Below are positions 1 through 60,247 of a DNA stretch of 60,247 nucleotides, piece by piece (positions within the stretch are counted from its first letter, which is position 1; each line of letters opens with the position of its first letter). The stretch is from Candidatus Aceula meridiana (GTDB lineage Bacteria > Omnitrophota > Gorgyraeia > Zapsychrales > Aceulaceae), in assembly GCA_030765185.1 (NCBI GenBank), contig JAVCDE010000011.1, positions 1 through 60,247 on the forward strand, written 5' to 3'. The position numbers and the translations under genes were made by a program. The notes below the pieces were generated by a model. The model saw only the letters and a program-made list of their open reading frames with translations. It searched no databases and had not been told where the DNA came from.

Positions 1-1
1 G

Positions 2-316
2 AAAGAAGAATATGATTCAGATAGATGCTGCGGGTATTTTGATGAGGACGCCTGCCCTTTGCCAGATTGTGGTGTCCATAAAACAGCGGAAGAATGCTGT
101 GACGATTGGAAAGACAGATGTGTTTGGATTAGTGACTATCATCTAACAAGCTGTAGCGCAAGCGGCGCTCCACAATTTTCTTGCAAGTCAAAGACGTTTG
201 GCATACTAAGATGTCAAAGCATTGATTTTTCGGAGTGCTGCTGTATTGTTTCAATAGGAGCAAAGGATCCGCCTTGTCCTACGTGCGATGACGCACCGAA
301 TCCACTGCATCCGTAA
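2..316 (+). CDS. C-terminal part of a cysteine-rich protein (cut by window start)
   Basis: The frame is open from base 2 to the TAA at 314-316, so the true start lies left of the window. The 104 visible residues contain many cysteines, several as adjacent pairs or triplets (RCCGY, EECCDDW, ECCCIV), and no membrane segment. Vicinal cysteine pairs of this style recur in the TadE-like and TadG-like proteins at 13703 and 15918, so this is probably another secreted, disulfide-rich component of the same pilus locus. I do not recognise a family. The coding assignment is reasonably safe from composition and from the clean gap before the next promoter; the function is unknown. Confidence 0.6.
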   Translation, partial: KEEYDSDRCCGYFDEDACPLPDCGVHKTAEECCDDWKDRCVWISDYHLTSCSASGAPQFSCKSKTFGILRCQSIDFSECCCIVSIGAKDPPCPTCDDAPNPLHP

Positions 317-341
317 GCACAAAAAATTTTGCAGAAACCTC

Positions 342-370
342 TTGTTTTAAAATCTGTTCCCTTTTATAAT
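342..370 (+). promoter_or_regulatory. Sigma70-type promoter for the Tad locus
   Basis: TTGTTT at 342-347 and a perfect TATAAT at 365-370 are separated by 17 bases. Transcription would start near 377, giving a leader of about 35 bases before the GGAGG ribosome site at 401-405. It lies just after the previous stop codon, so it would start the ppiC-cpaB-cpaC transcript. Confidence 0.65.
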
Positions 371-412
371 CTATATATAAATAATTATATTTCAAATTAA
401 GGAGGAATGAAG

Positions 413-1333
413 GTGAGAAAACTTTATCCTGTTGTTGGTCTTTTTATATTTGTTTTAGTTTTTTCCGGATGTGACCAGATATCCGACATTTTAGGAGACT
501 ATTTTCCGTCGATGAAAAAAGAAAAAATCGTTGTTATTCCGACAGAGAAAAAAATTGCTGCAAAACCGACGATAATGACTAAAGACACGCTAGCCAAGGT
601 TGGCAGTTGGACGATTACTTTAGTGGAGTTTAACGAAAAACTAAAAAATCTTAAAGAAGTTTTGCCGGAGTATGATGGGAAGGACGTTGAAACAAAAAAA
701 CTTGTTTTAGAAGAACTTGTTCGTCAGCAGCTTTTGGTTAAGGCCGCGGAAGAAAAAGGAATTCAAAATAAAAAAGAAATTAAAGCCGCCATGGACGAAT
801 TTCGAAAAACTTTGCTTGTCAGAGAACTCGCCGTTCAATTAACAGAAAATGTCAAAGCCACCGAACAAGACGCTAAAGATTTTTATGCAGAAAACGAAGA
901 CATGTTTCGCGAAGTTCCGCAATGGCGTATCCGTGAAATCCTCGTTCCTGATGAAGCCAAGGCTAAAGAGCTTTTGATTGGCCTTTTGCAGGGAGAAGAT
1001 TTTGCTACTCTTGCGACAGCAAATTCTATTACTACTTCGGCTGCTAACGGTGGTGACATAGGGTTTGTTTCTGAGTTTGCAGATCCACAAGTACAAAACA
1101 TGGTCTTTTCTCTTGAGCCTGGCTCAACGAGCAGCGTCTTTAAAGGCGAAAAAGGCTATTATATTATTAAGCTTGAAGAACAAAAAGGTGGAGAACTCCA
1201 GCCTCTTGAAACTGTCAAGCAAGAACTTATTGAAGGCCTCACGGCCATGAAACAGCAGGAAGCAGTCGTTGGGTATATTGAAAAATTAAAATCTCAAACG
1301 GATGTTCAAATTAATGAGGACCTTTTAAAGTAA
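413..1333 (+). CDS. Parvulin-type peptidyl-prolyl isomerase lipoprotein (SurA/PpiC-like)
   Basis: This is probably a periplasmic chaperone with prolyl isomerase activity, tethered as a lipoprotein. The N-terminus has a short basic stretch, a hydrophobic run and a lipobox-like VFSGC, so cleavage before Cys is expected. Residues about 60-150 form a helical SurA-like N-terminal region (LxxLVRQQLLVKAAEEKG). Residues about 170-260 are a PpiC/rotamase domain with the typical WRIREIL start, GGDIGFV core and GYYIIKL end. I place the start at GTG 413 because GGAGG (401-405) lies 7 bases upstream of it; the in-frame ATG at 407 leaves only one base of spacing. It is the first gene after the promoter and runs directly into cpaB, suggesting it helps fold the secretin or the many secreted pilus proteins. 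Confidence 0.85.
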   Translation: MRKLYPVVGLFIFVLVFSGCDQISDILGDYFPSMKKEKIVVIPTEKKIAAKPTIMTKDTLAKVGSWTITLVEFNEKLKNLKEVLPEYDGKDVETKKLVLEELVRQQLLVKAAEEKGIQNKKEIKAAMDEFRKTLLVRELAVQLTENVKATEQDAKDFYAENEDMFREVPQWRIREILVPDEAKAKELLIGLLQGEDFATLATANSITTSAANGGDIGFVSEFADPQVQNMVFSLEPGSTSSVFKGEKGYYIIKLEEQKGGELQPLETVKQELIEGLTAMKQQEAVVGYIEKLKSQTDVQINEDLLK

Positions 1334-1343
1334 GAGGAGTTTT

Positions 1344-2192
1344 ATGCCGGTTGATTTAAAAAAGATCGACAAGAAAAAAGCAGGCATTATCATTGTTGCT
1401 ATTGTTGCTGGGCTTGGGGCAGTAGCGTTAACAAACAATTATATTAATTCACAGGTTTCGCAAGGGGCTAATCCGGAAGCTATTGAACAGATGATGGGAA
1501 AAATTCAGCAGCTGGAACAAAACGACCAAGCTCTTTATGAAAAGCAGAAGGCAGCTGCCCAGCAGCTGAGCCAACAAATAAGCGCTGTCGCCCAGCAAAG
1601 GGCTCAGAGCCCGACTCGAGAATCAGGAGAAAAATCTCCTGTTGCCGACTCCTTGGCCTTAAGAACTCCTTCGAACAAAAGAGCTATTACCATTCAGATT
1701 CAAACGCTTTCTGCTGTCGGAGGGCTTTTGAATCCTGGAGATTATGTCGATATTTTGGCCCATCTTGATATTCCTTTAGATTTAGAGAATCCAGCGCAAG
1801 CATTTAAAACAATTGTTACGTTGTTTCAGCACGTTCAGATTTTGGCAATAGGGACAAATGTTAGCCAGCCATCAGATTTTGAGAGTCATCAAAAAGCTGG
1901 CAGTCTTCCGATTACTTTTGCCGTTGATCCGCAGCAAGCGGAGCTTTTAACTTTTGCGGAAAAAAACGGAAAGCTTCAGCTTATTTTAAGAAGTCCGGAA
2001 GAAGACCTTTCTTATCAAGTCGAACCAGCAAACTGGGGGTCGCTAGAAAAATATTTGCAAGAAACTCAAGGGATCGATATTAATGCGCCTGCAGAGCCTA
2101 ATCAGCCTAAAAAGAAAACGGCTACTCCTAAAAGAACACCTGCTCGCAGTATTCAGGTTATCCGCGCAGGAAAACCTGACGGCGGGAAATAA
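1344..2192 (+). CDS. cpaB: Flp pilus assembly protein CpaB/RcpC
   Basis: CpaB is a periplasmic Tad pilus protein thought to work with the secretin. Residues 11-30 form one membrane anchor (AGIIIVAIVAGLGAVAL). Residues about 45-85 are a Gln/Ala-rich coiled coil. The C-terminal half carries the CpaB/RcpC signature (ADSLALRTP, then ITIQIQTLSAVGGLLNPGDYVDILAHL in two adjacent blocks) and extends to a basic, Pro/Lys-rich tail. The usual complete N-terminal SAF half is not obvious, so this is a somewhat shortened version of the family. AGAGG lies a few bases before ATG 1344, and the gene starts 10 bases after the previous stop, consistent with one operon. Confidence 0.85.
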   Translation: MPVDLKKIDKKKAGIIIVAIVAGLGAVALTNNYINSQVSQGANPEAIEQMMGKIQQLEQNDQALYEKQKAAAQQLSQQISAVAQQRAQSPTRESGEKSPVADSLALRTPSNKRAITIQIQTLSAVGGLLNPGDYVDILAHLDIPLDLENPAQAFKTIVTLFQHVQILAIGTNVSQPSDFESHQKAGSLPITFAVDPQQAELLTFAEKNGKLQLILRSPEEDLSYQVEPANWGSLEKYLQETQGIDINAPAEPNQPKKKTATPKRTPARSIQVIRAGKPDGGK

Positions 2193-2204
2193 CACAAAAT
2201 TATT

Positions 2205-3881
2205 ATGACTCACAAACAGTTTAATTCTCGACAGAAGACTATCGCACTATTTCAAATTGTCTTTTTATTTATGTTTGTTTCGCTTGTTTTTTCTGCTTCT
2301 CCCTCCGAGAGGTACCTTACCAGCGAATCTGGAGAAATCCGTATGATCGTCGGAGATGTTCAAACTGTTTGGACTAAAGAGCTTACCCGCGTTTCGATTA
2401 CTAATCCTGAAGTAGCTGATGTTTTAGAAGTTGCTTCATCGGAGATTTCTCTTCTAGGCAAGAGGCCCGGAAAAACTGAACTTTTTGTTTGGGACAAGAC
2501 AGGCAAGCGATCGGTGCGCATTTGGGTTTTTAAAGAAACCCTAGAGCTTGTCGAGATGCGAATACAAGAACTTTTAAGAACGATAAAAATTGAAAACTTA
2601 ATGCTTGCAAGAAATGAGATGGAAGGAAAAATTGTTATTTCTGGGGAACTTGAAGAGAAAAAGCTTAAAGAATACAACCAGATTATCGAACCCTTTTCTG
2701 AAAGCATCATTAATTTAGTCCAAGAGCAAGAAGAAATTGAACTTGTTGAGATTGACGTACAAGTTGTTGAGATGAGCTCTTCTTATTTTCAGAACCTTGG
2801 CATCTCTTGGGCAAATAGCGATGGAGATAATAATCTTAATTGGAATGAAACGCTTCCGGACCTTCAACCAGGGCTAAAAGATTTTTTTAAGATAGGAGGC
2901 TTTACTAGAACTTCTTCTATTCAAGCAAGCGTTAATGCCCTTGTTACTCAAGGAAAAGCCAAAGTTCTTTCGCGCCCTAAACTCGTTGTTAAAAGCGGAG
3001 AAGATGCCTCTTTTCACGTGGGGGGGGAAATTCCTATTAGAACAACAACTATTTCTAGTGAAGGAACTGTAGAAAATATTACTTTTAAAACTTATGGGGT
3101 CGACCTTAATATTAAAGCTACGGTTAAAAACGATAAGAGCATCGACATAGATCTTAATGTTGATATTTCAGATATCGATGCCTCTAACAAAGCTGGGGAT
3201 GTTGTTGCTTATACGAATAGAACAGCAGCAACAAAGCTATTTTTAGATAACAAACAGACAGTTGTTTTAGCCGGGTTTATTAAAGAAAATAGGGCCGAAA
3301 CGATTAGCCGCATTCCCTTTTTAAGCGACATTCCTATCTTAGGCGCTTTATTTCGAAACAAGACAACAGATCCTGACAACTCGACAGAGCTTTTTATCAC
3401 CTTGACGCCTACAATTATTGCGCGAAGAGGAGAAGAAGAATCTCAAAAAGATGAAAAAGGAGTTGTAAAAGAGCAAACAGTTGAAGAAATTGTTGCCGGG
3501 CTCAATTTAGATGCGGATAAAAAGGAAGACAAAAAAGAAGCCCAAGCTTCTAAGCCTCCTGAGCCAATTTATCAGTCAGCATCTGTTCCAGGCAACCTGG
3601 CTTCGTATGTGCGCCGCATACAGGAAAAGATTGCTAAAAAATTAATCTATCCTCAAGCGGCTAAGGACGATAATCAGCAAGGACAGGTTGTTTTAGATGT
3701 TTCTGTGCATAAGGACGGAGGCCTTTTATTAGCTTCTGTCCGAGAGTCTTCCGGGCACACCCTCTTAGATGAAGCAGCACTACAAACAGCCAGACAAAAT
3801 TCGCCATACGGACACTTCCCCGAATTGATTAGCGCAGAAAAGCTGACCATTACCATCCCTATTGTTTATCGGCTTGAATAA
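2205..3881 (+). CDS. cpaC: Tad pilus secretin CpaC/RcpA with a C-terminal TonB-type domain
   Basis: This should form the outer-membrane ring through which the Flp pilus passes. Order: signal peptide (residues about 10-31, ending near FSAS), a pilus N-terminal domain (about 37-107, with GKTELFVW), a BON-like segment (about 125-170), and the secretin core (about 245-405) with AKVLSRPKLVV, GGEIPI, a VVLAGFI strand and IPFLSDIPILGALF. After a charged linker, residues about 465-558 form an unexpected TonB C-terminal-like domain: KLIYPQAA, GQVVLDVSVHKDG, SSGHTLLDEAAL and a Pro/Tyr end. This domain is not part of standard CpaC and may bind an inner-membrane or outer-membrane partner. The start ATG has no strong ribosome site; the gap after cpaB is only 12 bases, so coupling is likely. 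Confidence 0.88.
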   Translation: MTHKQFNSRQKTIALFQIVFLFMFVSLVFSASPSERYLTSESGEIRMIVGDVQTVWTKELTRVSITNPEVADVLEVASSEISLLGKRPGKTELFVWDKTGKRSVRIWVFKETLELVEMRIQELLRTIKIENLMLARNEMEGKIVISGELEEKKLKEYNQIIEPFSESIINLVQEQEEIELVEIDVQVVEMSSSYFQNLGISWANSDGDNNLNWNETLPDLQPGLKDFFKIGGFTRTSSIQASVNALVTQGKAKVLSRPKLVVKSGEDASFHVGGEIPIRTTTISSEGTVENITFKTYGVDLNIKATVKNDKSIDIDLNVDISDIDASNKAGDVVAYTNRTAATKLFLDNKQTVVLAGFIKENRAETISRIPFLSDIPILGALFRNKTTDPDNSTELFITLTPTIIARRGEEESQKDEKGVVKEQTVEEIVAGLNLDADKKEDKKEAQASKPPEPIYQSASVPGNLASYVRRIQEKIAKKLIYPQAAKDDNQQGQVVLDVSVHKDGGLLLASVRESSGHTLLDEAALQTARQNSPYGHFPELISAEKLTITIPIVYRLE

Positions 3882-3885
3882 AGAA

Positions 3886-3913
3886 TTGATTTTTTGTGAT
3901 ATTTTGCTATAAA
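3886..3913 (+). promoter_or_regulatory. Possible promoter before the cpaE-cpaF fusion gene
   Basis: TTGATT at 3886-3891 and TATAAA at 3908-3913 are separated by 16 bases, in the 77-base gap between the secretin and the ATPase fusion gene. This gap is long compared with the others in the operon. AT-rich DNA gives such matches by chance, so confidence is modest. Confidence 0.4.
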
Positions 3914-3958
3914 GATAAAAAGAAATTTAATCTCGGGTTATTATATTAAATAAATTAT

Positions 3959-6121
3959 ATGAGCGCAAACTCCATAGTTGTTTTTAGCACCAAAGGTGGC
4001 GTTGGAAAAACTTTTACGGCTGTCAACCTTGCTGTTAGCCTAAGTTTAAAGAAGAAAAAAGTTCTTCTTCTTGATTTTGATTTACAAGCGACCAATGACC
4101 TTGCCCGCATGATCAACATAAAAACCGGCCGTTCTATCGTCGACATTTTGACAAGCGGAGAGGCTCTTGAAAAAATTGAGATTATCAAAAAGCAAATTGT
4201 CCGTCACTCCTCCGGCATTGATTTTTTGGCTTGTGTTTCTCACATTAACCAAGTTCCTCAAATTGAACAAGAAAAGATTAAACTTTTTTTAAAGCACATT
4301 TCTTCTGCTTACGATTACATTGTGGTTGACGGAGGCAGGGCATTTACGGAAACCTTGATTACAGTTTTTGATAATTCTAATTTGATTTTACTTGTGACGA
4401 CTCCTGATGTTTTGGCTGTTTATCAAGCCAAGAATTCTCTCACTGTTTTAGAAAGCCTACATTTTCCAACCCAAATTATTAAACTAGTTTTAAATCGGTC
4501 GCAAAGCCGCGGAGGCGTTGCTTGGCAGGAGGTCCGTTCTGCTCTTCCGTGCGAAATTTTTGCCCAGATTCCTTCAGATGGGCGAGCCGTAGGTCTTGCC
4601 CTAAACAGAGGTGTTCCGTGTGTCATTGACGGCCCAGATAGCGCAACTTCAGAGGCTTTTTTTAAGATTGCGGATAACCTTTTAAAAGGAAAAGATATTT
4701 TTATGCAAGGCACTGATGTTGCTAAAGTTAGGACAATTACAGGTGCAGGACAAGACGATAATTTTTGGGAAAAATTTGGCATTTCTCAGCAGTCTATGGA
4801 AAGTCAAGAAGTTATGGCTGTTGTCAAAGAAACAGACGATATCATAAAGTTAAAGCAAGCTGTTCATGACAAGCTGGTTGACAAAATGAACTTAGGATCC
4901 CTTACAAGCGATGCTTTAAGCGATCCGGCACAAGCAAAAAAAATTCGTGAAAGCACTGAAAAAATTATTGGAGATCTTTTAGCAGAAGAAGCCGGCGCAG
5001 TTATTTCTTCTCATGAAGAACGTCGCCACTTAGTTAAAGAAATTGCCGATGAAACGTTAGGCTTAGGTCCTTTAGAGGAGTTTTTAGCCGACCCGGATGT
5101 TACAGATATCATGGTCAACAACAAGGATGAGCTATATATAGAGAAAAAAGGAAAGATTGTGTTAACGCAAAAAAAATTTATTTCTAACAGCCAAATCCGA
5201 TCGACCATTGAGCGCATCATTGCTCCTCTAGGAAGGCGCATTGATGAGTCGGTTCCTATGGTTGATGCCCGTCTTCCTGATGGCTCGCGTATTAATGCAA
5301 TTATTCCACCCTTGTCTCTAAGAGGGCCGATGCTAACTATCCGCAAGTTTTCCAAAGAGCGTATTACCGTTGAGGATCTTTTACATACTTATCATACGCT
5401 TTCACAGCCTATTGTGGATTTTTTAAAAGCAACTGTTGCGTGTCGAAAAAATATTATTATTTCTGGAGGAACTGGCTCTGGAAAAACAACGCTTTTAAAC
5501 ATTATTTCTTCTTTTATTTCCGACGAGGAGCGTATTTTGACGATTGAAGATGCCGCTGAGCTACAGTTAAGACAAAGGCATTGGGGGCGATTGGAGTCTC
5601 GCCCTGCTAACGTTGAAGGAAAAGGAGCCATCACAATCCGTGACCTTTTTGTCAACTCTCTTCGTATGCGGCCTGACAGGATTGTCATCGGTGAGTGCCG
5701 CGGGCCTGAAATTTTAGACATGTTGCAGGCGATGAACACCGGCCATGACGGATCAATGACAACCTTGCATGCGAATTCAACACGTGATGTTTTAGTTCGC
5801 ATGAGTACGATGATTTTGCTTAGTGGCCTTGACCTTCCTTTGAGGGCTATTTATGAAATGATTTCAACCGCTATTGATGTTGTAGTGCATGTTGCTCGTC
5901 TTTCTGATGGTTCTCGTAAAATTACAGGTGTTACAGAAATCGTTGGCCTTGACAACGAGAGAGATATTATTTTAAAAGATATCTTTTGTTTTCATCAAAC
6001 AGGGATCGCCGAAGGCGGAAAAGTTTTAGGAGACTTTAAGGCTACCGGATATATCCCGCAATGCTATGAAGATTTTATTACAAGAGGTATCCACGTCGAT
6101 AAGAGTATTTTTAATAAATAG
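3959..6121 (+). CDS. cpaF: Fused CpaE/TadZ-like ParA ATPase and CpaF/TadA pilus motor ATPase
   Basis: Residues 1 to about 250 are a ParA/MinD-type ATPase: deviant Walker A KGGVGKT at 12-18, LLLDFDLQATND after it, VVDGG near 115, and LNRSQS further on, as in CpaE/TadZ localisation factors but without their N-terminal receiver-like domain. After a linker, residues about 265-720 are a full-length CpaF/TadA secretion ATPase: GPLEEFLADPDVTDIMVN, Walker A GGTGSGKT at 503-510, RPDRIVIGECRG, and MTTLHANS as the His box. These are normally two adjacent genes; the frame here is continuous with no internal stop, so they are one 720-residue polypeptide that would place the localisation factor in the motor at a 1:1 ratio. 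No clear ribosome site precedes ATG 3959. Confidence 0.9.
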   Translation: MSANSIVVFSTKGGVGKTFTAVNLAVSLSLKKKKVLLLDFDLQATNDLARMINIKTGRSIVDILTSGEALEKIEIIKKQIVRHSSGIDFLACVSHINQVPQIEQEKIKLFLKHISSAYDYIVVDGGRAFTETLITVFDNSNLILLVTTPDVLAVYQAKNSLTVLESLHFPTQIIKLVLNRSQSRGGVAWQEVRSALPCEIFAQIPSDGRAVGLALNRGVPCVIDGPDSATSEAFFKIADNLLKGKDIFMQGTDVAKVRTITGAGQDDNFWEKFGISQQSMESQEVMAVVKETDDIIKLKQAVHDKLVDKMNLGSLTSDALSDPAQAKKIRESTEKIIGDLLAEEAGAVISSHEERRHLVKEIADETLGLGPLEEFLADPDVTDIMVNNKDELYIEKKGKIVLTQKKFISNSQIRSTIERIIAPLGRRIDESVPMVDARLPDGSRINAIIPPLSLRGPMLTIRKFSKERITVEDLLHTYHTLSQPIVDFLKATVACRKNIIISGGTGSGKTTLLNIISSFISDEERILTIEDAAELQLRQRHWGRLESRPANVEGKGAITIRDLFVNSLRMRPDRIVIGECRGPEILDMLQAMNTGHDGSMTTLHANSTRDVLVRMSTMILLSGLDLPLRAIYEMISTAIDVVVHVARLSDGSRKITGVTEIVGLDNERDIILKDIFCFHQTGIAEGGKVLGDFKATGYIPQCYEDFITRGIHVDKSIFNK

Positions 6122-6151
6122 AACGCTCTTCTTTCTAAAAGATCTTACTTG

Positions 6152-6496
6152 ATGAAAATCATCAACTTGACTCAAAAAAATATTTTATCTGATTCAGCTT
6201 TATCGGCAGATGGATTTTTTGCCCGCGCGAAAGGCCTGTTGGGTAAAAAAAATCTTGATAAAGGAGAAGCCCTGGTCATTTCTCACTGTCAATCGATTCA
6301 TATGTTTTTTATGCAGTTTGCCATCGACGCGGTTTTTGTTAGCAGAGATAATGTTGTCGTCGGGCTATGCAAAAATATAAAACCTTTTCGATTAAGCCCT
6401 ATCTTTTTAAAGGCGAGTTTTGCTATTGAGCTTCCTTCCGGGGTGGTTAATTCTACGCAAACCCATCTCGGGGACAAGATTTCAATCGAGGAGTAG
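6152..6496 (+). CDS. DUF192 family protein
   Basis: This small protein of 114 residues matches the DUF192 family: ARAKGLLGKKNL near the start, a conserved CQSIHMFFMQFAIDAVFV centre and ELPSGVV near the end. DUF192 genes are often found beside Tad/Flp pilus genes, and the function remains unknown. The family is usually secreted or lipidated, but I see no signal peptide here. A TTG at 6149 is also in frame directly before the ATG; I prefer ATG 6152. It follows the cpaE-cpaF gene by 30 bases and probably closes that transcript, since the next gene runs the opposite way. Confidence 0.8.
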   Translation: MKIINLTQKNILSDSALSADGFFARAKGLLGKKNLDKGEALVISHCQSIHMFFMQFAIDAVFVSRDNVVVGLCKNIKPFRLSPIFLKASFAIELPSGVVNSTQTHLGDKISIEE

Positions 6497-6503
6497 ACAC
6501 TTC

Positions 6504-6734
6504 TTATATTTGATCGTAAGTGCTGGCGCCGTTATCAACGCTATCGAGCCATTGTTTGCAGTGCCGGCAGATGTGGGCTTCTTTAAGGATTTTTTTCCCG
6601 CAGAAAAAACATTTCTTTTTATCTAAACTTTTAAATTCTGTCTCGATAATTGTATCAATAATAAACTGCTCGCAATGCGGGCATTTCTTAATTTTTTCTT
6701 CCAAGACCTCAAAGCAATAGGGACATTTAATCAT
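6504..6734 (-). CDS. Double zinc-ribbon protein
   Basis: The 76 residues contain four CxxC pairs: CPYC at 4-7, CPHC at 18-21, CFFC at 42-45 and CRHC at 56-59, that is, two zinc ribbons joined by a short helix. Small proteins of this kind are often nucleic-acid or protein-binding adaptors; the partner cannot be told. A longer frame begins upstream, but the start at 6734 is supported by AAGGA about 8 bases before it on the minus strand and by the zinc ribbon beginning at once (MIKCPYC). It is convergent with the DUF192 gene, with only 7 bases between the stop codons, and interrupts the otherwise one-directional pilus locus. Confidence 0.7.
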   Translation of the reverse strand: MIKCPYCFEVLEEKIKKCPHCEQFIIDTIIETEFKSLDKKKCFFCGKKILKEAHICRHCKQWLDSVDNGASTYDQI

Positions 6735-6794
6735 AACAAAAATCCTTTCGTTGTCTTTATGGTATATTGTGCCTTTTAATGGTAGGGTTGACAA

Positions 6795-6987
6795 GAAAAA
6801 TTTTAACCTAAAATTTTTATGATGAATTTTACATTTTTTGATATTTTACGATTTTTGTATTATGAAAATTTGAACCAAGGGAAGGCTTGGTTGGGGGGGG
6901 GGGGAGCCCCTAATCGTCTTCGAGAATTTAAGCCCTTCGGGCAGAGATTTCTAGTAAAAGATTTAGAGCTTAAAGTATTTTAAGCTC
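6795..6987. repeat. Gene-free stretch with three hairpins and a 12-G run
   Basis: No gene is visible from 6795 to the leader of the next gene. The stretch holds a stem AACCAAG/CTTGGTT (6873-6879 with 6886-6892) directly followed by twelve G (6893-6904), a small GCCC-ttc-GGGC hairpin (6932-6942), and a perfect 9-bp inverted repeat GAGCTTAAA/TTTAAGCTC (6966-6974 with 6979-6987) that ends against the -35 of the following promoter. The last could be an operator or a weak terminator without a good U-tract. The G-run is a likely site of replication slippage or sequencing error. Confidence 0.55.
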
Positions 6988-7016
6988 TTGCTGTCTATGT
7001 CAGGGTGGTATATAAT
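6988..7016 (+). promoter_or_regulatory. Sigma70-type promoter of the 7202 gene
   Basis: TTGCTG (6988-6993) and a perfect TATAAT (7011-7016) are separated by 17 bases. The predicted start near 7023 leaves a leader of about 180 bases before ATG 7202. A 9-bp inverted repeat abuts the -35 on its left, and two TTGGACA boxes lie at and just after the start point on its right, a layout suited to regulation. Confidence 0.6.
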
Positions 7017-7027
7017 AAAAAAGCTTT

Positions 7028-7050
7028 TTGGACAAAAACATTTTTGGACA
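7028..7050 (+). promoter_or_regulatory. Two direct TTGGACA boxes at the transcription start
   Basis: TTGGACA occurs at 7028-7034 and 7044-7050, each within the longer direct repeat TTTTTGGACA, 16 bases apart and thus about one and a half helical turns. The same core appears in either orientation in the control region of the giant gene. No regulator gene is identified in the window. Confidence 0.4.
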
Positions 7051-7052
7051 TT

Positions 7053-7165
7053 CAGTGAGCACTTAAGGTGCAAATCCTTAGCACTGTAATTTAGAAGGGC
7101 GAAAGGACTACTCCTTTTGCCCCACGAATGCGGGAGCGGCGAGACTAAATTCAACCTAACCTTTT
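7053..7165 (+). ncRNA. Structured 5-prime leader, faintly cobalamin-riboswitch-like
   Basis: The leader folds on paper into a nested hairpin (CAGTG 7053-7057 with CACTG 7082-7086; inside it TAAGG 7064-7068 with CCTTA 7076-7080) and a 10-bp hairpin (GGGCGAAAGG 7097-7106 with CCTTTTGCCC 7113-7122), followed by a GC-rich single-stranded stretch. GGTGCAAATCC (7067-7077), CACTGTAA and GCGGGAGCGGCG resemble pieces of the cobalamin riboswitch core, but the usual CCCGC segment and the closing B12 box are missing. I therefore call it a structured leader of unknown class. Alternatives are an RNA attached to a transposase-like gene, or a highly divergent riboswitch. Confidence 0.35.
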
Positions 7166-7201
7166 GTGTCCACTACGTTCTGCAAAAATTGGATTTCATT
7201 T

Positions 7202-8893
7202 ATGGGAATTACTTACAAGCTTAAAAAAGAAGTTGTTGGATATATTCTTGATCAAAAACAGGCAAATTCTAGCCTCAGCTGCAGAAAACTTGCAGAAATG
7301 GCAAGCGAACATTTTCATAAGAAAATTTCTAAATCTTCTGTTAACAGCATTTTAAAGCAAACTGCCTTAAGCAGCCCTATTGGCCGCAGGGCAAGCAAAA
7401 AGAAAGCTCCTTCAGTCTTTAAACTTCCAGAATATCGAAAAGAACAGCTTTTTCAAAAAGCACCTCTTCACCTTGTTGAAACGCCAAAAATAGAGCCTAA
7501 GGCGCCAGAACCAGAAATCGAAATAGGGGCTTCAGGAAGCATCTCTGCTATGCTCTTAAAGGCAGTGCAATGGGAGGTATGCCGTGAGCCTCTTTTAAGC
7601 GCGATTTTAAGCAAATATAGCGATTGCCCTCTTTCTCGGGAAATTGATTCTATTTGTGACGCGCTTCTGATGATGCCGATTTTTGGGATAAGAAGAGCCG
7701 AAGACCTTTCTAATCCAGAAGGCAAGTCTTTGAGAGAGTTTCTTGGGCTTAGCCAACCCTTTGACCTTGTTAAGATAAGCAAGGTTTTAAATAGCTTGCA
7801 AGCTCTTGAGAAGAATAAAATTCAAATTCTTTTAGAATATTCTCAGATTTTTACAGAGATTGAATTATTTAGAATTATTTTAGAAAACGACACTGAACTG
7901 AGTATCGATGCAAGGATGAACTCAGTTTGGACAAAAGATAATGTCCATTCTAGTGGATCTCTTCCTCTTAATAAGGCGCTTGATTTTTTATCAAGAGAGA
8001 TTGTTGCAAATAACTCTCCAGTGATTCTTAGAGAGGTGTCCCAAGAGAGTTTTGCGCTAAACCTTTCCACGATGTTTTATGCCTTTGAGAATGTTGATTC
8101 TTTTCGCATTAAGCGAATCGAGCTTATTGATGGGAAACAAGAGATTATGACCTCTTTTGATAATATTTTAAACCGGAAGCGGCAAGCAATCATTGGCCTT
8201 AGCGCTGATCAGCCTGAGATAAGGCAGCTTGTAGATGATAATGCGCAAAAAAAGTCTTTTTCTTTGCCCTTTTTTCAAAAAAACGTTGTATATCAATCTT
8301 TTCAAACGACAATGCCAATTGTAAATTCTTCTCATGCGTTTTCTTTAAGGGGGGCTGTCTTTTCAATTGAAGGCCAGCCTAACAGTAGAGCCGCCCTCAT
8401 AACAAATATTTCTGAAAAAGATGCTTCGATAGAGCAGAACATTTCTTCCTACGCCAAGCGTTGGATTAATTGGGCCCAAAGCGGAGATGAAAAAAAAGAC
8501 AAAAATCCAGATAGAGCCCAAAAAAGTTTTTCTCTCGACGAGAAAGAGTCCCTTGGGATTGATTGTTCAGCTTTTTCAACAGCACCTTTTGCCGGGATTA
8601 TTGTTAAAAATATTGTTGTAAGACTTTATGAGCTTGCGCAACAATATTTTTTACCACCGGCAGAGACAAAAAGGTCTTTTGAAGAGACGTGCCGCGCTTT
8701 TTCTTGTTTGAAAGGGCTTATAGCGAAAGATAATAATTTTATCAAAGTACACCTCGACCCCCCCAAAAACTCCTCTAACTGGAAAGCCTTGCAACATATA
8801 GCCTTTCGGGTAAATCAGGCTGCTATTTTCGAACCGTTAACCGGCCAAAGACTATTGTTTGTCCCCCCCTCGCAGAAAACCATATTATCTTAG
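7202..8893 (+). CDS. Unrecognised protein with N-terminal helix-turn-helix, possibly transposase-derived
   Basis: The 563-residue protein (575 if an upstream GTG at 7166 is used) is not confidently recognised. Residues about 1-60 look like a DNA-binding helix-turn-helix used by recombinases (SLSCRKLAEMAS, then KISKSSVNSILKQT). A Pro/Glu-rich linker follows, then a long mixed alpha/beta region, and near the C-terminus HIAFRVNQAAIFEP and GQRLLFVPP, reminiscent of the ends of some DDE transposases. I see no complete DDE triad that I would defend, and no terminal inverted repeats or target duplication. It has its own promoter and a structured leader. No clear ribosome site decides between the two starts; I chose ATG 7202 because the conserved-looking part begins there. 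Confidence 0.6.
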   Translation: MGITYKLKKEVVGYILDQKQANSSLSCRKLAEMASEHFHKKISKSSVNSILKQTALSSPIGRRASKKKAPSVFKLPEYRKEQLFQKAPLHLVETPKIEPKAPEPEIEIGASGSISAMLLKAVQWEVCREPLLSAILSKYSDCPLSREIDSICDALLMMPIFGIRRAEDLSNPEGKSLREFLGLSQPFDLVKISKVLNSLQALEKNKIQILLEYSQIFTEIELFRIILENDTELSIDARMNSVWTKDNVHSSGSLPLNKALDFLSREIVANNSPVILREVSQESFALNLSTMFYAFENVDSFRIKRIELIDGKQEIMTSFDNILNRKRQAIIGLSADQPEIRQLVDDNAQKKSFSLPFFQKNVVYQSFQTTMPIVNSSHAFSLRGAVFSIEGQPNSRAALITNISEKDASIEQNISSYAKRWINWAQSGDEKKDKNPDRAQKSFSLDEKESLGIDCSAFSTAPFAGIIVKNIVVRLYELAQQYFLPPAETKRSFEETCRAFSCLKGLIAKDNNFIKVHLDPPKNSSNWKALQHIAFRVNQAAIFEPLTGQRLLFVPPSQKTILS

Positions 8894-9037
8894 CGCGGCA
8901 AGGATTATTTTCTACCTTGGAAAATGTTCGCTGTTAGCCTGGAAGCTCCATAAGTCCTTCAAGTTAAAACAAAAGCAGAAAAACATTTCTTTTTATTAAA
9001 TGACAGGCCGTTAAAAATTTTTGTAATTTCGTAGATT

Positions 9038-9066
9038 TTCACTTAAAGATATGTTATATTTATATT
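9038..9066 (+). promoter_or_regulatory. Likely promoter of the pilin array
   Basis: TTCACT (9038-9043) and TATATT (9061-9066) are separated by 17 bases in the 269-base gap before the first pilin gene. The -35 matches the consensus at four positions, the -10 at five. The start near 9073 would make the CTAAAC/GTTTAG switch the first part of the transcript. Confidence 0.45.
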
Positions 9067-9071
9067 ACGTT

Positions 9072-9133
9072 CTAAACAGAGTTTAGTGAGAAAATAATTT
9101 TTGCTTTTTTGCTTTGCTGCTAAACCTTTTTTT
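9072..9133 (+). terminator. Possible attenuator: two competing hairpins before the pilin array
   Basis: CTAAAC (9072-9077), GTTTAG (9081-9086) and a second CTAAAC (9120-9125) lie in a row. The middle segment can pair with either neighbour: with the first, a tight hairpin of 3-base loop; with the second, a hairpin of 33-base loop directly followed by a T7 run (9127-9133), the form of an intrinsic terminator. The stems are only 6 bp and AT-rich, so the energy is weak. Rest of 8894-9162: no gene seen. Confidence 0.4.
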
Positions 9134-9162
9134 CTCAAAATCCTTTAGCCACGGGAGAAGAA

Positions 9163-9543
9163 ATGGGATCTTATCTATTGAACCTGAAACTTGCATTAAA
9201 AAATTTTTGTTATTCTAAAAACATAAAACAAAAATGTTTAACAAAAAAAGTGTATTTAAATGCAAGCCGCTTTCCCTCGGTCCCACATTTATGGAGCCTC
9301 GCCTTTGACGAGGCATGGTGGTGGGGCTTGACCCCGCAAGTCGCAACAAGGCGCGACGCTGCGGCCCTTCGGGTGGATTTTGCATCAGCAAAACCCAGGT
9401 TGAAGAATTACAAAGGACAAAATTTAATTGAGTACGCTATTGTCATAGCGTTAGTTTCAGCTGCTATGGTCGCCATGAGTACGTATATCTTTCGCTCGGT
9501 TCAGGCGGTCCAAAAGCAGATCGACGGAGAACTACGGAATTAA
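9163..9543 (+). CDS. Flp-type pilin with an unusually long leader that contains a palindromic insert
   Basis: The C-terminal 47 residues are a Flp pilin: basic stretch, YKG, then QNLIEYAIVIALV with Glu at +5 and Tyr at +6 after the expected cleavage at Gly, and a hydrophobic helix. Before it lie about 80 residues, where the class III leader should be 10-25. Most of that extra sequence is encoded by a GC-rich run of hairpins (9296-9397) that looks inserted in frame. GGGAGAAGAA just before ATG 9163 supports this start. An in-frame TTG at 9400 next to the pilin part would give a normal leader but has no ribosome site. The gene may make a long-leader pilin, or be damaged in its start region. First gene of an eleven-gene array. 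Confidence 0.6.
   Translation: MGSYLLNLKLALKNFCYSKNIKQKCLTKKVYLNASRFPSVPHLWSLAFDEAWWWGLTPQVATRRDAAALRVDFASAKPRLKNYKGQNLIEYAIVIALVSAAMVAMSTYIFRSVQAVQKQIDGELRN
9296..9397. repeat. GC-rich nested palindromic element inside a pilin reading frame
   Basis: Within about 100 bases lie GCCTCG/CGAGGC (9296-9301 with 9309-9314), GGGG/CCCC (9323-9326 with 9332-9335), GTCGC/GCGAC (9340-9344 with 9353-9357), a CCC-ttc-GGG hairpin (9365-9373) and TTTTGC/GCAAAA (9378-9383 with 9388-9393). Base composition differs sharply from the AT-rich surroundings. The reading frame passes through without a stop, as in protein-coding palindromic elements of other bacteria. Confidence 0.6.
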
Positions 9544-9587
9544 CCATAGGTAAAAACCGTATTTATTTTAACGGTAAGGAGGATTTA

Positions 9588-9986
9588 ATGAAGGGGTTAA
9601 GAAAGAATAAAAAAAATAAAGGACAAAATGTCGCCGAATACGCCATTTTAATTGCTTTGGTTGTCGGTGCTATTTTAGCTATGCAGACATTTGCCAAGCG
9701 CGGTTTGCAGGCAAGAGTTCGTGACGTTACACAATTTATGGTGGACGAAACATCGTCAGCCGACCTTCCACCAGAAGTTCGATGGGGCAACACAGCGCAG
9801 TATGAACCATACTATTCTGAGAGCGCATATGAGACAACAAGAGAGACTAACGAACAAAAGGAACTAGTTGGAGAGACTAACTTTTTAATCGGTTCAAACG
9901 GAGTTTCTTCTCGCGCTGTCGGCGGTTCTCAGAGAACAACTTATAATGTTGATGCAGGGGCTATTAGTAACGGCATGGGTTTTTAA
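9588..9986 (+). CDS. Flp-type pilin with C-terminal extension (family 1)
   Basis: A short basic leader ends in NKG, followed by QNVAEYAILIALV: cleavage after Gly by a prepilin peptidase would leave Gln at +1, Glu at +5 and Tyr at +6. The hydrophobic helix ends in RGLQARVRD, and about 90 residues of polar, Tyr-rich extension follow (AQYEPYYSESAYE), longer than in the major Flp pilins of about 60-70 residues. The 10035 and 10803 genes share both the helix and the QYEPY motif, so the three are paralogues, probably minor or structural pilins with an exposed domain. AAGGAGGA precedes ATG 9588 at good spacing. Confidence 0.85.
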   Translation: MKGLRKNKKNKGQNVAEYAILIALVVGAILAMQTFAKRGLQARVRDVTQFMVDETSSADLPPEVRWGNTAQYEPYYSESAYETTRETNEQKELVGETNFLIGSNGVSSRAVGGSQRTTYNVDAGAISNGMGF

Positions 9987-10034
9987 CAAAAGATTTTACT
10001 GTTGGCATGGCAGGATAAGAAGGATGACATTAAA

Positions 10035-10487
10035 ATGAAACAGATACAAAAAGAAGATTTTAGAAAGAAACAGCAAAAGCGAAAAGGACAGAATGTCGCT
10101 GAATATGCAATTCTGATTTCTTTGGTTATTGGTTCTGTTTTAGCCATGCAGACGTTTGTGAAAAGAGGCTTGCAGGCAAGAACACGTGATACAACACAGT
10201 GGATGGTCGAGGAAACAGACATGCTTGGAGACACCGGGCAATATGAGCCGTATTTTTTTGAAAGTTCGTATGAAGTCGAAAAAGGAGTTGACGAGGTAAA
10301 AACTTTAACAGGCGACACCAACTTTGAAATTGATTCATACGGAAGGACTCATAGACAAGCAGGCGGCTATCAGAGGTCTACATATGAAGTGTCGCATGAT
10401 ATCGGAGACGGGATGAAGTTTGGCAGCGGCGGAGGCAGTTCTGTAGTTAATTGGACAGCAATAAACGAAGAAGAAGAAGAAGAATAG
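10035..10487 (+). CDS. Flp-type pilin with C-terminal extension (family 1)
   Basis: The mature start is KRKG then QNVAEYAILISLV, with Glu at +5 and Tyr at +6. After the helix come KRGLQARTRD and a GQYEPYFFESSYE block, then a Gly-rich stretch and six Glu at the very end. It is a paralogue of the pilins at 9588 and 10803. The frame is open from TTG 10002, but ATG 10035 has GAAGGA upstream and leaves a leader of 23-24 residues; I use that start. The acidic tail is peculiar to this copy. Confidence 0.8.
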   Translation: MKQIQKEDFRKKQQKRKGQNVAEYAILISLVIGSVLAMQTFVKRGLQARTRDTTQWMVEETDMLGDTGQYEPYFFESSYEVEKGVDEVKTLTGDTNFEIDSYGRTHRQAGGYQRSTYEVSHDIGDGMKFGSGGGSSVVNWTAINEEEEEE

Positions 10488-10551
10488 TTAAGTAGAAAAA
10501 TAGAAAAATAAGTTGTTTTGTATTTATCATCATTAATAAAAGGAGGAATCA

Positions 10552-10746
10552 ATGTTAAAGAGAAACCGAAAGAAAAAAGGCCAAAGCACCTTAGAGTATA
10601 TTATTTTAGTAGCTGCTCTTGTTTCTGGCCTTGTTGTTTTTCTTGCTAGCGATTCAAGTCCATTCAAGAAAGCTGTAAATCAAACCTATACCTCAGTGCT
10701 GGATGGAATGGAAAATAAAGCAACCGACATGGTAGATAGCTGGTAA
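10552..10746 (+). CDS. Short Flp pilin, candidate major pilin
   Basis: At 64 residues this is the only gene of the array with the size of a classic Flp major pilin. The leader MLKRNRKKKG is followed by QSTLEYIILVAALV, with Glu at +5 and Tyr at +6, one hydrophobic helix, and a short amphipathic end (LDGMENKATDMV). AGGAGG lies about 6 bases before the ATG, the strongest ribosome site in the array, which fits high expression. It is flanked by longer pilins on both sides. Confidence 0.85.
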   Translation: MLKRNRKKKGQSTLEYIILVAALVSGLVVFLASDSSPFKKAVNQTYTSVLDGMENKATDMVDSW

Positions 10747-10802
10747 TAAACACAAAAGCCTTTAGTTGTGACTAAAATAAGAATCTTAAGGAGGCAAAAA
10801 AA

Positions 10803-11168
10803 ATGATAAAACGTAATAAAAAAAAGAAAGGGCAGAATGTCGCTGAATATGCAATTTTGATTGCCCTTGTTGTCGGCGCAATTATTGCCATGCAAAAATT
10901 TGCCCAAAGAGGCCTGCAAGGAAGAGTTCGTGACGCAACGGAGTGGATGGTGGCTCAAGGAAATGATCAGATAGGACATAGTACGGGACAGTACGAGCCG
11001 TATTATTCTGAAAGCTCGTATGATGTTTATCGTGATTCTTCTGACACAAAGACATTATGCGGAGAAGTTAATTTTAAAGTTGATGCAGACACTGATGTTA
11101 CGCGAAATGGTTACCAGAGGACAATTTATGACGACACTCAAAATGTTGATGGAGGTATGAATTTTTAA
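10803..11168 (+). CDS. Flp-type pilin with C-terminal extension (family 1)
   Basis: The leader MIKRNKKKKG is followed by QNVAEYAILIALV with the Flp Glu/Tyr pair. The helix ends in QRGLQGRVRDATEWMV, and the extension carries GQYEPYYSESSYDV and ends in GGMNF, echoing GMGF and GMKF in the two other family members (9588, 10035). A single Cys lies in the extension. AAGGAGG precedes the ATG. Confidence 0.85.
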   Translation: MIKRNKKKKGQNVAEYAILIALVVGAIIAMQKFAQRGLQGRVRDATEWMVAQGNDQIGHSTGQYEPYYSESSYDVYRDSSDTKTLCGEVNFKVDADTDVTRNGYQRTIYDDTQNVDGGMNF

Positions 11169-11242
11169 AGATGCAGAAATCCAAGGGAGTTAGTTAACAA
11201 TAATGAAGTTAATTTCCCGTTAAAGAAAAAAAAGGGGGAAAA

Positions 11243-11572
11243 ATGCTTAAGAAAATTAGAAAAAGAAAGAAAACAAAAGGCCAAAGCACTCTCGAATATG
11301 CTGTCTTAGTTGTTGTTGTCTTAGGAGCTTTAATGGCTGTGCAGCAGTATCTCTCGCGCGGTATCCAAGGTCGGGCTAAACAAGCCACTGACGATATTAG
11401 CGATACGCAGTTTGTTCCTGACCAGACAGTTTATACAAAGACAGTAGTAACAGCATCAAACACAAAAGAAATGGCCCAAGGAGGCGAAACAAATTCTGAA
11501 CTGCAGGGAGATGCGGATGAAACAACAACAACGACGATTGATATGTATTTCGACAACACGTTGACGCCATAA
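11243..11572 (+). CDS. Flp-type pilin (family 2, copy 1)
   Basis: The leader ends in RKKTKG, then QSTLEYAVLVVVV with Glu at +5 and Tyr at +6. The helix leads into SRGIQGRAKQATDDISDTQF. The first 57 codons are nearly identical in DNA to those of the neighbour at 11675, after which the C-terminal parts diverge (here Thr/Asp-rich, ending in DNTLTP). This is a recent tandem duplication with a fast-changing exposed end. GGGGGA precedes the ATG. Confidence 0.85.
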   Translation: MLKKIRKRKKTKGQSTLEYAVLVVVVLGALMAVQQYLSRGIQGRAKQATDDISDTQFVPDQTVYTKTVVTASNTKEMAQGGETNSELQGDADETTTTTIDMYFDNTLTP

Positions 11573-11674
11573 AAGAAGTAGAAAAATAGAATAAAGAAGT
11601 GGTTGTTATCTTTAAGATAACAAGAAAGCATGCAAAAAATAATAAATTTTACGTGCTAAAATCAAGGAGGCACA

Positions 11675-11983
11675 ATGCTTAAGAAAATTAGAAAAAGAAA
11701 GAAAACAAAAGGCCAAAGCACTCTAGAATATGCTGTCTTAATTGTTGTTGTCTTAGGAGCTTTAATGGCTGTGCAGCAGTATATCGCGCGCGGTATCCAA
11801 GGTAGGGCTAAACAAGCCACTGACGATATTAGCGATACACAGTTTGACCCTAGTATTACGCGGCACATTAAGACGACCAATACCTCCAGCACGACAAATG
11901 AAATCTCTTTAGATGGAGAGACATGGTCAAACATGTTGGCGCCTGAAGTAACAAATACAAAAATAAATATGTACTTTGAATAG
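11675..11983 (+). CDS. Flp-type pilin (family 2, copy 2)
   Basis: This is the second member of the tandem pair with 11243. Leader and helix are almost the same (TKG then QSTLEYAVLIVVV, followed by ARGIQGRAKQATDD); the last 45 residues differ and end in INMYFE, close to IDMYFD in the sister. AAGGAGG lies 6 bases before the ATG. A strong hairpin with a T6 run follows the gene at 12029-12077 and may end the upstream half of the array. Confidence 0.85.
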   Translation: MLKKIRKRKKTKGQSTLEYAVLIVVVLGALMAVQQYIARGIQGRAKQATDDISDTQFDPSITRHIKTTNTSSTTNEISLDGETWSNMLAPEVTNTKINMYFE

Positions 11984-12028
11984 TTAGCAGGCGTGGAAAT
12001 TACAGAAGCTTTGGTAGTTATGATTTAA

Positions 12029-12077
12029 GCGTAGGGGACTTTTCATCAAGAACAGGGGTCGTTCCCTGCGCTTTTTT
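12029..12077 (+). terminator. Intrinsic terminator inside the pilin array
   Basis: GCGTAGGGGAC (12029-12039) pairs with GTTCCCTGCGC (12061-12071) over 11 bp, including G-U pairs, with a 21-base loop, and is followed at once by six T (12072-12077). It would stop or reduce transcription after the seventh pilin gene, separating 9163-11983 from 12153 onward. The 170-base gap around it holds no gene that I can see. Confidence 0.65.
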
Positions 12078-12152
12078 GCGGGCAGCATTAATGAGAGTAA
12101 TCGTAGAACTATCGCGAAAAATGGTAAAAAATTAGGAAAGGCGGCATAGTAA

Positions 12153-12581
12153 GTGCTATTTTTTAAAAAAAATATAAAAGCTCAGGTTATTTCTGAGTTT
12201 TCTATGGTTTTAGGGATTGCTATATTAGCGGTTGTGTCAATGATGGTTTTTGTTCAAAGAGGCCTACAAGGACGCATTCGTGACGCCAGAGAGTATGTAT
12301 CTGTGACGTTAGATAGCGAAGCAGACGCAGCCAGACTACAGCGCACAGGAGGCGCGGTTCCTGCTGGGAGCTTTCCTGATGTTCTTTATGGATATGAGCC
12401 ATATTATCAAAAAAAAGGAGCTGTTGTTGAGAGAGATGCGAATCAAATGACAGATTTTTCAGGAACGCAAGGAACGCATAAAAAAAGTATTAATTCAAGA
12501 ACGAGCATGCAAAGCGTATCAGAAGAAGCGCCGGCAGAAAATGATTTCTGGTGGGGCAATGCTGTTATCCCTGGGGAGTAG
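12153..12581 (+). CDS. Divergent Flp-type pilin with C-terminal extension
   Basis: It starts with GTG 12153, supported by AAGGCGG upstream. The signal is altered: NIKA then QVISEFSMVLGIA, with Ala in place of Gly before the cleavage site and Phe in place of Tyr at +6, while Glu at +5 is kept. The following QRGLQGRIRDAREYV and GYEPYYQKKG link it to the family 1 pilins at 9588, 10035 and 10803. It is probably a minor pilin. It is the first gene after the internal terminator. Confidence 0.75.
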   Translation: MLFFKKNIKAQVISEFSMVLGIAILAVVSMMVFVQRGLQGRIRDAREYVSVTLDSEADAARLQRTGGAVPAGSFPDVLYGYEPYYQKKGAVVERDANQMTDFSGTQGTHKKSINSRTSMQSVSEEAPAENDFWWGNAVIPGE

Positions 12582-12604
12582 CGGGAAAAGATACGGGAAA
12601 AAAT

Positions 12605-12937
12605 ATGAAACAAATAAAGAAAAAAGCGCAGTCTTTAACTGAATATACGATTGTTGCCGGAATTATTGCTGTTGTTTTGGTTGCCATGGGAACTCCTTTT
12701 CGAAGAACGATTCAGCGCGTTGTCAAAGATGTTTGCGACGTCATTGGCTTGCAGGCTGATGCCGAGCAGGCTTCCGAAGACATTACTCAAGGGCAGCTGA
12801 TCAATAGTGCTTTTGATTCTACCGCGACAATGACACAGTTAAAAGATGGCTCTGCAGGCGTTCAGACAGCACAAAAATTGGGACGGACGTCTGCGAACAG
12901 CATTTCTTATTCAAGCGGAGGGGTCGTCGATGATTAA
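12605..12937 (+). CDS. Flp-type minor pilin
   Basis: The protein is 110 residues: leader MKQIKKKA, then QSLTEYTIVAGIIAVVLVAMG, with Ala before the cleavage site and Glu/Tyr at +5/+6. The rest is polar with Gln, Ser and Thr and no Cys. An in-frame GTG lies upstream at 12551 inside the previous gene, but the signal begins only at ATG 12605. It overlaps the next gene by 8 bases (12930-12937), so the two are translated together. Confidence 0.8.
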   Translation: MKQIKKKAQSLTEYTIVAGIIAVVLVAMGTPFRRTIQRVVKDVCDVIGLQADAEQASEDITQGQLINSAFDSTATMTQLKDGSAGVQTAQKLGRTSANSISYSSGGVVDD

Positions 12938-13262
12938 GCAAATTTCAAAAAAACAAACGGGTTTTTTAAGAGGGCAAACGCTTTTAGAATATGCCTTTTT
13001 AGCTGTAGTTGTTATGGTGGCCTTGATGGTTGTCCAACGTTATGTACAAAGAGGCATGCAGGGAAAATGGATGGATAGCTTGAGCAGCCTCGATAGCCAA
13101 TATGACCCTCAGGCAGATATTCAATCTAATCATTACACAGAAGCTGAGTCTAGAACAGTGACGAGCGTTGAGGATGGCGGAGGTGGAGGAGTCTACACCC
13201 AGCGTACAGATACAAGCAATATGAATGAAATAGTAAACGAAATCGTAACCGTAACATACTAA
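12930..13262 (+). CDS. Flp-type minor pilin
   Basis: ATG 12930 lies inside the end of the previous gene and has GGAGGGG about 6 bases before it. The leader MIKQISKKQTGFLRG is followed by QTLLEYAFLAVVVMVALMVV with Glu at +5 and Tyr at +6, then QRGMQGKWMD, similar in position to the RGLQGR motif of the other pilins. The C-terminal part has a Gly run and many Thr. Length 110 residues. Confidence 0.8.
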   Translation: MIKQISKKQTGFLRGQTLLEYAFLAVVVMVALMVVQRYVQRGMQGKWMDSLSSLDSQYDPQADIQSNHYTEAESRTVTSVEDGGGGGVYTQRTDTSNMNEIVNEIVTVTY

Positions 13263-13266
13263 AAAA

Positions 13267-13689
13267 ATGAATAAGAATAGGCATAAAAAAAAAGCATTCT
13301 CAACTCTGGAATATACAGCATGTATTGTTTTTATAATTGCATCTTTGATGATTATGAGAAAACCCATCGCCCGTATTTTTATGGGTCGATGGAAAACCTT
13401 AGGCGATAGTTTTATGCATGGACAGCAGCTTGATTATGACCCGAACGTGACTAGAGAATGCGGCCAGTATGTGCCTATCGTAGATCCTGAGGAATTGCCG
13501 CTTGTTTGGGGAGATCCGGTTTGGTATAACTACAGGTGTTATGAGTGCTGTATGGATAGAATTGGGCCGACTACGTGCCCAGCGGGTCTTGCCACAGCGG
13601 CAGACCTTTTGGGTTGCCGGGCTGAGGCTGATCCTCTGTTGCGACGAGCATGTTGCGCTGATGCTTGCAAAGACGAGGATTGTAATTAA
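13267..13689 (+). CDS. Pilin-like protein with a cysteine-rich C-terminal domain
   Basis: The N-terminus is a Flp-type signal (KKKA then FSTLEYTACIVFIIASLMIM, with Glu at +5 and Tyr at +6). Unlike the other pilins, the last 75 residues hold about eleven Cys, several adjacent (YECCMD, ACCADAC, EDCN), in the same style as the TadE-like protein that follows and the partial protein at the left edge. It may be a bridge or tip pilin stabilised by disulfides. It starts 4 bases after the previous stop. Confidence 0.8.
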   Translation: MNKNRHKKKAFSTLEYTACIVFIIASLMIMRKPIARIFMGRWKTLGDSFMHGQQLDYDPNVTRECGQYVPIVDPEELPLVWGDPVWYNYRCYECCMDRIGPTTCPAGLATAADLLGCRAEADPLLRRACCADACKDEDCN

Positions 13690-13702
13690 GGAAAAAAGTA
13701 TT

Positions 13703-15598
13703 ATGAGAAGAATAAGAAAAATAAGAACTTTAGGAATTGACGAAAAAGCGCAAGCCGCAATTGAGCTCGCATTATTAGGGTCTATCCTTTTATTTGTCTT
13801 TGGCATGCTTATCCGTTATGGAATGAATTTTGCTGAGACACAAAACATGCAATACAAAGCTTTTCGTCAAGCCTTGAAGCTATCTGGCGAAGATGCGATT
13901 GAAGGGAAGTATTCTTTGTCGGGTGATGACCTGCCCCAAACAGATGCATGGCATCCTAAAGGTAATAGAAAAAACGCTTCGCTTATTTTTATTGAGGACA
14001 GGCCCACGGTGCAAGGCGGCGAAAAATATGGCGCATCTTCGCGAAGTCCTTATATGGCTTATGGATCAGGGGTATTTAGTAGCCTTCAACAACTTCCTCT
14101 AGAGTTTAACGAAACAGAGAACATTCCTGTTATGGATATGAGTGTTAATGGACAGCCCTTTGTTTTTCGCACAGCAAAATTTGTAAGGTATTTGACGGTG
14201 CCATGTTTTACGGAACAGGCTAACTATGCCTGTGGCGATTTTTCTTACACCCCGAACTGCTGGTCAAGGACTATTGGAGATGTTGACTATCCAAATGTCG
14301 GACCTCAATATCTTGACCGTGATGTAGATGGTCACGGGATCGCTTTTCCTCACCCTTGGAATTATACTTTTTATTCCTGGATGGGAGCCATTGCGGATGA
14401 AAATGCTTATCCAGCCGGATGCCGCGATGTGCGATTTGTATATACAAAGATTCCTTTTAATCATGAAAAGTTTTGTAATTTAGGCGCTTTTGGGCACCAT
14501 TGTATGGGAATAAATTCCACGGAGCTTAACTGGCGGTTTGATTTAAAAAGAGAAGGGACCCCTGCTTCTCCCTCACCGATTGATCAGGCGGATTGGATTA
14601 AAATGTCTTGGCAGTGGTTTCCTGTTGCTCTCACAAGCAAAGGTGTTGATCTTTATGATTCAAGCTGGACTTCTTTAGATGTTGACGGAGACTTAAAGGA
14701 AGAAACGGTCATGTCTTTTGTAACACGTCATTTTAACAACCCAGAAAAGGACAGCGTCTATTATTCGCCGACAGGAACGAGCTATGAGCTTGATAACGGC
14801 AGCAATATGCCAGATCCTACTGAGGAAGATCATGGTTATGGCTCTTCCGATGAACCTTATACCAGAAAACCGATTGTTTTGCTGAGCGTTATTGATTTTC
14901 AAGAAGGAGATTTTGATGCGACATATAATGAGGTAGATAAAGCAATTTTTCAGACTAAAAAACCAGGACTTTTGGAAGAGTCTCAGATTACAAGCTTTGT
15001 TCCTCGAGACGAAGGGGGGAGCACTTTTTTGATCGACCAGAGCATGTCCGGTCAAACCCGTACACAAACCGCGACCCAAAGCGGAACATCTTATGACATC
15101 GTCGAACGCCAATTTCGTTTAAGCAACAACACAGGATGCTTTTGTCCGGCGAGGATGGATGACGACGACCCCTATGGTAATAATGGTTGGGAAAATTGTC
15201 AGGATAGTGCAGGAGGGCCTTGGACATATCTCGCCCCTCCTTGGGGGGTTGAGACTCCTACGCCTAACGGGAAACCAAGTTATTGTGAAGCGGACAATCT
15301 TTCTGTCAAATACGCTTGCGAAGGAGAAGGATGTTGTAGCCAATGTTGTGCAACCGGCGATGAGCCTTGCTGCAACGAAGAGGGAAATTTTTGCTGTGAC
15401 GAGGACGATGTATATATTAAAAACCGTCCTTCTGTTTCATGTTTTGAATATAAGAAAGTTATGGAGCTCGACGAAGTGTCAACAGGCGTTAATCTTCCAT
15501 ATAACGATCATAATATGCTCTATATTCGAACAACTATTGCGTCAAAAACCGGATATAAAACAATCACAACAGAAAACGTTGAAACGATACAATATTAA
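13703..15598 (+). CDS. Large TadE-like pseudopilin with cysteine-rich C-terminal region
   Basis: Start at ATG 13703, after AAGGAAA; the frame is open much further upstream but only by overlap with the pilin gene. The N-terminus is a TadE-type pseudopilin signal: DEKA then QAAIELALLGSILLFVFGM, with Glu at +5 after the processing site. TadE proteins are normally 150-250 residues; this one has 631. The added part is rich in aromatic residues, Asp and Pro, and its last 150 residues hold many Cys, with CCSQCC, EPCC and FCC near 560-590. It is likely surface-exposed or periplasmic and disulfide-bonded. The function as a pilus-associated minor component is inferred from the signal and from its place between the pilins and TadG. 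Confidence 0.75.
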   Translation: MRRIRKIRTLGIDEKAQAAIELALLGSILLFVFGMLIRYGMNFAETQNMQYKAFRQALKLSGEDAIEGKYSLSGDDLPQTDAWHPKGNRKNASLIFIEDRPTVQGGEKYGASSRSPYMAYGSGVFSSLQQLPLEFNETENIPVMDMSVNGQPFVFRTAKFVRYLTVPCFTEQANYACGDFSYTPNCWSRTIGDVDYPNVGPQYLDRDVDGHGIAFPHPWNYTFYSWMGAIADENAYPAGCRDVRFVYTKIPFNHEKFCNLGAFGHHCMGINSTELNWRFDLKREGTPASPSPIDQADWIKMSWQWFPVALTSKGVDLYDSSWTSLDVDGDLKEETVMSFVTRHFNNPEKDSVYYSPTGTSYELDNGSNMPDPTEEDHGYGSSDEPYTRKPIVLLSVIDFQEGDFDATYNEVDKAIFQTKKPGLLEESQITSFVPRDEGGSTFLIDQSMSGQTRTQTATQSGTSYDIVERQFRLSNNTGCFCPARMDDDDPYGNNGWENCQDSAGGPWTYLAPPWGVETPTPNGKPSYCEADNLSVKYACEGEGCCSQCCATGDEPCCNEEGNFCCDEDDVYIKNRPSVSCFEYKKVMELDEVSTGVNLPYNDHNMLYIRTTIASKTGYKTITTENVETIQY

Positions 15599-15607
15599 AG
15601 GACAGGA

Positions 15608-15892
15608 ATGCGAAATAAAGACATCAACAAGAAATATAACATAAAACGAAAAGCCCAAGTTACCTTGGAGTTTGTTTTTTGTTTTTTTATTGTGATGCTT
15701 ATTTTTTATAGCTGTGTTAAAGCGCTACAATGGTTGGGCAAAGCACTTATCGGTCCTCATTATCAACAATCTCGTGCATATGACAGTGATGGCGGCTTGC
15801 GCGAAGTTGTGGATCAAATGGATGCTCCTGTTGATCAGTATACGCCTTTGCGTTTAATGTATCGCAATAAAACTTTTGGTGGTTCTTATTAA
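15608..15892 (+). CDS. Small TadE-like pseudopilin
   Basis: The 94-residue protein begins with a basic segment and IKRKA, then QVTLEFVFCFFIVMLIFYSC, a TadE-like membrane segment with Glu at +5. The remainder is short and polar. AAGGACAGG runs from the end of the previous gene up to ATG 15608. Such small TadE/TadF-type proteins sit next to TadG in many Tad loci. Confidence 0.7.
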   Translation: MRNKDINKKYNIKRKAQVTLEFVFCFFIVMLIFYSCVKALQWLGKALIGPHYQQSRAYDSDGGLREVVDQMDAPVDQYTPLRLMYRNKTFGGSY

Positions 15893-15917
15893 AGATTTTA
15901 GAGAAGGGAATCAAAAT

Positions 15918-18900
15918 ATGTTGCAAACAATAAATAAAATAATGAAAGATTGTCTCCGAATAAAAAAGAGAAATCGTGATCGCGCAAGAGGACAAATTGC
16001 GATTATTTTGCTTGTTGTTATCAGCATAGTGCTTATGCTCGTTGCCGTTGCCATTAACCTTGGCAAAATTTCTATGACAAAAACCCAGATGCAGATTACG
16101 GCTGACTCTACGGCAGCATCTTTGGCATCAAATATGGCAAGTTATAGTGAGAGCCTTTATAGGACGATTATTTTGCCTTCAAGGCAAACAGGAGACCATG
16201 GAAAGAATTTTGGCTTAACGCGTAGAAATTCAAGCGAAAGACTTTCAACGATGATTACAATAGTCATTTGTGCTGTTGCGATTATTATTTCTTGCATTTG
16301 TCCTCCGACATCCGCGCTTACGGCACCATTGTTAGCTAGCGGCATCATCGGAGGTATTGTTTCAACAGGGGCGCTTGTCTATCAAACTGCGGTGGTTGAA
16401 CCGATGTTTCAAAGTATGTGGGCGAAACAGTTTAAAGACCTGCCTTATGCAGACCAGTTTATTAAGATGGGGACAAATTTTGCTCTTCAGTCGGCTGCTA
16501 CAGATTCTGTTCAAATTCCGGATACCGGAGATTATAATATGGATGGGTTTTATTGTCAGGAGGACAACCCGAATTGTGCGTATAAAACCAGCCGTTTTGG
16601 TGTAAAGGTAACGAAGGGGAGCACGAGCACTATTCCCGAGAGCGCCGTAAACAAGGCGAAAAGATTTGGTCAGACTTTAGCTAGCTTTATGTTTTCGCAG
16701 AACTATGCATCAGGGCTTGACAGAAGCATTGTGATTGATCCAAACTATCTTTTGACTGCTCCGGATGGCGTTTTTGTGCCGGATGAGTGGGGTGTTTTTG
16801 ATCATGATGGAATCAAAGGAGCCAATACGCATGATCCTTCCTCGACGACTTTAGGTGATTTGGACCCCTGCCTGACGGACAATCAGTGCAACCCTGCATG
16901 CATTCCTCAAAAATCTTCTTATAATTCACACGTGGATCTTTATTCTGTTTATGAAAACTTAGCCTTAACATCTGGCCAAACTAAATGCCCAGGAACAACT
17001 GATATCGATCCAGAGATTTGCTCAGACCCTAATACGCCGTGGTGTTTTGCCGGAGATGAGCTTTATGAGGATCCTGACAACACTTTTGAATCTTTTCGTG
17101 AATTGATAGGGCGTGATGATGAGAACATGTATCTTTTAGGCGGCATGAGCAAGCAGCTTCGTGACCTGAATGCTGTTAAGCTATTAGCAGCAGACAAGCA
17201 GTTTAGCAGCAAGGACGCAACGGGTGTTTACGAGGCACTTTGGAAACTATATTTGACAGATTTAGACAAGTCAACTTCTCCTTTTCAATTTGTTAATGGA
17301 GGAGAATGTTTTTGGAAAACAACAGATGCGTCTGGATGCGAAGATACTGGGCTTTGGGAGCTTCAATCTGTCGGGGGAAATGGACCTCCTCCATGTGCTC
17401 CAAACTGCTATGTTCGCTCTAATATAGATCCTTTGAAGGTAACTGGCATGACGGGAAACGAAAACCTCTGCTATTCTGACGACGAGGATGTTCCAGAGGA
17501 AGATTTTTTCTGGAAGAAGGGCGTTAATGCTTATTGCAACGACTATGAACCTCCGTATTATATGTGTGATCAAAAGAGCTGTGACGCGGGATCGCCAAAT
17601 TGTGAGCAAAATTGTCAGACTCCTGAGGCTGCGGAAGAAGCTTGTGAGCTTTATTCCTGCAATGAAGATGAAGAAGGTGATTCTGTTCCTAACCAGGAGC
17701 TTTGGAGAAGCGACAGAGCTGAGACTTTACGAGAAAGTGAAGGTATTGATGATTTTGTTAAATTTGCTTATAGTTTGCTACGAAAAACTCCTAATAATTT
17801 AATCAGAGATTTAAATAGCTGGTATCCTATTTTTCTTCAGTGGAGAGATATTTATTTGCCTGAATGGGCAGAGAGGATTGATGAACTTCAGGGTTTTTAT
17901 CAAGATTTTGATACTTGGACTGCAAGCGAAGACCCAAATTATTTCTGTCCGAAAGGATGTGCCGATTCTGCTGCCTGCACCAAGGATGAGGTTGCCACAT
18001 GCTTGTCAACCAAGAAAAATGTCTATGACGCTTGCCTCACCGATTGCACCGCTGCTAATTGTACAGACATCGCCACAGAGCTTGGAGTTGCCTTCGACTC
18101 CTGCAGCGCTTCTTTTAAACAAACAGCACATCTTTATCGGGAAATGTTTCGTTATCGCGGGGAACTCTTGACAAGCCTTACAAATGATTATGATGACCTT
18201 TTTACACTAGGGCCAGATGGCAAATTAACCATAGCCAGAACAAACATTTATGGATTTTTATCTGATTATAATATTAACAATAACCTCCTCGACCTTGATG
18301 CCTCGCTTAACTCTGGAGAATGGTTAGGGTTTGATAAAGGAATATATGTTTGGAAAGACGCAGACGAGCCTGATGGCACAGTAGGGCTTTGGCACGTTGT
18401 ACGTACTGATGTTAAAATTCCTACGCGCTGCAACGAACAATGCTTTAGAGATCTGGAGCCTGATTCGAAATATAATGATGGTGATAACTTTCCTGCCGAA
18501 GAGCCGAATTTTCCTGAGATTGTGCGCTGGGATCGCGGTGGCGCAAATGTTTTTCATACTCTAACAGACTATAACTGTAAAGGACGATGCGGTATTCATA
18601 ATTATAAGGAAAATAAGAACAATTATGATAAATGTGGTTCGGGAAGAAGGAACAAGACAAGCTATAAAGAGGATCAGGTGAACGGCGGCGACAACAACGG
18701 GAACAACAAATGTTTTAAAGGCGGGCTTGTCGGTGCGAGGGTTGCGCGCTATGATCAGCCAAGATCTCAAGCTTTTTCATGGGCTACAAACGTAGAGTTC
18801 TGGAAAACTTTGTTTAAAAATCCTTCTGTTGCGACTGTCGTTTCTCCCAATATAAATGCTGTTTGCTCGGATTATCTTGATCTGGGAAATCCAGAGGGAG

Positions 18901-19151
18901 AGGCTTTTTTTATTGTGAAGAGAATTGCTGGGGGACCTGAGCAGAATGCGCCGTGCTGGGATCACTTGAACGTGCTTTTAAATCAAGGAACGCAGGCTAT
19001 TTCTTGTGCTGAATATTATTGCCGGATGAACTCGACTGCACCGTCTGAGCGAGGCCCAAATAAGTCTAAGGATGTAGCAGAAGAGACATCTATGTTTGGG
19101 ATGCGTTTTACCGAATGCCCCGGTGGTAGGCCTTTTATAACAGTTCCCTAA
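15918..19151 (+). CDS. Giant TadG-like Flp pilus assembly protein
   Basis: Residues 24-48 are the TadE/TadG N-terminal signature: RGQIAIILLVVISIVLMLV followed by AVAINLGKISMTKTQMQ and an Ala/Ser-rich helix, as in TadG. A second hydrophobic region lies at about residues 110-165 (ICAVAIIISCICPP, then GIIGGIVSTGALVY). With 1,077 residues it is about twice the usual TadG size. Most of the rest is an extracytoplasmic region with dozens of Cys arranged in small knots (NCEQNCQTPEAAEEACELYSC broken across lines, CPKGCADSAAC and CLTDCTAANC). No intact von Willebrand A domain is obvious. AAGGGA lies 9 bases before ATG 15918; the longer frame from 15876 overlaps the previous gene. Confidence 0.75.
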   Translation: MLQTINKIMKDCLRIKKRNRDRARGQIAIILLVVISIVLMLVAVAINLGKISMTKTQMQITADSTAASLASNMASYSESLYRTIILPSRQTGDHGKNFGLTRRNSSERLSTMITIVICAVAIIISCICPPTSALTAPLLASGIIGGIVSTGALVYQTAVVEPMFQSMWAKQFKDLPYADQFIKMGTNFALQSAATDSVQIPDTGDYNMDGFYCQEDNPNCAYKTSRFGVKVTKGSTSTIPESAVNKAKRFGQTLASFMFSQNYASGLDRSIVIDPNYLLTAPDGVFVPDEWGVFDHDGIKGANTHDPSSTTLGDLDPCLTDNQCNPACIPQKSSYNSHVDLYSVYENLALTSGQTKCPGTTDIDPEICSDPNTPWCFAGDELYEDPDNTFESFRELIGRDDENMYLLGGMSKQLRDLNAVKLLAADKQFSSKDATGVYEALWKLYLTDLDKSTSPFQFVNGGECFWKTTDASGCEDTGLWELQSVGGNGPPPCAPNCYVRSNIDPLKVTGMTGNENLCYSDDEDVPEEDFFWKKGVNAYCNDYEPPYYMCDQKSCDAGSPNCEQNCQTPEAAEEACELYSCNEDEEGDSVPNQELWRSDRAETLRESEGIDDFVKFAYSLLRKTPNNLIRDLNSWYPIFLQWRDIYLPEWAERIDELQGFYQDFDTWTASEDPNYFCPKGCADSAACTKDEVATCLSTKKNVYDACLTDCTAANCTDIATELGVAFDSCSASFKQTAHLYREMFRYRGELLTSLTNDYDDLFTLGPDGKLTIARTNIYGFLSDYNINNNLLDLDASLNSGEWLGFDKGIYVWKDADEPDGTVGLWHVVRTDVKIPTRCNEQCFRDLEPDSKYNDGDNFPAEEPNFPEIVRWDRGGANVFHTLTDYNCKGRCGIHNYKENKNNYDKCGSGRRNKTSYKEDQVNGGDNNGNNKCFKGGLVGARVARYDQPRSQAFSWATNVEFWKTLFKNPSVATVVSPNINAVCSDYLDLGNPEGEAFFIVKRIAGGPEQNAPCWDHLNVLLNQGTQAISCAEYYCRMNSTAPSERGPNKSKDVAEETSMFGMRFTECPGGRPFITVP

Positions 19152-19195
19152 ATTCAGTAGGGTTAGACAAACAAAACTATATTAATATTTTATAA

Positions 19196-20053
19196 ATGTT
19201 ACTTGCTATCATTCTTCTTATTTTTACATGCGCTTTTCTTTTGGCATATCTTATTTTGCCAAGAGTTTTTCAGGTTGTAAAGGTTGTTGCCAACAAGCGC
19301 GAAAAAAAACTTTCCGATAAAATGGATGCGATGTATTTGCAATCTAAGGGAAAGCGGGTGATGTTGGTTTATGCCTTGGCCCCTATTATCTTTGGCGGCC
19401 TTGGTTTTTTTCTTTTTGCTGGACAACTTCGGCTTTTTGCCGTGATCGGTGGAATTGTTCTTGGATTCGTCGGGCCGGGAATATATTTTAAGTTTCTTGT
19501 CGGCAGACGAAAGAAGATGTTTTATAACCAGCTTATTGATTCTTTGATGATGATGAATAGCTCACTAAAAGGTGGCTTAAGCCTTTTGCAAGCTATGGAA
19601 GTTGTTGCTGATGAAATGCCGATTCCGATTAGTCAAGAATTTGCTATTCTTATAGGAGAGAATAAGATGGGTGTTTCATTGGAAACATCTTTTGATAGGC
19701 TCTACAAACGGATGGAATCTGCTGCCCTTCAGCAGTTTATTTCGGCAGTTCTTTTGGCGCGTGAAACCGGCGGAAACCTCCCAATCATTTTTAACCGCAT
19801 TATTGGAACCATCCGGGAAAATAAAAAAATTCAACAAAATATCGAAACCCTTACCCTTCAAGGAAAGCTGCAGGGCTTTGTTATGTCTCTTTTGCCGATA
19901 GGATTTGCAGCTTTTATTTACACCTCCACCCCTGAGCATTTTGACATTATGCTTGAATCTACTTTGGGGCGTAATCTTTTAGGTCTGGCTGCAATTCTGG
20001 AAGTTGTTGGGGCTATTATGATTATAAAAATTAGTCAAATTAAGGAATTCTAA
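19196..20053 (+). CDS. tadB: Tad pilus inner-membrane platform protein TadB
   Basis: The protein has 285 residues and the T2SSF platform architecture: two N-terminal membrane helices (residues 2-20; about 55-95), a cytoplasmic domain with QLIDSLMMMNSSLKGGLSLLQAME and LARETGGNLPIIF, and two C-terminal helices. TadB and TadC together form the inner-membrane platform driven by the CpaF ATPase. It lies 44 bases after TadG and 4 bases before tadC. No strong ribosome site is seen. Unusually, it sits far from cpaF, with the pilin array between them. Confidence 0.88.
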   Translation: MLLAIILLIFTCAFLLAYLILPRVFQVVKVVANKREKKLSDKMDAMYLQSKGKRVMLVYALAPIIFGGLGFFLFAGQLRLFAVIGGIVLGFVGPGIYFKFLVGRRKKMFYNQLIDSLMMMNSSLKGGLSLLQAMEVVADEMPIPISQEFAILIGENKMGVSLETSFDRLYKRMESAALQQFISAVLLARETGGNLPIIFNRIIGTIRENKKIQQNIETLTLQGKLQGFVMSLLPIGFAAFIYTSTPEHFDIMLESTLGRNLLGLAAILEVVGAIMIIKISQIKEF

Positions 20054-20057
20054 TTAT

Positions 20058-20939
20058 ATGCTAGTTATGATTCTTATCTTAGCTTTTTTTTCAGTTTTTA
20101 CTTTTGTCTTAGGTGTCGCTTCAGCGATTCAACTAGAGGGCCGTCCCACGCTGGACAGAATCATTGGAAGGACTACCCAGAAAAAACAGAGATTTGGGAT
20201 TTTTCGTCACTTAATACGGGCACTAATGTTTTTTAACAAACCTCTTTGCGCTGGCCCCATAGGAGAGCGCATGAGGAAGGATTTAAATTTATCACGCGTA
20301 GGGCTTTTCCCTGAGGAATTTATTTTTGTTAAGGAATCAGCCGTCATTCTTTTATTGTTTATTACCTATCCTTATTCTGATCCGAACAACAGAATGTTTT
20401 GGCTCATTGCAATGATTGCGGCAGGATGGTATTTGCCGGAGTTCTGGATCAAGACAAAAATTAAGAAAATTAAGAACCAGGTTATTAAAGACCTTCCTGA
20501 TGCGATTGATCTTTTGTCTCTTTGTGTTAATGCTGGGCTGGATTTCTTGTTGGCTCTAAAATGGGTTATTGATAAATCTGTGCCTTCGATTCTTATTTTA
20601 GAGTTGAATCATGTCTTGCAAGAAGTCCAGGTTGGTAAGCCTAGAAGAGATGCTTTAGTTGATTTTGCAAATAAGTATCAGATTCCGGACCTTTCCACTT
20701 TTACCCGGGCTTTGGTCCAAGCAGACCGCATGGGAACCTCTGTTTCTGACGCCTTAAATATTATTTCAGAAGATATGCGTGTTTCTCGCTTCCGAAGAGG
20801 CGAGCAAACAGCTCTTAAAGCACCTTTAAAAATGCTCTTCCCTCTTTTGTTTTGTATCTTCCCCGTTGTTGGCATTCTTGTTGCCGGGCCGATTCTTTTA
20901 CAGTTTATGCAAGAAAATCCTCTCAAAGCTCTATCATAG
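20058..20939 (+). CDS. tadC: Tad pilus inner-membrane platform protein TadC
   Basis: The protein has 293 residues with the T2SSF fold: an N-terminal helix, a pair of helices near residues 98-130, a cytoplasmic domain with LPDAIDLLSLCVNAGLDFLLAL and FTRALVQADRMGTSVSDAL, and a last helix (LFPLLFCIFPVVGILVAGP). It starts 4 bases after tadB, so translation is coupled. It is the last recognised gene of the Tad locus; the next gene is the giant one, behind a 651-base control region. Confidence 0.88.
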   Translation: MLVMILILAFFSVFTFVLGVASAIQLEGRPTLDRIIGRTTQKKQRFGIFRHLIRALMFFNKPLCAGPIGERMRKDLNLSRVGLFPEEFIFVKESAVILLLFITYPYSDPNNRMFWLIAMIAAGWYLPEFWIKTKIKKIKNQVIKDLPDAIDLLSLCVNAGLDFLLALKWVIDKSVPSILILELNHVLQEVQVGKPRRDALVDFANKYQIPDLSTFTRALVQADRMGTSVSDALNIISEDMRVSRFRRGEQTALKAPLKMLFPLLFCIFPVVGILVAGPILLQFMQENPLKALS

Positions 20940-21424
20940 TAATTTCTGATTGGACAATTTGATTTTATTGAAAAAATCAGTAAATTTTCGCTATTTATTT
21001 GAATAAAATTTCCTCATGCGCGTCCAATCTGGAATTTATAATGTCCAATCAATAAAATATTTTTTTTCGTGATATTTTTTTGAAAAATTAAACAAGCCCG
21101 CCATTAGCATTTTATATCATAAATATATTCGGAAAAAGAAAAAGAAAAAATTTAAAACGAAATTTTTGCAACGGAAGATAGTTCTTCTTTTTACGTTTTT
21201 TCTGATTTACCGGCGAGAGATAGGATTTCCTAGAGGGGGTTAAGGAGAAAAAAAGGACAAGCTTTTTCGTGGGCTTTTTTTCTTTTTGTCTTTTTTTGGC
21301 GAGCACCTTGACAGCTGTTTTAAAAGGAAGCGTTTGCTTTAAAGGCCTTTTTCAGAAAACATAAGAAATAAGTTAAATAAATTATAAATTGTTGCAAAAT
21401 ATAGACTTACAGAATGTCCAATTC
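20940..21424. promoter_or_regulatory. Control region between tadC and the giant gene with GTCCAAT boxes
   Basis: No gene is seen in this AT-rich stretch. It holds four copies of one box: GATTGGACA (20948-20956), GTCCAATC (21022-21029 and 21043-21050) and TGTCCAATT (21415-21423), the last ending just before the -35 of the giant gene. A weak stem GATTTT/AAAATC (20961-20978) follows tadC, and AAGC/GCTT with a T-run (21259-21281) could be a poor terminator. A long purine/pyrimidine-skewed tract lies at 21130-21300. Confidence 0.5.
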
Positions 21425-21452
21425 TTGACACTTCAAGAATATATGTTATATT
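21425..21452 (+). promoter_or_regulatory. Near-consensus promoter of the giant gene
   Basis: A perfect TTGACA (21425-21430) and TATATT (21447-21452) are separated by 16 bases. The start would be near 21459, leaving a leader of about 130 bases. The last GTCCAAT box abuts the -35, suggesting regulator contact with RNA polymerase or repression. Confidence 0.7.
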
Positions 21453-21470
21453 TTAGTTGTCGTTAAGAAG

Positions 21471-21590
21471 AAAAAAGCCACGGAAAAGCCACGGAAGAAG
21501 TAAGAAGTTTGGGACGTTATTTTAATAGGTAAAGGGCTGTGGCTTTGAAGAGGGAAACAAAGACGCAGCCCTTAAAAATTTAGGTGGATA
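21471..21590 (+). ncRNA. Leader RNA with mutually exclusive hairpins before the giant gene
   Basis: AAGGGCTG (21532-21539) pairs perfectly with CAGCCCTT (21566-21573), with an inner stem CTTTG/CAAAG (21543-21547 with 21558-21562). The segment GTGGCTT (21539-21545) on its rising side is also fully complementary to AAGCCAC, which is present twice in tandem upstream (21475-21481 and 21486-21492). The two pairings exclude each other. The hairpin ends about 10 bases before the AGGTGG ribosome site (21582-21587), so the leader could set translation. I match it to no known riboswitch class. Confidence 0.5.
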
Positions 21591-24500
21591 ATGAGCAGAC
21601 TTAGTTCAACAATAGACATTATCAAAAACTCTTATAATAAGATTCAAAGTCTTATACTAAGAGTTCTTTTTTTTGTTTATCGTAAGTCTACTAAGGCCGA
21701 AGTTCAAGCCAACCCAGAGCTTGCTTTTGTTGAGGCTCAAGAGATTCAAACCGCTAAAGATCAAGAAGCTGCCCGCTTAGCAGAATATGGCCCGGCATTT
21801 CAAAGCCGAGTCAAAGACTGGATGCGTCTTGTTGCACTCACTATTTTAATCGTTTTTATCCCGGAACAAGTCAGCTGGGCGTTTAATTACAATCCATCTG
21901 TTTTGTGGAGTCGCAGAGGCGCTGATGGATATTTGTCCACTCAGGCACAAGGCACTAATTCTGTCGCAGAAAACATCCAGCATCTTTTAAAACAAATCGC
22001 TGAAAAAGAAAATCCTAGAGTCCAGGTTCCTTTGCCTAGCCCTGATGCAGAAACTCAGAGTAGTCAAAAAGCCATTTTAGTTAATTCTACTCTAACCTTC
22101 ACAAACGAATATATCCAGGATATTTTAGCTTGGCTTAGAAATCCTGAAACCCATCCGTTAAATTGTGGTGTTTATGCCTTAAGAGACCTATTAGCCATAC
22201 ATCAAATTGGCCTTGAAGTTGAGCAGGTTTCTGTGCTTACGCTTACGGTCGATATTTTAAGTAAGATTATTAAGCCTTCTGATGAAAAGCTTAAGACTTC
22301 GCTTTACGCTATTGAGAAAATTGCCACAGCCTATGGGCTTGACATGGCATCTTTTAGGGTGGATATCTCTGATCTTTCCAAGATTGAAGGGCCATTTATT
22401 GCGAATTTAAGGCCGGAACACTTTGTTTTTGTGGCAAGCGTAGATGAAGAAAATGTTGTTTTAAAGGATGTGGGTGAGACTGCGGTTGTTCCTTTAGAAG
22501 AATTTGCCAAGGATTTTACTGGGTTTGTTTTGGCGCCTAAGACTGATGCGGTAAGCGAAGCCGAAACAGTTTCAGATGAGAAAAAGGCATTTGTCTGGGG
22601 TTCACGTTGGCGTAACCAATTTGAAGACGGTCTGCCGGGAACAATAACTGGCAAGCAAGTCCTTATTAGTGCTGCTATCGACATTGCTTCAATGATTTTA
22701 TCTTTTGGAATGGCTGGGGGTTTAAAAGCCGGGGCGGATGTCGCGAAAATTATCGCTCAAGCCATACAAGCCTATATTCTTTCAAAATCTATCAGCGAGA
22801 TGACAAACGCTATCGGAAGAGGACAGGCTCTTAAGTGCATGGATAAAGGAGGTAGCGCAGAGGAATGTAAAGATGCTGGGGAAACTGCCCATATCATTGG
22901 CGTTGTTGTTTCGACGGCCTTGACACTTGCTATGGGCACAAGCGGTTTTAAGGAAACAGTTACAGAAGAAGTAGTTACAAAGGCTGGAGAAGAGGTCATA
23001 ACAGGCATTGTTGTAGATGAGCTTGGGGTACATGTTGTAAAAGAGGTGGCAACAGAGGCAATAACTACGACTACGACCGAGTTGGTAAAGATGGGAACGG
23101 CAGAATTTATCGGAGCAGTTGCCAAAAACTTGTTAGTAGGCGCTGGAGTTGGTTATGCTAAGGCTGTTGTTCAGATGAAAATTTATAAATATTTAGATGA
23201 AGAGCTTAAGATGGACGACAGCGTCTTGCGCGATGCTATTATTGCTACGGCTGTTTCTTTAGCCGGATCTTTGACAACTGTTGTTGTCGCAAGTGGGGCA
23301 GAGCTTATGCTTAAAGTAGCCGGATTCGCCAAGGTAGACATTGATGGCGGTTTTGGCCTTCAAGATGACACTGGAAAAACGCTATTCGGTGAATTTTTTG
23401 CAAAAGTAGGAGACACATTAAGCAACGAGTGGAAAACGCAAAGAGGCCAAATCGTTGGTATTGCTCTTGGATCTCTTGGTGAATATCTTGCAGAAAAATA
23501 CGAATGGTTTGGCGGCGGTGATGCCAGCAAAACATTTTTTGTGCAAGCCTTAACGGAGCTCGGAAATGCGACAGGACAGGTTGTTTTTGAGGAAATGCTC
23601 TCGCCTAATAGACAAAGACGTTATTTTAAAGATGAGAATGGGAATTTGGTTAGATGGAAGGATGTCAAAAAAGATAGAAAAGAAGAGCTTCGAGCCAACA
23701 ACTCAAAAGATTGGCGAAAGAAATATCACGATGAGAGGAAAAGCGCGCAGTGGTTGGTCCTTGGTCCAGATGCCTTTACGACAAAAGACATAGACACTCT
23801 TCGCGACGCGTATAAAAAAGAACGTCAAGAGATTTTGGACAACAAGAAGCTTTCAAAAGAACAGCAAGAAATAGACCTTCAGGTCTTGGATAAAAAATAT
23901 GAAATGAAAATAGACAAGCTTTACGTAAAGTATGAAACAGCCCGTCAAAAGATTTTGAACGAAAAGGGGCTTTCAAAAACGCAAAAAGAAGAAAAGCTTA
24001 AGGCTTTGGAAGAAAAGAACGGAGTAAAGCTGGTCTTCATGCTCGACGACTCTGGAGATCCTATGGATTTTCAAAGCCCAGGGCACAAATTGGTTGGCAC
24101 CCTTGCAAGGGGAAGCATAAACGCAGCTCTTGCTTTTAAGTTTGATAAGATTGCGATGAAAAGACGAAAACAAGGCAAAGAAACAGGTTCTGGATTTTAT
24201 GCCTTAGCTACTTTAACGACAGCGGCTGCTGCGGGTCTTTCCGCCGCAGCATGGGAAGCCATTAATATTAAAGGAAGCAGGGCGCTAGCTAAAGAAGAAT
24301 TATCTGAAGAAATTGCTGAAGCGGCAGAAGCACAAGGCATTCAACTCACTAAATCAGCCTTACGAAAAGCAACACGTCAAGCCTGGAAGGGCGAAGATGT
24401 TGAGATTCCCGCTCTTTCTAATGAGATCAAGCAACTTAGAGAAGAATGGGAAGCTGCGATAGTTTCAAAAGATTTTGTCACCGCTCTAGCACTTGCTGAA

Positions 24501-27500
24501 GAGATTACCGAAAAAGAAGCCAGTCTTGATAATTTTAAGCATAGCGATGTTAGCGTTTTCGAGATCAAGCAACTTAGAGAAGAGTGGGAAGCTGCGATAG
24601 TTTTAAAAGATTTTGGAACCGCGCTAGCGCTTGCTGAAGAGATTACCGAAAAAGAAATTGGTCTCAACGTAAATACAAAGGCAGAGTTTAAGCTTGATAA
24701 AAAAGCTACAAAACAAATTGAGAAAGGGTTGCGCCAGGGCTATCGCCAAGGCAAAAAAGGCTTGCGGGAAGGTCTAAAGGCTAAAGGGTTAAAAGGTAAA
24801 AGATTTAAAAATGCCTTCACCGATCAAAAAGCAACTCTTCTCGATAAGTTAAATATTGTTGCAGGAGCAAAAGGTGAAGATAAGGGTGTTAATGTATCTA
24901 CGGCATCGCAGGATAGGAAACTTGCCCGTCTGCATTCCTTTCAGCTGAAGACATCTAGGGCAGAAGCCAAGAAGAATTTAGAAAAAGAAATAATTGATGA
25001 TGCAAAAGCAAGAAGCAGAGAACTGACCGGCAGAGATCTGAGGAAGGCCGTTAATAAAGGTTGGGAAACCGAGGGGACTCTTGATAGGAAAGGCGACGAA
25101 ATTAATAATTGGAACGCTCAGGGCGAAGCATATTTTAATGCAAAAGAAAAAGATCTCGCTGCCCTTAAGGCCTCAATTCCTAAAACCAACGCGGGAATAG
25201 CGTTAAGCATCGTAGGCGACGCAAAAAAAATCACGTTGCTACGTTTAAAAGATTTTGCAGACGACTATCTTTATTTCGGTGGCATAGGTTCCAACACAGG
25301 AATGACCTTACAGGATGAACAAAACCGAGAGGCCCAAGGCAAAACGAATTATTACAAAGAAGGAGTTCAAGGCTTTAATAACCGTATCGATATTATCATG
25401 AGCTTGAGCGGATTAACCCTCGATTGGGCTGTTGAGTTTGATAAGGGCATGGAAAAAGCCTTAGCAAAAAATGCTGCAAAAGTAGATGATCCGACGACAC
25501 CGTCTATTGACGAAGGCCCAGAGTCAGAAGAAAAAGTTATTAGCGACTACATGTTTCACGGGCTTATCAATGTTACTCCTCTTAGCGCCACTATTGCTTA
25601 TCAGACACAGAAACTTCGTAAGGCAGTTTCGCAAAACATTCTTTCGACTTTAGAATATGCCAAAGGCCCTCTTGACCTAAGCTTGTTTGGCTTAGGCGAC
25701 CGTTCTATTGAAAATATTTTGCTTACGCCGAAAGATAGGTTTAATGTCAGGGCAGATTCATTTTCTTCGTGGGATAGAATTATTAGGCGCAAAGACGAAG
25801 ATGGCAATAGAGTAAAAATTGCTTATGGAACTAGCGACATCTTGAGCAACGGCCGGGGAACCATTGACTATAAAAAAGTTACTCAAAAAGATAAAGCAAC
25901 TAAAGAGAAAACACAAAAAGGATGGGTTAATTTTAATATTGAAGACGTTGTTCTGCCAAACATTTCGCAGGCACACCAGCTTATCAAAGGTGGCGAAGAG
26001 CTTGCTCTGTTTGGCGAGGATAACAAAAGCATTGCCTATTCTGATTCTATTTCTGATGCATTTAAAAATAGGCGAAAAATAAAATATAAAATAATTTATA
26101 AAGATATAACAGCTCTCAAAATAAAAACAGACGTGATGGGCTTTAAAGGAAAAGGGTGGGGAGGAGCGAGCTTAAAAGGAGAGCCCGAAGAGAGCAGAAT
26201 AGTAGCCAAAGGATATACGAAAGTCGTCATTAACAATCCAGCTGGTAAAAAGGCCCGCGCTATTGCCAGTCCGAGACGGATGGATGACAAAGTTGAATTT
26301 TCCATTCTTAATTCCGACTGGGCCGGACAGTTTGTAAATATTAGCGGACACATTTCTTTTTCTGATAAAAAATCGCGTAAAGGCATTTTAGGAAAATTAG
26401 GCCTGAAAAAGAGAGTCGATAATGGCATCGATAGCGATTTGTTTATGAAAGCCAGCGGAAGCTGGGGATATTTGAATACAGTTGAAAAAGATATTTATTT
26501 GACGAAAGACGTCCCTTTAGCTCGTTTAAAAGCATTAACGCCGGATGGATGGATAGGGACTGGCGGTCTTAGCAACGACCCTCTAGAGATTATCCATCAA
26601 GAAGAAACAACCAAAGTAACAGTTAAAGATTCTGAACAAGTGGGATATGACGCCAAAGAAGGCTACGCCTCGATTAACACAAGAATTTATAATGACAAAA
26701 ATCAAGGCACTATTAAGGCTGATACTTTAGATGCGCAGGGCAAGAAAGGTTGGGTAGAGACCGGAGAGCATAAGATAAAAAAGAGATATGTAAACAATAG
26801 TTTAAAAGCAAAGATGAAAGGATTAGGATCAGGCTTTGATCTGATGGGCAATCTTAAGGGAAAGCTGTGGGGAGGAATAGATAGTCTTTCAGAAGCATAC
26901 CCTCTAACACCAATATCACCGCGTAAAGCATTTTCAGAAGAAGATTTTCAAGAGGTCCAAGAAGTAGTTAAAGATACAGCAAAAGAGTACGATAATCTTT
27001 TAACCGAAGAAATTGAAAACCCTTTTGTTGCAAGAACAACAAAATCAGGAAAAAATGCTGTTTATTATTTTGAAGGAGATAACGCCAGGAGTACATTAAC
27101 CGGTATTACCAAAGGTGAGTTAAAAAAAGAAATAGCAGACAATCTTATACACCGCGACGGTAAAACAGAACGAGGCTATACATTTAGGCTTCAAAACGCC
27201 CTTAATGCCATTGATCAGCTCGAAGAAGTTGGTGATGGACTGCGAAGCACATATTCTCTGAAGGACGCCCTTGTGAAGTCGGGCTTAAATGGTGTTGATA
27301 TCGTCGCCCAAGAAGGCCTTGCTTTTGTTTTTTCTCCGTTTTTAGACCAAAAAATAGAAAAACATCAAGCCGAAGAAGGCAAAGTCATTACTGCCGTTGA
27401 TGAGGATAAAATCATTTCACCTTCTGAAGATAAATATGTTTCTGATCAAAAAGAATTTGAACAGATTGATGAACTTCAAATGAATACTGACGAAAAGAAC

Positions 27501-30500
27501 GAGATTAATTGGATTACAAATATAAAAACGGGGTCTGACATCAATCTTGCCCAGGGTGAGATTGGGTTAGGGTTGACAGATATTTATTTTCAGGGTGAAA
27601 ATCCTGATGACCCCGAAGACTACTCTTTTGGCAAAACAAATTATCAGCCTACTTTTAGTAACGTTGTCTGGCTTAACAAAACGCTTTTTGAAACAGATAA
27701 AAAAGGAAAAATTAATCCTTATACCGGCATTCATTTCAGCAGTAATTTTTGGATTGGTGATTTTGATCATGCCTCTGGCGCTATTACGTTTGGCGAAAAT
27801 GGCCAGATTGTTGATGAGGAGAGCACATATGCCAAGGTATCTATGGGGAGGAACAAGAAATGGAGAATTAGTGCCCAAGCAGATGCCGCGGGCTTATCTG
27901 CCTATGGAGAGATTGAAAGATATAAGATTGCTGAATTGGTCAATCCAAATGCGGAAGATCCCGCGAAGCGATATGAAATTCATCTTCCTTCTCTTGAGAT
28001 GGAAGGGGTGACCGGCCGCCAAGAGGTTCTAGCTGAAGGAAAGCAAGTCACAACAGAAGAATTTGACGTTGAAAAGGCAGTTGTGACAAAAGATAAAGGC
28101 GCTCAACAAATGCTCGGCTTTAGGGTAACAACTCGCGATGGAGGCTCTATTTATGTTCCAGCGACTAAAGAAGGCGGAACCGGGGATGATTCAGGAGATT
28201 TTGATCCTGTTGAGAATTCGGTTGTTTTAAATCACGAAGGAATTGTAGATGGAAAAGGAACCAAAAATGGCCATCGGTGGAAATTAAACAAGGCTTCCGG
28301 AAATACCTATTTTGTTTTTACGCAGGGATTTAAATTTGACGAAGAAGGCAACCTTCAGAATGAAGGGGCTGTTGATGTAAGTTCTATTGCTTTAAAACAA
28401 GGAAAATGGCACAACGTTGACGCAACAACCATTAGCAAAAAAAAGATTAAAGACAGCAAAGGTAATCTGGTTGATCGAACGGTTGTGCATGTTGACAAAA
28501 CCCCTCATCTTATTGCTTACAGCTGGGGGGAAGAAGGTGGCCTTATAAATGAATCTTATATTGGACGAGACAGCAAGAAAGGAAACAAAAATTTTGTTTC
28601 TATCCCCGAAGGTAATGCGTTTATGCTTAAAGGCCTATTTTCGTCAACAGAACAATTAAGTGATTTTGTTTTGGCTTCAGAGGACTTTGAGGTTAAAGAT
28701 GAAGATGGCAATGTTGTTGGTGTTGAACTTTTAAAAACCCCGGGTGCGTTACGATATGGTAATAGTGAAACATGGACATATATGGAACAGAATAACGCGG
28801 GAGAATTCGTTATCCCTACGCAACAACTCGTCCTTTTAGGAGATAATATCCAGTTTAAGACTAAAGAATACGAGCGTACCATAGCGTATATGAGCTTTAA
28901 AGATTTTCTTGGAAACGAGAGCGAGGTTTTCGAAAATGGAAGCCTTGTTTCCGACATTGTTGTCTATGGGCAGTCTTTTAAAAAGGGAGTATCAAGGGAA
29001 GATGTTAAAAAAGCCCTTCCTTCTTTTGACGACAAAGGCCGTCTTACTGAAGATTTTGCGGCCTATGGCCATAATTATAAAAAAGGAGCTTTAAAGCAAG
29101 ACGTAGAAAAAGGCTTCCCTGGAAAAATAGTTTCAAGGCAGGATATAGAGCTACAAGAAAGCGAAGAAGGAGATGTCCTTGCAGCTGATGCAGACCAGGA
29201 ACAAGACAAAGTCGCTATTTTAAGTGATGAGATTAAGAAATCTTCGAAAAAAGCAAAATATCAGGATACTTTTGAAGATGGACAAATTGTTTATGGTGTT
29301 GAAGGGATGTCTTTTATCCCGTCGGGAATCCAGCATACTGTTTCTTCAGCGGGTGAAAAGAAAGAGCTAACCTCTGCTTCTAAGGTTCATGTTCGTCAGG
29401 ATTTTTACACCGATGGCATTGTCCACACTTCTGAGGCCGCAGACAAAGACAACACGATTAATTCTGTAGAAGGGTTTGCAGCAACTGTTCCGGCTACTGT
29501 TACTTTAGGGGCGGATGGCGTAACTGTTTCCTCACATGCTGAGGCGGTTGGTATGGGCTATGAGTTTGATAGCGTTATGGGTCAAGAGGACCGAATCGGT
29601 GATTTTGCTGAGACCGTAGTTCTTGCCCTACGTGATGGCCAACCTGCGGAGCAAAGCGAAGAGGATGTTGACAAGGCCTTGGAAGACGATGCTTCTGTTC
29701 CTCATCTTCAAGATAGCCCCTTTTTCTCTAACGAACTTTATTCGGCTTCCGATAGAACAGCTTCTTATTCCGGAGGTTTTAATAGAAATGCTCCTAAGCC
29801 TGACATTGTTTTTCCTGTTGCTTCAACTGGGTCCCCGCTATACAAAACTTGGGAAGGAAATATAGACATTAGTCCGGATACCGCGATTCTTTCTTCTTTG
29901 TCTAAAAATGAGGACGGAATTGTTACAAAAACATTTATTGGTGCCATGGGAGATCCTGACACAGCCAATCCTTCTATTGCGTACAGAGCTGATGGACAGG
30001 TTGAAGGGGCTATCAGCCTTCAGGAGCAAACAACAACAAATGATGACGGGTGGTTTACTGTTGAGGAGAATGGCGTTGAAGTTAAACAAAGAGTCATTCC
30101 GATGGTAATGACTCAAAAGAAAGAAGAAGGAAAATGGGAGTGGAAACGGGATACAAGCCGAAGATGGCATTTTAACGGAGGATATGTTAAAGAAAATTAT
30201 AAAGGTGCTAAGAAGCTCTCTGAAACTTCTCTTCAGCCGCGATGGAAGTCCATAAGCGCAAGTGAGTTAGGTCAATTTTTTGATTCAGAAGGTAATCTCA
30301 CTAACGATATCAGCATTTATGGCGTTGATTATAAAAAAGGAATGTCAATAGAAGAATTTGATGATATTTCTGCGAAAGAAATTGCTACTTTAAAAAAGAC
30401 AGGTTTTGATTTTAGCGCGAATCCTAACACGTTTCTTGTGTCAGTCATGACAAAAATTAATGATCTTCCTATATCTGCTGATATTACTTTTCAGGACGAT

Positions 30501-33500
30501 ACGTATAATCTTGGCATGGCTCGTCCGGGGATCCGAGAAAAAATAGAGCCTACAACCCTGAATATTCTTGACATGATGTTTGGTCGTGATGGCATATTAG
30601 ATGAAGATGTCAACATTTATGGCATTAGGTATAAAAAAGGAATGTCGGAAGGTGACCTTATTGAAGCCCTTTCAAAGGACCTTAAACAATCTTTTTCTCC
30701 AGATTCGCAGAATTCGCAAGGGGCAGAAGAGACGATGTCATTTCAAAGAGCTTCTGATGTCATCCGTGCTAGGGTTAGCAATGAGGGATGGAACGAACGA
30801 TTTCAAGGAGATCCTCAGGTTGTGTATGTAGTTAAGAAAAAAGAGTTATCTCGAGACGATGTTAGGGAAGCTATCTATGGGTACAGAGTTGAAGGGAAAG
30901 ATTTTAAAAAGTATGGAGAACTTATGCGTAAGTTTATCACGCCTGATCCTAAGGAGGTAGCCGATGAGTCCAATCAGGTAGGAGATAATGGCCAAGCAGC
31001 GCTGCCGAGCGTTTATAATTATATAGGGAACAATACCATTTTAGCCAAAGCCGGGATTTCTTCTGATAAAGGGAAGTTTTTCTTTTCTCCTACTGTTGAT
31101 TATTTGGATAAATCTGCTGAAATGAGAAATATGCATGGAACAGAGATGTTCGTGCATGAAGGCAAGAGCCTAAGGCTTGTTACTCCAAAAATGGAACGTT
31201 TGAATTCGAAGCCGAAAATAGGATTCTTTAAGAAGTTAGGAGATGGCGCTGATGCTGCAGAACATAGAGCTTATGCACTTGGCTTCCTTTCACTCACTGG
31301 AGGAACCTGGGTTCTTAGGCAATTTAGCGGAGGCTTGAATTTTGCTACAGGCGGAAGGATTAAGGCACTTCAGGATGCAGATAGCTTTTTGATACGACTG
31401 ATAAACCATTCTTGGAGCCAAACAAAATATCAGGATGTTGTTGCCGATAATTTTTCTTCGTCTGAGGCGGTGGGCATTGGATTCAGAAGAAGCGCTAGCG
31501 AAGAAAGACGAATAATGATGGATCAGGAGAAATTATTTGTTGAGAACACTTTTGGCACAAGTGATATTGCTAAATGGATGTATTTTTCTAATTTTGCTGA
31601 ACAGAAAGTTGACTTTCTTCAGGGAGCCAAGCCATTTTACCTGGAAGTTCAAAAAGGTAAAAACTTACGTAAAGCAGGGCAAACAGGCCAAGGGGTTTTT
31701 TGGACAGGTGTTGGCGTAGCTGGAGAGCTTGGGCAGTTTGCCCTTGAGATGACTCTCGGAAGCCGCCTGATCAAGGGCGTCGTATCTGGTGGAAAAGTGT
31801 TATTTGGTGGGGCAAAAGTTTTGAATTCTCCTGCAGCTATAAGATCTATTTCTTTTGCAAAAAACTTGCTTGGCAAGGGAGGAAAGGCTTCAAGATTACA
31901 AAATGCCATTTTTGAAAAGATTGGATCATTGGTCACTAAAAAAGTGGCATATCAAGCTGTAGCAGGAGAACTCCTTACCTATGGCGTAATCGGCGCAGGC
32001 GTTAACCCTGCTTTGAATCCGAAAAACGGCGGTTATAGCAATTGGAAGAATTATGCAACTGGTTTTGGCATGGGCGTAGCTGCGCCTTTAGTGTTGAGAG
32101 GGGCTGGCGCAGTTTTCAAAGGCGCTAACCGGCTGATGAGCGGAGAATTGATAGGCAATAAAGCTTATCAACAGCTCGCTCGGTTTGTCGTTAAGAATGG
32201 GTTGAAAAATAATCAATTGGCTAGATTTGCACTCGGGGCAGCAAAAGAGGGAGCAAAACTTGGTTTGCGAGTTAGTGGGCGCAATTTTTATCTTGCGACA
32301 TCCACCGTTGCATCTTGGGCTACCGATGGTGCTAATGGGGCAAAAGCAGAAAAAGACACGACCATGTGGGATGCCTTTAAAGGTATTTATAAAACAGGAG
32401 GCCGTGAGATTTTATCTGGAGCTGGGAAGTTTGGAAATTGGGTTGGGATTGAGAATTCCATAGAAAAGAATATTGGGCTCAATCGTCAGAGGGAAAGAGG
32501 ATTATTTGATCACACTATTACGGGAATGGCGGGAACTAATTTTGCGCCTCTTGCTTTCTTCTCGTCTTTTGCTCTTCAAGCATTGGATAGTTATCTGACT
32601 GTACGCTCTGGGGCTATTATAGTTAGCGCGTTCGGCAATCCTATGGAAACTCTACGCGCTGCTCTTGAGCTTCCAGGCATTGTTACGGATAGAGCTAAAG
32701 ATGCTATTAATGGACCTCCTGAAAAAGCCGGATGGGCTCAGTTTGGACGTATTGCTGGTTCGCTTTATGGGTTCTCAAAAGGTGCTAAGGGCCTTGGCGA
32801 AGCAAGCATGAATCATAAGGGATTGCTGAATCCAAAAACTCAGCCTCTCAAGCAGGCTATGCAGCGTGTGCGCGACAAAGGCGTGTGGCACAAGAATACA
32901 AGAACATCAAAGTGGGGAGCAAAAAATACCGTAAGCCTTAAGTTTAAAAAAGGAAAGCTATTGGAGACTTTTGGTTACCGTCGTGCGCTTTTTACTGTGG
33001 AAACTATGAACATGGCGAGTAATTTTCAACTTATCAATACAGCCTTTAGCCTTTTGTATCCAACATTGCAGGCAGGAGGGGGAACGGGCGGAAGATTTGA
33101 TGCTATTCAGTCTTCGGCGTCTCAAATTGCCTATACTCCTGAGGAAATTGCCCGCTCAACTATCGGTATCGCTGTCACCTGGACAGCTTTGAGCGGCGGT
33201 CTAAAAAGCGTTAATCGACGCATAAATAACTATGTAACAAAGGGTAGCGCTCCGGAATGGATGAAGAAAGCAAACAATTATGCTATTGGGAACTATCGCA
33301 CAGTATCTAAAATTACAGGAAAAAATTATAGAATTACTGGAAAAGCCATAACGCCTACAGTTAAATTAGGTTTAGGAGCTGGCATGTACATTCTTGGTAC
33401 GGACACTGAAATTTTTGGTTGGAAAAGCGGTTTAAATTTAAAAGGAACACTGGGCGGCAATCTTATGGCCAACGCAGGGCTTTTAATTGCCGGCACGGGC

Positions 33501-36500
33501 GTTAAAGCAGGATTGAAAAATTTTAGAGGTTCTCAGTTTGCAAAAGGTGTGACAGAGAAATTAAGGCCACAAAAGATGGATGGCGTCTGGCGTATAGGAG
33601 GGAAATTTGACAAAGCAACTAAAACTTTTAAAGGCGGAATAAAGGCCCGATGGATCAGCAACGGTATTACAGAGGCAACTGCGACTACTTTTAAGGAAAA
33701 ATTCAATAAATTCTTTACTCCTGATATTAGCCCTGCAACCCAAGGCGGAGCTCCTCTGGTTAAAATGAAAATAAAATATAATGCTGGACTTTATGCGGTT
33801 GGAGCCGGTGCCGGTGTTTTAACAGGATATATTAGAAATAAAGATAATGAGAATTTTAACAAATGGGATCTCGCGATGTGGGCTCTAGGTGGTATGGTAG
33901 CTACAAAAGCTGTAAAGAAAGCTCCTCAGATTGTTTCTGGTTTAGCTGATGTGGCTGCCACAGGTGCGATTGTTTATGGAACCAAAAAAGCAATTGTTGA
34001 TCCAATGCTTGCTGGCTTTGAGAACTGGATGGGTCATCGTGAGAGAGACAAAGATGTTAAAATCTCAACATATGTTGAAGCCTCAACACCTCATCTTTTT
34101 GACTTGTATGATGTTTTAGATAGCAAAGGACACAAAATTGATGAAGTGAAATCTACTAAAGATCTTAGTAGTCTTGTAGAAAATGGCAAGCTTACTAAAG
34201 CGATCTATATCAATGGAAAAGAATATGCCGCAGGAACTAAAGTTAACGAGTCCATGGCAGCAGCCGCATCAAAACACGAAGCGCTTTATAAAACAGGCAA
34301 GAATGTTCAAACAAATGATTGGGCTTCTGCGCTTGCTCTAGGGGTTTTCTTCCAAGGAGGCCAGAAATTCTTTAAAACACGAAATGATTTATTACGCAAG
34401 GGAAGAGCATATGAACAAGTCGGCAAGGGAGCTATAGGTGGCGCAAAGGAAGCTCTTAAGACAGAAGCCGTTAAAAGATTTGGAAAGCTTTTAAAGCGCG
34501 CAGAGCATCATTCCGGAAGATACAATGCTTATGTTGCTGCCGGCGGCGCAGGAGCATATGCTGCATCCTTTTTTGTCGGCGATGATACAGAAGTCGTAAA
34601 AGGCGTAAGGCTTAAACCGGTTATGCAGGCTGTAGGAGCTACGCTTTTTGCAACAGGTGTAGCTGGTTTAGCAGCTAGAGGTTTAGCCTCTCGCAAGGGT
34701 GTTAGTCTGGGAAGCAAGAAGTCTCTTTTGAAATTCTCACAGTTTACTGCTAAAGCAGGATCAGCGGCAAGCCGGTTTTTAGGAAAAGATTTAATCTTTG
34801 ACAGTGCTGTTAACATGGCTATGGTCATTGCCCCATTGCATGGCGTTATAACCGTATCCTCTTATTTTGGAAAAGAAATTATGTCGAAATCTGCTTCTTC
34901 TGGCATTGAAAAAACAATTTGGGATAGCACCGTTGGCGCATTCTATACCACAGAAAATGATGCTTTGGCCCAGAATATTGACGCCTATAAGCAAGGCGGA
35001 GCTGCTAAAGACATGATGCGTTCAACTGTCTCAGAATATAGTGACTTAAATAATTATAAGGGGATGCAGCGTGCTTTAAAATACGTAGAGCGTTCTCTTT
35101 TTGTTGGACTCGGCGCTGGCGAAGATGGCACAACAAAGATTAAATCTATTTCTGATCTTGTTGATGCTGTAAGAGAGAGAAGGGCAGGCCGTCTTAAAGC
35201 TTCGGGTAGCCAAGGAACAAGCCGAGAAAAGATTGGTGACTTTGTTAATATTCTTTTGACAGATGTTCTTAGCGACACTAATAAATCTTTCGCTGTTAGC
35301 CTTAACCTTTTAAGTCCTCTAGCTCAAGGTGTTCTTCCTGAAATTAGAGTAGTAAACTTTGGGCATCATTTTAAAGCAACAGCTGAGGCTTTCGAATCTT
35401 TATCTCCTAGCGCTTTAAAGCAAGCCGCTAAATCAAAGCATACTAATTTTCATAGCTGGTTTAGAAATACAGTCAGAAATAAAATTTCGATGGCTGTTAA
35501 CGGTACTCGTGAAGAAGTTTTCGATGAAAACATTACAGGGGCCGCTATCAGCCTTTTGCCATTAGGTGCTCAAACCCAAGAAGTTCTTCAAGAAATTGTT
35601 AACAACGGCCCGGGCTTTAACATGAATAAGTATCAGAGTGGCAAGGGCCTTATTGATGCTTTGCGCATTAATAATGGATGCATTCTTGAGATTAGAGCAG
35701 CCAAAGGTCAATCATTTAGCGACAAGCAGCAAGATCAGATTGCTACATTGGAAGGTAAAAGTTACAAGGATCTCGTTAGTGATGTGAAGAGTCTTGATAT
35801 TTTGAATGAATTAAAACAAAAAACAGAAATTGTTATTGGCTTTTCACGCTCAGGAGAAGTTCCTGTTTTTCAAGCAGCTCCAGCGGGGGTTCCTGCCTTC
35901 GCTTCTGTATCTAATCACGACGTCGAAGTTGTTTACGAGGTTGGCAACAAAGAAGAATGGGGCGAAGATTTAAATGTTGAAAGAATAAGCGCTTCTGTAG
36001 AGAATCAATTTGAAAAGAAAGGTTATTCACAGAAACAAAAACAAGAAGTTGCTTACCGTGCTTTAAGAATAGGAAATTTGTCTAAAAATAGACGAAAGGC
36101 TTTTGAAAATATTTTAATTAATACTCTTGATGTCAATAGTGGTGCCGATATGAAGATTGCTGCCCTTGTAGGGGTGAGCGGTCACGATAGAGTTAAGCTG
36201 TCGCCGAAAATCGAGGTTAACGGTAAGATGATAGAGATAGCAATCTCCGTTAGCATGGAAGCTATCCTTAACCGTCGTGCTGTTGATAAGCAATTCGACG
36301 ATGCTGTTCGCAGCGCTCAAAAAGAATTAGGCCTCTATAGTCAAACATTTTCTATGAAGCCAGGAGAAGAGATTAGAAGCCAAAGCGGCTTGTTATCATT
36401 TAAGCTAGATCGAAATATAGAAAAAGCACAAGAAAAGAAAGGCGAGGTTGATCGTTCTCAAAAAACACAAGAGATGTTCCCTGCGTATTATACCGCCTCT

Positions 36501-39500
36501 ATCAAATCTGCCGATGCCATGGTAGATCAGATGCGAACAGGTGAATATCATCATGAAATTCGTGCTTATACTGCTCAGGGTATCATGGAGGATATTTCTA
36601 AGGATATGGCCAGCGCTCAAGGCCAGTATCTTGCGTTTAAGGCTGCAGGAGAGGACAAGGATAAAGATGCAGGACTTGGGTATCATATAGCTGGTTTGTT
36701 TGGTTTGGGTGTTAAAGGACAACAAATTAGAAATGTTGTGAGGGAAGAGCGGAGAACCGAGCTTAAAGAAATATTAGACGACAAGAGAAATGAATTAAAG
36801 TATGACCTTGAAGATAAGAGAATCAGCCAGGAAAAATATGATTCCGGACTTAAGGGTGTTGAGAAACAAGAAAAGAAGCTTGAGACTAAGATTGCAAAAC
36901 AAAAAATATCTATTGTTGATTATTATATGTCATTAGGAGGCCTTAACAAACAATATAAAAAATGGTTTACAAATCAAAGAGGCCTTGAAACAGGAGCTGA
37001 GCAGGGGTTCAGCGCTTATAGCGGTGCTGTCTATGCAAAGGATGCAATTAAAAAGATCGTTGCGTCTGGTGAAATGACAAAAGACGAAGCTCAAGTAAAG
37101 TTTGCTAATGTTTTTAAAGAGCTAGGTGTTTTAGGAAAAACAGATGCCTATGGCGCAAAAGCAGTTACACTCGCTTTGCATCCTGTTTTATCTTATAAAG
37201 CGGCAAAAGATGGTGGATACCAAGGTGTTTATCAAGATTTAGCTAAGCGTGGTATTGCAATTGCTGAAAAGGAAACTGGAGAAAAACTTGATGGAGCAGA
37301 AATTGTTTTAAAACGTCAAGTGCGAAACTTTAAGACTAAGAATATGGTCACAGCCCAAGCACAAGGTGGCAACGAAGTTTGGGTGGATTCTCATGCAAAT
37401 ATCAATTTTAATGTAGGCTTTGATTCTAATAACAACCAAGTTGTTTCTGTTGCGCCAAATGCAACTGGTGAATATAACGCCGGCGAAGGTGCTCATGAAT
37501 TTATCCATTTAGGTGTTCAATCAGCATGGAAGAACAATCAAGGGGATGATAAGTATGGGCGAAAAGGCACAGAATTAAGAAAAGCTGCCCAAGAGTTAGC
37601 AGATGTTCGTTATGGGGGAGACCTTAGTAAAGTTGACTTAAGACTGGACGAAATGGGCGATAATGAAGTTATTACAATGTATCGAAGTGGAATTCTTGGG
37701 TTTAAGGCAATGAAAGACAGGCCAGAGTTGCTAACAGAAATTGATGATTCAATGATGACGCTTGCTTACGACTTAAATCATCATTTTAATCCTTCTAGCT
37801 TGGGAACAAATAATGGCTTGTCTGATTTACTATCTTTAAGCAAGACGGGCGGCAAAGCAAATGAAACTATGATAGCAAATGTTGAATGGGTTTACGGAAA
37901 CGAGGCCGGACGCCGAAACCAAGCTTTGGATAATCAGGTTGTTGAAGGAAACGAAATCTTTAACGAAACAGTGCAAGAAATTTCCAATAAAGATCTTTCA
38001 GGACAAAGCACAACTCAAATTGCCAAGCTTTATACAGAGACGTTTAATCGCATTGCTGAGGCCAAAGGAAGCAATCTTAGAGACGATCCTCGCTTAACAT
38101 CAGTTGCAAGCGGCTTAGATATTTCTACTCCGGAGTATCAGCCAGAGAATACCGGAAGTTTTGTTTTTAAAGGTCAAAATATTACAATTAACGCTTCTAT
38201 CCAAGCACCGACAGCTTCTTTAGAAATTGGTGGAGATGCTGTTGACATGGGATATGAAAATTATAACTTTGCAACAACTTGGCATCTTGGCCAGACTGTA
38301 GATCTTGCTCAACAGCAAAACGAGATTAATCAATCTGCAAAGATTATCGCAGAAGAAGAAAAGCAAAATCAGGTAACCTTTATTGATCCAGCAACGCAGA
38401 AGCCTGTTGTTTCTCAAGCCGGAACCCGCACGAACACTGTTAACTCTTGGGTAAAGCAACAGAGCGGGACAAATCAAGAAAAAAGAAGCAAGGCCGCACG
38501 ATTAGCGATGGCTATTGCTCGTGAAAAGGTTAAAACAGGCGATATCGAAACTTGGGAAGAATTTGGAAATGAAATGCGAAGCGTGATTGAAGAAGCTGGA
38601 TATGGCAACGATGGATTCTGGCATGCGAGAAAGAATATTGTATCCGGCAAAGAAGTGGGACCGATTAGTTTTGGTCAGCATCATGACGGCAGAGAGCTAA
38701 AGGGACTGATTCGTCAGGGAGACGTTGTTAGTCTTAGGCCGTTTATGCGTGTTCCAAGCGGCGTCGGATCTGTTGAAGCCAAGACATTTGTTATGGAAAG
38801 TGTTCCAAGATTCGTTTCTGACACAAACAGTGATATTGTCAAAACACAAGATTTTAACAAAATGATTGAAAACGGACAATACGATCAGGCAATCGATCTT
38901 TTTGAACAATCAGAGAAGAATTTTGGTAAGAGCATTGATAAAAAAGAAGTTAAAGCCAAGCTTTATTCAGACATTATTGAAGATTTGGTGAAGCCTGAGA
39001 AGTTAAAAACAAAAAATTATGATTCAGCTCCGTATGATCAGGCTGTTGCGTTTGTTCACAGAGCCAATAAAGATTTTGGCGATAAGATGTTTGACATCAA
39101 CAGCGCTGAAACAAGCATCTATACGATGCAAGTAAATCATTTAAGAGAAGAGAAGACTAAAACATCTACAACACAGCATGATCAAAAAATTATAGATCTT
39201 GATCAAAAAATTAGCCAGATTGCAGGACAAAAGTATGATGCAAAAATAACGCAAGTTAAGAATTTGAGCTTTGAAAGAGATCATTGGATTAGAGAAGGTA
39301 AATATAGCAAAGCTGTTCAGGCTGTTGAAGGACTCGGTAAAGTCCTAGGAGACGCTTTTAATGTTCCACAAGCTACTGCTCAAATTTATATCACGCATGC
39401 CGTTAAACTAGAAGGAGCAAAGATGTTTGGCGCTGCTGAGAAAGAAAGAAAGAGGGCCTACAAGGCTCTTGGCATTCCAGAAGCCGAACAATCTGATATC

Positions 39501-42500
39501 TTAAAATTGCACAAACAAGCCAGAGAGTTTCATGAGAACAACGAGCATAAAAAAGCAAAAAAGACGCTTGTTAAAGCAAATAAGATTGAGGAGAAATGGC
39601 TTAAAAGAGTAGCTCAAAAACAAGAAGGAATTTATGATAAATTTGGAAAAGCAGGGGGGGATGAAACTGACGGGGAAGTAATCAGCACTTTAAGCGCAGT
39701 TCCAAAGCTCAGAGATCAATTTGCTAAAACAATTGTAAACAGCGTCCCATCTTCTGTTAAAAAACCTCGCGTTTTGTCTATTGGTTTGGGAACTGGTACT
39801 TTTGAAAAGAAATGGCTAATGGACAAGCACGGATTTGATGTTACAGGTCTGGAGTACAATACTGGTTTGGCAAAAACAGCCAACAACAATGGTGTTAAGA
39901 CAATACAGGGAGACGGAAACCAGCCTCTTCCATTTGCGAATGAGTCTTTTGATGTGGCTATTTTTCCAGAGAGTATTGAACATTTAAGCCCAGAATCGTT
40001 CAAAGAGGTTAATCGTGTTTTAACGCCAAGCGGAAAGATTGTAGCGGCTGAAGTTCTTTCTGAAAATAATACTGAGGGAAGAATTGTTAAGGATATTTTA
40101 ACGAGAAAAGAAGTAACAAACGATTATTTAAAGAAATATGGTTTCAAAAATGTAAAAGCAAAAACGGCATCGGGTAGAGCGCAAGGAGCTTTCGGAAAAA
40201 GAGATATCACGATCATTGAAGCCACAAAGGTCTCTTCGAGTGCAATAGCCTCGGAGCCAACCCGTGCACCGCCGACGAGATGGCAAAGAGTGCAAAGATT
40301 TGTTAACAATAACGTTTCTCCAAAGAGCGGGGCAGGAACCTTCTTAACCGCACTTGCCTTTACTTTCGGCCTTGCTCAAAACACACAAGCACAAGATAAT
40401 ACTCAACAAGTTTTGCCAGCCATGGCACCTGCTGCTACACAAATTTCTGTAGCAGAAAACCAGCTTTCATCAATTAATGAAGGAAATATATATTCTGTAA
40501 CACCTCAAGACCTTGAGCAAGAGCTTCAAGCAGATCCTGTTATGACTGTTCCTCAAACGTTAGCTCCAGTTGTTGCTCCAGCACTTTCGACTATTTCGGT
40601 AATCGGACCACTATCGCAAACGACAACAACTAATGTCTCTATTCCAGCCATCGCAAAAACCTCGTCGGCAAGTTCAAACGCTATTGCTAAGGCAATAGAA
40701 TCCAAAGACGCCGAAAAGTTTGTTCAGGCGCTTAAACAAGATAGCTTAGGAACGGCAAGGAAGGTCGAAGATTTTTATGTTGTCGATGACAAAACTTTAG
40801 GAGCTCTCTCAGGATATGATGCTTTGGATATAACGCCAAACGAAAGCACAGCATTCCATATCGCAGACCAGGTCTTTATCACGAAATCAGCCTATGAACA
40901 AATGAGCCAGGGAAATAATGAAAGTCATTTTTCTGTTGAACGCGAAAAAGCACGCATGGAAAAACATGCACTTTCTGACTATCAAGATTATCAAGATGGT
41001 GACGAATGGGCAACGGCAGAATTATATGCAGGATTTAAAGCTGCTGTGAATGTTTTTGGGATTGAGCAGATACAGACACATAAAGAAAACATTTATAAAG
41101 CGATGGAACGGTCTATTGATTCGTTTTCAGGGGATAAATCTTCTAAGGATTATTACAAATTCCAAATACGAGGCGCTGTTGATATTATAGCCCAGAATTT
41201 AAGTGAAGGCAGCGTAAGCGAACGCGCGAGATATTACGAATATTTAAAGAATACGAAAAGTTTAGAAGAAGCCTTAGGAAGCTATTCTAATTATGAAGGC
41301 CTAAGGAAGTTTTATTCGAAGTCTGGGCATGTCGGCGATATCAGTTTCGCGCAGGCGACTCATCGGACTTATGAAAAGTTTAATGAAGAATATGACAAGG
41401 GCCAAGCAACGGCATCCGTTTACCAGGGCAGGTCTCAACAAGAAATCCTTAACGAACTTTCCAAGCAATCACCGGCGGAGATGGCGGCAAAGGTTTACGA
41501 TATATCTAATCCTTTTGCACGTCTCAAAATTAATTCTAACGATCTTGGCGCAGTTTTACAGAAGAGAGATAAAGGTTTCCAACAAGAGTTCTTAAATGCG
41601 ATGGAGACGATTATTTTAAAAGATGTTTCTGCCGGGCTAGAGGTTTTTGATAATCCTCTCGATGTTTTTCAAAGTGATGTTTCTTTGGGAAGGTTCTATA
41701 TCCAAGATACTCTTGGTCTTGAAGCCTTGAGCACAAAGAATTCTTCATCATTCTTAAATACGCCTGCCGTTGATATTTTCAACAATCTTAAAGGGCAGCT
41801 TGATTTTCAACCGATTGTGAGCCAGCGATTATCTCTAGCTGCGCCGAAGGTCAATCAGCTTTATCAAGATGTACTAAAGAAATCTCCGAATCTTTTGATT
41901 TCTAGCGAATTCTTAAGGAACGAAGATAATCAACAGATGGAAGAGGAAATGACAGCGTATAGCGGCTATCTGTTTAAAACAAATGTGCTTCAAAAGATTT
42001 TAACGTTTGCCTCCGAAGCGAAATCAGATGCACAGTATCAAAATCAAGTTGACCAGTATTTATCACAAGGATCTCAGGCAATAGAACAGTGGAAGCCTGA
42101 AATTGCAGAGCTAGTTCAAAGATTAAAGAATGGAAGAACGGGCCTCAAAGATCTTAATCTTGTTGTGACGGAAAGACTAAGACAGAGAATTTTAACCGCA
42201 GTCTTTAATGCGGCTGGAATAGGAGGCCCGGAAGCGATAGACGAAAAAGAAGAATTTTCATATTATCTCTCGGCTATTAAAAAGGGTATGGTTCGGCCGC
42301 TTGTGTGGGATCAAATATCTGTGGCTAAAGAATCCGGCGAAAAAGTGTTTTTAGGCGAAGAATTATTTAAAAACAGAATTCAGTATGAAAAGGGAAAGGT
42401 GGACTCTAGGCCTAAAGCGGTTGTTGTGGCATCGACAAATGATGCAGGAGGTACTTTCTTCCAATACGATACATTGCAAGAACTTGTCCGGTCAGGGTTT

Positions 42501-45500
42501 AACGTTCTTTATTATGAAGTTAAGGCGACAGATGCAACTGATCGTTTATCAGAAGCGAAAGCTTTCTTAAATACTTTAGGAGAGGCTACTTCTGAATCAC
42601 CGGCAGACATCATTGTCTTATCGCATCACGGTACACCTAAAGGCATTAAAGATTTCTCTTTAAATCAAGGAATTTTGAAAAATGGCGGCAGTGTTCTTTT
42701 AGATGCTTGTTCGACGGGCAGAGAAATAAATCAAAACAGGGGGAGCATGGTTAGCTGGTTAGCTTCGCAGCTTCCTCAGGCTGCTCATGTACTCGGTGCA
42801 ACAAAGGGAGTAACTTCTTTAGGGCTTGAGATTAGTCCATCCGGCATTTCTTTAAATGCAGATGCTCCAATATATGATGGCATAACACACCAAACGGCAA
42901 GCCTCAACGGAGATGGTTTGAGTCGTTTTGATGGAACACGAGCACTTTCTATCCAAGCAGCACCTGCAAGCATACCAGCAGGAAACGCAAGCATGGCTTA
43001 TGTGCCAAACCGTGGTTATGTTCCATCAAACACAACCGCCCAAGACCTTCTTGCTAAAGCTCAAGAAATCAAGAGAAAGAGCGATGAAGCTTTAAGAAAA
43101 TTACAAGATCAGGCTCGAGTTCAGAATCAATCTCAAAAGACTCAGCCAACACCACCGCAGACAAACGTAATGCAAACAGGAAGTGTTATGCCAGCTGCTC
43201 CAACGAGCACAAAAGGGGTGTTCAATTTTGTTAAAAAATTCTTTGGTTTTTCACCTCAAAAAGAACAACCATCTCTGATGGCAAAAGCGCAGCCTTCGCT
43301 TGTCAGCTCAGACATTAAAAACGGTATGCCAGCTGCTCCAGCGAGCATAGGAATCTCAAAAACTGCACAAGGAATTCTTGTCCCTGGCGAAGGACTAGCG
43401 TCTAATTCCGGGTCAATATTGGTTACTGTTACCAAGGACAAGGAAGGAAAAGTTACTTTAAATGGCATTCCTGCGAGTTCTCGAACTAGTACAAAATTAG
43501 AAACACCAACTTTTTATCAAGCTCAGAACATCATGAAGGATCTAGGCATTAAAAATATTGATTATTCGAAGAGTTCTTCTATGAAGAGGCCGATAACGCT
43601 GATTATTAATCATTTAAAAAATAATCCTACTGATAGGCAAAAACTTGTTGATGAGATAGAAAAGTATCCTATTGAGCTGGAAGAGTGGTCACGAGCATCC
43701 AATAAAAACGATAAGCCCGCTATCCATGTTGTTGACGGAAACACTCGATTGGCCTTGTTGTACATGTCTCGAGCCGACAAAGACGATACTGTTAGCATTC
43801 CTTCTGTTGTTAGAAACGCAGGGCAATATACGGCACCAAAGACTTTTGTTGCCTCGTCGGCAAGCACAACCGCTCCTCAGATGCCCACGACACCAGTTGC
43901 TTCTGCTACAGAAAAAATTAAAACCATTTCTATAAGCCGATTACTTAGACCTAATGGTGCAGTTGGCAATCAAGGTGTAACGACAGAACAAGTACGTGGA
44001 ATATTGAACAATGTTTTAGGGCTAAACGTAGGTGAGAATTTTACCATGAGAGAGATGGTTGATGCATTTTTGTCTAAGAAATCTAATGTTCAGAAATTGA
44101 TTGATTATACGAACATGAATCCGATCGAAATTACTATTTTACCTGATAATACTGTTCATATTGACGATGGTCATCATAGAGCGTTCTTGCTCAATCAAGC
44201 AAAAGTAAAGAATATTGCAATAGCTTCACTATCAGAAAACACTCTTCCATCAGAAGTAAGCACCTCTGCTAGTTTAGCCGCAAGCGCTATTGAAACAGCA
44301 TCAAATACGACAGGCGCAATGACTTATGCACCAGCGACCACTACTGCAACTGGTTATACACAAATGGCTTACACGCCACCAGCAGGAAACGCAAGCATGG
44401 CTTATGTGCCAAACGGTGGCTATGTTCCATCAAACACAAGCACATCAAATGGAACAAGCTATGGTGCAGGCGTTAACTATACTTCGCCACAAGCCTATAA
44501 TTGGACAAGCAATCCGGTTTATACGTATTCTACAAACACAACCGCTCAAGATCTTCTTTCTAAAGCTCAAGAAATTAAGAGAAAGAGCGATGAAGCTTTA
44601 AGAAAATTACAAGATCAGGCTCGAGACGTTCAGAATCAATCTCAAGAGACTCAGCAAAAGACATCAACACCACAGCAGACAAACGTAACGCAAGCAGGAA
44701 GTGTTATGCCAGCTGCTCCAACGAGCACAGCTGGGGTATTCAGCTTTGTTAAAGAATTCTTTGGTTTTGCACCTCAAGAAGAACAACCATCTCTGATGGC
44801 GGCTGAGACTATATCATCAAATATAACAGCTGTTGGAAAAACTAAGAGCATTACAAAAGAAACAAATCAAAGATTAGCGAAAACAGGATTAGATTTAGAG
44901 CTTAGATCAGATGGCGCAAACGGTTTAGGATGGGAAGAATGGGCAATTCTAAAAGATGGAAAAGAAATAGGAGACGTTAAGGCAGTTCCTAAGACAAACG
45001 GCAATTTGCTTGTCGAGAGCATCGGCCTGGAAGGACGTTATCAAGGACATGGCATCGGATCGAATATCTATATTGCCCTAAACGAAGCCTTAGGCACAGA
45101 AACACAAGGCATCCTATACACAAAAGGTGGGACATTCTCGAAGACTCAAGACACTAAGAAATTTGCAGAAGAAATTAAGAAAGGAAAGCAATTATGGACA
45201 GGACTTACTCAAAAAGGACTTGCTGAGAGAGCAGGCGTAGATTACTACCGAATGAATTCTTACGCGGCTGGCAATCCTTCGAAAGTTTTTGAAATTAAGA
45301 AAATTTCTTTGGATATCGCAGCGCCGAAGATTGCAATGCCGGCTGCACCGCAAAAGATCACGATGCCAACAGCATTCGCAAAATTTGACCGCGTCGGCAG
45401 CACATTTGTTTCAAGCTCATTGCCACAAGCGATTCAAGACGTTATTAAGAGTCTTGAAGCAGATGGCCGTCAAAAAGAAATTCCTTTAATTGCTGGATAT

Positions 45501-48500
45501 TCTATTATTTCGTCTTCGGCTACCGTGGGTACTCCGCAAGAGCTAACTGATTTCTATTTTAGCAATAATTATCCTGATGTTTATTGGAGCACAGATGGTG
45601 ATGTTTATAGTGTTAATGCAGATCTTACTTTAAACGAGAAAATTGATATCGAAATTATTAAAAATGGTGTTGTCATCGTTCCTTCAGACAGTCCAATTGA
45701 TCCGCTTTCGGATATGAGTCGTTTAGGATGGTTTGATCCTAACGCCTTTAGCATGCCGACAACAGTTGCTGCACCGCAATATGCAGCCACAGTTTTCAGC
45801 GGCGATACGCCTCCAGGAAGCACATTCCTTATGTCTAGCAGCGTTGTTAGTGACATTAATATGCTTAAAAAGGCCTTGCCAGCGGATCAATTAGCGCTTG
45901 TTGTTTCAAGCTCTATTATTTATGTTGCGCCTGAAGATTGGAAAAAGACAGCAGCTTCTCTAGCGCCAACGCATTCTGTTTATGCTTATGATGGTAAAAA
46001 CATTCATCCGGTTAGTGAAAACGGCAGCATTACCACAAGCACAATTAAATTTGCTGATATTTCCGGTCAATTTAGTATTTTTGTTGCAGAAGAAGACTTA
46101 CTAGAGGCATTTAACGCTAAGCACAGATTCATGGTTGTTGAAGGCACATACTTCTTTGATAAGACGCTCTACACTCTTAAAGCAACTGTTTCAACCACAG
46201 AAACAGAGATAGAAGAAGATTTTGCTCCTGTAGATGTTCCTCAATTTGAGGTTCCGGACATGACTCCGCCGGCTGAATTTACTCCGGCTGTGCCAACAGC
46301 TCCGATTGCGCCAACATTTATGATTACACCTCTTCTTGGTAAAAAAGAAGTACAATCAGACCAAAAGATGGCTCAGGCGCCTCCGACTACCTTTGTATAT
46401 AGTCTTGCAAAAGCAGAGCCAAACAGCGCAGGTCAAAATCGGCCTTATACCATACCCATACATACCGAACACGCTGTGATGCCATTAGTGCCAGCATTGC
46501 CTGATGTCCCTGTCTCTGAGAATGATCCTAGTACCGGAGGCAATGGCAGCAATAATCCTGTTCGAAAGGCACCTACGCATCAGATGATTGCCTTTGCAAG
46601 AGCTAATGTAAACAAAACTGACATAGTTCAGCCAGTAGGCCTTGCCGCAAGCGCTGCGAGAGAGAATGGCGCAGGTTGGAAGATCGAGATTGCTAAAGCG
46701 ACATCGACAAAGGGCCTTACTACTGGCTTAGATCCGAATCCGCTTTCAGCTGCCGCTCGTTTCCGCAACGAGTCAGGCGGGAGAATAACAGGAAGCGCGG
46801 AACAAGAAGCCATGGACTCTGTGTCGGTATTTGCTTTGACCGATGTAGACGCAAAAGAAGAAAAAGAAGCAAATGTTGTTAAATTGTTCTCTAAGAACGC
46901 TTTAGACGTAGTTAGTCTAAACAACGGAGACGAAAAAGCCAAAGGTGTGCGTTCTGGAGTAGTTGTTGATCTTCAGAGAAATGCCTTCAGGTTAGCCAGC
47001 CTGGTCCTTGCAAAGGGACGAATGAGCTTGAACCGTTCTTTGAACATAGTGAATGCTGCCCCTAGCACTATTAGGGAAAGCGTGATTGCTAAAGGCGCTG
47101 AAAATGCCCGTATCTTAGGCTCTGCCTATTATACTAGGGTAAATGATGTCCTTAATGTGATCTATGCTGATGTCAAGGACGTTGCTCTTTGGATGAATGG
47201 ATCGTTACAGGAAGTGCTTACTGTAATCGCAGGCCTGTTTGTTAGCCCTGTGTATGCTGCAGAAATAAGCGTTTCCGGTGGTGCGCGAGGTGTGTCCTCA
47301 AGCGATGCTGCTAAAACAGTCGAAGAAGATGTAGAGACTGTAGCTGAGCTTAAGGCCAAACCAGCTCTAAGCGTAGATGCGCCTCTAAGAGGCCGCATGA
47401 TCACCTTCCCTATAGTAGGGGAAGATGCCGGAAAAGCTGCAGATGCAAACTCAGTGTCTAACATGCGAAATAGTCTATCACAAGAAGGATTAAAAAGACT
47501 ATTCACACAGCCAGCTTTTGCAGAAATTGGCGTTTCCGGTGGTGCACAAGGTGTGTCTTACGAAGACCGAGCCCCAATCACTGCCCCAGCAGGAAGTATC
47601 TCTGCCAGAGCAGCTAGTTCTATAGGCTCTATAATAAAGAAGGCACTCAGTGCAGTTTACAGCGCCATCGTTCAAAGAAACAACAGAGGTTTCGAGCTTC
47701 AGGGCAAAGAAGTCAGCATCGCGAGAAACTTGATCGCCGGAATCCTTATTCCGACGCTCTTCATACTTCAGGTTCTCCAAATACTGCCCAACGGGAATGC
47801 TGTGTCTCCCGAAACCTTAAACTTAGTACAAAATATTCAGATTTCAGGGACTGACCTTAGCGTATTCAATCATCCTATCGTTAGAATTATAATTCTTTCT
47901 TGGGGCTTTGGGTTCTATTTCTTAGCAAGAAACATGCCGTTTGTGTCATTGCACTTATTTGTAAAATCAGTTCTTTGGATGGACTTTGGTGGTGCTGGAA
48001 CATTCTGGGGCAATTATGGCTATAATGCAACTATCGACATGCTTTTCTATATGACCTATGTTATGGCCGGGGCAGAAGTCCTTAGGCTAGGCTGGAGACT
48101 TCTTAATGGTAAATTCTTAGAGCATTCTAGCTTTAAAGCAATGCAAGATAACTTTGGCACTATTCCTGCTCAAATCCTTTCTGCTCTTGCAGAGGTCACT
48201 TATAGGGCTCAACCAAAATTTACGACTCGTCAAGTTATCGCAGGCGTTGTTACAACCTTTGTCATTCTAACCCTAACGGAGATTTTCCCAGTTGAAGCTT
48301 ACTATATTTACGAAACTTATATTGTTAAAGGACAGCAGACACGATATAGCGGACTTACTCCTGATCGCTGGGATGTTGTTGCATATGCCTTTGGCGGTCT
48401 TTGGCTTACTCCGGTTGCCTTAAAGCTTAGAAACTTAGCTGAGAAGACCAGCAAAGCGATTAGTAAAGCTATTAAAGAGGAATGGGAAGAAGATACGAAA

Positions 48501-51500
48501 GATTTTGATGATGAAGATGAAGGGAACAAATGGGAGCAAGGCTCTAGCGCTGTTGAAACCAAAAAGGCTTCCAAGGTTTCTAGCCCTGATAGAAAAATGG
48601 ATTCCAATATTCCAGCGTTACCTTCGCTACCTTTAAATTCAGCGAATTCTCCAATTATTTATAGCGTAAGCCCACTTCTCTTAATGCCTGTTATGTTAGG
48701 TGCTGGCGTAAGCGCATCTGCTATCGCAGAGGGTGCACTTGTTGCCGCAGGTTTCTTTGGAATTATTTGGTTGCTTAGAAAATGGTTTGCTAAGACAATT
48801 TCTGCACCAAATCGGATCAGTGGAAAACTAAAAGATTTCATGCTGAAGGCGTTGTCAACTGCATCCCTTAACCGTGGCGGTGGGATTGAAGATTTCATGA
48901 CAACGCCTTCTTCTATTATTAACACCATTAAGCTGCTGGCCGGGATTCTTGTACCTTTCCGTGGCAGGAATACAAGTAGAAACGTTCTGCCAGCAGCTTC
49001 TTCTTCAGCTAGCCCTGTATCTAAGAAGACTGAAAAAGCAAGAAGCGTAGTCAAAGCCGTAGTTATCTTTGCAATTATAGCGCTATCAATTGTTGGAGTA
49101 AGCATCAACTTCGGGGCTATAGCCACGTTTATCTCGCTGGTTCCGTTTAAGACATTATTAGTAGCATTGTCTAAAGAGGCGACGATGTTGTTCTTAAGCG
49201 GCACGCTTATCGTGGCTGCTTTAACAGCGAAATTTATCGCAAAGATTTTGAACATAAAAAATAGTAAATTAAAATCAGCGCTATCTTCTTTCTGGGTGCC
49301 GGCATTGCAGTTTACCGTTCTTATCGGATCCACTTATTTATGGGTAATTGCTCAGTCTCAATTTGCTGCATCAATAGCTATTGCCGCTACTTTGTTACCG
49401 TTTATTAAGTTAGCAATGTTTTCAGCGTTGTTCTTTATCGTGGTTTGGGCATTAAATGGAATGGTGGACAACATTGGCAGGATCATAAATGGCGAAGAAG
49501 TTAAGTTGATGAACGGAATTAAATCTCGACTTGGGAGCATGCCTAAACTTAGCAGAGCGGTCTGGCTATCTATAAGAGACTTGAGAAAAGCAAAGAGAGC
49601 AGAGCTAAAGACATCTATGAAGGCACATTTTGTTAAACTCTTTAACGATGTTAAGAAAGGCAACTGGAAAGCAATAGTTAAGGTAGTTGGTGTCACAGCC
49701 TTAGTGTTGACTGTTATTGTTGCTGATCCGGCCTTAAAGATATCGGCCTTTGCCTGGTTTGTTGGGGCTTTATTAGCTGTCTTTGGAAGCTATCTTGTTA
49801 ATGTGTTCTGGAATTTCTTTATGGATAGAATTGACGCTAATGTTAAGACTTTGGATCAGATCGTTGAATACGCCAAAAGAGCTAACGGAGAAGAATATGA
49901 TTCTGAAGCATTGCCTGACGCAACAATCGGAATAATCGAGAAGAGAGCCAAAGAATACGAGGAAAGGATTAAAAGAGCCAGCAAGGTAGGAAACGCCATA
50001 TATAGATTTAACGCATGGATGGAGAGAAGAGTTCAGAATAATCCTACCTTCGCCGGATATCTCGGATTGTATTTCTCTAGGATTTTAATCGCTGCTATTG
50101 GTGTGTGGGTCGCTGGACCTGTGGGAGTAGGTTTAGGATTTGGCGTAGAAGATTCTGTGCTGGAGCCAGTATTAGAGACCATTGGTTTTTCAGCAGAGTT
50201 TATCAAAGGCACCATAGCTAACTTGGTAAAATTAGGATTACAGCATACACAAGGACAACTCGTCAGAGTCTTGCTTATCGTTTTAGGTTATATGGTCGTT
50301 GGTTTAGCTAATAGATTTAGAGCAGCCCAGCAAGGAAAATTTGGCATTGGCACCAAGTCAACACATGTTCTTAGGGCTTTAGTAGAAAACAAAGAGAACT
50401 TGAAGATAGTGGATCAGATAAAGAGTCTATATCAATTAGGCTTGGTAAATGATGTTCTTGGAATGGGTACAAAAAGATTAATAGAAGAAGAATTAGGCAT
50501 GAACAAAGAAGATATGCATTCTATAGGAAAGCGTATTAAAGCTCAAGTTGTTTACAACGTTGTTCCGATGTTGATAGCTCTTGGAGGCATAGCATTATTT
50601 GTTTTACCTCTATTAACTAAAATGTTATGGGCAATCAATCCGATTTTAGGGGCAGCAGTTTTGGCCTTGCCGATAGTAGCTGGTTTGGTTAGTTTAATGT
50701 TTAAGGCAAGGCAAGATTTTGCAGCTAAACATCCTTATTCAAACGTTATCGCGCAACAAGCAGCACAATCTTGGAAGAGCTTCGGCGGAATGTATATTAT
50801 CGGTACAGAGATTAGCGCAATCACTCACGGCGCAGAGTATTTAACTCATATTCCCGGAGTAGGATTTGTATTTGAACCAGTAGACAATATGGCGCAGGCA
50901 TTTGAAGGCGAAGGCGGGTTAATCAGCATTGGTGACCAGCTAATCGGAGCCTTCGAAGGAGCATATGGATTTGTTAACGGAGAGACAATAGAGGAAGTTC
51001 AAGGATTAAGCAGTCAGTGGGTATATTCTAAAGTTCTAGGAGCGGAAGGGGATCTTAAAGATATCCAGATGGCAGAACAACATAGAATCTCTGTAGAACA
51101 AGCTGCAAAAATGAGAGAGCTACAAAATTTTAAGGCCAAGAAAGCTGTTCAGGAAGGTTACAATTCTGAGAATGGCTGGTGGAAGAACATCATCAAATTC
51201 GGTAATGTTGTTCAGGCTAAGGGAGTTGACTTACCTGTTGGTGACATAGACGAGCAGATTAATCTCTTGCAGAAAGAATTGGATATATTAGAAGCAGAGC
51301 ATAAACTTGAAGAATCATTAAAAGAAAAAGAGAGAGTAGAAACACTTTCAGAATTAAGCGAAACAGAAAAGACCAACATGCTTTCTGTTTTAGGCTATGG
51401 CCTGCCGGAAGATGAAAATGCTGAAAGAAGCATGAAAGCCTTCAAGGCAGCACGAAAAGACACTGCTGATTCTGAAACAGACGAAGACAAGGCCTTAGTC

Positions 51501-54500
51501 GATGCGTATCTATCTTTAGTTAACAATGATATCGAGAGAACTAACAATAGTAGAGAAATGACGCAGATAGCCTTAAATCAGCTAGCAGACAGCAAAGAAT
51601 ATGTAACCTTAATCACAACCGCTCCGGTTCAGCTAGAGAAGGAGCAGGAGGTTGTGAATAGATTAAACGGGTACACAGAAAGATTAGAGCAGCTAGCCGC
51701 TGAAGACAATGCTTTAAGAAATAAGAGTGATTTAGAAATTCTTCGCAACCAAGACTTAAGATATAAGTTAGAACTTAGCGAAGGAATTGCGAACGAAAGT
51801 AGGAGAGACATCGTCGAGAAACAAAAAGAAGTTGTTGCCAAGCAGGTTGAGGTGTTAGAGGAAAAAGAAAAGTCAGAAGATGACCAGAATCGAGAAAAAA
51901 TTGCATTGCTTTACAAAGAAATAAGAGACCTAAACGGAGAACTCGCGGACCTAAAAAGTGAGTATTTTAAAGAAAAATTAAATGAATCTGAAGTCGTCAG
52001 AGAAGATTTAATTGATATTTTAAATAGCATAGGAGTCCTTAGACAACCTCAAGATGTCAACGCGGAAGCTAGCGATAGCGACATCGAACAGGCTCTTAAC
52101 ATTTTAGAAAGATCGTTAAATATTCCTGCAAACGATAATAACGGTATCGAAATAGGAGACAAAACAAAACAAGCAATAGTGAACATCTTTGATGTGAAAC
52201 TAAGAATATCCAAAGAAAAGGATATCCAGAAGAGAACCGCAGACAAGATTAACTTAAAAAATACTTATTATGAAATCAACAGAGTAATCGCTCAGGACAA
52301 CCATGACGCAAAGAGAGACTTTACCTTGCAGAAGATTTGGGATGCAATAAAAGACAAACGCTATTTGCCTTCAGAAAAATTACTTCAGCAAATAGAAGAG
52401 GCTGAATACTTTGTTGATTATTTAACTTATTCTTTAGGCGTGCTTAATACTGTCGCCATAGCTGATGGTTATGAATACACAGATGATGTGCGCGTAGCTT
52501 TAGATAAACTAAATATTTATTTTGATAGCAATGAGAATGCCGATAAAGCTAAGGGATACTTGGAAGCCCTTGAATCCAAGACAGCTTCACTTAAAGAGAC
52601 AGAAGCTAATTTGAGGGAACTATTAAATGAAGCAAAGGAGTCTTTAGAGAAATCAATGGCTCAAGCTTGGGGCGAAGAAGAACTTGTAGAGATTGACGAG
52701 CAAGATGCAAATGATGAGGTAAGAAGTGCGTTGGCTGAAGAAGTCAATGGCATGAAAGAAGCTTTCGGTGAGAATATAGCCAAAATAAGAGACATAAGAA
52801 GTAGCCGCTATGAGAATATTTCTAATCAGAACGATGAATTGGCAGAGCTAGATAAACTTTTTGGAAGCCAAGAAGCCTATGAGCAGAGAATGGCAGACAT
52901 CTACGCTAAATTAACAATGATAGATTTATATGTTGATCTTCAGCTAGGAGACACAGGTAGCAATGTCGAGAAATTATACAGACTGTTAACCCAGGAGTTT
53001 GATGCCACTGAAAAAATAAAAGGCATCGCCGGTATAGATATCACAGGAATTTTTACCAATCAGATGAGTGAAGTTATCGAAGGCTTACAGCAAGAGCTAG
53101 GAGTAGAAGTTAGTGGAAAATGGAATGATGAGACCGCCGCCGCTGCAGAAGACTTTATCAGCGAAAAGGTATTGGCTACTTATCATATCGGCCTGCTTAA
53201 GAATGCTGGCTATTATAACGAGGCAGATAATTATGAATCCAATCAAGATGTATTTGCCGATTTAGAAAATATTTCTAAAATAATTGACGGATTCCAAGCC
53301 GATGCCAAGTTCCCGGTAGATAAAATAACCGGTGAGTGGAATTTAGAAACAACTGAATATTTCTCTAGGCTCGAGCAAGGTTATATGCAAGCTAAATGGT
53401 TGAACCAGCGCTCTTCTGATTTAATCGCAGAATATAGAACAGAGCTAAATAGCTTGAAGCCGGAATTCCCAATTGAAGGAAAAGACGCTAAAGATGATGT
53501 GGCATCCAGGTTCGGATTTGTTAAAGGTCGCTTTGACAGCAAGTCACATGTTAATACCGGCATTACAATCGATACCCAAGACGGCACCACAATACACGCC
53601 ATAGCAGATGGCGAGGTCGTTTTTGTAGACAACAAAAAAGGTATTATCAAAATAGACCACGGCAACAATATAGAGAGCATTTATAGAAACTTAGGCAAAG
53701 TCGAGGGCGACCTTAAAGTAGGCGACATGGTTATCAAGAGAAACAAGCTAGGCGAGAGTAAAGATTCATACATGCATCTTAAGGTGCTTATCAATGGCGC
53801 TGCGGTTAATCCTTTAAATGGAGTACTGTACGAGAACTTGGCCGATGAAGACAGAGCCGCACACGAATCAATCAAGCAAATCAGACAAGATCGAGAAGAC
53901 ACCAGACGCAGACAAGATTTAATAGATTTTATGAATTCCCGTACAGAAAATGCTGATGTTGTAACACTTGAAAAAGCATTGGAGAGTATAAACAGCAAAG
54001 AATTTGAGGCAGAATATCGCAGGAGCAATGAAGATGTTGACAACGCCTTGATTACTTTTGAAAGAATGTTGCAGGAGTTAGATCAACAGGGCTTTAAAAA
54101 ATTCGTTAAAATGCTTAAAGATCATCAATTTAATATCGGCGGCTCTATACAGCTTAATGAAGGTTCTCTAGAAAAAATGGGTTGGTTAGGGTTTGCATCT
54201 AGATTAGACGATATTTTTGTAAAACCATTCCGAAAAGACAGCAAATATGAAAGCATCTCGCTAGAGGCTACACTCAGCTATTTCAACGCCTTGATTGCTT
54301 TAGAAGATGCCAGATTAGATGCGGAGAGAGAAATTAAAGAAGCTTATATAGGCCTGTTATCAGCTGAGATGAGATTAAGAATGTTTGAGGGTGGAGAATT
54401 GACACAGGATTTAGTAGATGTTTGGAAGAAAGACGGATACGCGTTTGATGCTCATCAGAAACGATACCTGAATATACCTGTTGAGAAATTAGCCAACTGG

Positions 54501-57500
54501 GAAGAAGCAAGAGCTGATTGGGAAGAATCGAAAAAGGCTTTCCAGGACATAACCAACATAGAAGTCAATCCGTTTATGCTGGAGACGGTCAGCCTAGTTG
54601 ACCTAAAACAGGAAATTCTAGATACAAAAATTAATAGAAAGAATATCGATGGGCACACAGAAGGCGTAACTGCTTTAGAAAATAATTTAGCTAAGAATTT
54701 CATAGGCAGACTATTGAGCAACGTCAATGTACAGTTTGGATTCAGTCTCGCAGAAGGCAGAAGTGGATTATTTAGTCTAGGGGTAGACCTCAAGGTTCTA
54801 GACAGTGAAAGAAAGCTTAGCGAACAAAAAGATCAAGTAACCTTTAGCGTCATAGGAGAGAGAAAAGAAGACCTGATAGAAAAGACATTAGCCAATGATG
54901 CTCACTACAGCAACTTAGTCGACCAAGCAATGAACTTTAACGAAGACATTGCTCTCGTTAGAGAATATCAAGCGCCGGTTGAGGCATTCATAGAAAAGCT
55001 AGATCCTATCTTGCCAATCAAAGAAGCTTCCATTCTCGAGGCCAAAGAACTTAAAGATTCTATAAAACTTCAGAAGGCTAATTTGCCAAGCCTGCTTTTA
55101 AGCAATCTCACACCTGATCGTCAAGCTATCACAAAAATGCGCGCCGGATTAAATCTAGGTATTAAAAAATCTGCAATAGCGCAAGCAGAGCTAGAAGACG
55201 GATCAGGAGAAATTGTTAAAAACAGGACGGAAATTGATGAGGAAAAAGTTAAGGAATTTAGAGATACATGGCAACAATGGTTCAAGGACATAGACAAGGT
55301 CAATAACAAAAACAAGAAGACACCTACAGAGAAGGCCAATGAAATAAATGATATTTTAGCTGAAGCTAAATTATTTGAGGATTATTTCAAGCTTGAGAAA
55401 ACACAAAACAGAACTCTAGACAGTGAATTCAAAATAAAGCTAGAAGCATTAGAAACATATACTATCCTATCTGACAAGGAAAGAGATGGCTGGTTTAAGC
55501 GCTATATGGCTTCTCTATTAAAGGGAGAGCACGTGAACGCTCCTCCGCAGACAGCCGCAGAAGCTGCAACACTTCCTTTAACCCTCGAGCAAGCCACAGA
55601 TTACTTCAAGACATTCCAAGGATACCAAGACACAGAAGAATTAATAAAAATCGTTCACGACAGATTGCCATACACCGCAGACGTAACCCTACAAACAATC
55701 ATTGACGAAGCTATTAGAGAAGAAAAAGACGCATTCGATTTAAATAATATATTTACTGAGATAAGCAATATGGAGCTTAGGTTAGCCCAAAAGAGAGGCG
55801 TAAGCATCAAAACAGGATACTTTATTGCCATGGCTACCTTAAGGGTTCAGATTCAGTCGCTCTCTAAAGGCGAGATAGCAGGCACAGAATACAAATTAGC
55901 TTATGAAGGCCTTATGAATATTATCGATGCTCAGCTCATCGCTTTCAAGGCTACAGACGCTTACGAAAATTACCTCCACACCTTGTTAGAGTACCAAAAC
56001 TGGACAGGAAAAGGCGGCGATGAGTTTAAAGCAGCGCAGCTTAAGAGAGACCTAGAGATAAGCAAATTGTATCTACCGGCATCAATGCAAGATAGCCAAG
56101 AATTAAAAGATTTAGAGGCGCAGGATATTACATATAAGAAGCTTACTGACCTCATCGAGCAGGATAATAAATTAATCGACTTCAGCGTATTAGGTGATGA
56201 GTTAAATCAAAGAATCATATTTGCCAATATTTGGAAACTTAGAGAAAATAAGAGTGACTGGGTAATACAGGGTGCATCCGAGGTTTATACGGCAGCCGTA
56301 ATGTTTGCTTTACCGTTTGTGACTAAGTTTATCAATTGGGTAGCCGGTCCGGATAAAAAAGAGATTGCTAACCAGATAACAATTCTTTCCGGAGAATTAA
56401 ACAGGATAGAAACAAATAATGCAAAAGGAATTCAGTCAGAGCAACAACTCCTCGAGTCTTATGAAAGTCAAACGATGAGCATAGATTACTTTGAGAGAGA
56501 AATGATCGAGGCAGAAGATAATAGTAGAAAAGAATCTGAGGTAGAGTCGAGCCTAAATCAGGCTGCCTATAACTTAGCGACTTTAGAAGCTAAAGCAGCT
56601 TATGGAGATTTTGAGCTTCCTGTCACTCAGACCATGGATGAGGATGAGTTCCAATATATCGATGATCAGACAACCTCTATTGACTCTGAAATTATAAATG
56701 GGGCTTCTATATTAAGCGCGGTAAGGTTTACATATGGGGATGGAGCTACAGGGGAACAAGTAACCGTCTTAACGGATGAGGGCAGCCTTGTTGAGGTCAG
56801 AACGATGCATACTTCTGACGGAATTACCATGCGCTATATTAATTCTGAGAATTTAAGAGATAGGTCAGATAGGATGCAGATAGACGGCAGCGTTAGACCA
56901 GGCCTTGATAGATCTATCGATGCTATCCAGGCGGTAGATAAGATGGAAATACCTTTAGAGCTCTTTGGTCAAGATGAGATAGATGTAGATTACGCCTTGA
57001 AGATGACAAAGGTCGAAAATGAAGCTCAGTATTTTGGCAATATCGGCGTAGCCTACCGTTTGACTTTCAAGAACGGGGACAGATTAGAGTTGCCGGTCTT
57101 CGTGCTTGTCGACCAGGATGAAAAGATTAGTTATTTTGTCGACTTCGACTATTACAGCAAAGATTTCAGCTTAAACACAGGCCTCTATATTCATCCAGAA
57201 GTAAACGATGCTGGCGAAGATATTTATAAGGTAACTGGCCTCGTTGGCGGCCGCAAGATATTTAGGGATCAGGCAGGCGCATATAATGGAGATGTCAGAG
57301 TCTTCTACCAAGATACCAAAGCAGGAGTATATTCTAAGTTTATGTTTGGAGCAGATAATGGCTGGCGTATGAATATAGCTATGGATACGGACTGGAAAGA
57401 GAATCAACATTACAGCAGTCAAGTAGGCGTTGAGAGAAGGGTGAATAATAAATATTTTGTAGGAGTAGGGCTAGATATTGCTTACAGAGAAGAAGGATTC

Positions 57501-60247: not shown

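What the first reader, a model, noticed from the sequence alone, without database searches (positions are those of the whole stretch)
9163..13689. Array of eleven Flp-type prepilin genes
Most Tad loci have one or a few pilins. Here one short candidate major pilin (10552) sits among ten longer, diverging ones, with three families and a nearly identical pair. A set of interchangeable minor pilins suggests varied binding surfaces, fitting for a cell that attaches to different hosts or prey.
Basis: partly seen in the sequence, partly recalled or inferred. Interest (0 to 1): 0.65.

Follow-up and report, generated by a model that had tools for sequence, protein, structure and literature searches.

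The report
Eight-part Tad pilin gene array
The eleven pilin genes are real: an uncultured Omnitrophota bacterium and its relatives build their attachment pili from a fixed, ordered set of eight different small pilins where most bacteria have one to three, and this genome carries three extra copies with altered ends.

Summary
In detail: eleven intact Flp-type prepilin genes lie between tadZA and the tadE/G-tadB-tadC genes. They are not mainly a pool of interchangeable minor pilins. They fall into eight classes (P1-P8), each with its own length and motifs. The order P1-P2-P3-P4-P5-P6-P7 is kept in 31 loci of the same order, apart from extra copies of P2-P4 and a local rearrangement in the window. 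All eight classes occur in 27 of those 31; the other four lack only P8 and come from short stretches. The set also appears, less neatly, in more distant Omnitrophota. Non-Omnitrophota Tad loci have 0-4 short Flps (median 1). The window is the eight-class set plus two extra P3 and one extra P4. Extra copies occur only in P2, P3 and P4. These three have much stronger ribosome-binding sites, and a terminator-like hairpin often follows P4 and never occurs in other gaps. I infer a heteropolymeric Tad filament: P2/P3/P4 form the abundant shaft, and the rest are low-copy. In several lineages, extra copies share a recent 5' half (filament core) but have old, divergent 3' halves; for those copies the 'varied surface' idea is plausible. 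No expression or binding data exist here. New variant of a known system.

The parts
1344..2192 (+). RcpC/CpaB
   Evidence: Pfam PF16976, 2.1e-23
2205..3881 (+). RcpA/CpaC secretin with a C-terminal TonB_C domain
   Evidence: Pfam PF00263 6.5e-42, PF03544 1.6e-14
3959..6121 (+). TadZ-TadA fusion (ParA-like plus T2SSE ATPase)
   Evidence: Pfam PF13614 and PF00437; 55-75% identical full-length orthologues in most same-order relatives
9163..9543 (+). P1 pilin: 41-aa mature part; leader up to 78 aa because of a dispersed repeat at about 9319-9405
   Evidence: Flp_Fap PF04964 4.6e-4, below the curated cut-off; class P1 in all complete relatives with 4-14 aa leaders; repeat has 13 copies in the genome
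9588..9986 (+). P3 pilin, copy a
   Evidence: class P3, QYEPYY motif
10035..10487 (+). P3 pilin, copy b
   Evidence: class P3
10552..10746 (+). P2 short pilin (54-aa mature part)
   Evidence: class P2; PF04021 class III signal 3.7e-4, below the curated cut-off
10803..11168 (+). P3 pilin, copy c
   Evidence: class P3; AlphaFold2: one helix 8-53, rest unmodelled
11243..11572 (+). P4 pilin, copy a
   Evidence: class P4; 5' half 93% identical DNA to 11675
11675..11983 (+). P4 pilin, copy b
   Evidence: class P4; AlphaFold2: one helix 16-54, rest unmodelled
12053..12075 (+). terminator-like hairpin plus T-tract between P4 and P5
   Evidence: pattern scan; same position in 13 of 25 loci against 0.1 expected and 0 of 167 in other gaps
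12153..12581 (+). P5 pilin (GTG start, EYEPYY-like motif)
   Evidence: class P5, present in all complete relatives
12605..12937 (+). P6 pilin
   Evidence: class P6; weak Flp_Fap 1.7e-3
12930..13262 (+). P7 pilin (QYDP motif)
   Evidence: class P7
13267..13689 (+). P8 pilin, cysteine-rich; sits upstream of tadB in other families
   Evidence: class P8
13703..15598 (+). TadX: TadE-like pseudopilin with a C-terminal domain of about 600 aa
   Evidence: prepilin motif KAQAAIEL; orthologues directly follow the array
15608..15892 (+). TadE-like small pseudopilin
   Evidence: prepilin motif; orthologues
15918..19151 (+). TadG-like large pseudopilin
   Evidence: Pfam PF13400 above cut-off; homologues in 26 of 40 loci
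19196..20053 (+). TadB
   Evidence: Pfam T2SSF
20058..20939 (+). TadC
   Evidence: Pfam T2SSF

Best explanation
This is the pilin-subunit block of an Omnitrophota Tad (type IVc) pilus that is built from many different Flp subunits. The ancestral block in this order encodes eight different Flp-type pilins in fixed order (shown). P2, P3 and P4 carry the strongest translation signals and end at a terminator-like hairpin, so they are most likely the abundant shaft subunits of a heteropolymeric filament (inferred). P1, P5-P8 and the TadX/TadE/TadG pseudopilin trimer are most likely made in small amounts and act as adapter, initiation and tip subunits (inferred from weak ribosome-binding sites, position after the hairpin, and analogy with Myxococcus Kil). 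Only P2-P4 are duplicated from lineage to lineage (shown). In several lineages the copies share a recently exchanged or duplicated 5' half, which packs the filament core, while keeping old, different 3' halves that would face outward (sequence pattern shown; process and role inferred). In this genome that process gives three P3 and two P4 genes, eleven pilins in all.
For: Eight classes in fixed order in 31 same-order loci: 27 with all eight, and the other four lack only P8 on short stretches. Genes group by class, not by genome: 26 changes on the tree against 97.8 when shuffled. Distant named Omnitrophota have similar P1-P2-P3-P4 blocks. 42 of 117 sampled genomes match a P3-type profile, nearly all with several matches, and own-genome matches lie only in this array. 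Extra copies: P2 in 9 loci, P4 in 6, P3 in 5, none in P1 or P5-P8, of 32 loci. Ribosome-binding energy about -9 to -10 kcal/mol for P2-P4 against -2 to -6 for the rest, p=4e-27, stronger in 29 of 32 loci. Terminator-like hairpin in 13 of 25 gaps before P5 against 0 of 167 elsewhere, p=1e-13. 5'/3' mosaics: window P4 pair 3/39 against 11/20 synonymous codon differences, p=1.2e-4; L084 P4 p=3e-5; L043 and L039 about 0.005; orthologue control equal in both halves.
Against: No expression, proteomic or structural data. Ribosome-binding and terminator signals are proxies. A hairpin was found in only about half of the gaps before P5. The three window P3 copies do not show the mosaic clearly (one of three pairs, p=0.04), and older duplicates in other loci are diverged in both halves. 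Mosaic pairs were chosen after a first look at all pairs, so their p-values are optimistic. Deep branches of the pilin tree are weakly supported (57 columns). AlphaFold2 did not model the C-terminal parts, so their exposure is inferred.
Confidence: 0.62

Rival explanations
1. One reading: one major pilin (10552) and ten interchangeable minor pilins that give the cell alternative binding surfaces for different hosts or prey.
For: The extra P2/P3/P4 copies have divergent C-terminal parts with conserved cores. Kil pili use interchangeable minor-pilin tips to act on different prey (PMC12075869).
Against: The base set is eight orthologous, ordered, length-conserved classes, which argues for non-redundant roles. 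Duplication avoids P1 and P5-P8. P3 and P4 have ribosome-binding sites as strong as P2. In Bdellovibrio, flp mutants lost predation but not prey binding (PMC5430801).
Confidence: 0.15
2. Classical Tad pilus: one of the two short pilins (P1 or P2) alone forms the shaft; P3-P8 are all low-copy accessory or pseudopilin-like subunits of a long tip or periplasmic complex.
For: P1 is the best Flp_Fap match. P1 and P2 have the length of known Flps. Known Tad systems have one major pilin (PMC12075869).
Against: P3 and P4 have the same strong ribosome-binding sites as P2 and lie before the hairpin; P1's site is weaker. In this genome P1 has a repeat in its leader.
Confidence: 0.2
3. Neutral tandem duplication: the extra copies are redundant and drifting, without role.
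For: Copy number differs between close relatives (11 in the window and G001, 8 in G002).
Against: All copies in the array are intact with start and ribosome-binding signals. 5' halves are under strong constraint in most pairs (for the window pairs dN 0.03-0.2 against dS 0.1 to saturated). Old duplicates persist, e.g. the P2-P3-P4 triplet copies in L054 and L075.
Confidence: 0.08

Closest known systems
Tad/Flp (type IVc) pilus systems (Aggregatibacter, Caulobacter, Pseudomonas)
   Same: RcpC, RcpA, TadZ, TadA, TadB, TadC, TadE/G-like proteins and Flp-type prepilins in one locus
   Different: Eleven Flp-type genes in eight classes, most with mature parts of 90-130 aa, instead of one to three of 40-55 aa; TadZ and TadA are fused (the fusion also occurs in other phyla)
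Myxococcus xanthus Kil pilus (KilP, KilK, KilO, KilL/M/N tips; PMC12075869)
   Same: A Tad pilus with many pilins; a pseudopilin trimer with a large distal domain resembles TadX/TadE/TadG; sequence variation in exposed parts
   Different: In Kil the multiplicity lies in the tip trimers (four sets), with one major and two adapter Flps. Here it lies in the Flp subunits, with one trimer in the locus
Bdellovibrio and like organisms, flp1-flp4 (PMC5430801)
   Same: Predatory lineage, several Flp genes with separate roles; [quoted passage not shown]
   Different: Two to three Flps in the tad locus, the rest elsewhere; no ordered eight-class array
Omnitrophota Tad loci (Seymour et al. 2023, PMC10066038; Velamenicoccus archaeovorus LiM)
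   Same: Same phylum and Tad machinery; Tad and giant ORFs were proposed as predation traits
   Different: The passages I read treat TadB, TadC and RcpA; I found no description of the pilin complement
Two-major-pilin type IV pili (Streptococcus sanguinis, PMC6497953)
   Same: Precedent for a heteropolymeric type IV filament (known to me; the paper came up and was not read)
   Different: Not Tad; two pilins, not three abundant classes plus five others

Membership tests
Tad/Flp pilus system | TadA ATPase, TadB/TadC, RcpA secretin, RcpC and TadZ in one locus | tested here: met
Tad/Flp pilus system | Flp-type prepilins with G/XXXXEY and a hydrophobic helix | tested here: met
   in many relatives P5 has E shifted by one or replaced by D or Q
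Tad/Flp pilus system | TadE/TadF/TadG-like pseudopilins | tested here: met
   15918-19151 matches PF13400 above cut-off; 13703 and 15608 have pseudopilin motifs
Tad/Flp pilus system | Prepilin peptidase (TadV) available | tested here: met
   One Peptidase_A24 gene in the genome, not in the locus
Tad/Flp pilus system | Extends and retracts a filament | not testable with these tools
   needs cells
Flp_Fap pilin family PF04964 | Score above the curated cut-off | tested here: not met
   Best scores 20.4 (P1) and 18.6 (P6) against a cut-off of 32.2; P2-P5 and P7 no match; P8 none; no relevant NCBIfam match for the eight array genes tested
Kil-type predatory Tad pilus | Several KilL/M/N-like tip sets | tested here: not met
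   Only one TadX/TadE/TadG set in the locus; the rest of the genome was not searched for further sets
Kil-type predatory Tad pilus | Contact-dependent killing | not testable with these tools
   uncultured organism
Silent-cassette antigenic variation (Neisseria pilE/pilS type) | Promoterless, truncated donor copies elsewhere feeding one expressed gene | tested here: not met
   A P3 profile hits only this array in the own genome; all array copies are intact with start signals

The most novel reading that the evidence does not exclude
An obligately heteropolymeric Tad filament: three dedicated shaft pilins (P2, P3, P4), perhaps one per strand of a three-start helix, with five further dedicated subunits. 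The tandem P2-P4 copies work as an in-place surface-diversifying system, in which gene conversion keeps the filament-core halves alike while the exposed halves differ. No such Tad pilus is described in the papers I found.
Probability: 0.3. Interest if true: 0.82.

Novelty: new variant of a known kind. Interest (0 to 1): 0.6.

Why it matters
Known Tad pili have one major pilin, and known elaborations lie at the tip. A phylum-level Tad variant with eight different Flp subunits, three of them apparently abundant, would change the view of how simple these filaments are. It gives a concrete candidate for the contact organelle of a phylum suspected of predation. The class profiles make the pilins, missed by Pfam and NCBIfam, easy to find. 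The conserved-core, variable-end copies make a direct test of surface diversification possible in uncultured predators by comparing population genomes.

Tried and rejected
Sigma-54 promoter pattern: no more matches than chance. Sigma-70 pattern in the array: 11 found, 11.4 expected. Pfam, NCBIfam and PDB searches for the longer pilins: nothing relevant. AlphaFold2 on P3 and P4 with 12-row alignments: single helix, C-terminal part unmodelled; a fold search on such models was not worth running. My first motif scan missed P5 in most relatives because its glutamate is shifted; the profile search corrected a false 'P5 lost' reading. A wrong frame for the TadG query was corrected. Covariation of the P4/P5 hairpins was not pursued: the alignment across families is poor. 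Silent-cassette antigenic variation was considered and rejected.
Full report
Setting. The window is a whole contig (G000:C20) of a 1.9-Mb, 95%-complete genome. The closest named relatives of its TadZ-TadA protein are Candidatus Omnitrophota (51-59% identity). The array sits in a Tad locus: RcpC 1344, RcpA secretin 2205, TadZ-TadA 3959, pilins 9163-13689, TadX 13703, TadE-like 15608, TadG-like 15918, TadB 19196, TadC 20058. One prepilin peptidase gene lies elsewhere in the genome.

Observation. Eleven intact Flp-type ORFs are present as stated. The first gene, 9163, has a mature part of only 41 aa. Its leader is long because a dispersed repeat (13 genome copies) lies just before the cleavage site, whereas relatives have leaders of 4-14 aa. 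The pair 11243/11675 is near-identical only in its 5' 194 nt.

Eight classes. I fetched 40 stretches from same-order relatives. Profiles sort the pilins into eight classes with class-specific lengths and motifs: P1 about 41 aa; P2 about 54; P3 about 110 with QYEPYY; P4 about 97 with KRGIQGR and DDIGDQF; P5 about 120 with EYEPYY; P6 about 101 with ADqiG.Q..AEQ; P7 about 96 with GRWK and GdQYDP; P8 cysteine-rich with GRWK, YDP and TxEC (lower case: less conserved). The order P1-P2-P3-P4-P5-P6-P7-TadX-TadE holds in every complete locus apart from extra P2-P4 copies (and one locus, L043, where no TadE was detected). P8 lies before TadX in the window's family and before TadB in the others. All eight classes occur in 27 of 31 same-order loci; the four without P8 are short stretches that may end before it. 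The window is rearranged locally: P1 P3 P3 P2 P3 P4 P4 P5 P6 P7 P8. Five distant Omnitrophota loci have the P1-P2-P3-P4 block, some with P3-P4 pairs repeated (L084). On a tree of 128 pilins the sequences group by class, not genome: 26 label changes against 97.8 when shuffled, though deep forks are weak.

Baseline. In 71 non-Omnitrophota loci from the same search, the scan found 0-4 short Flps (median 1). Its 13 hits of 85-145 aa, one each in 13 loci, read mostly as TadE-like by eye; some loci do not span the pilin genes. In a sample of 117 genomes drawn from the phylum, 42 match a P3-type profile at E <= 1e-6, nearly all with several matches. The eight own-genome matches all lie on this contig, and the six listed are in this array.

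Two tiers. With one rule for all classes (nearest ATG), anti-SD pairing averages about -9 to -10 kcal/mol for P2, P3 and P4 and -2 to -6 for P1, P5-P8, TadX and TadE (Mann-Whitney p=4e-27; stronger in 29 of 32 loci). A hairpin followed by a T-tract occurs in 13 of 25 gaps before P5 (24 P4/P5, one P2/P5), against 0.1 expected from shuffles, none on the reverse strand and none in 167 other gaps. In the window it is at 12053-12075. Extra copies fall only in P2 (9 loci), P4 (6) and P3 (5). Four loci repeat the whole P2-P3-P4 triplet (L043, L054, L070, L075).

Mosaic copies. For several within-genome pairs, codons for unchanged residues rarely differ in the 5' half but differ at near-saturated rates in the 3' half: window P4 3/39 against 11/20 (p=1.2e-4), L084 P4 1/41 against 9/18 (p=3e-5), L043 P3 and P4 and one L039 P4 pair p about 0.005. 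Orthologue controls are saturated equally in both halves (P4: 0.53 and 0.58), so the 5' half is not simply constrained. The 5' identity often includes the ribosome-binding site and leader. I read this as exchange or partial duplication of the core-forming half between copies with older, different ends. Pairs were selected after a first look at all pairs, and the window's P3 copies do not show it clearly. The youngest L084 pair has pN 0.33 and pS 0.24 in the 3' half, a weak hint of selection for change.

Structure. AlphaFold2 gives P3 and P4 one long helix (residues 8-53 and 16-54, best confidence in the membrane part) and leaves the rest unmodelled. No solved structure is a credible match for P3.

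How it probably works. Shown: the anatomy, the classes and order, the signals, the duplication pattern and the mosaics. Inferred: P2/P3/P4 copolymerise into the shaft; P1 and P5-P8 are low-copy adapter or initiation subunits; TadX/TadE/TadG form a tip trimer like KilL/M/N (PMC12075869). In Bdellovibrio, tad-linked Flps are needed for predation but not prey binding (PMC5430801), so a role in penetration or killing is as open as adhesion. Tad and giant ORFs were already linked to predation in Omnitrophota (PMC10066038), but I found no account there or elsewhere of this pilin set; subscription papers and preprints were not searchable.

Noticed in passing
21591-60245: A giant ORF of more than 12,885 aa, almost free of cysteine, starts just after TadC and runs off the contig. 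The same-genus genome G001 has one of at least 14,881 aa in the same place. A cysteine motif near the start (LNCGVYAL) resembles peptidase C39; not tested.
   Followed up: partly
9319-9405: Dispersed repeat with 13 copies in the genome, inserted in frame in the P1 leader; another copy abuts the second TadA-like gene at C32:147255-147334.
   Followed up: partly
2205-3881: The RcpA secretin carries a C-terminal TonB_C domain.
   Followed up: no
7166-8893: A 575-aa ORF of unknown family between TadZA and P1, kept at the same position at 25-42% identity in the relatives inspected.
   Followed up: no
12153-12581: In relatives the P5 glutamate is often shifted by one residue or replaced by D or Q, as might suit a subunit at a filament end; the window copy is canonical.
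   Followed up: partly
L083:12925-14031 and L091:20405-21562: In two distant Omnitrophota the P6-class pilin has grown to a mature part of 364-381 aa.
   Followed up: no
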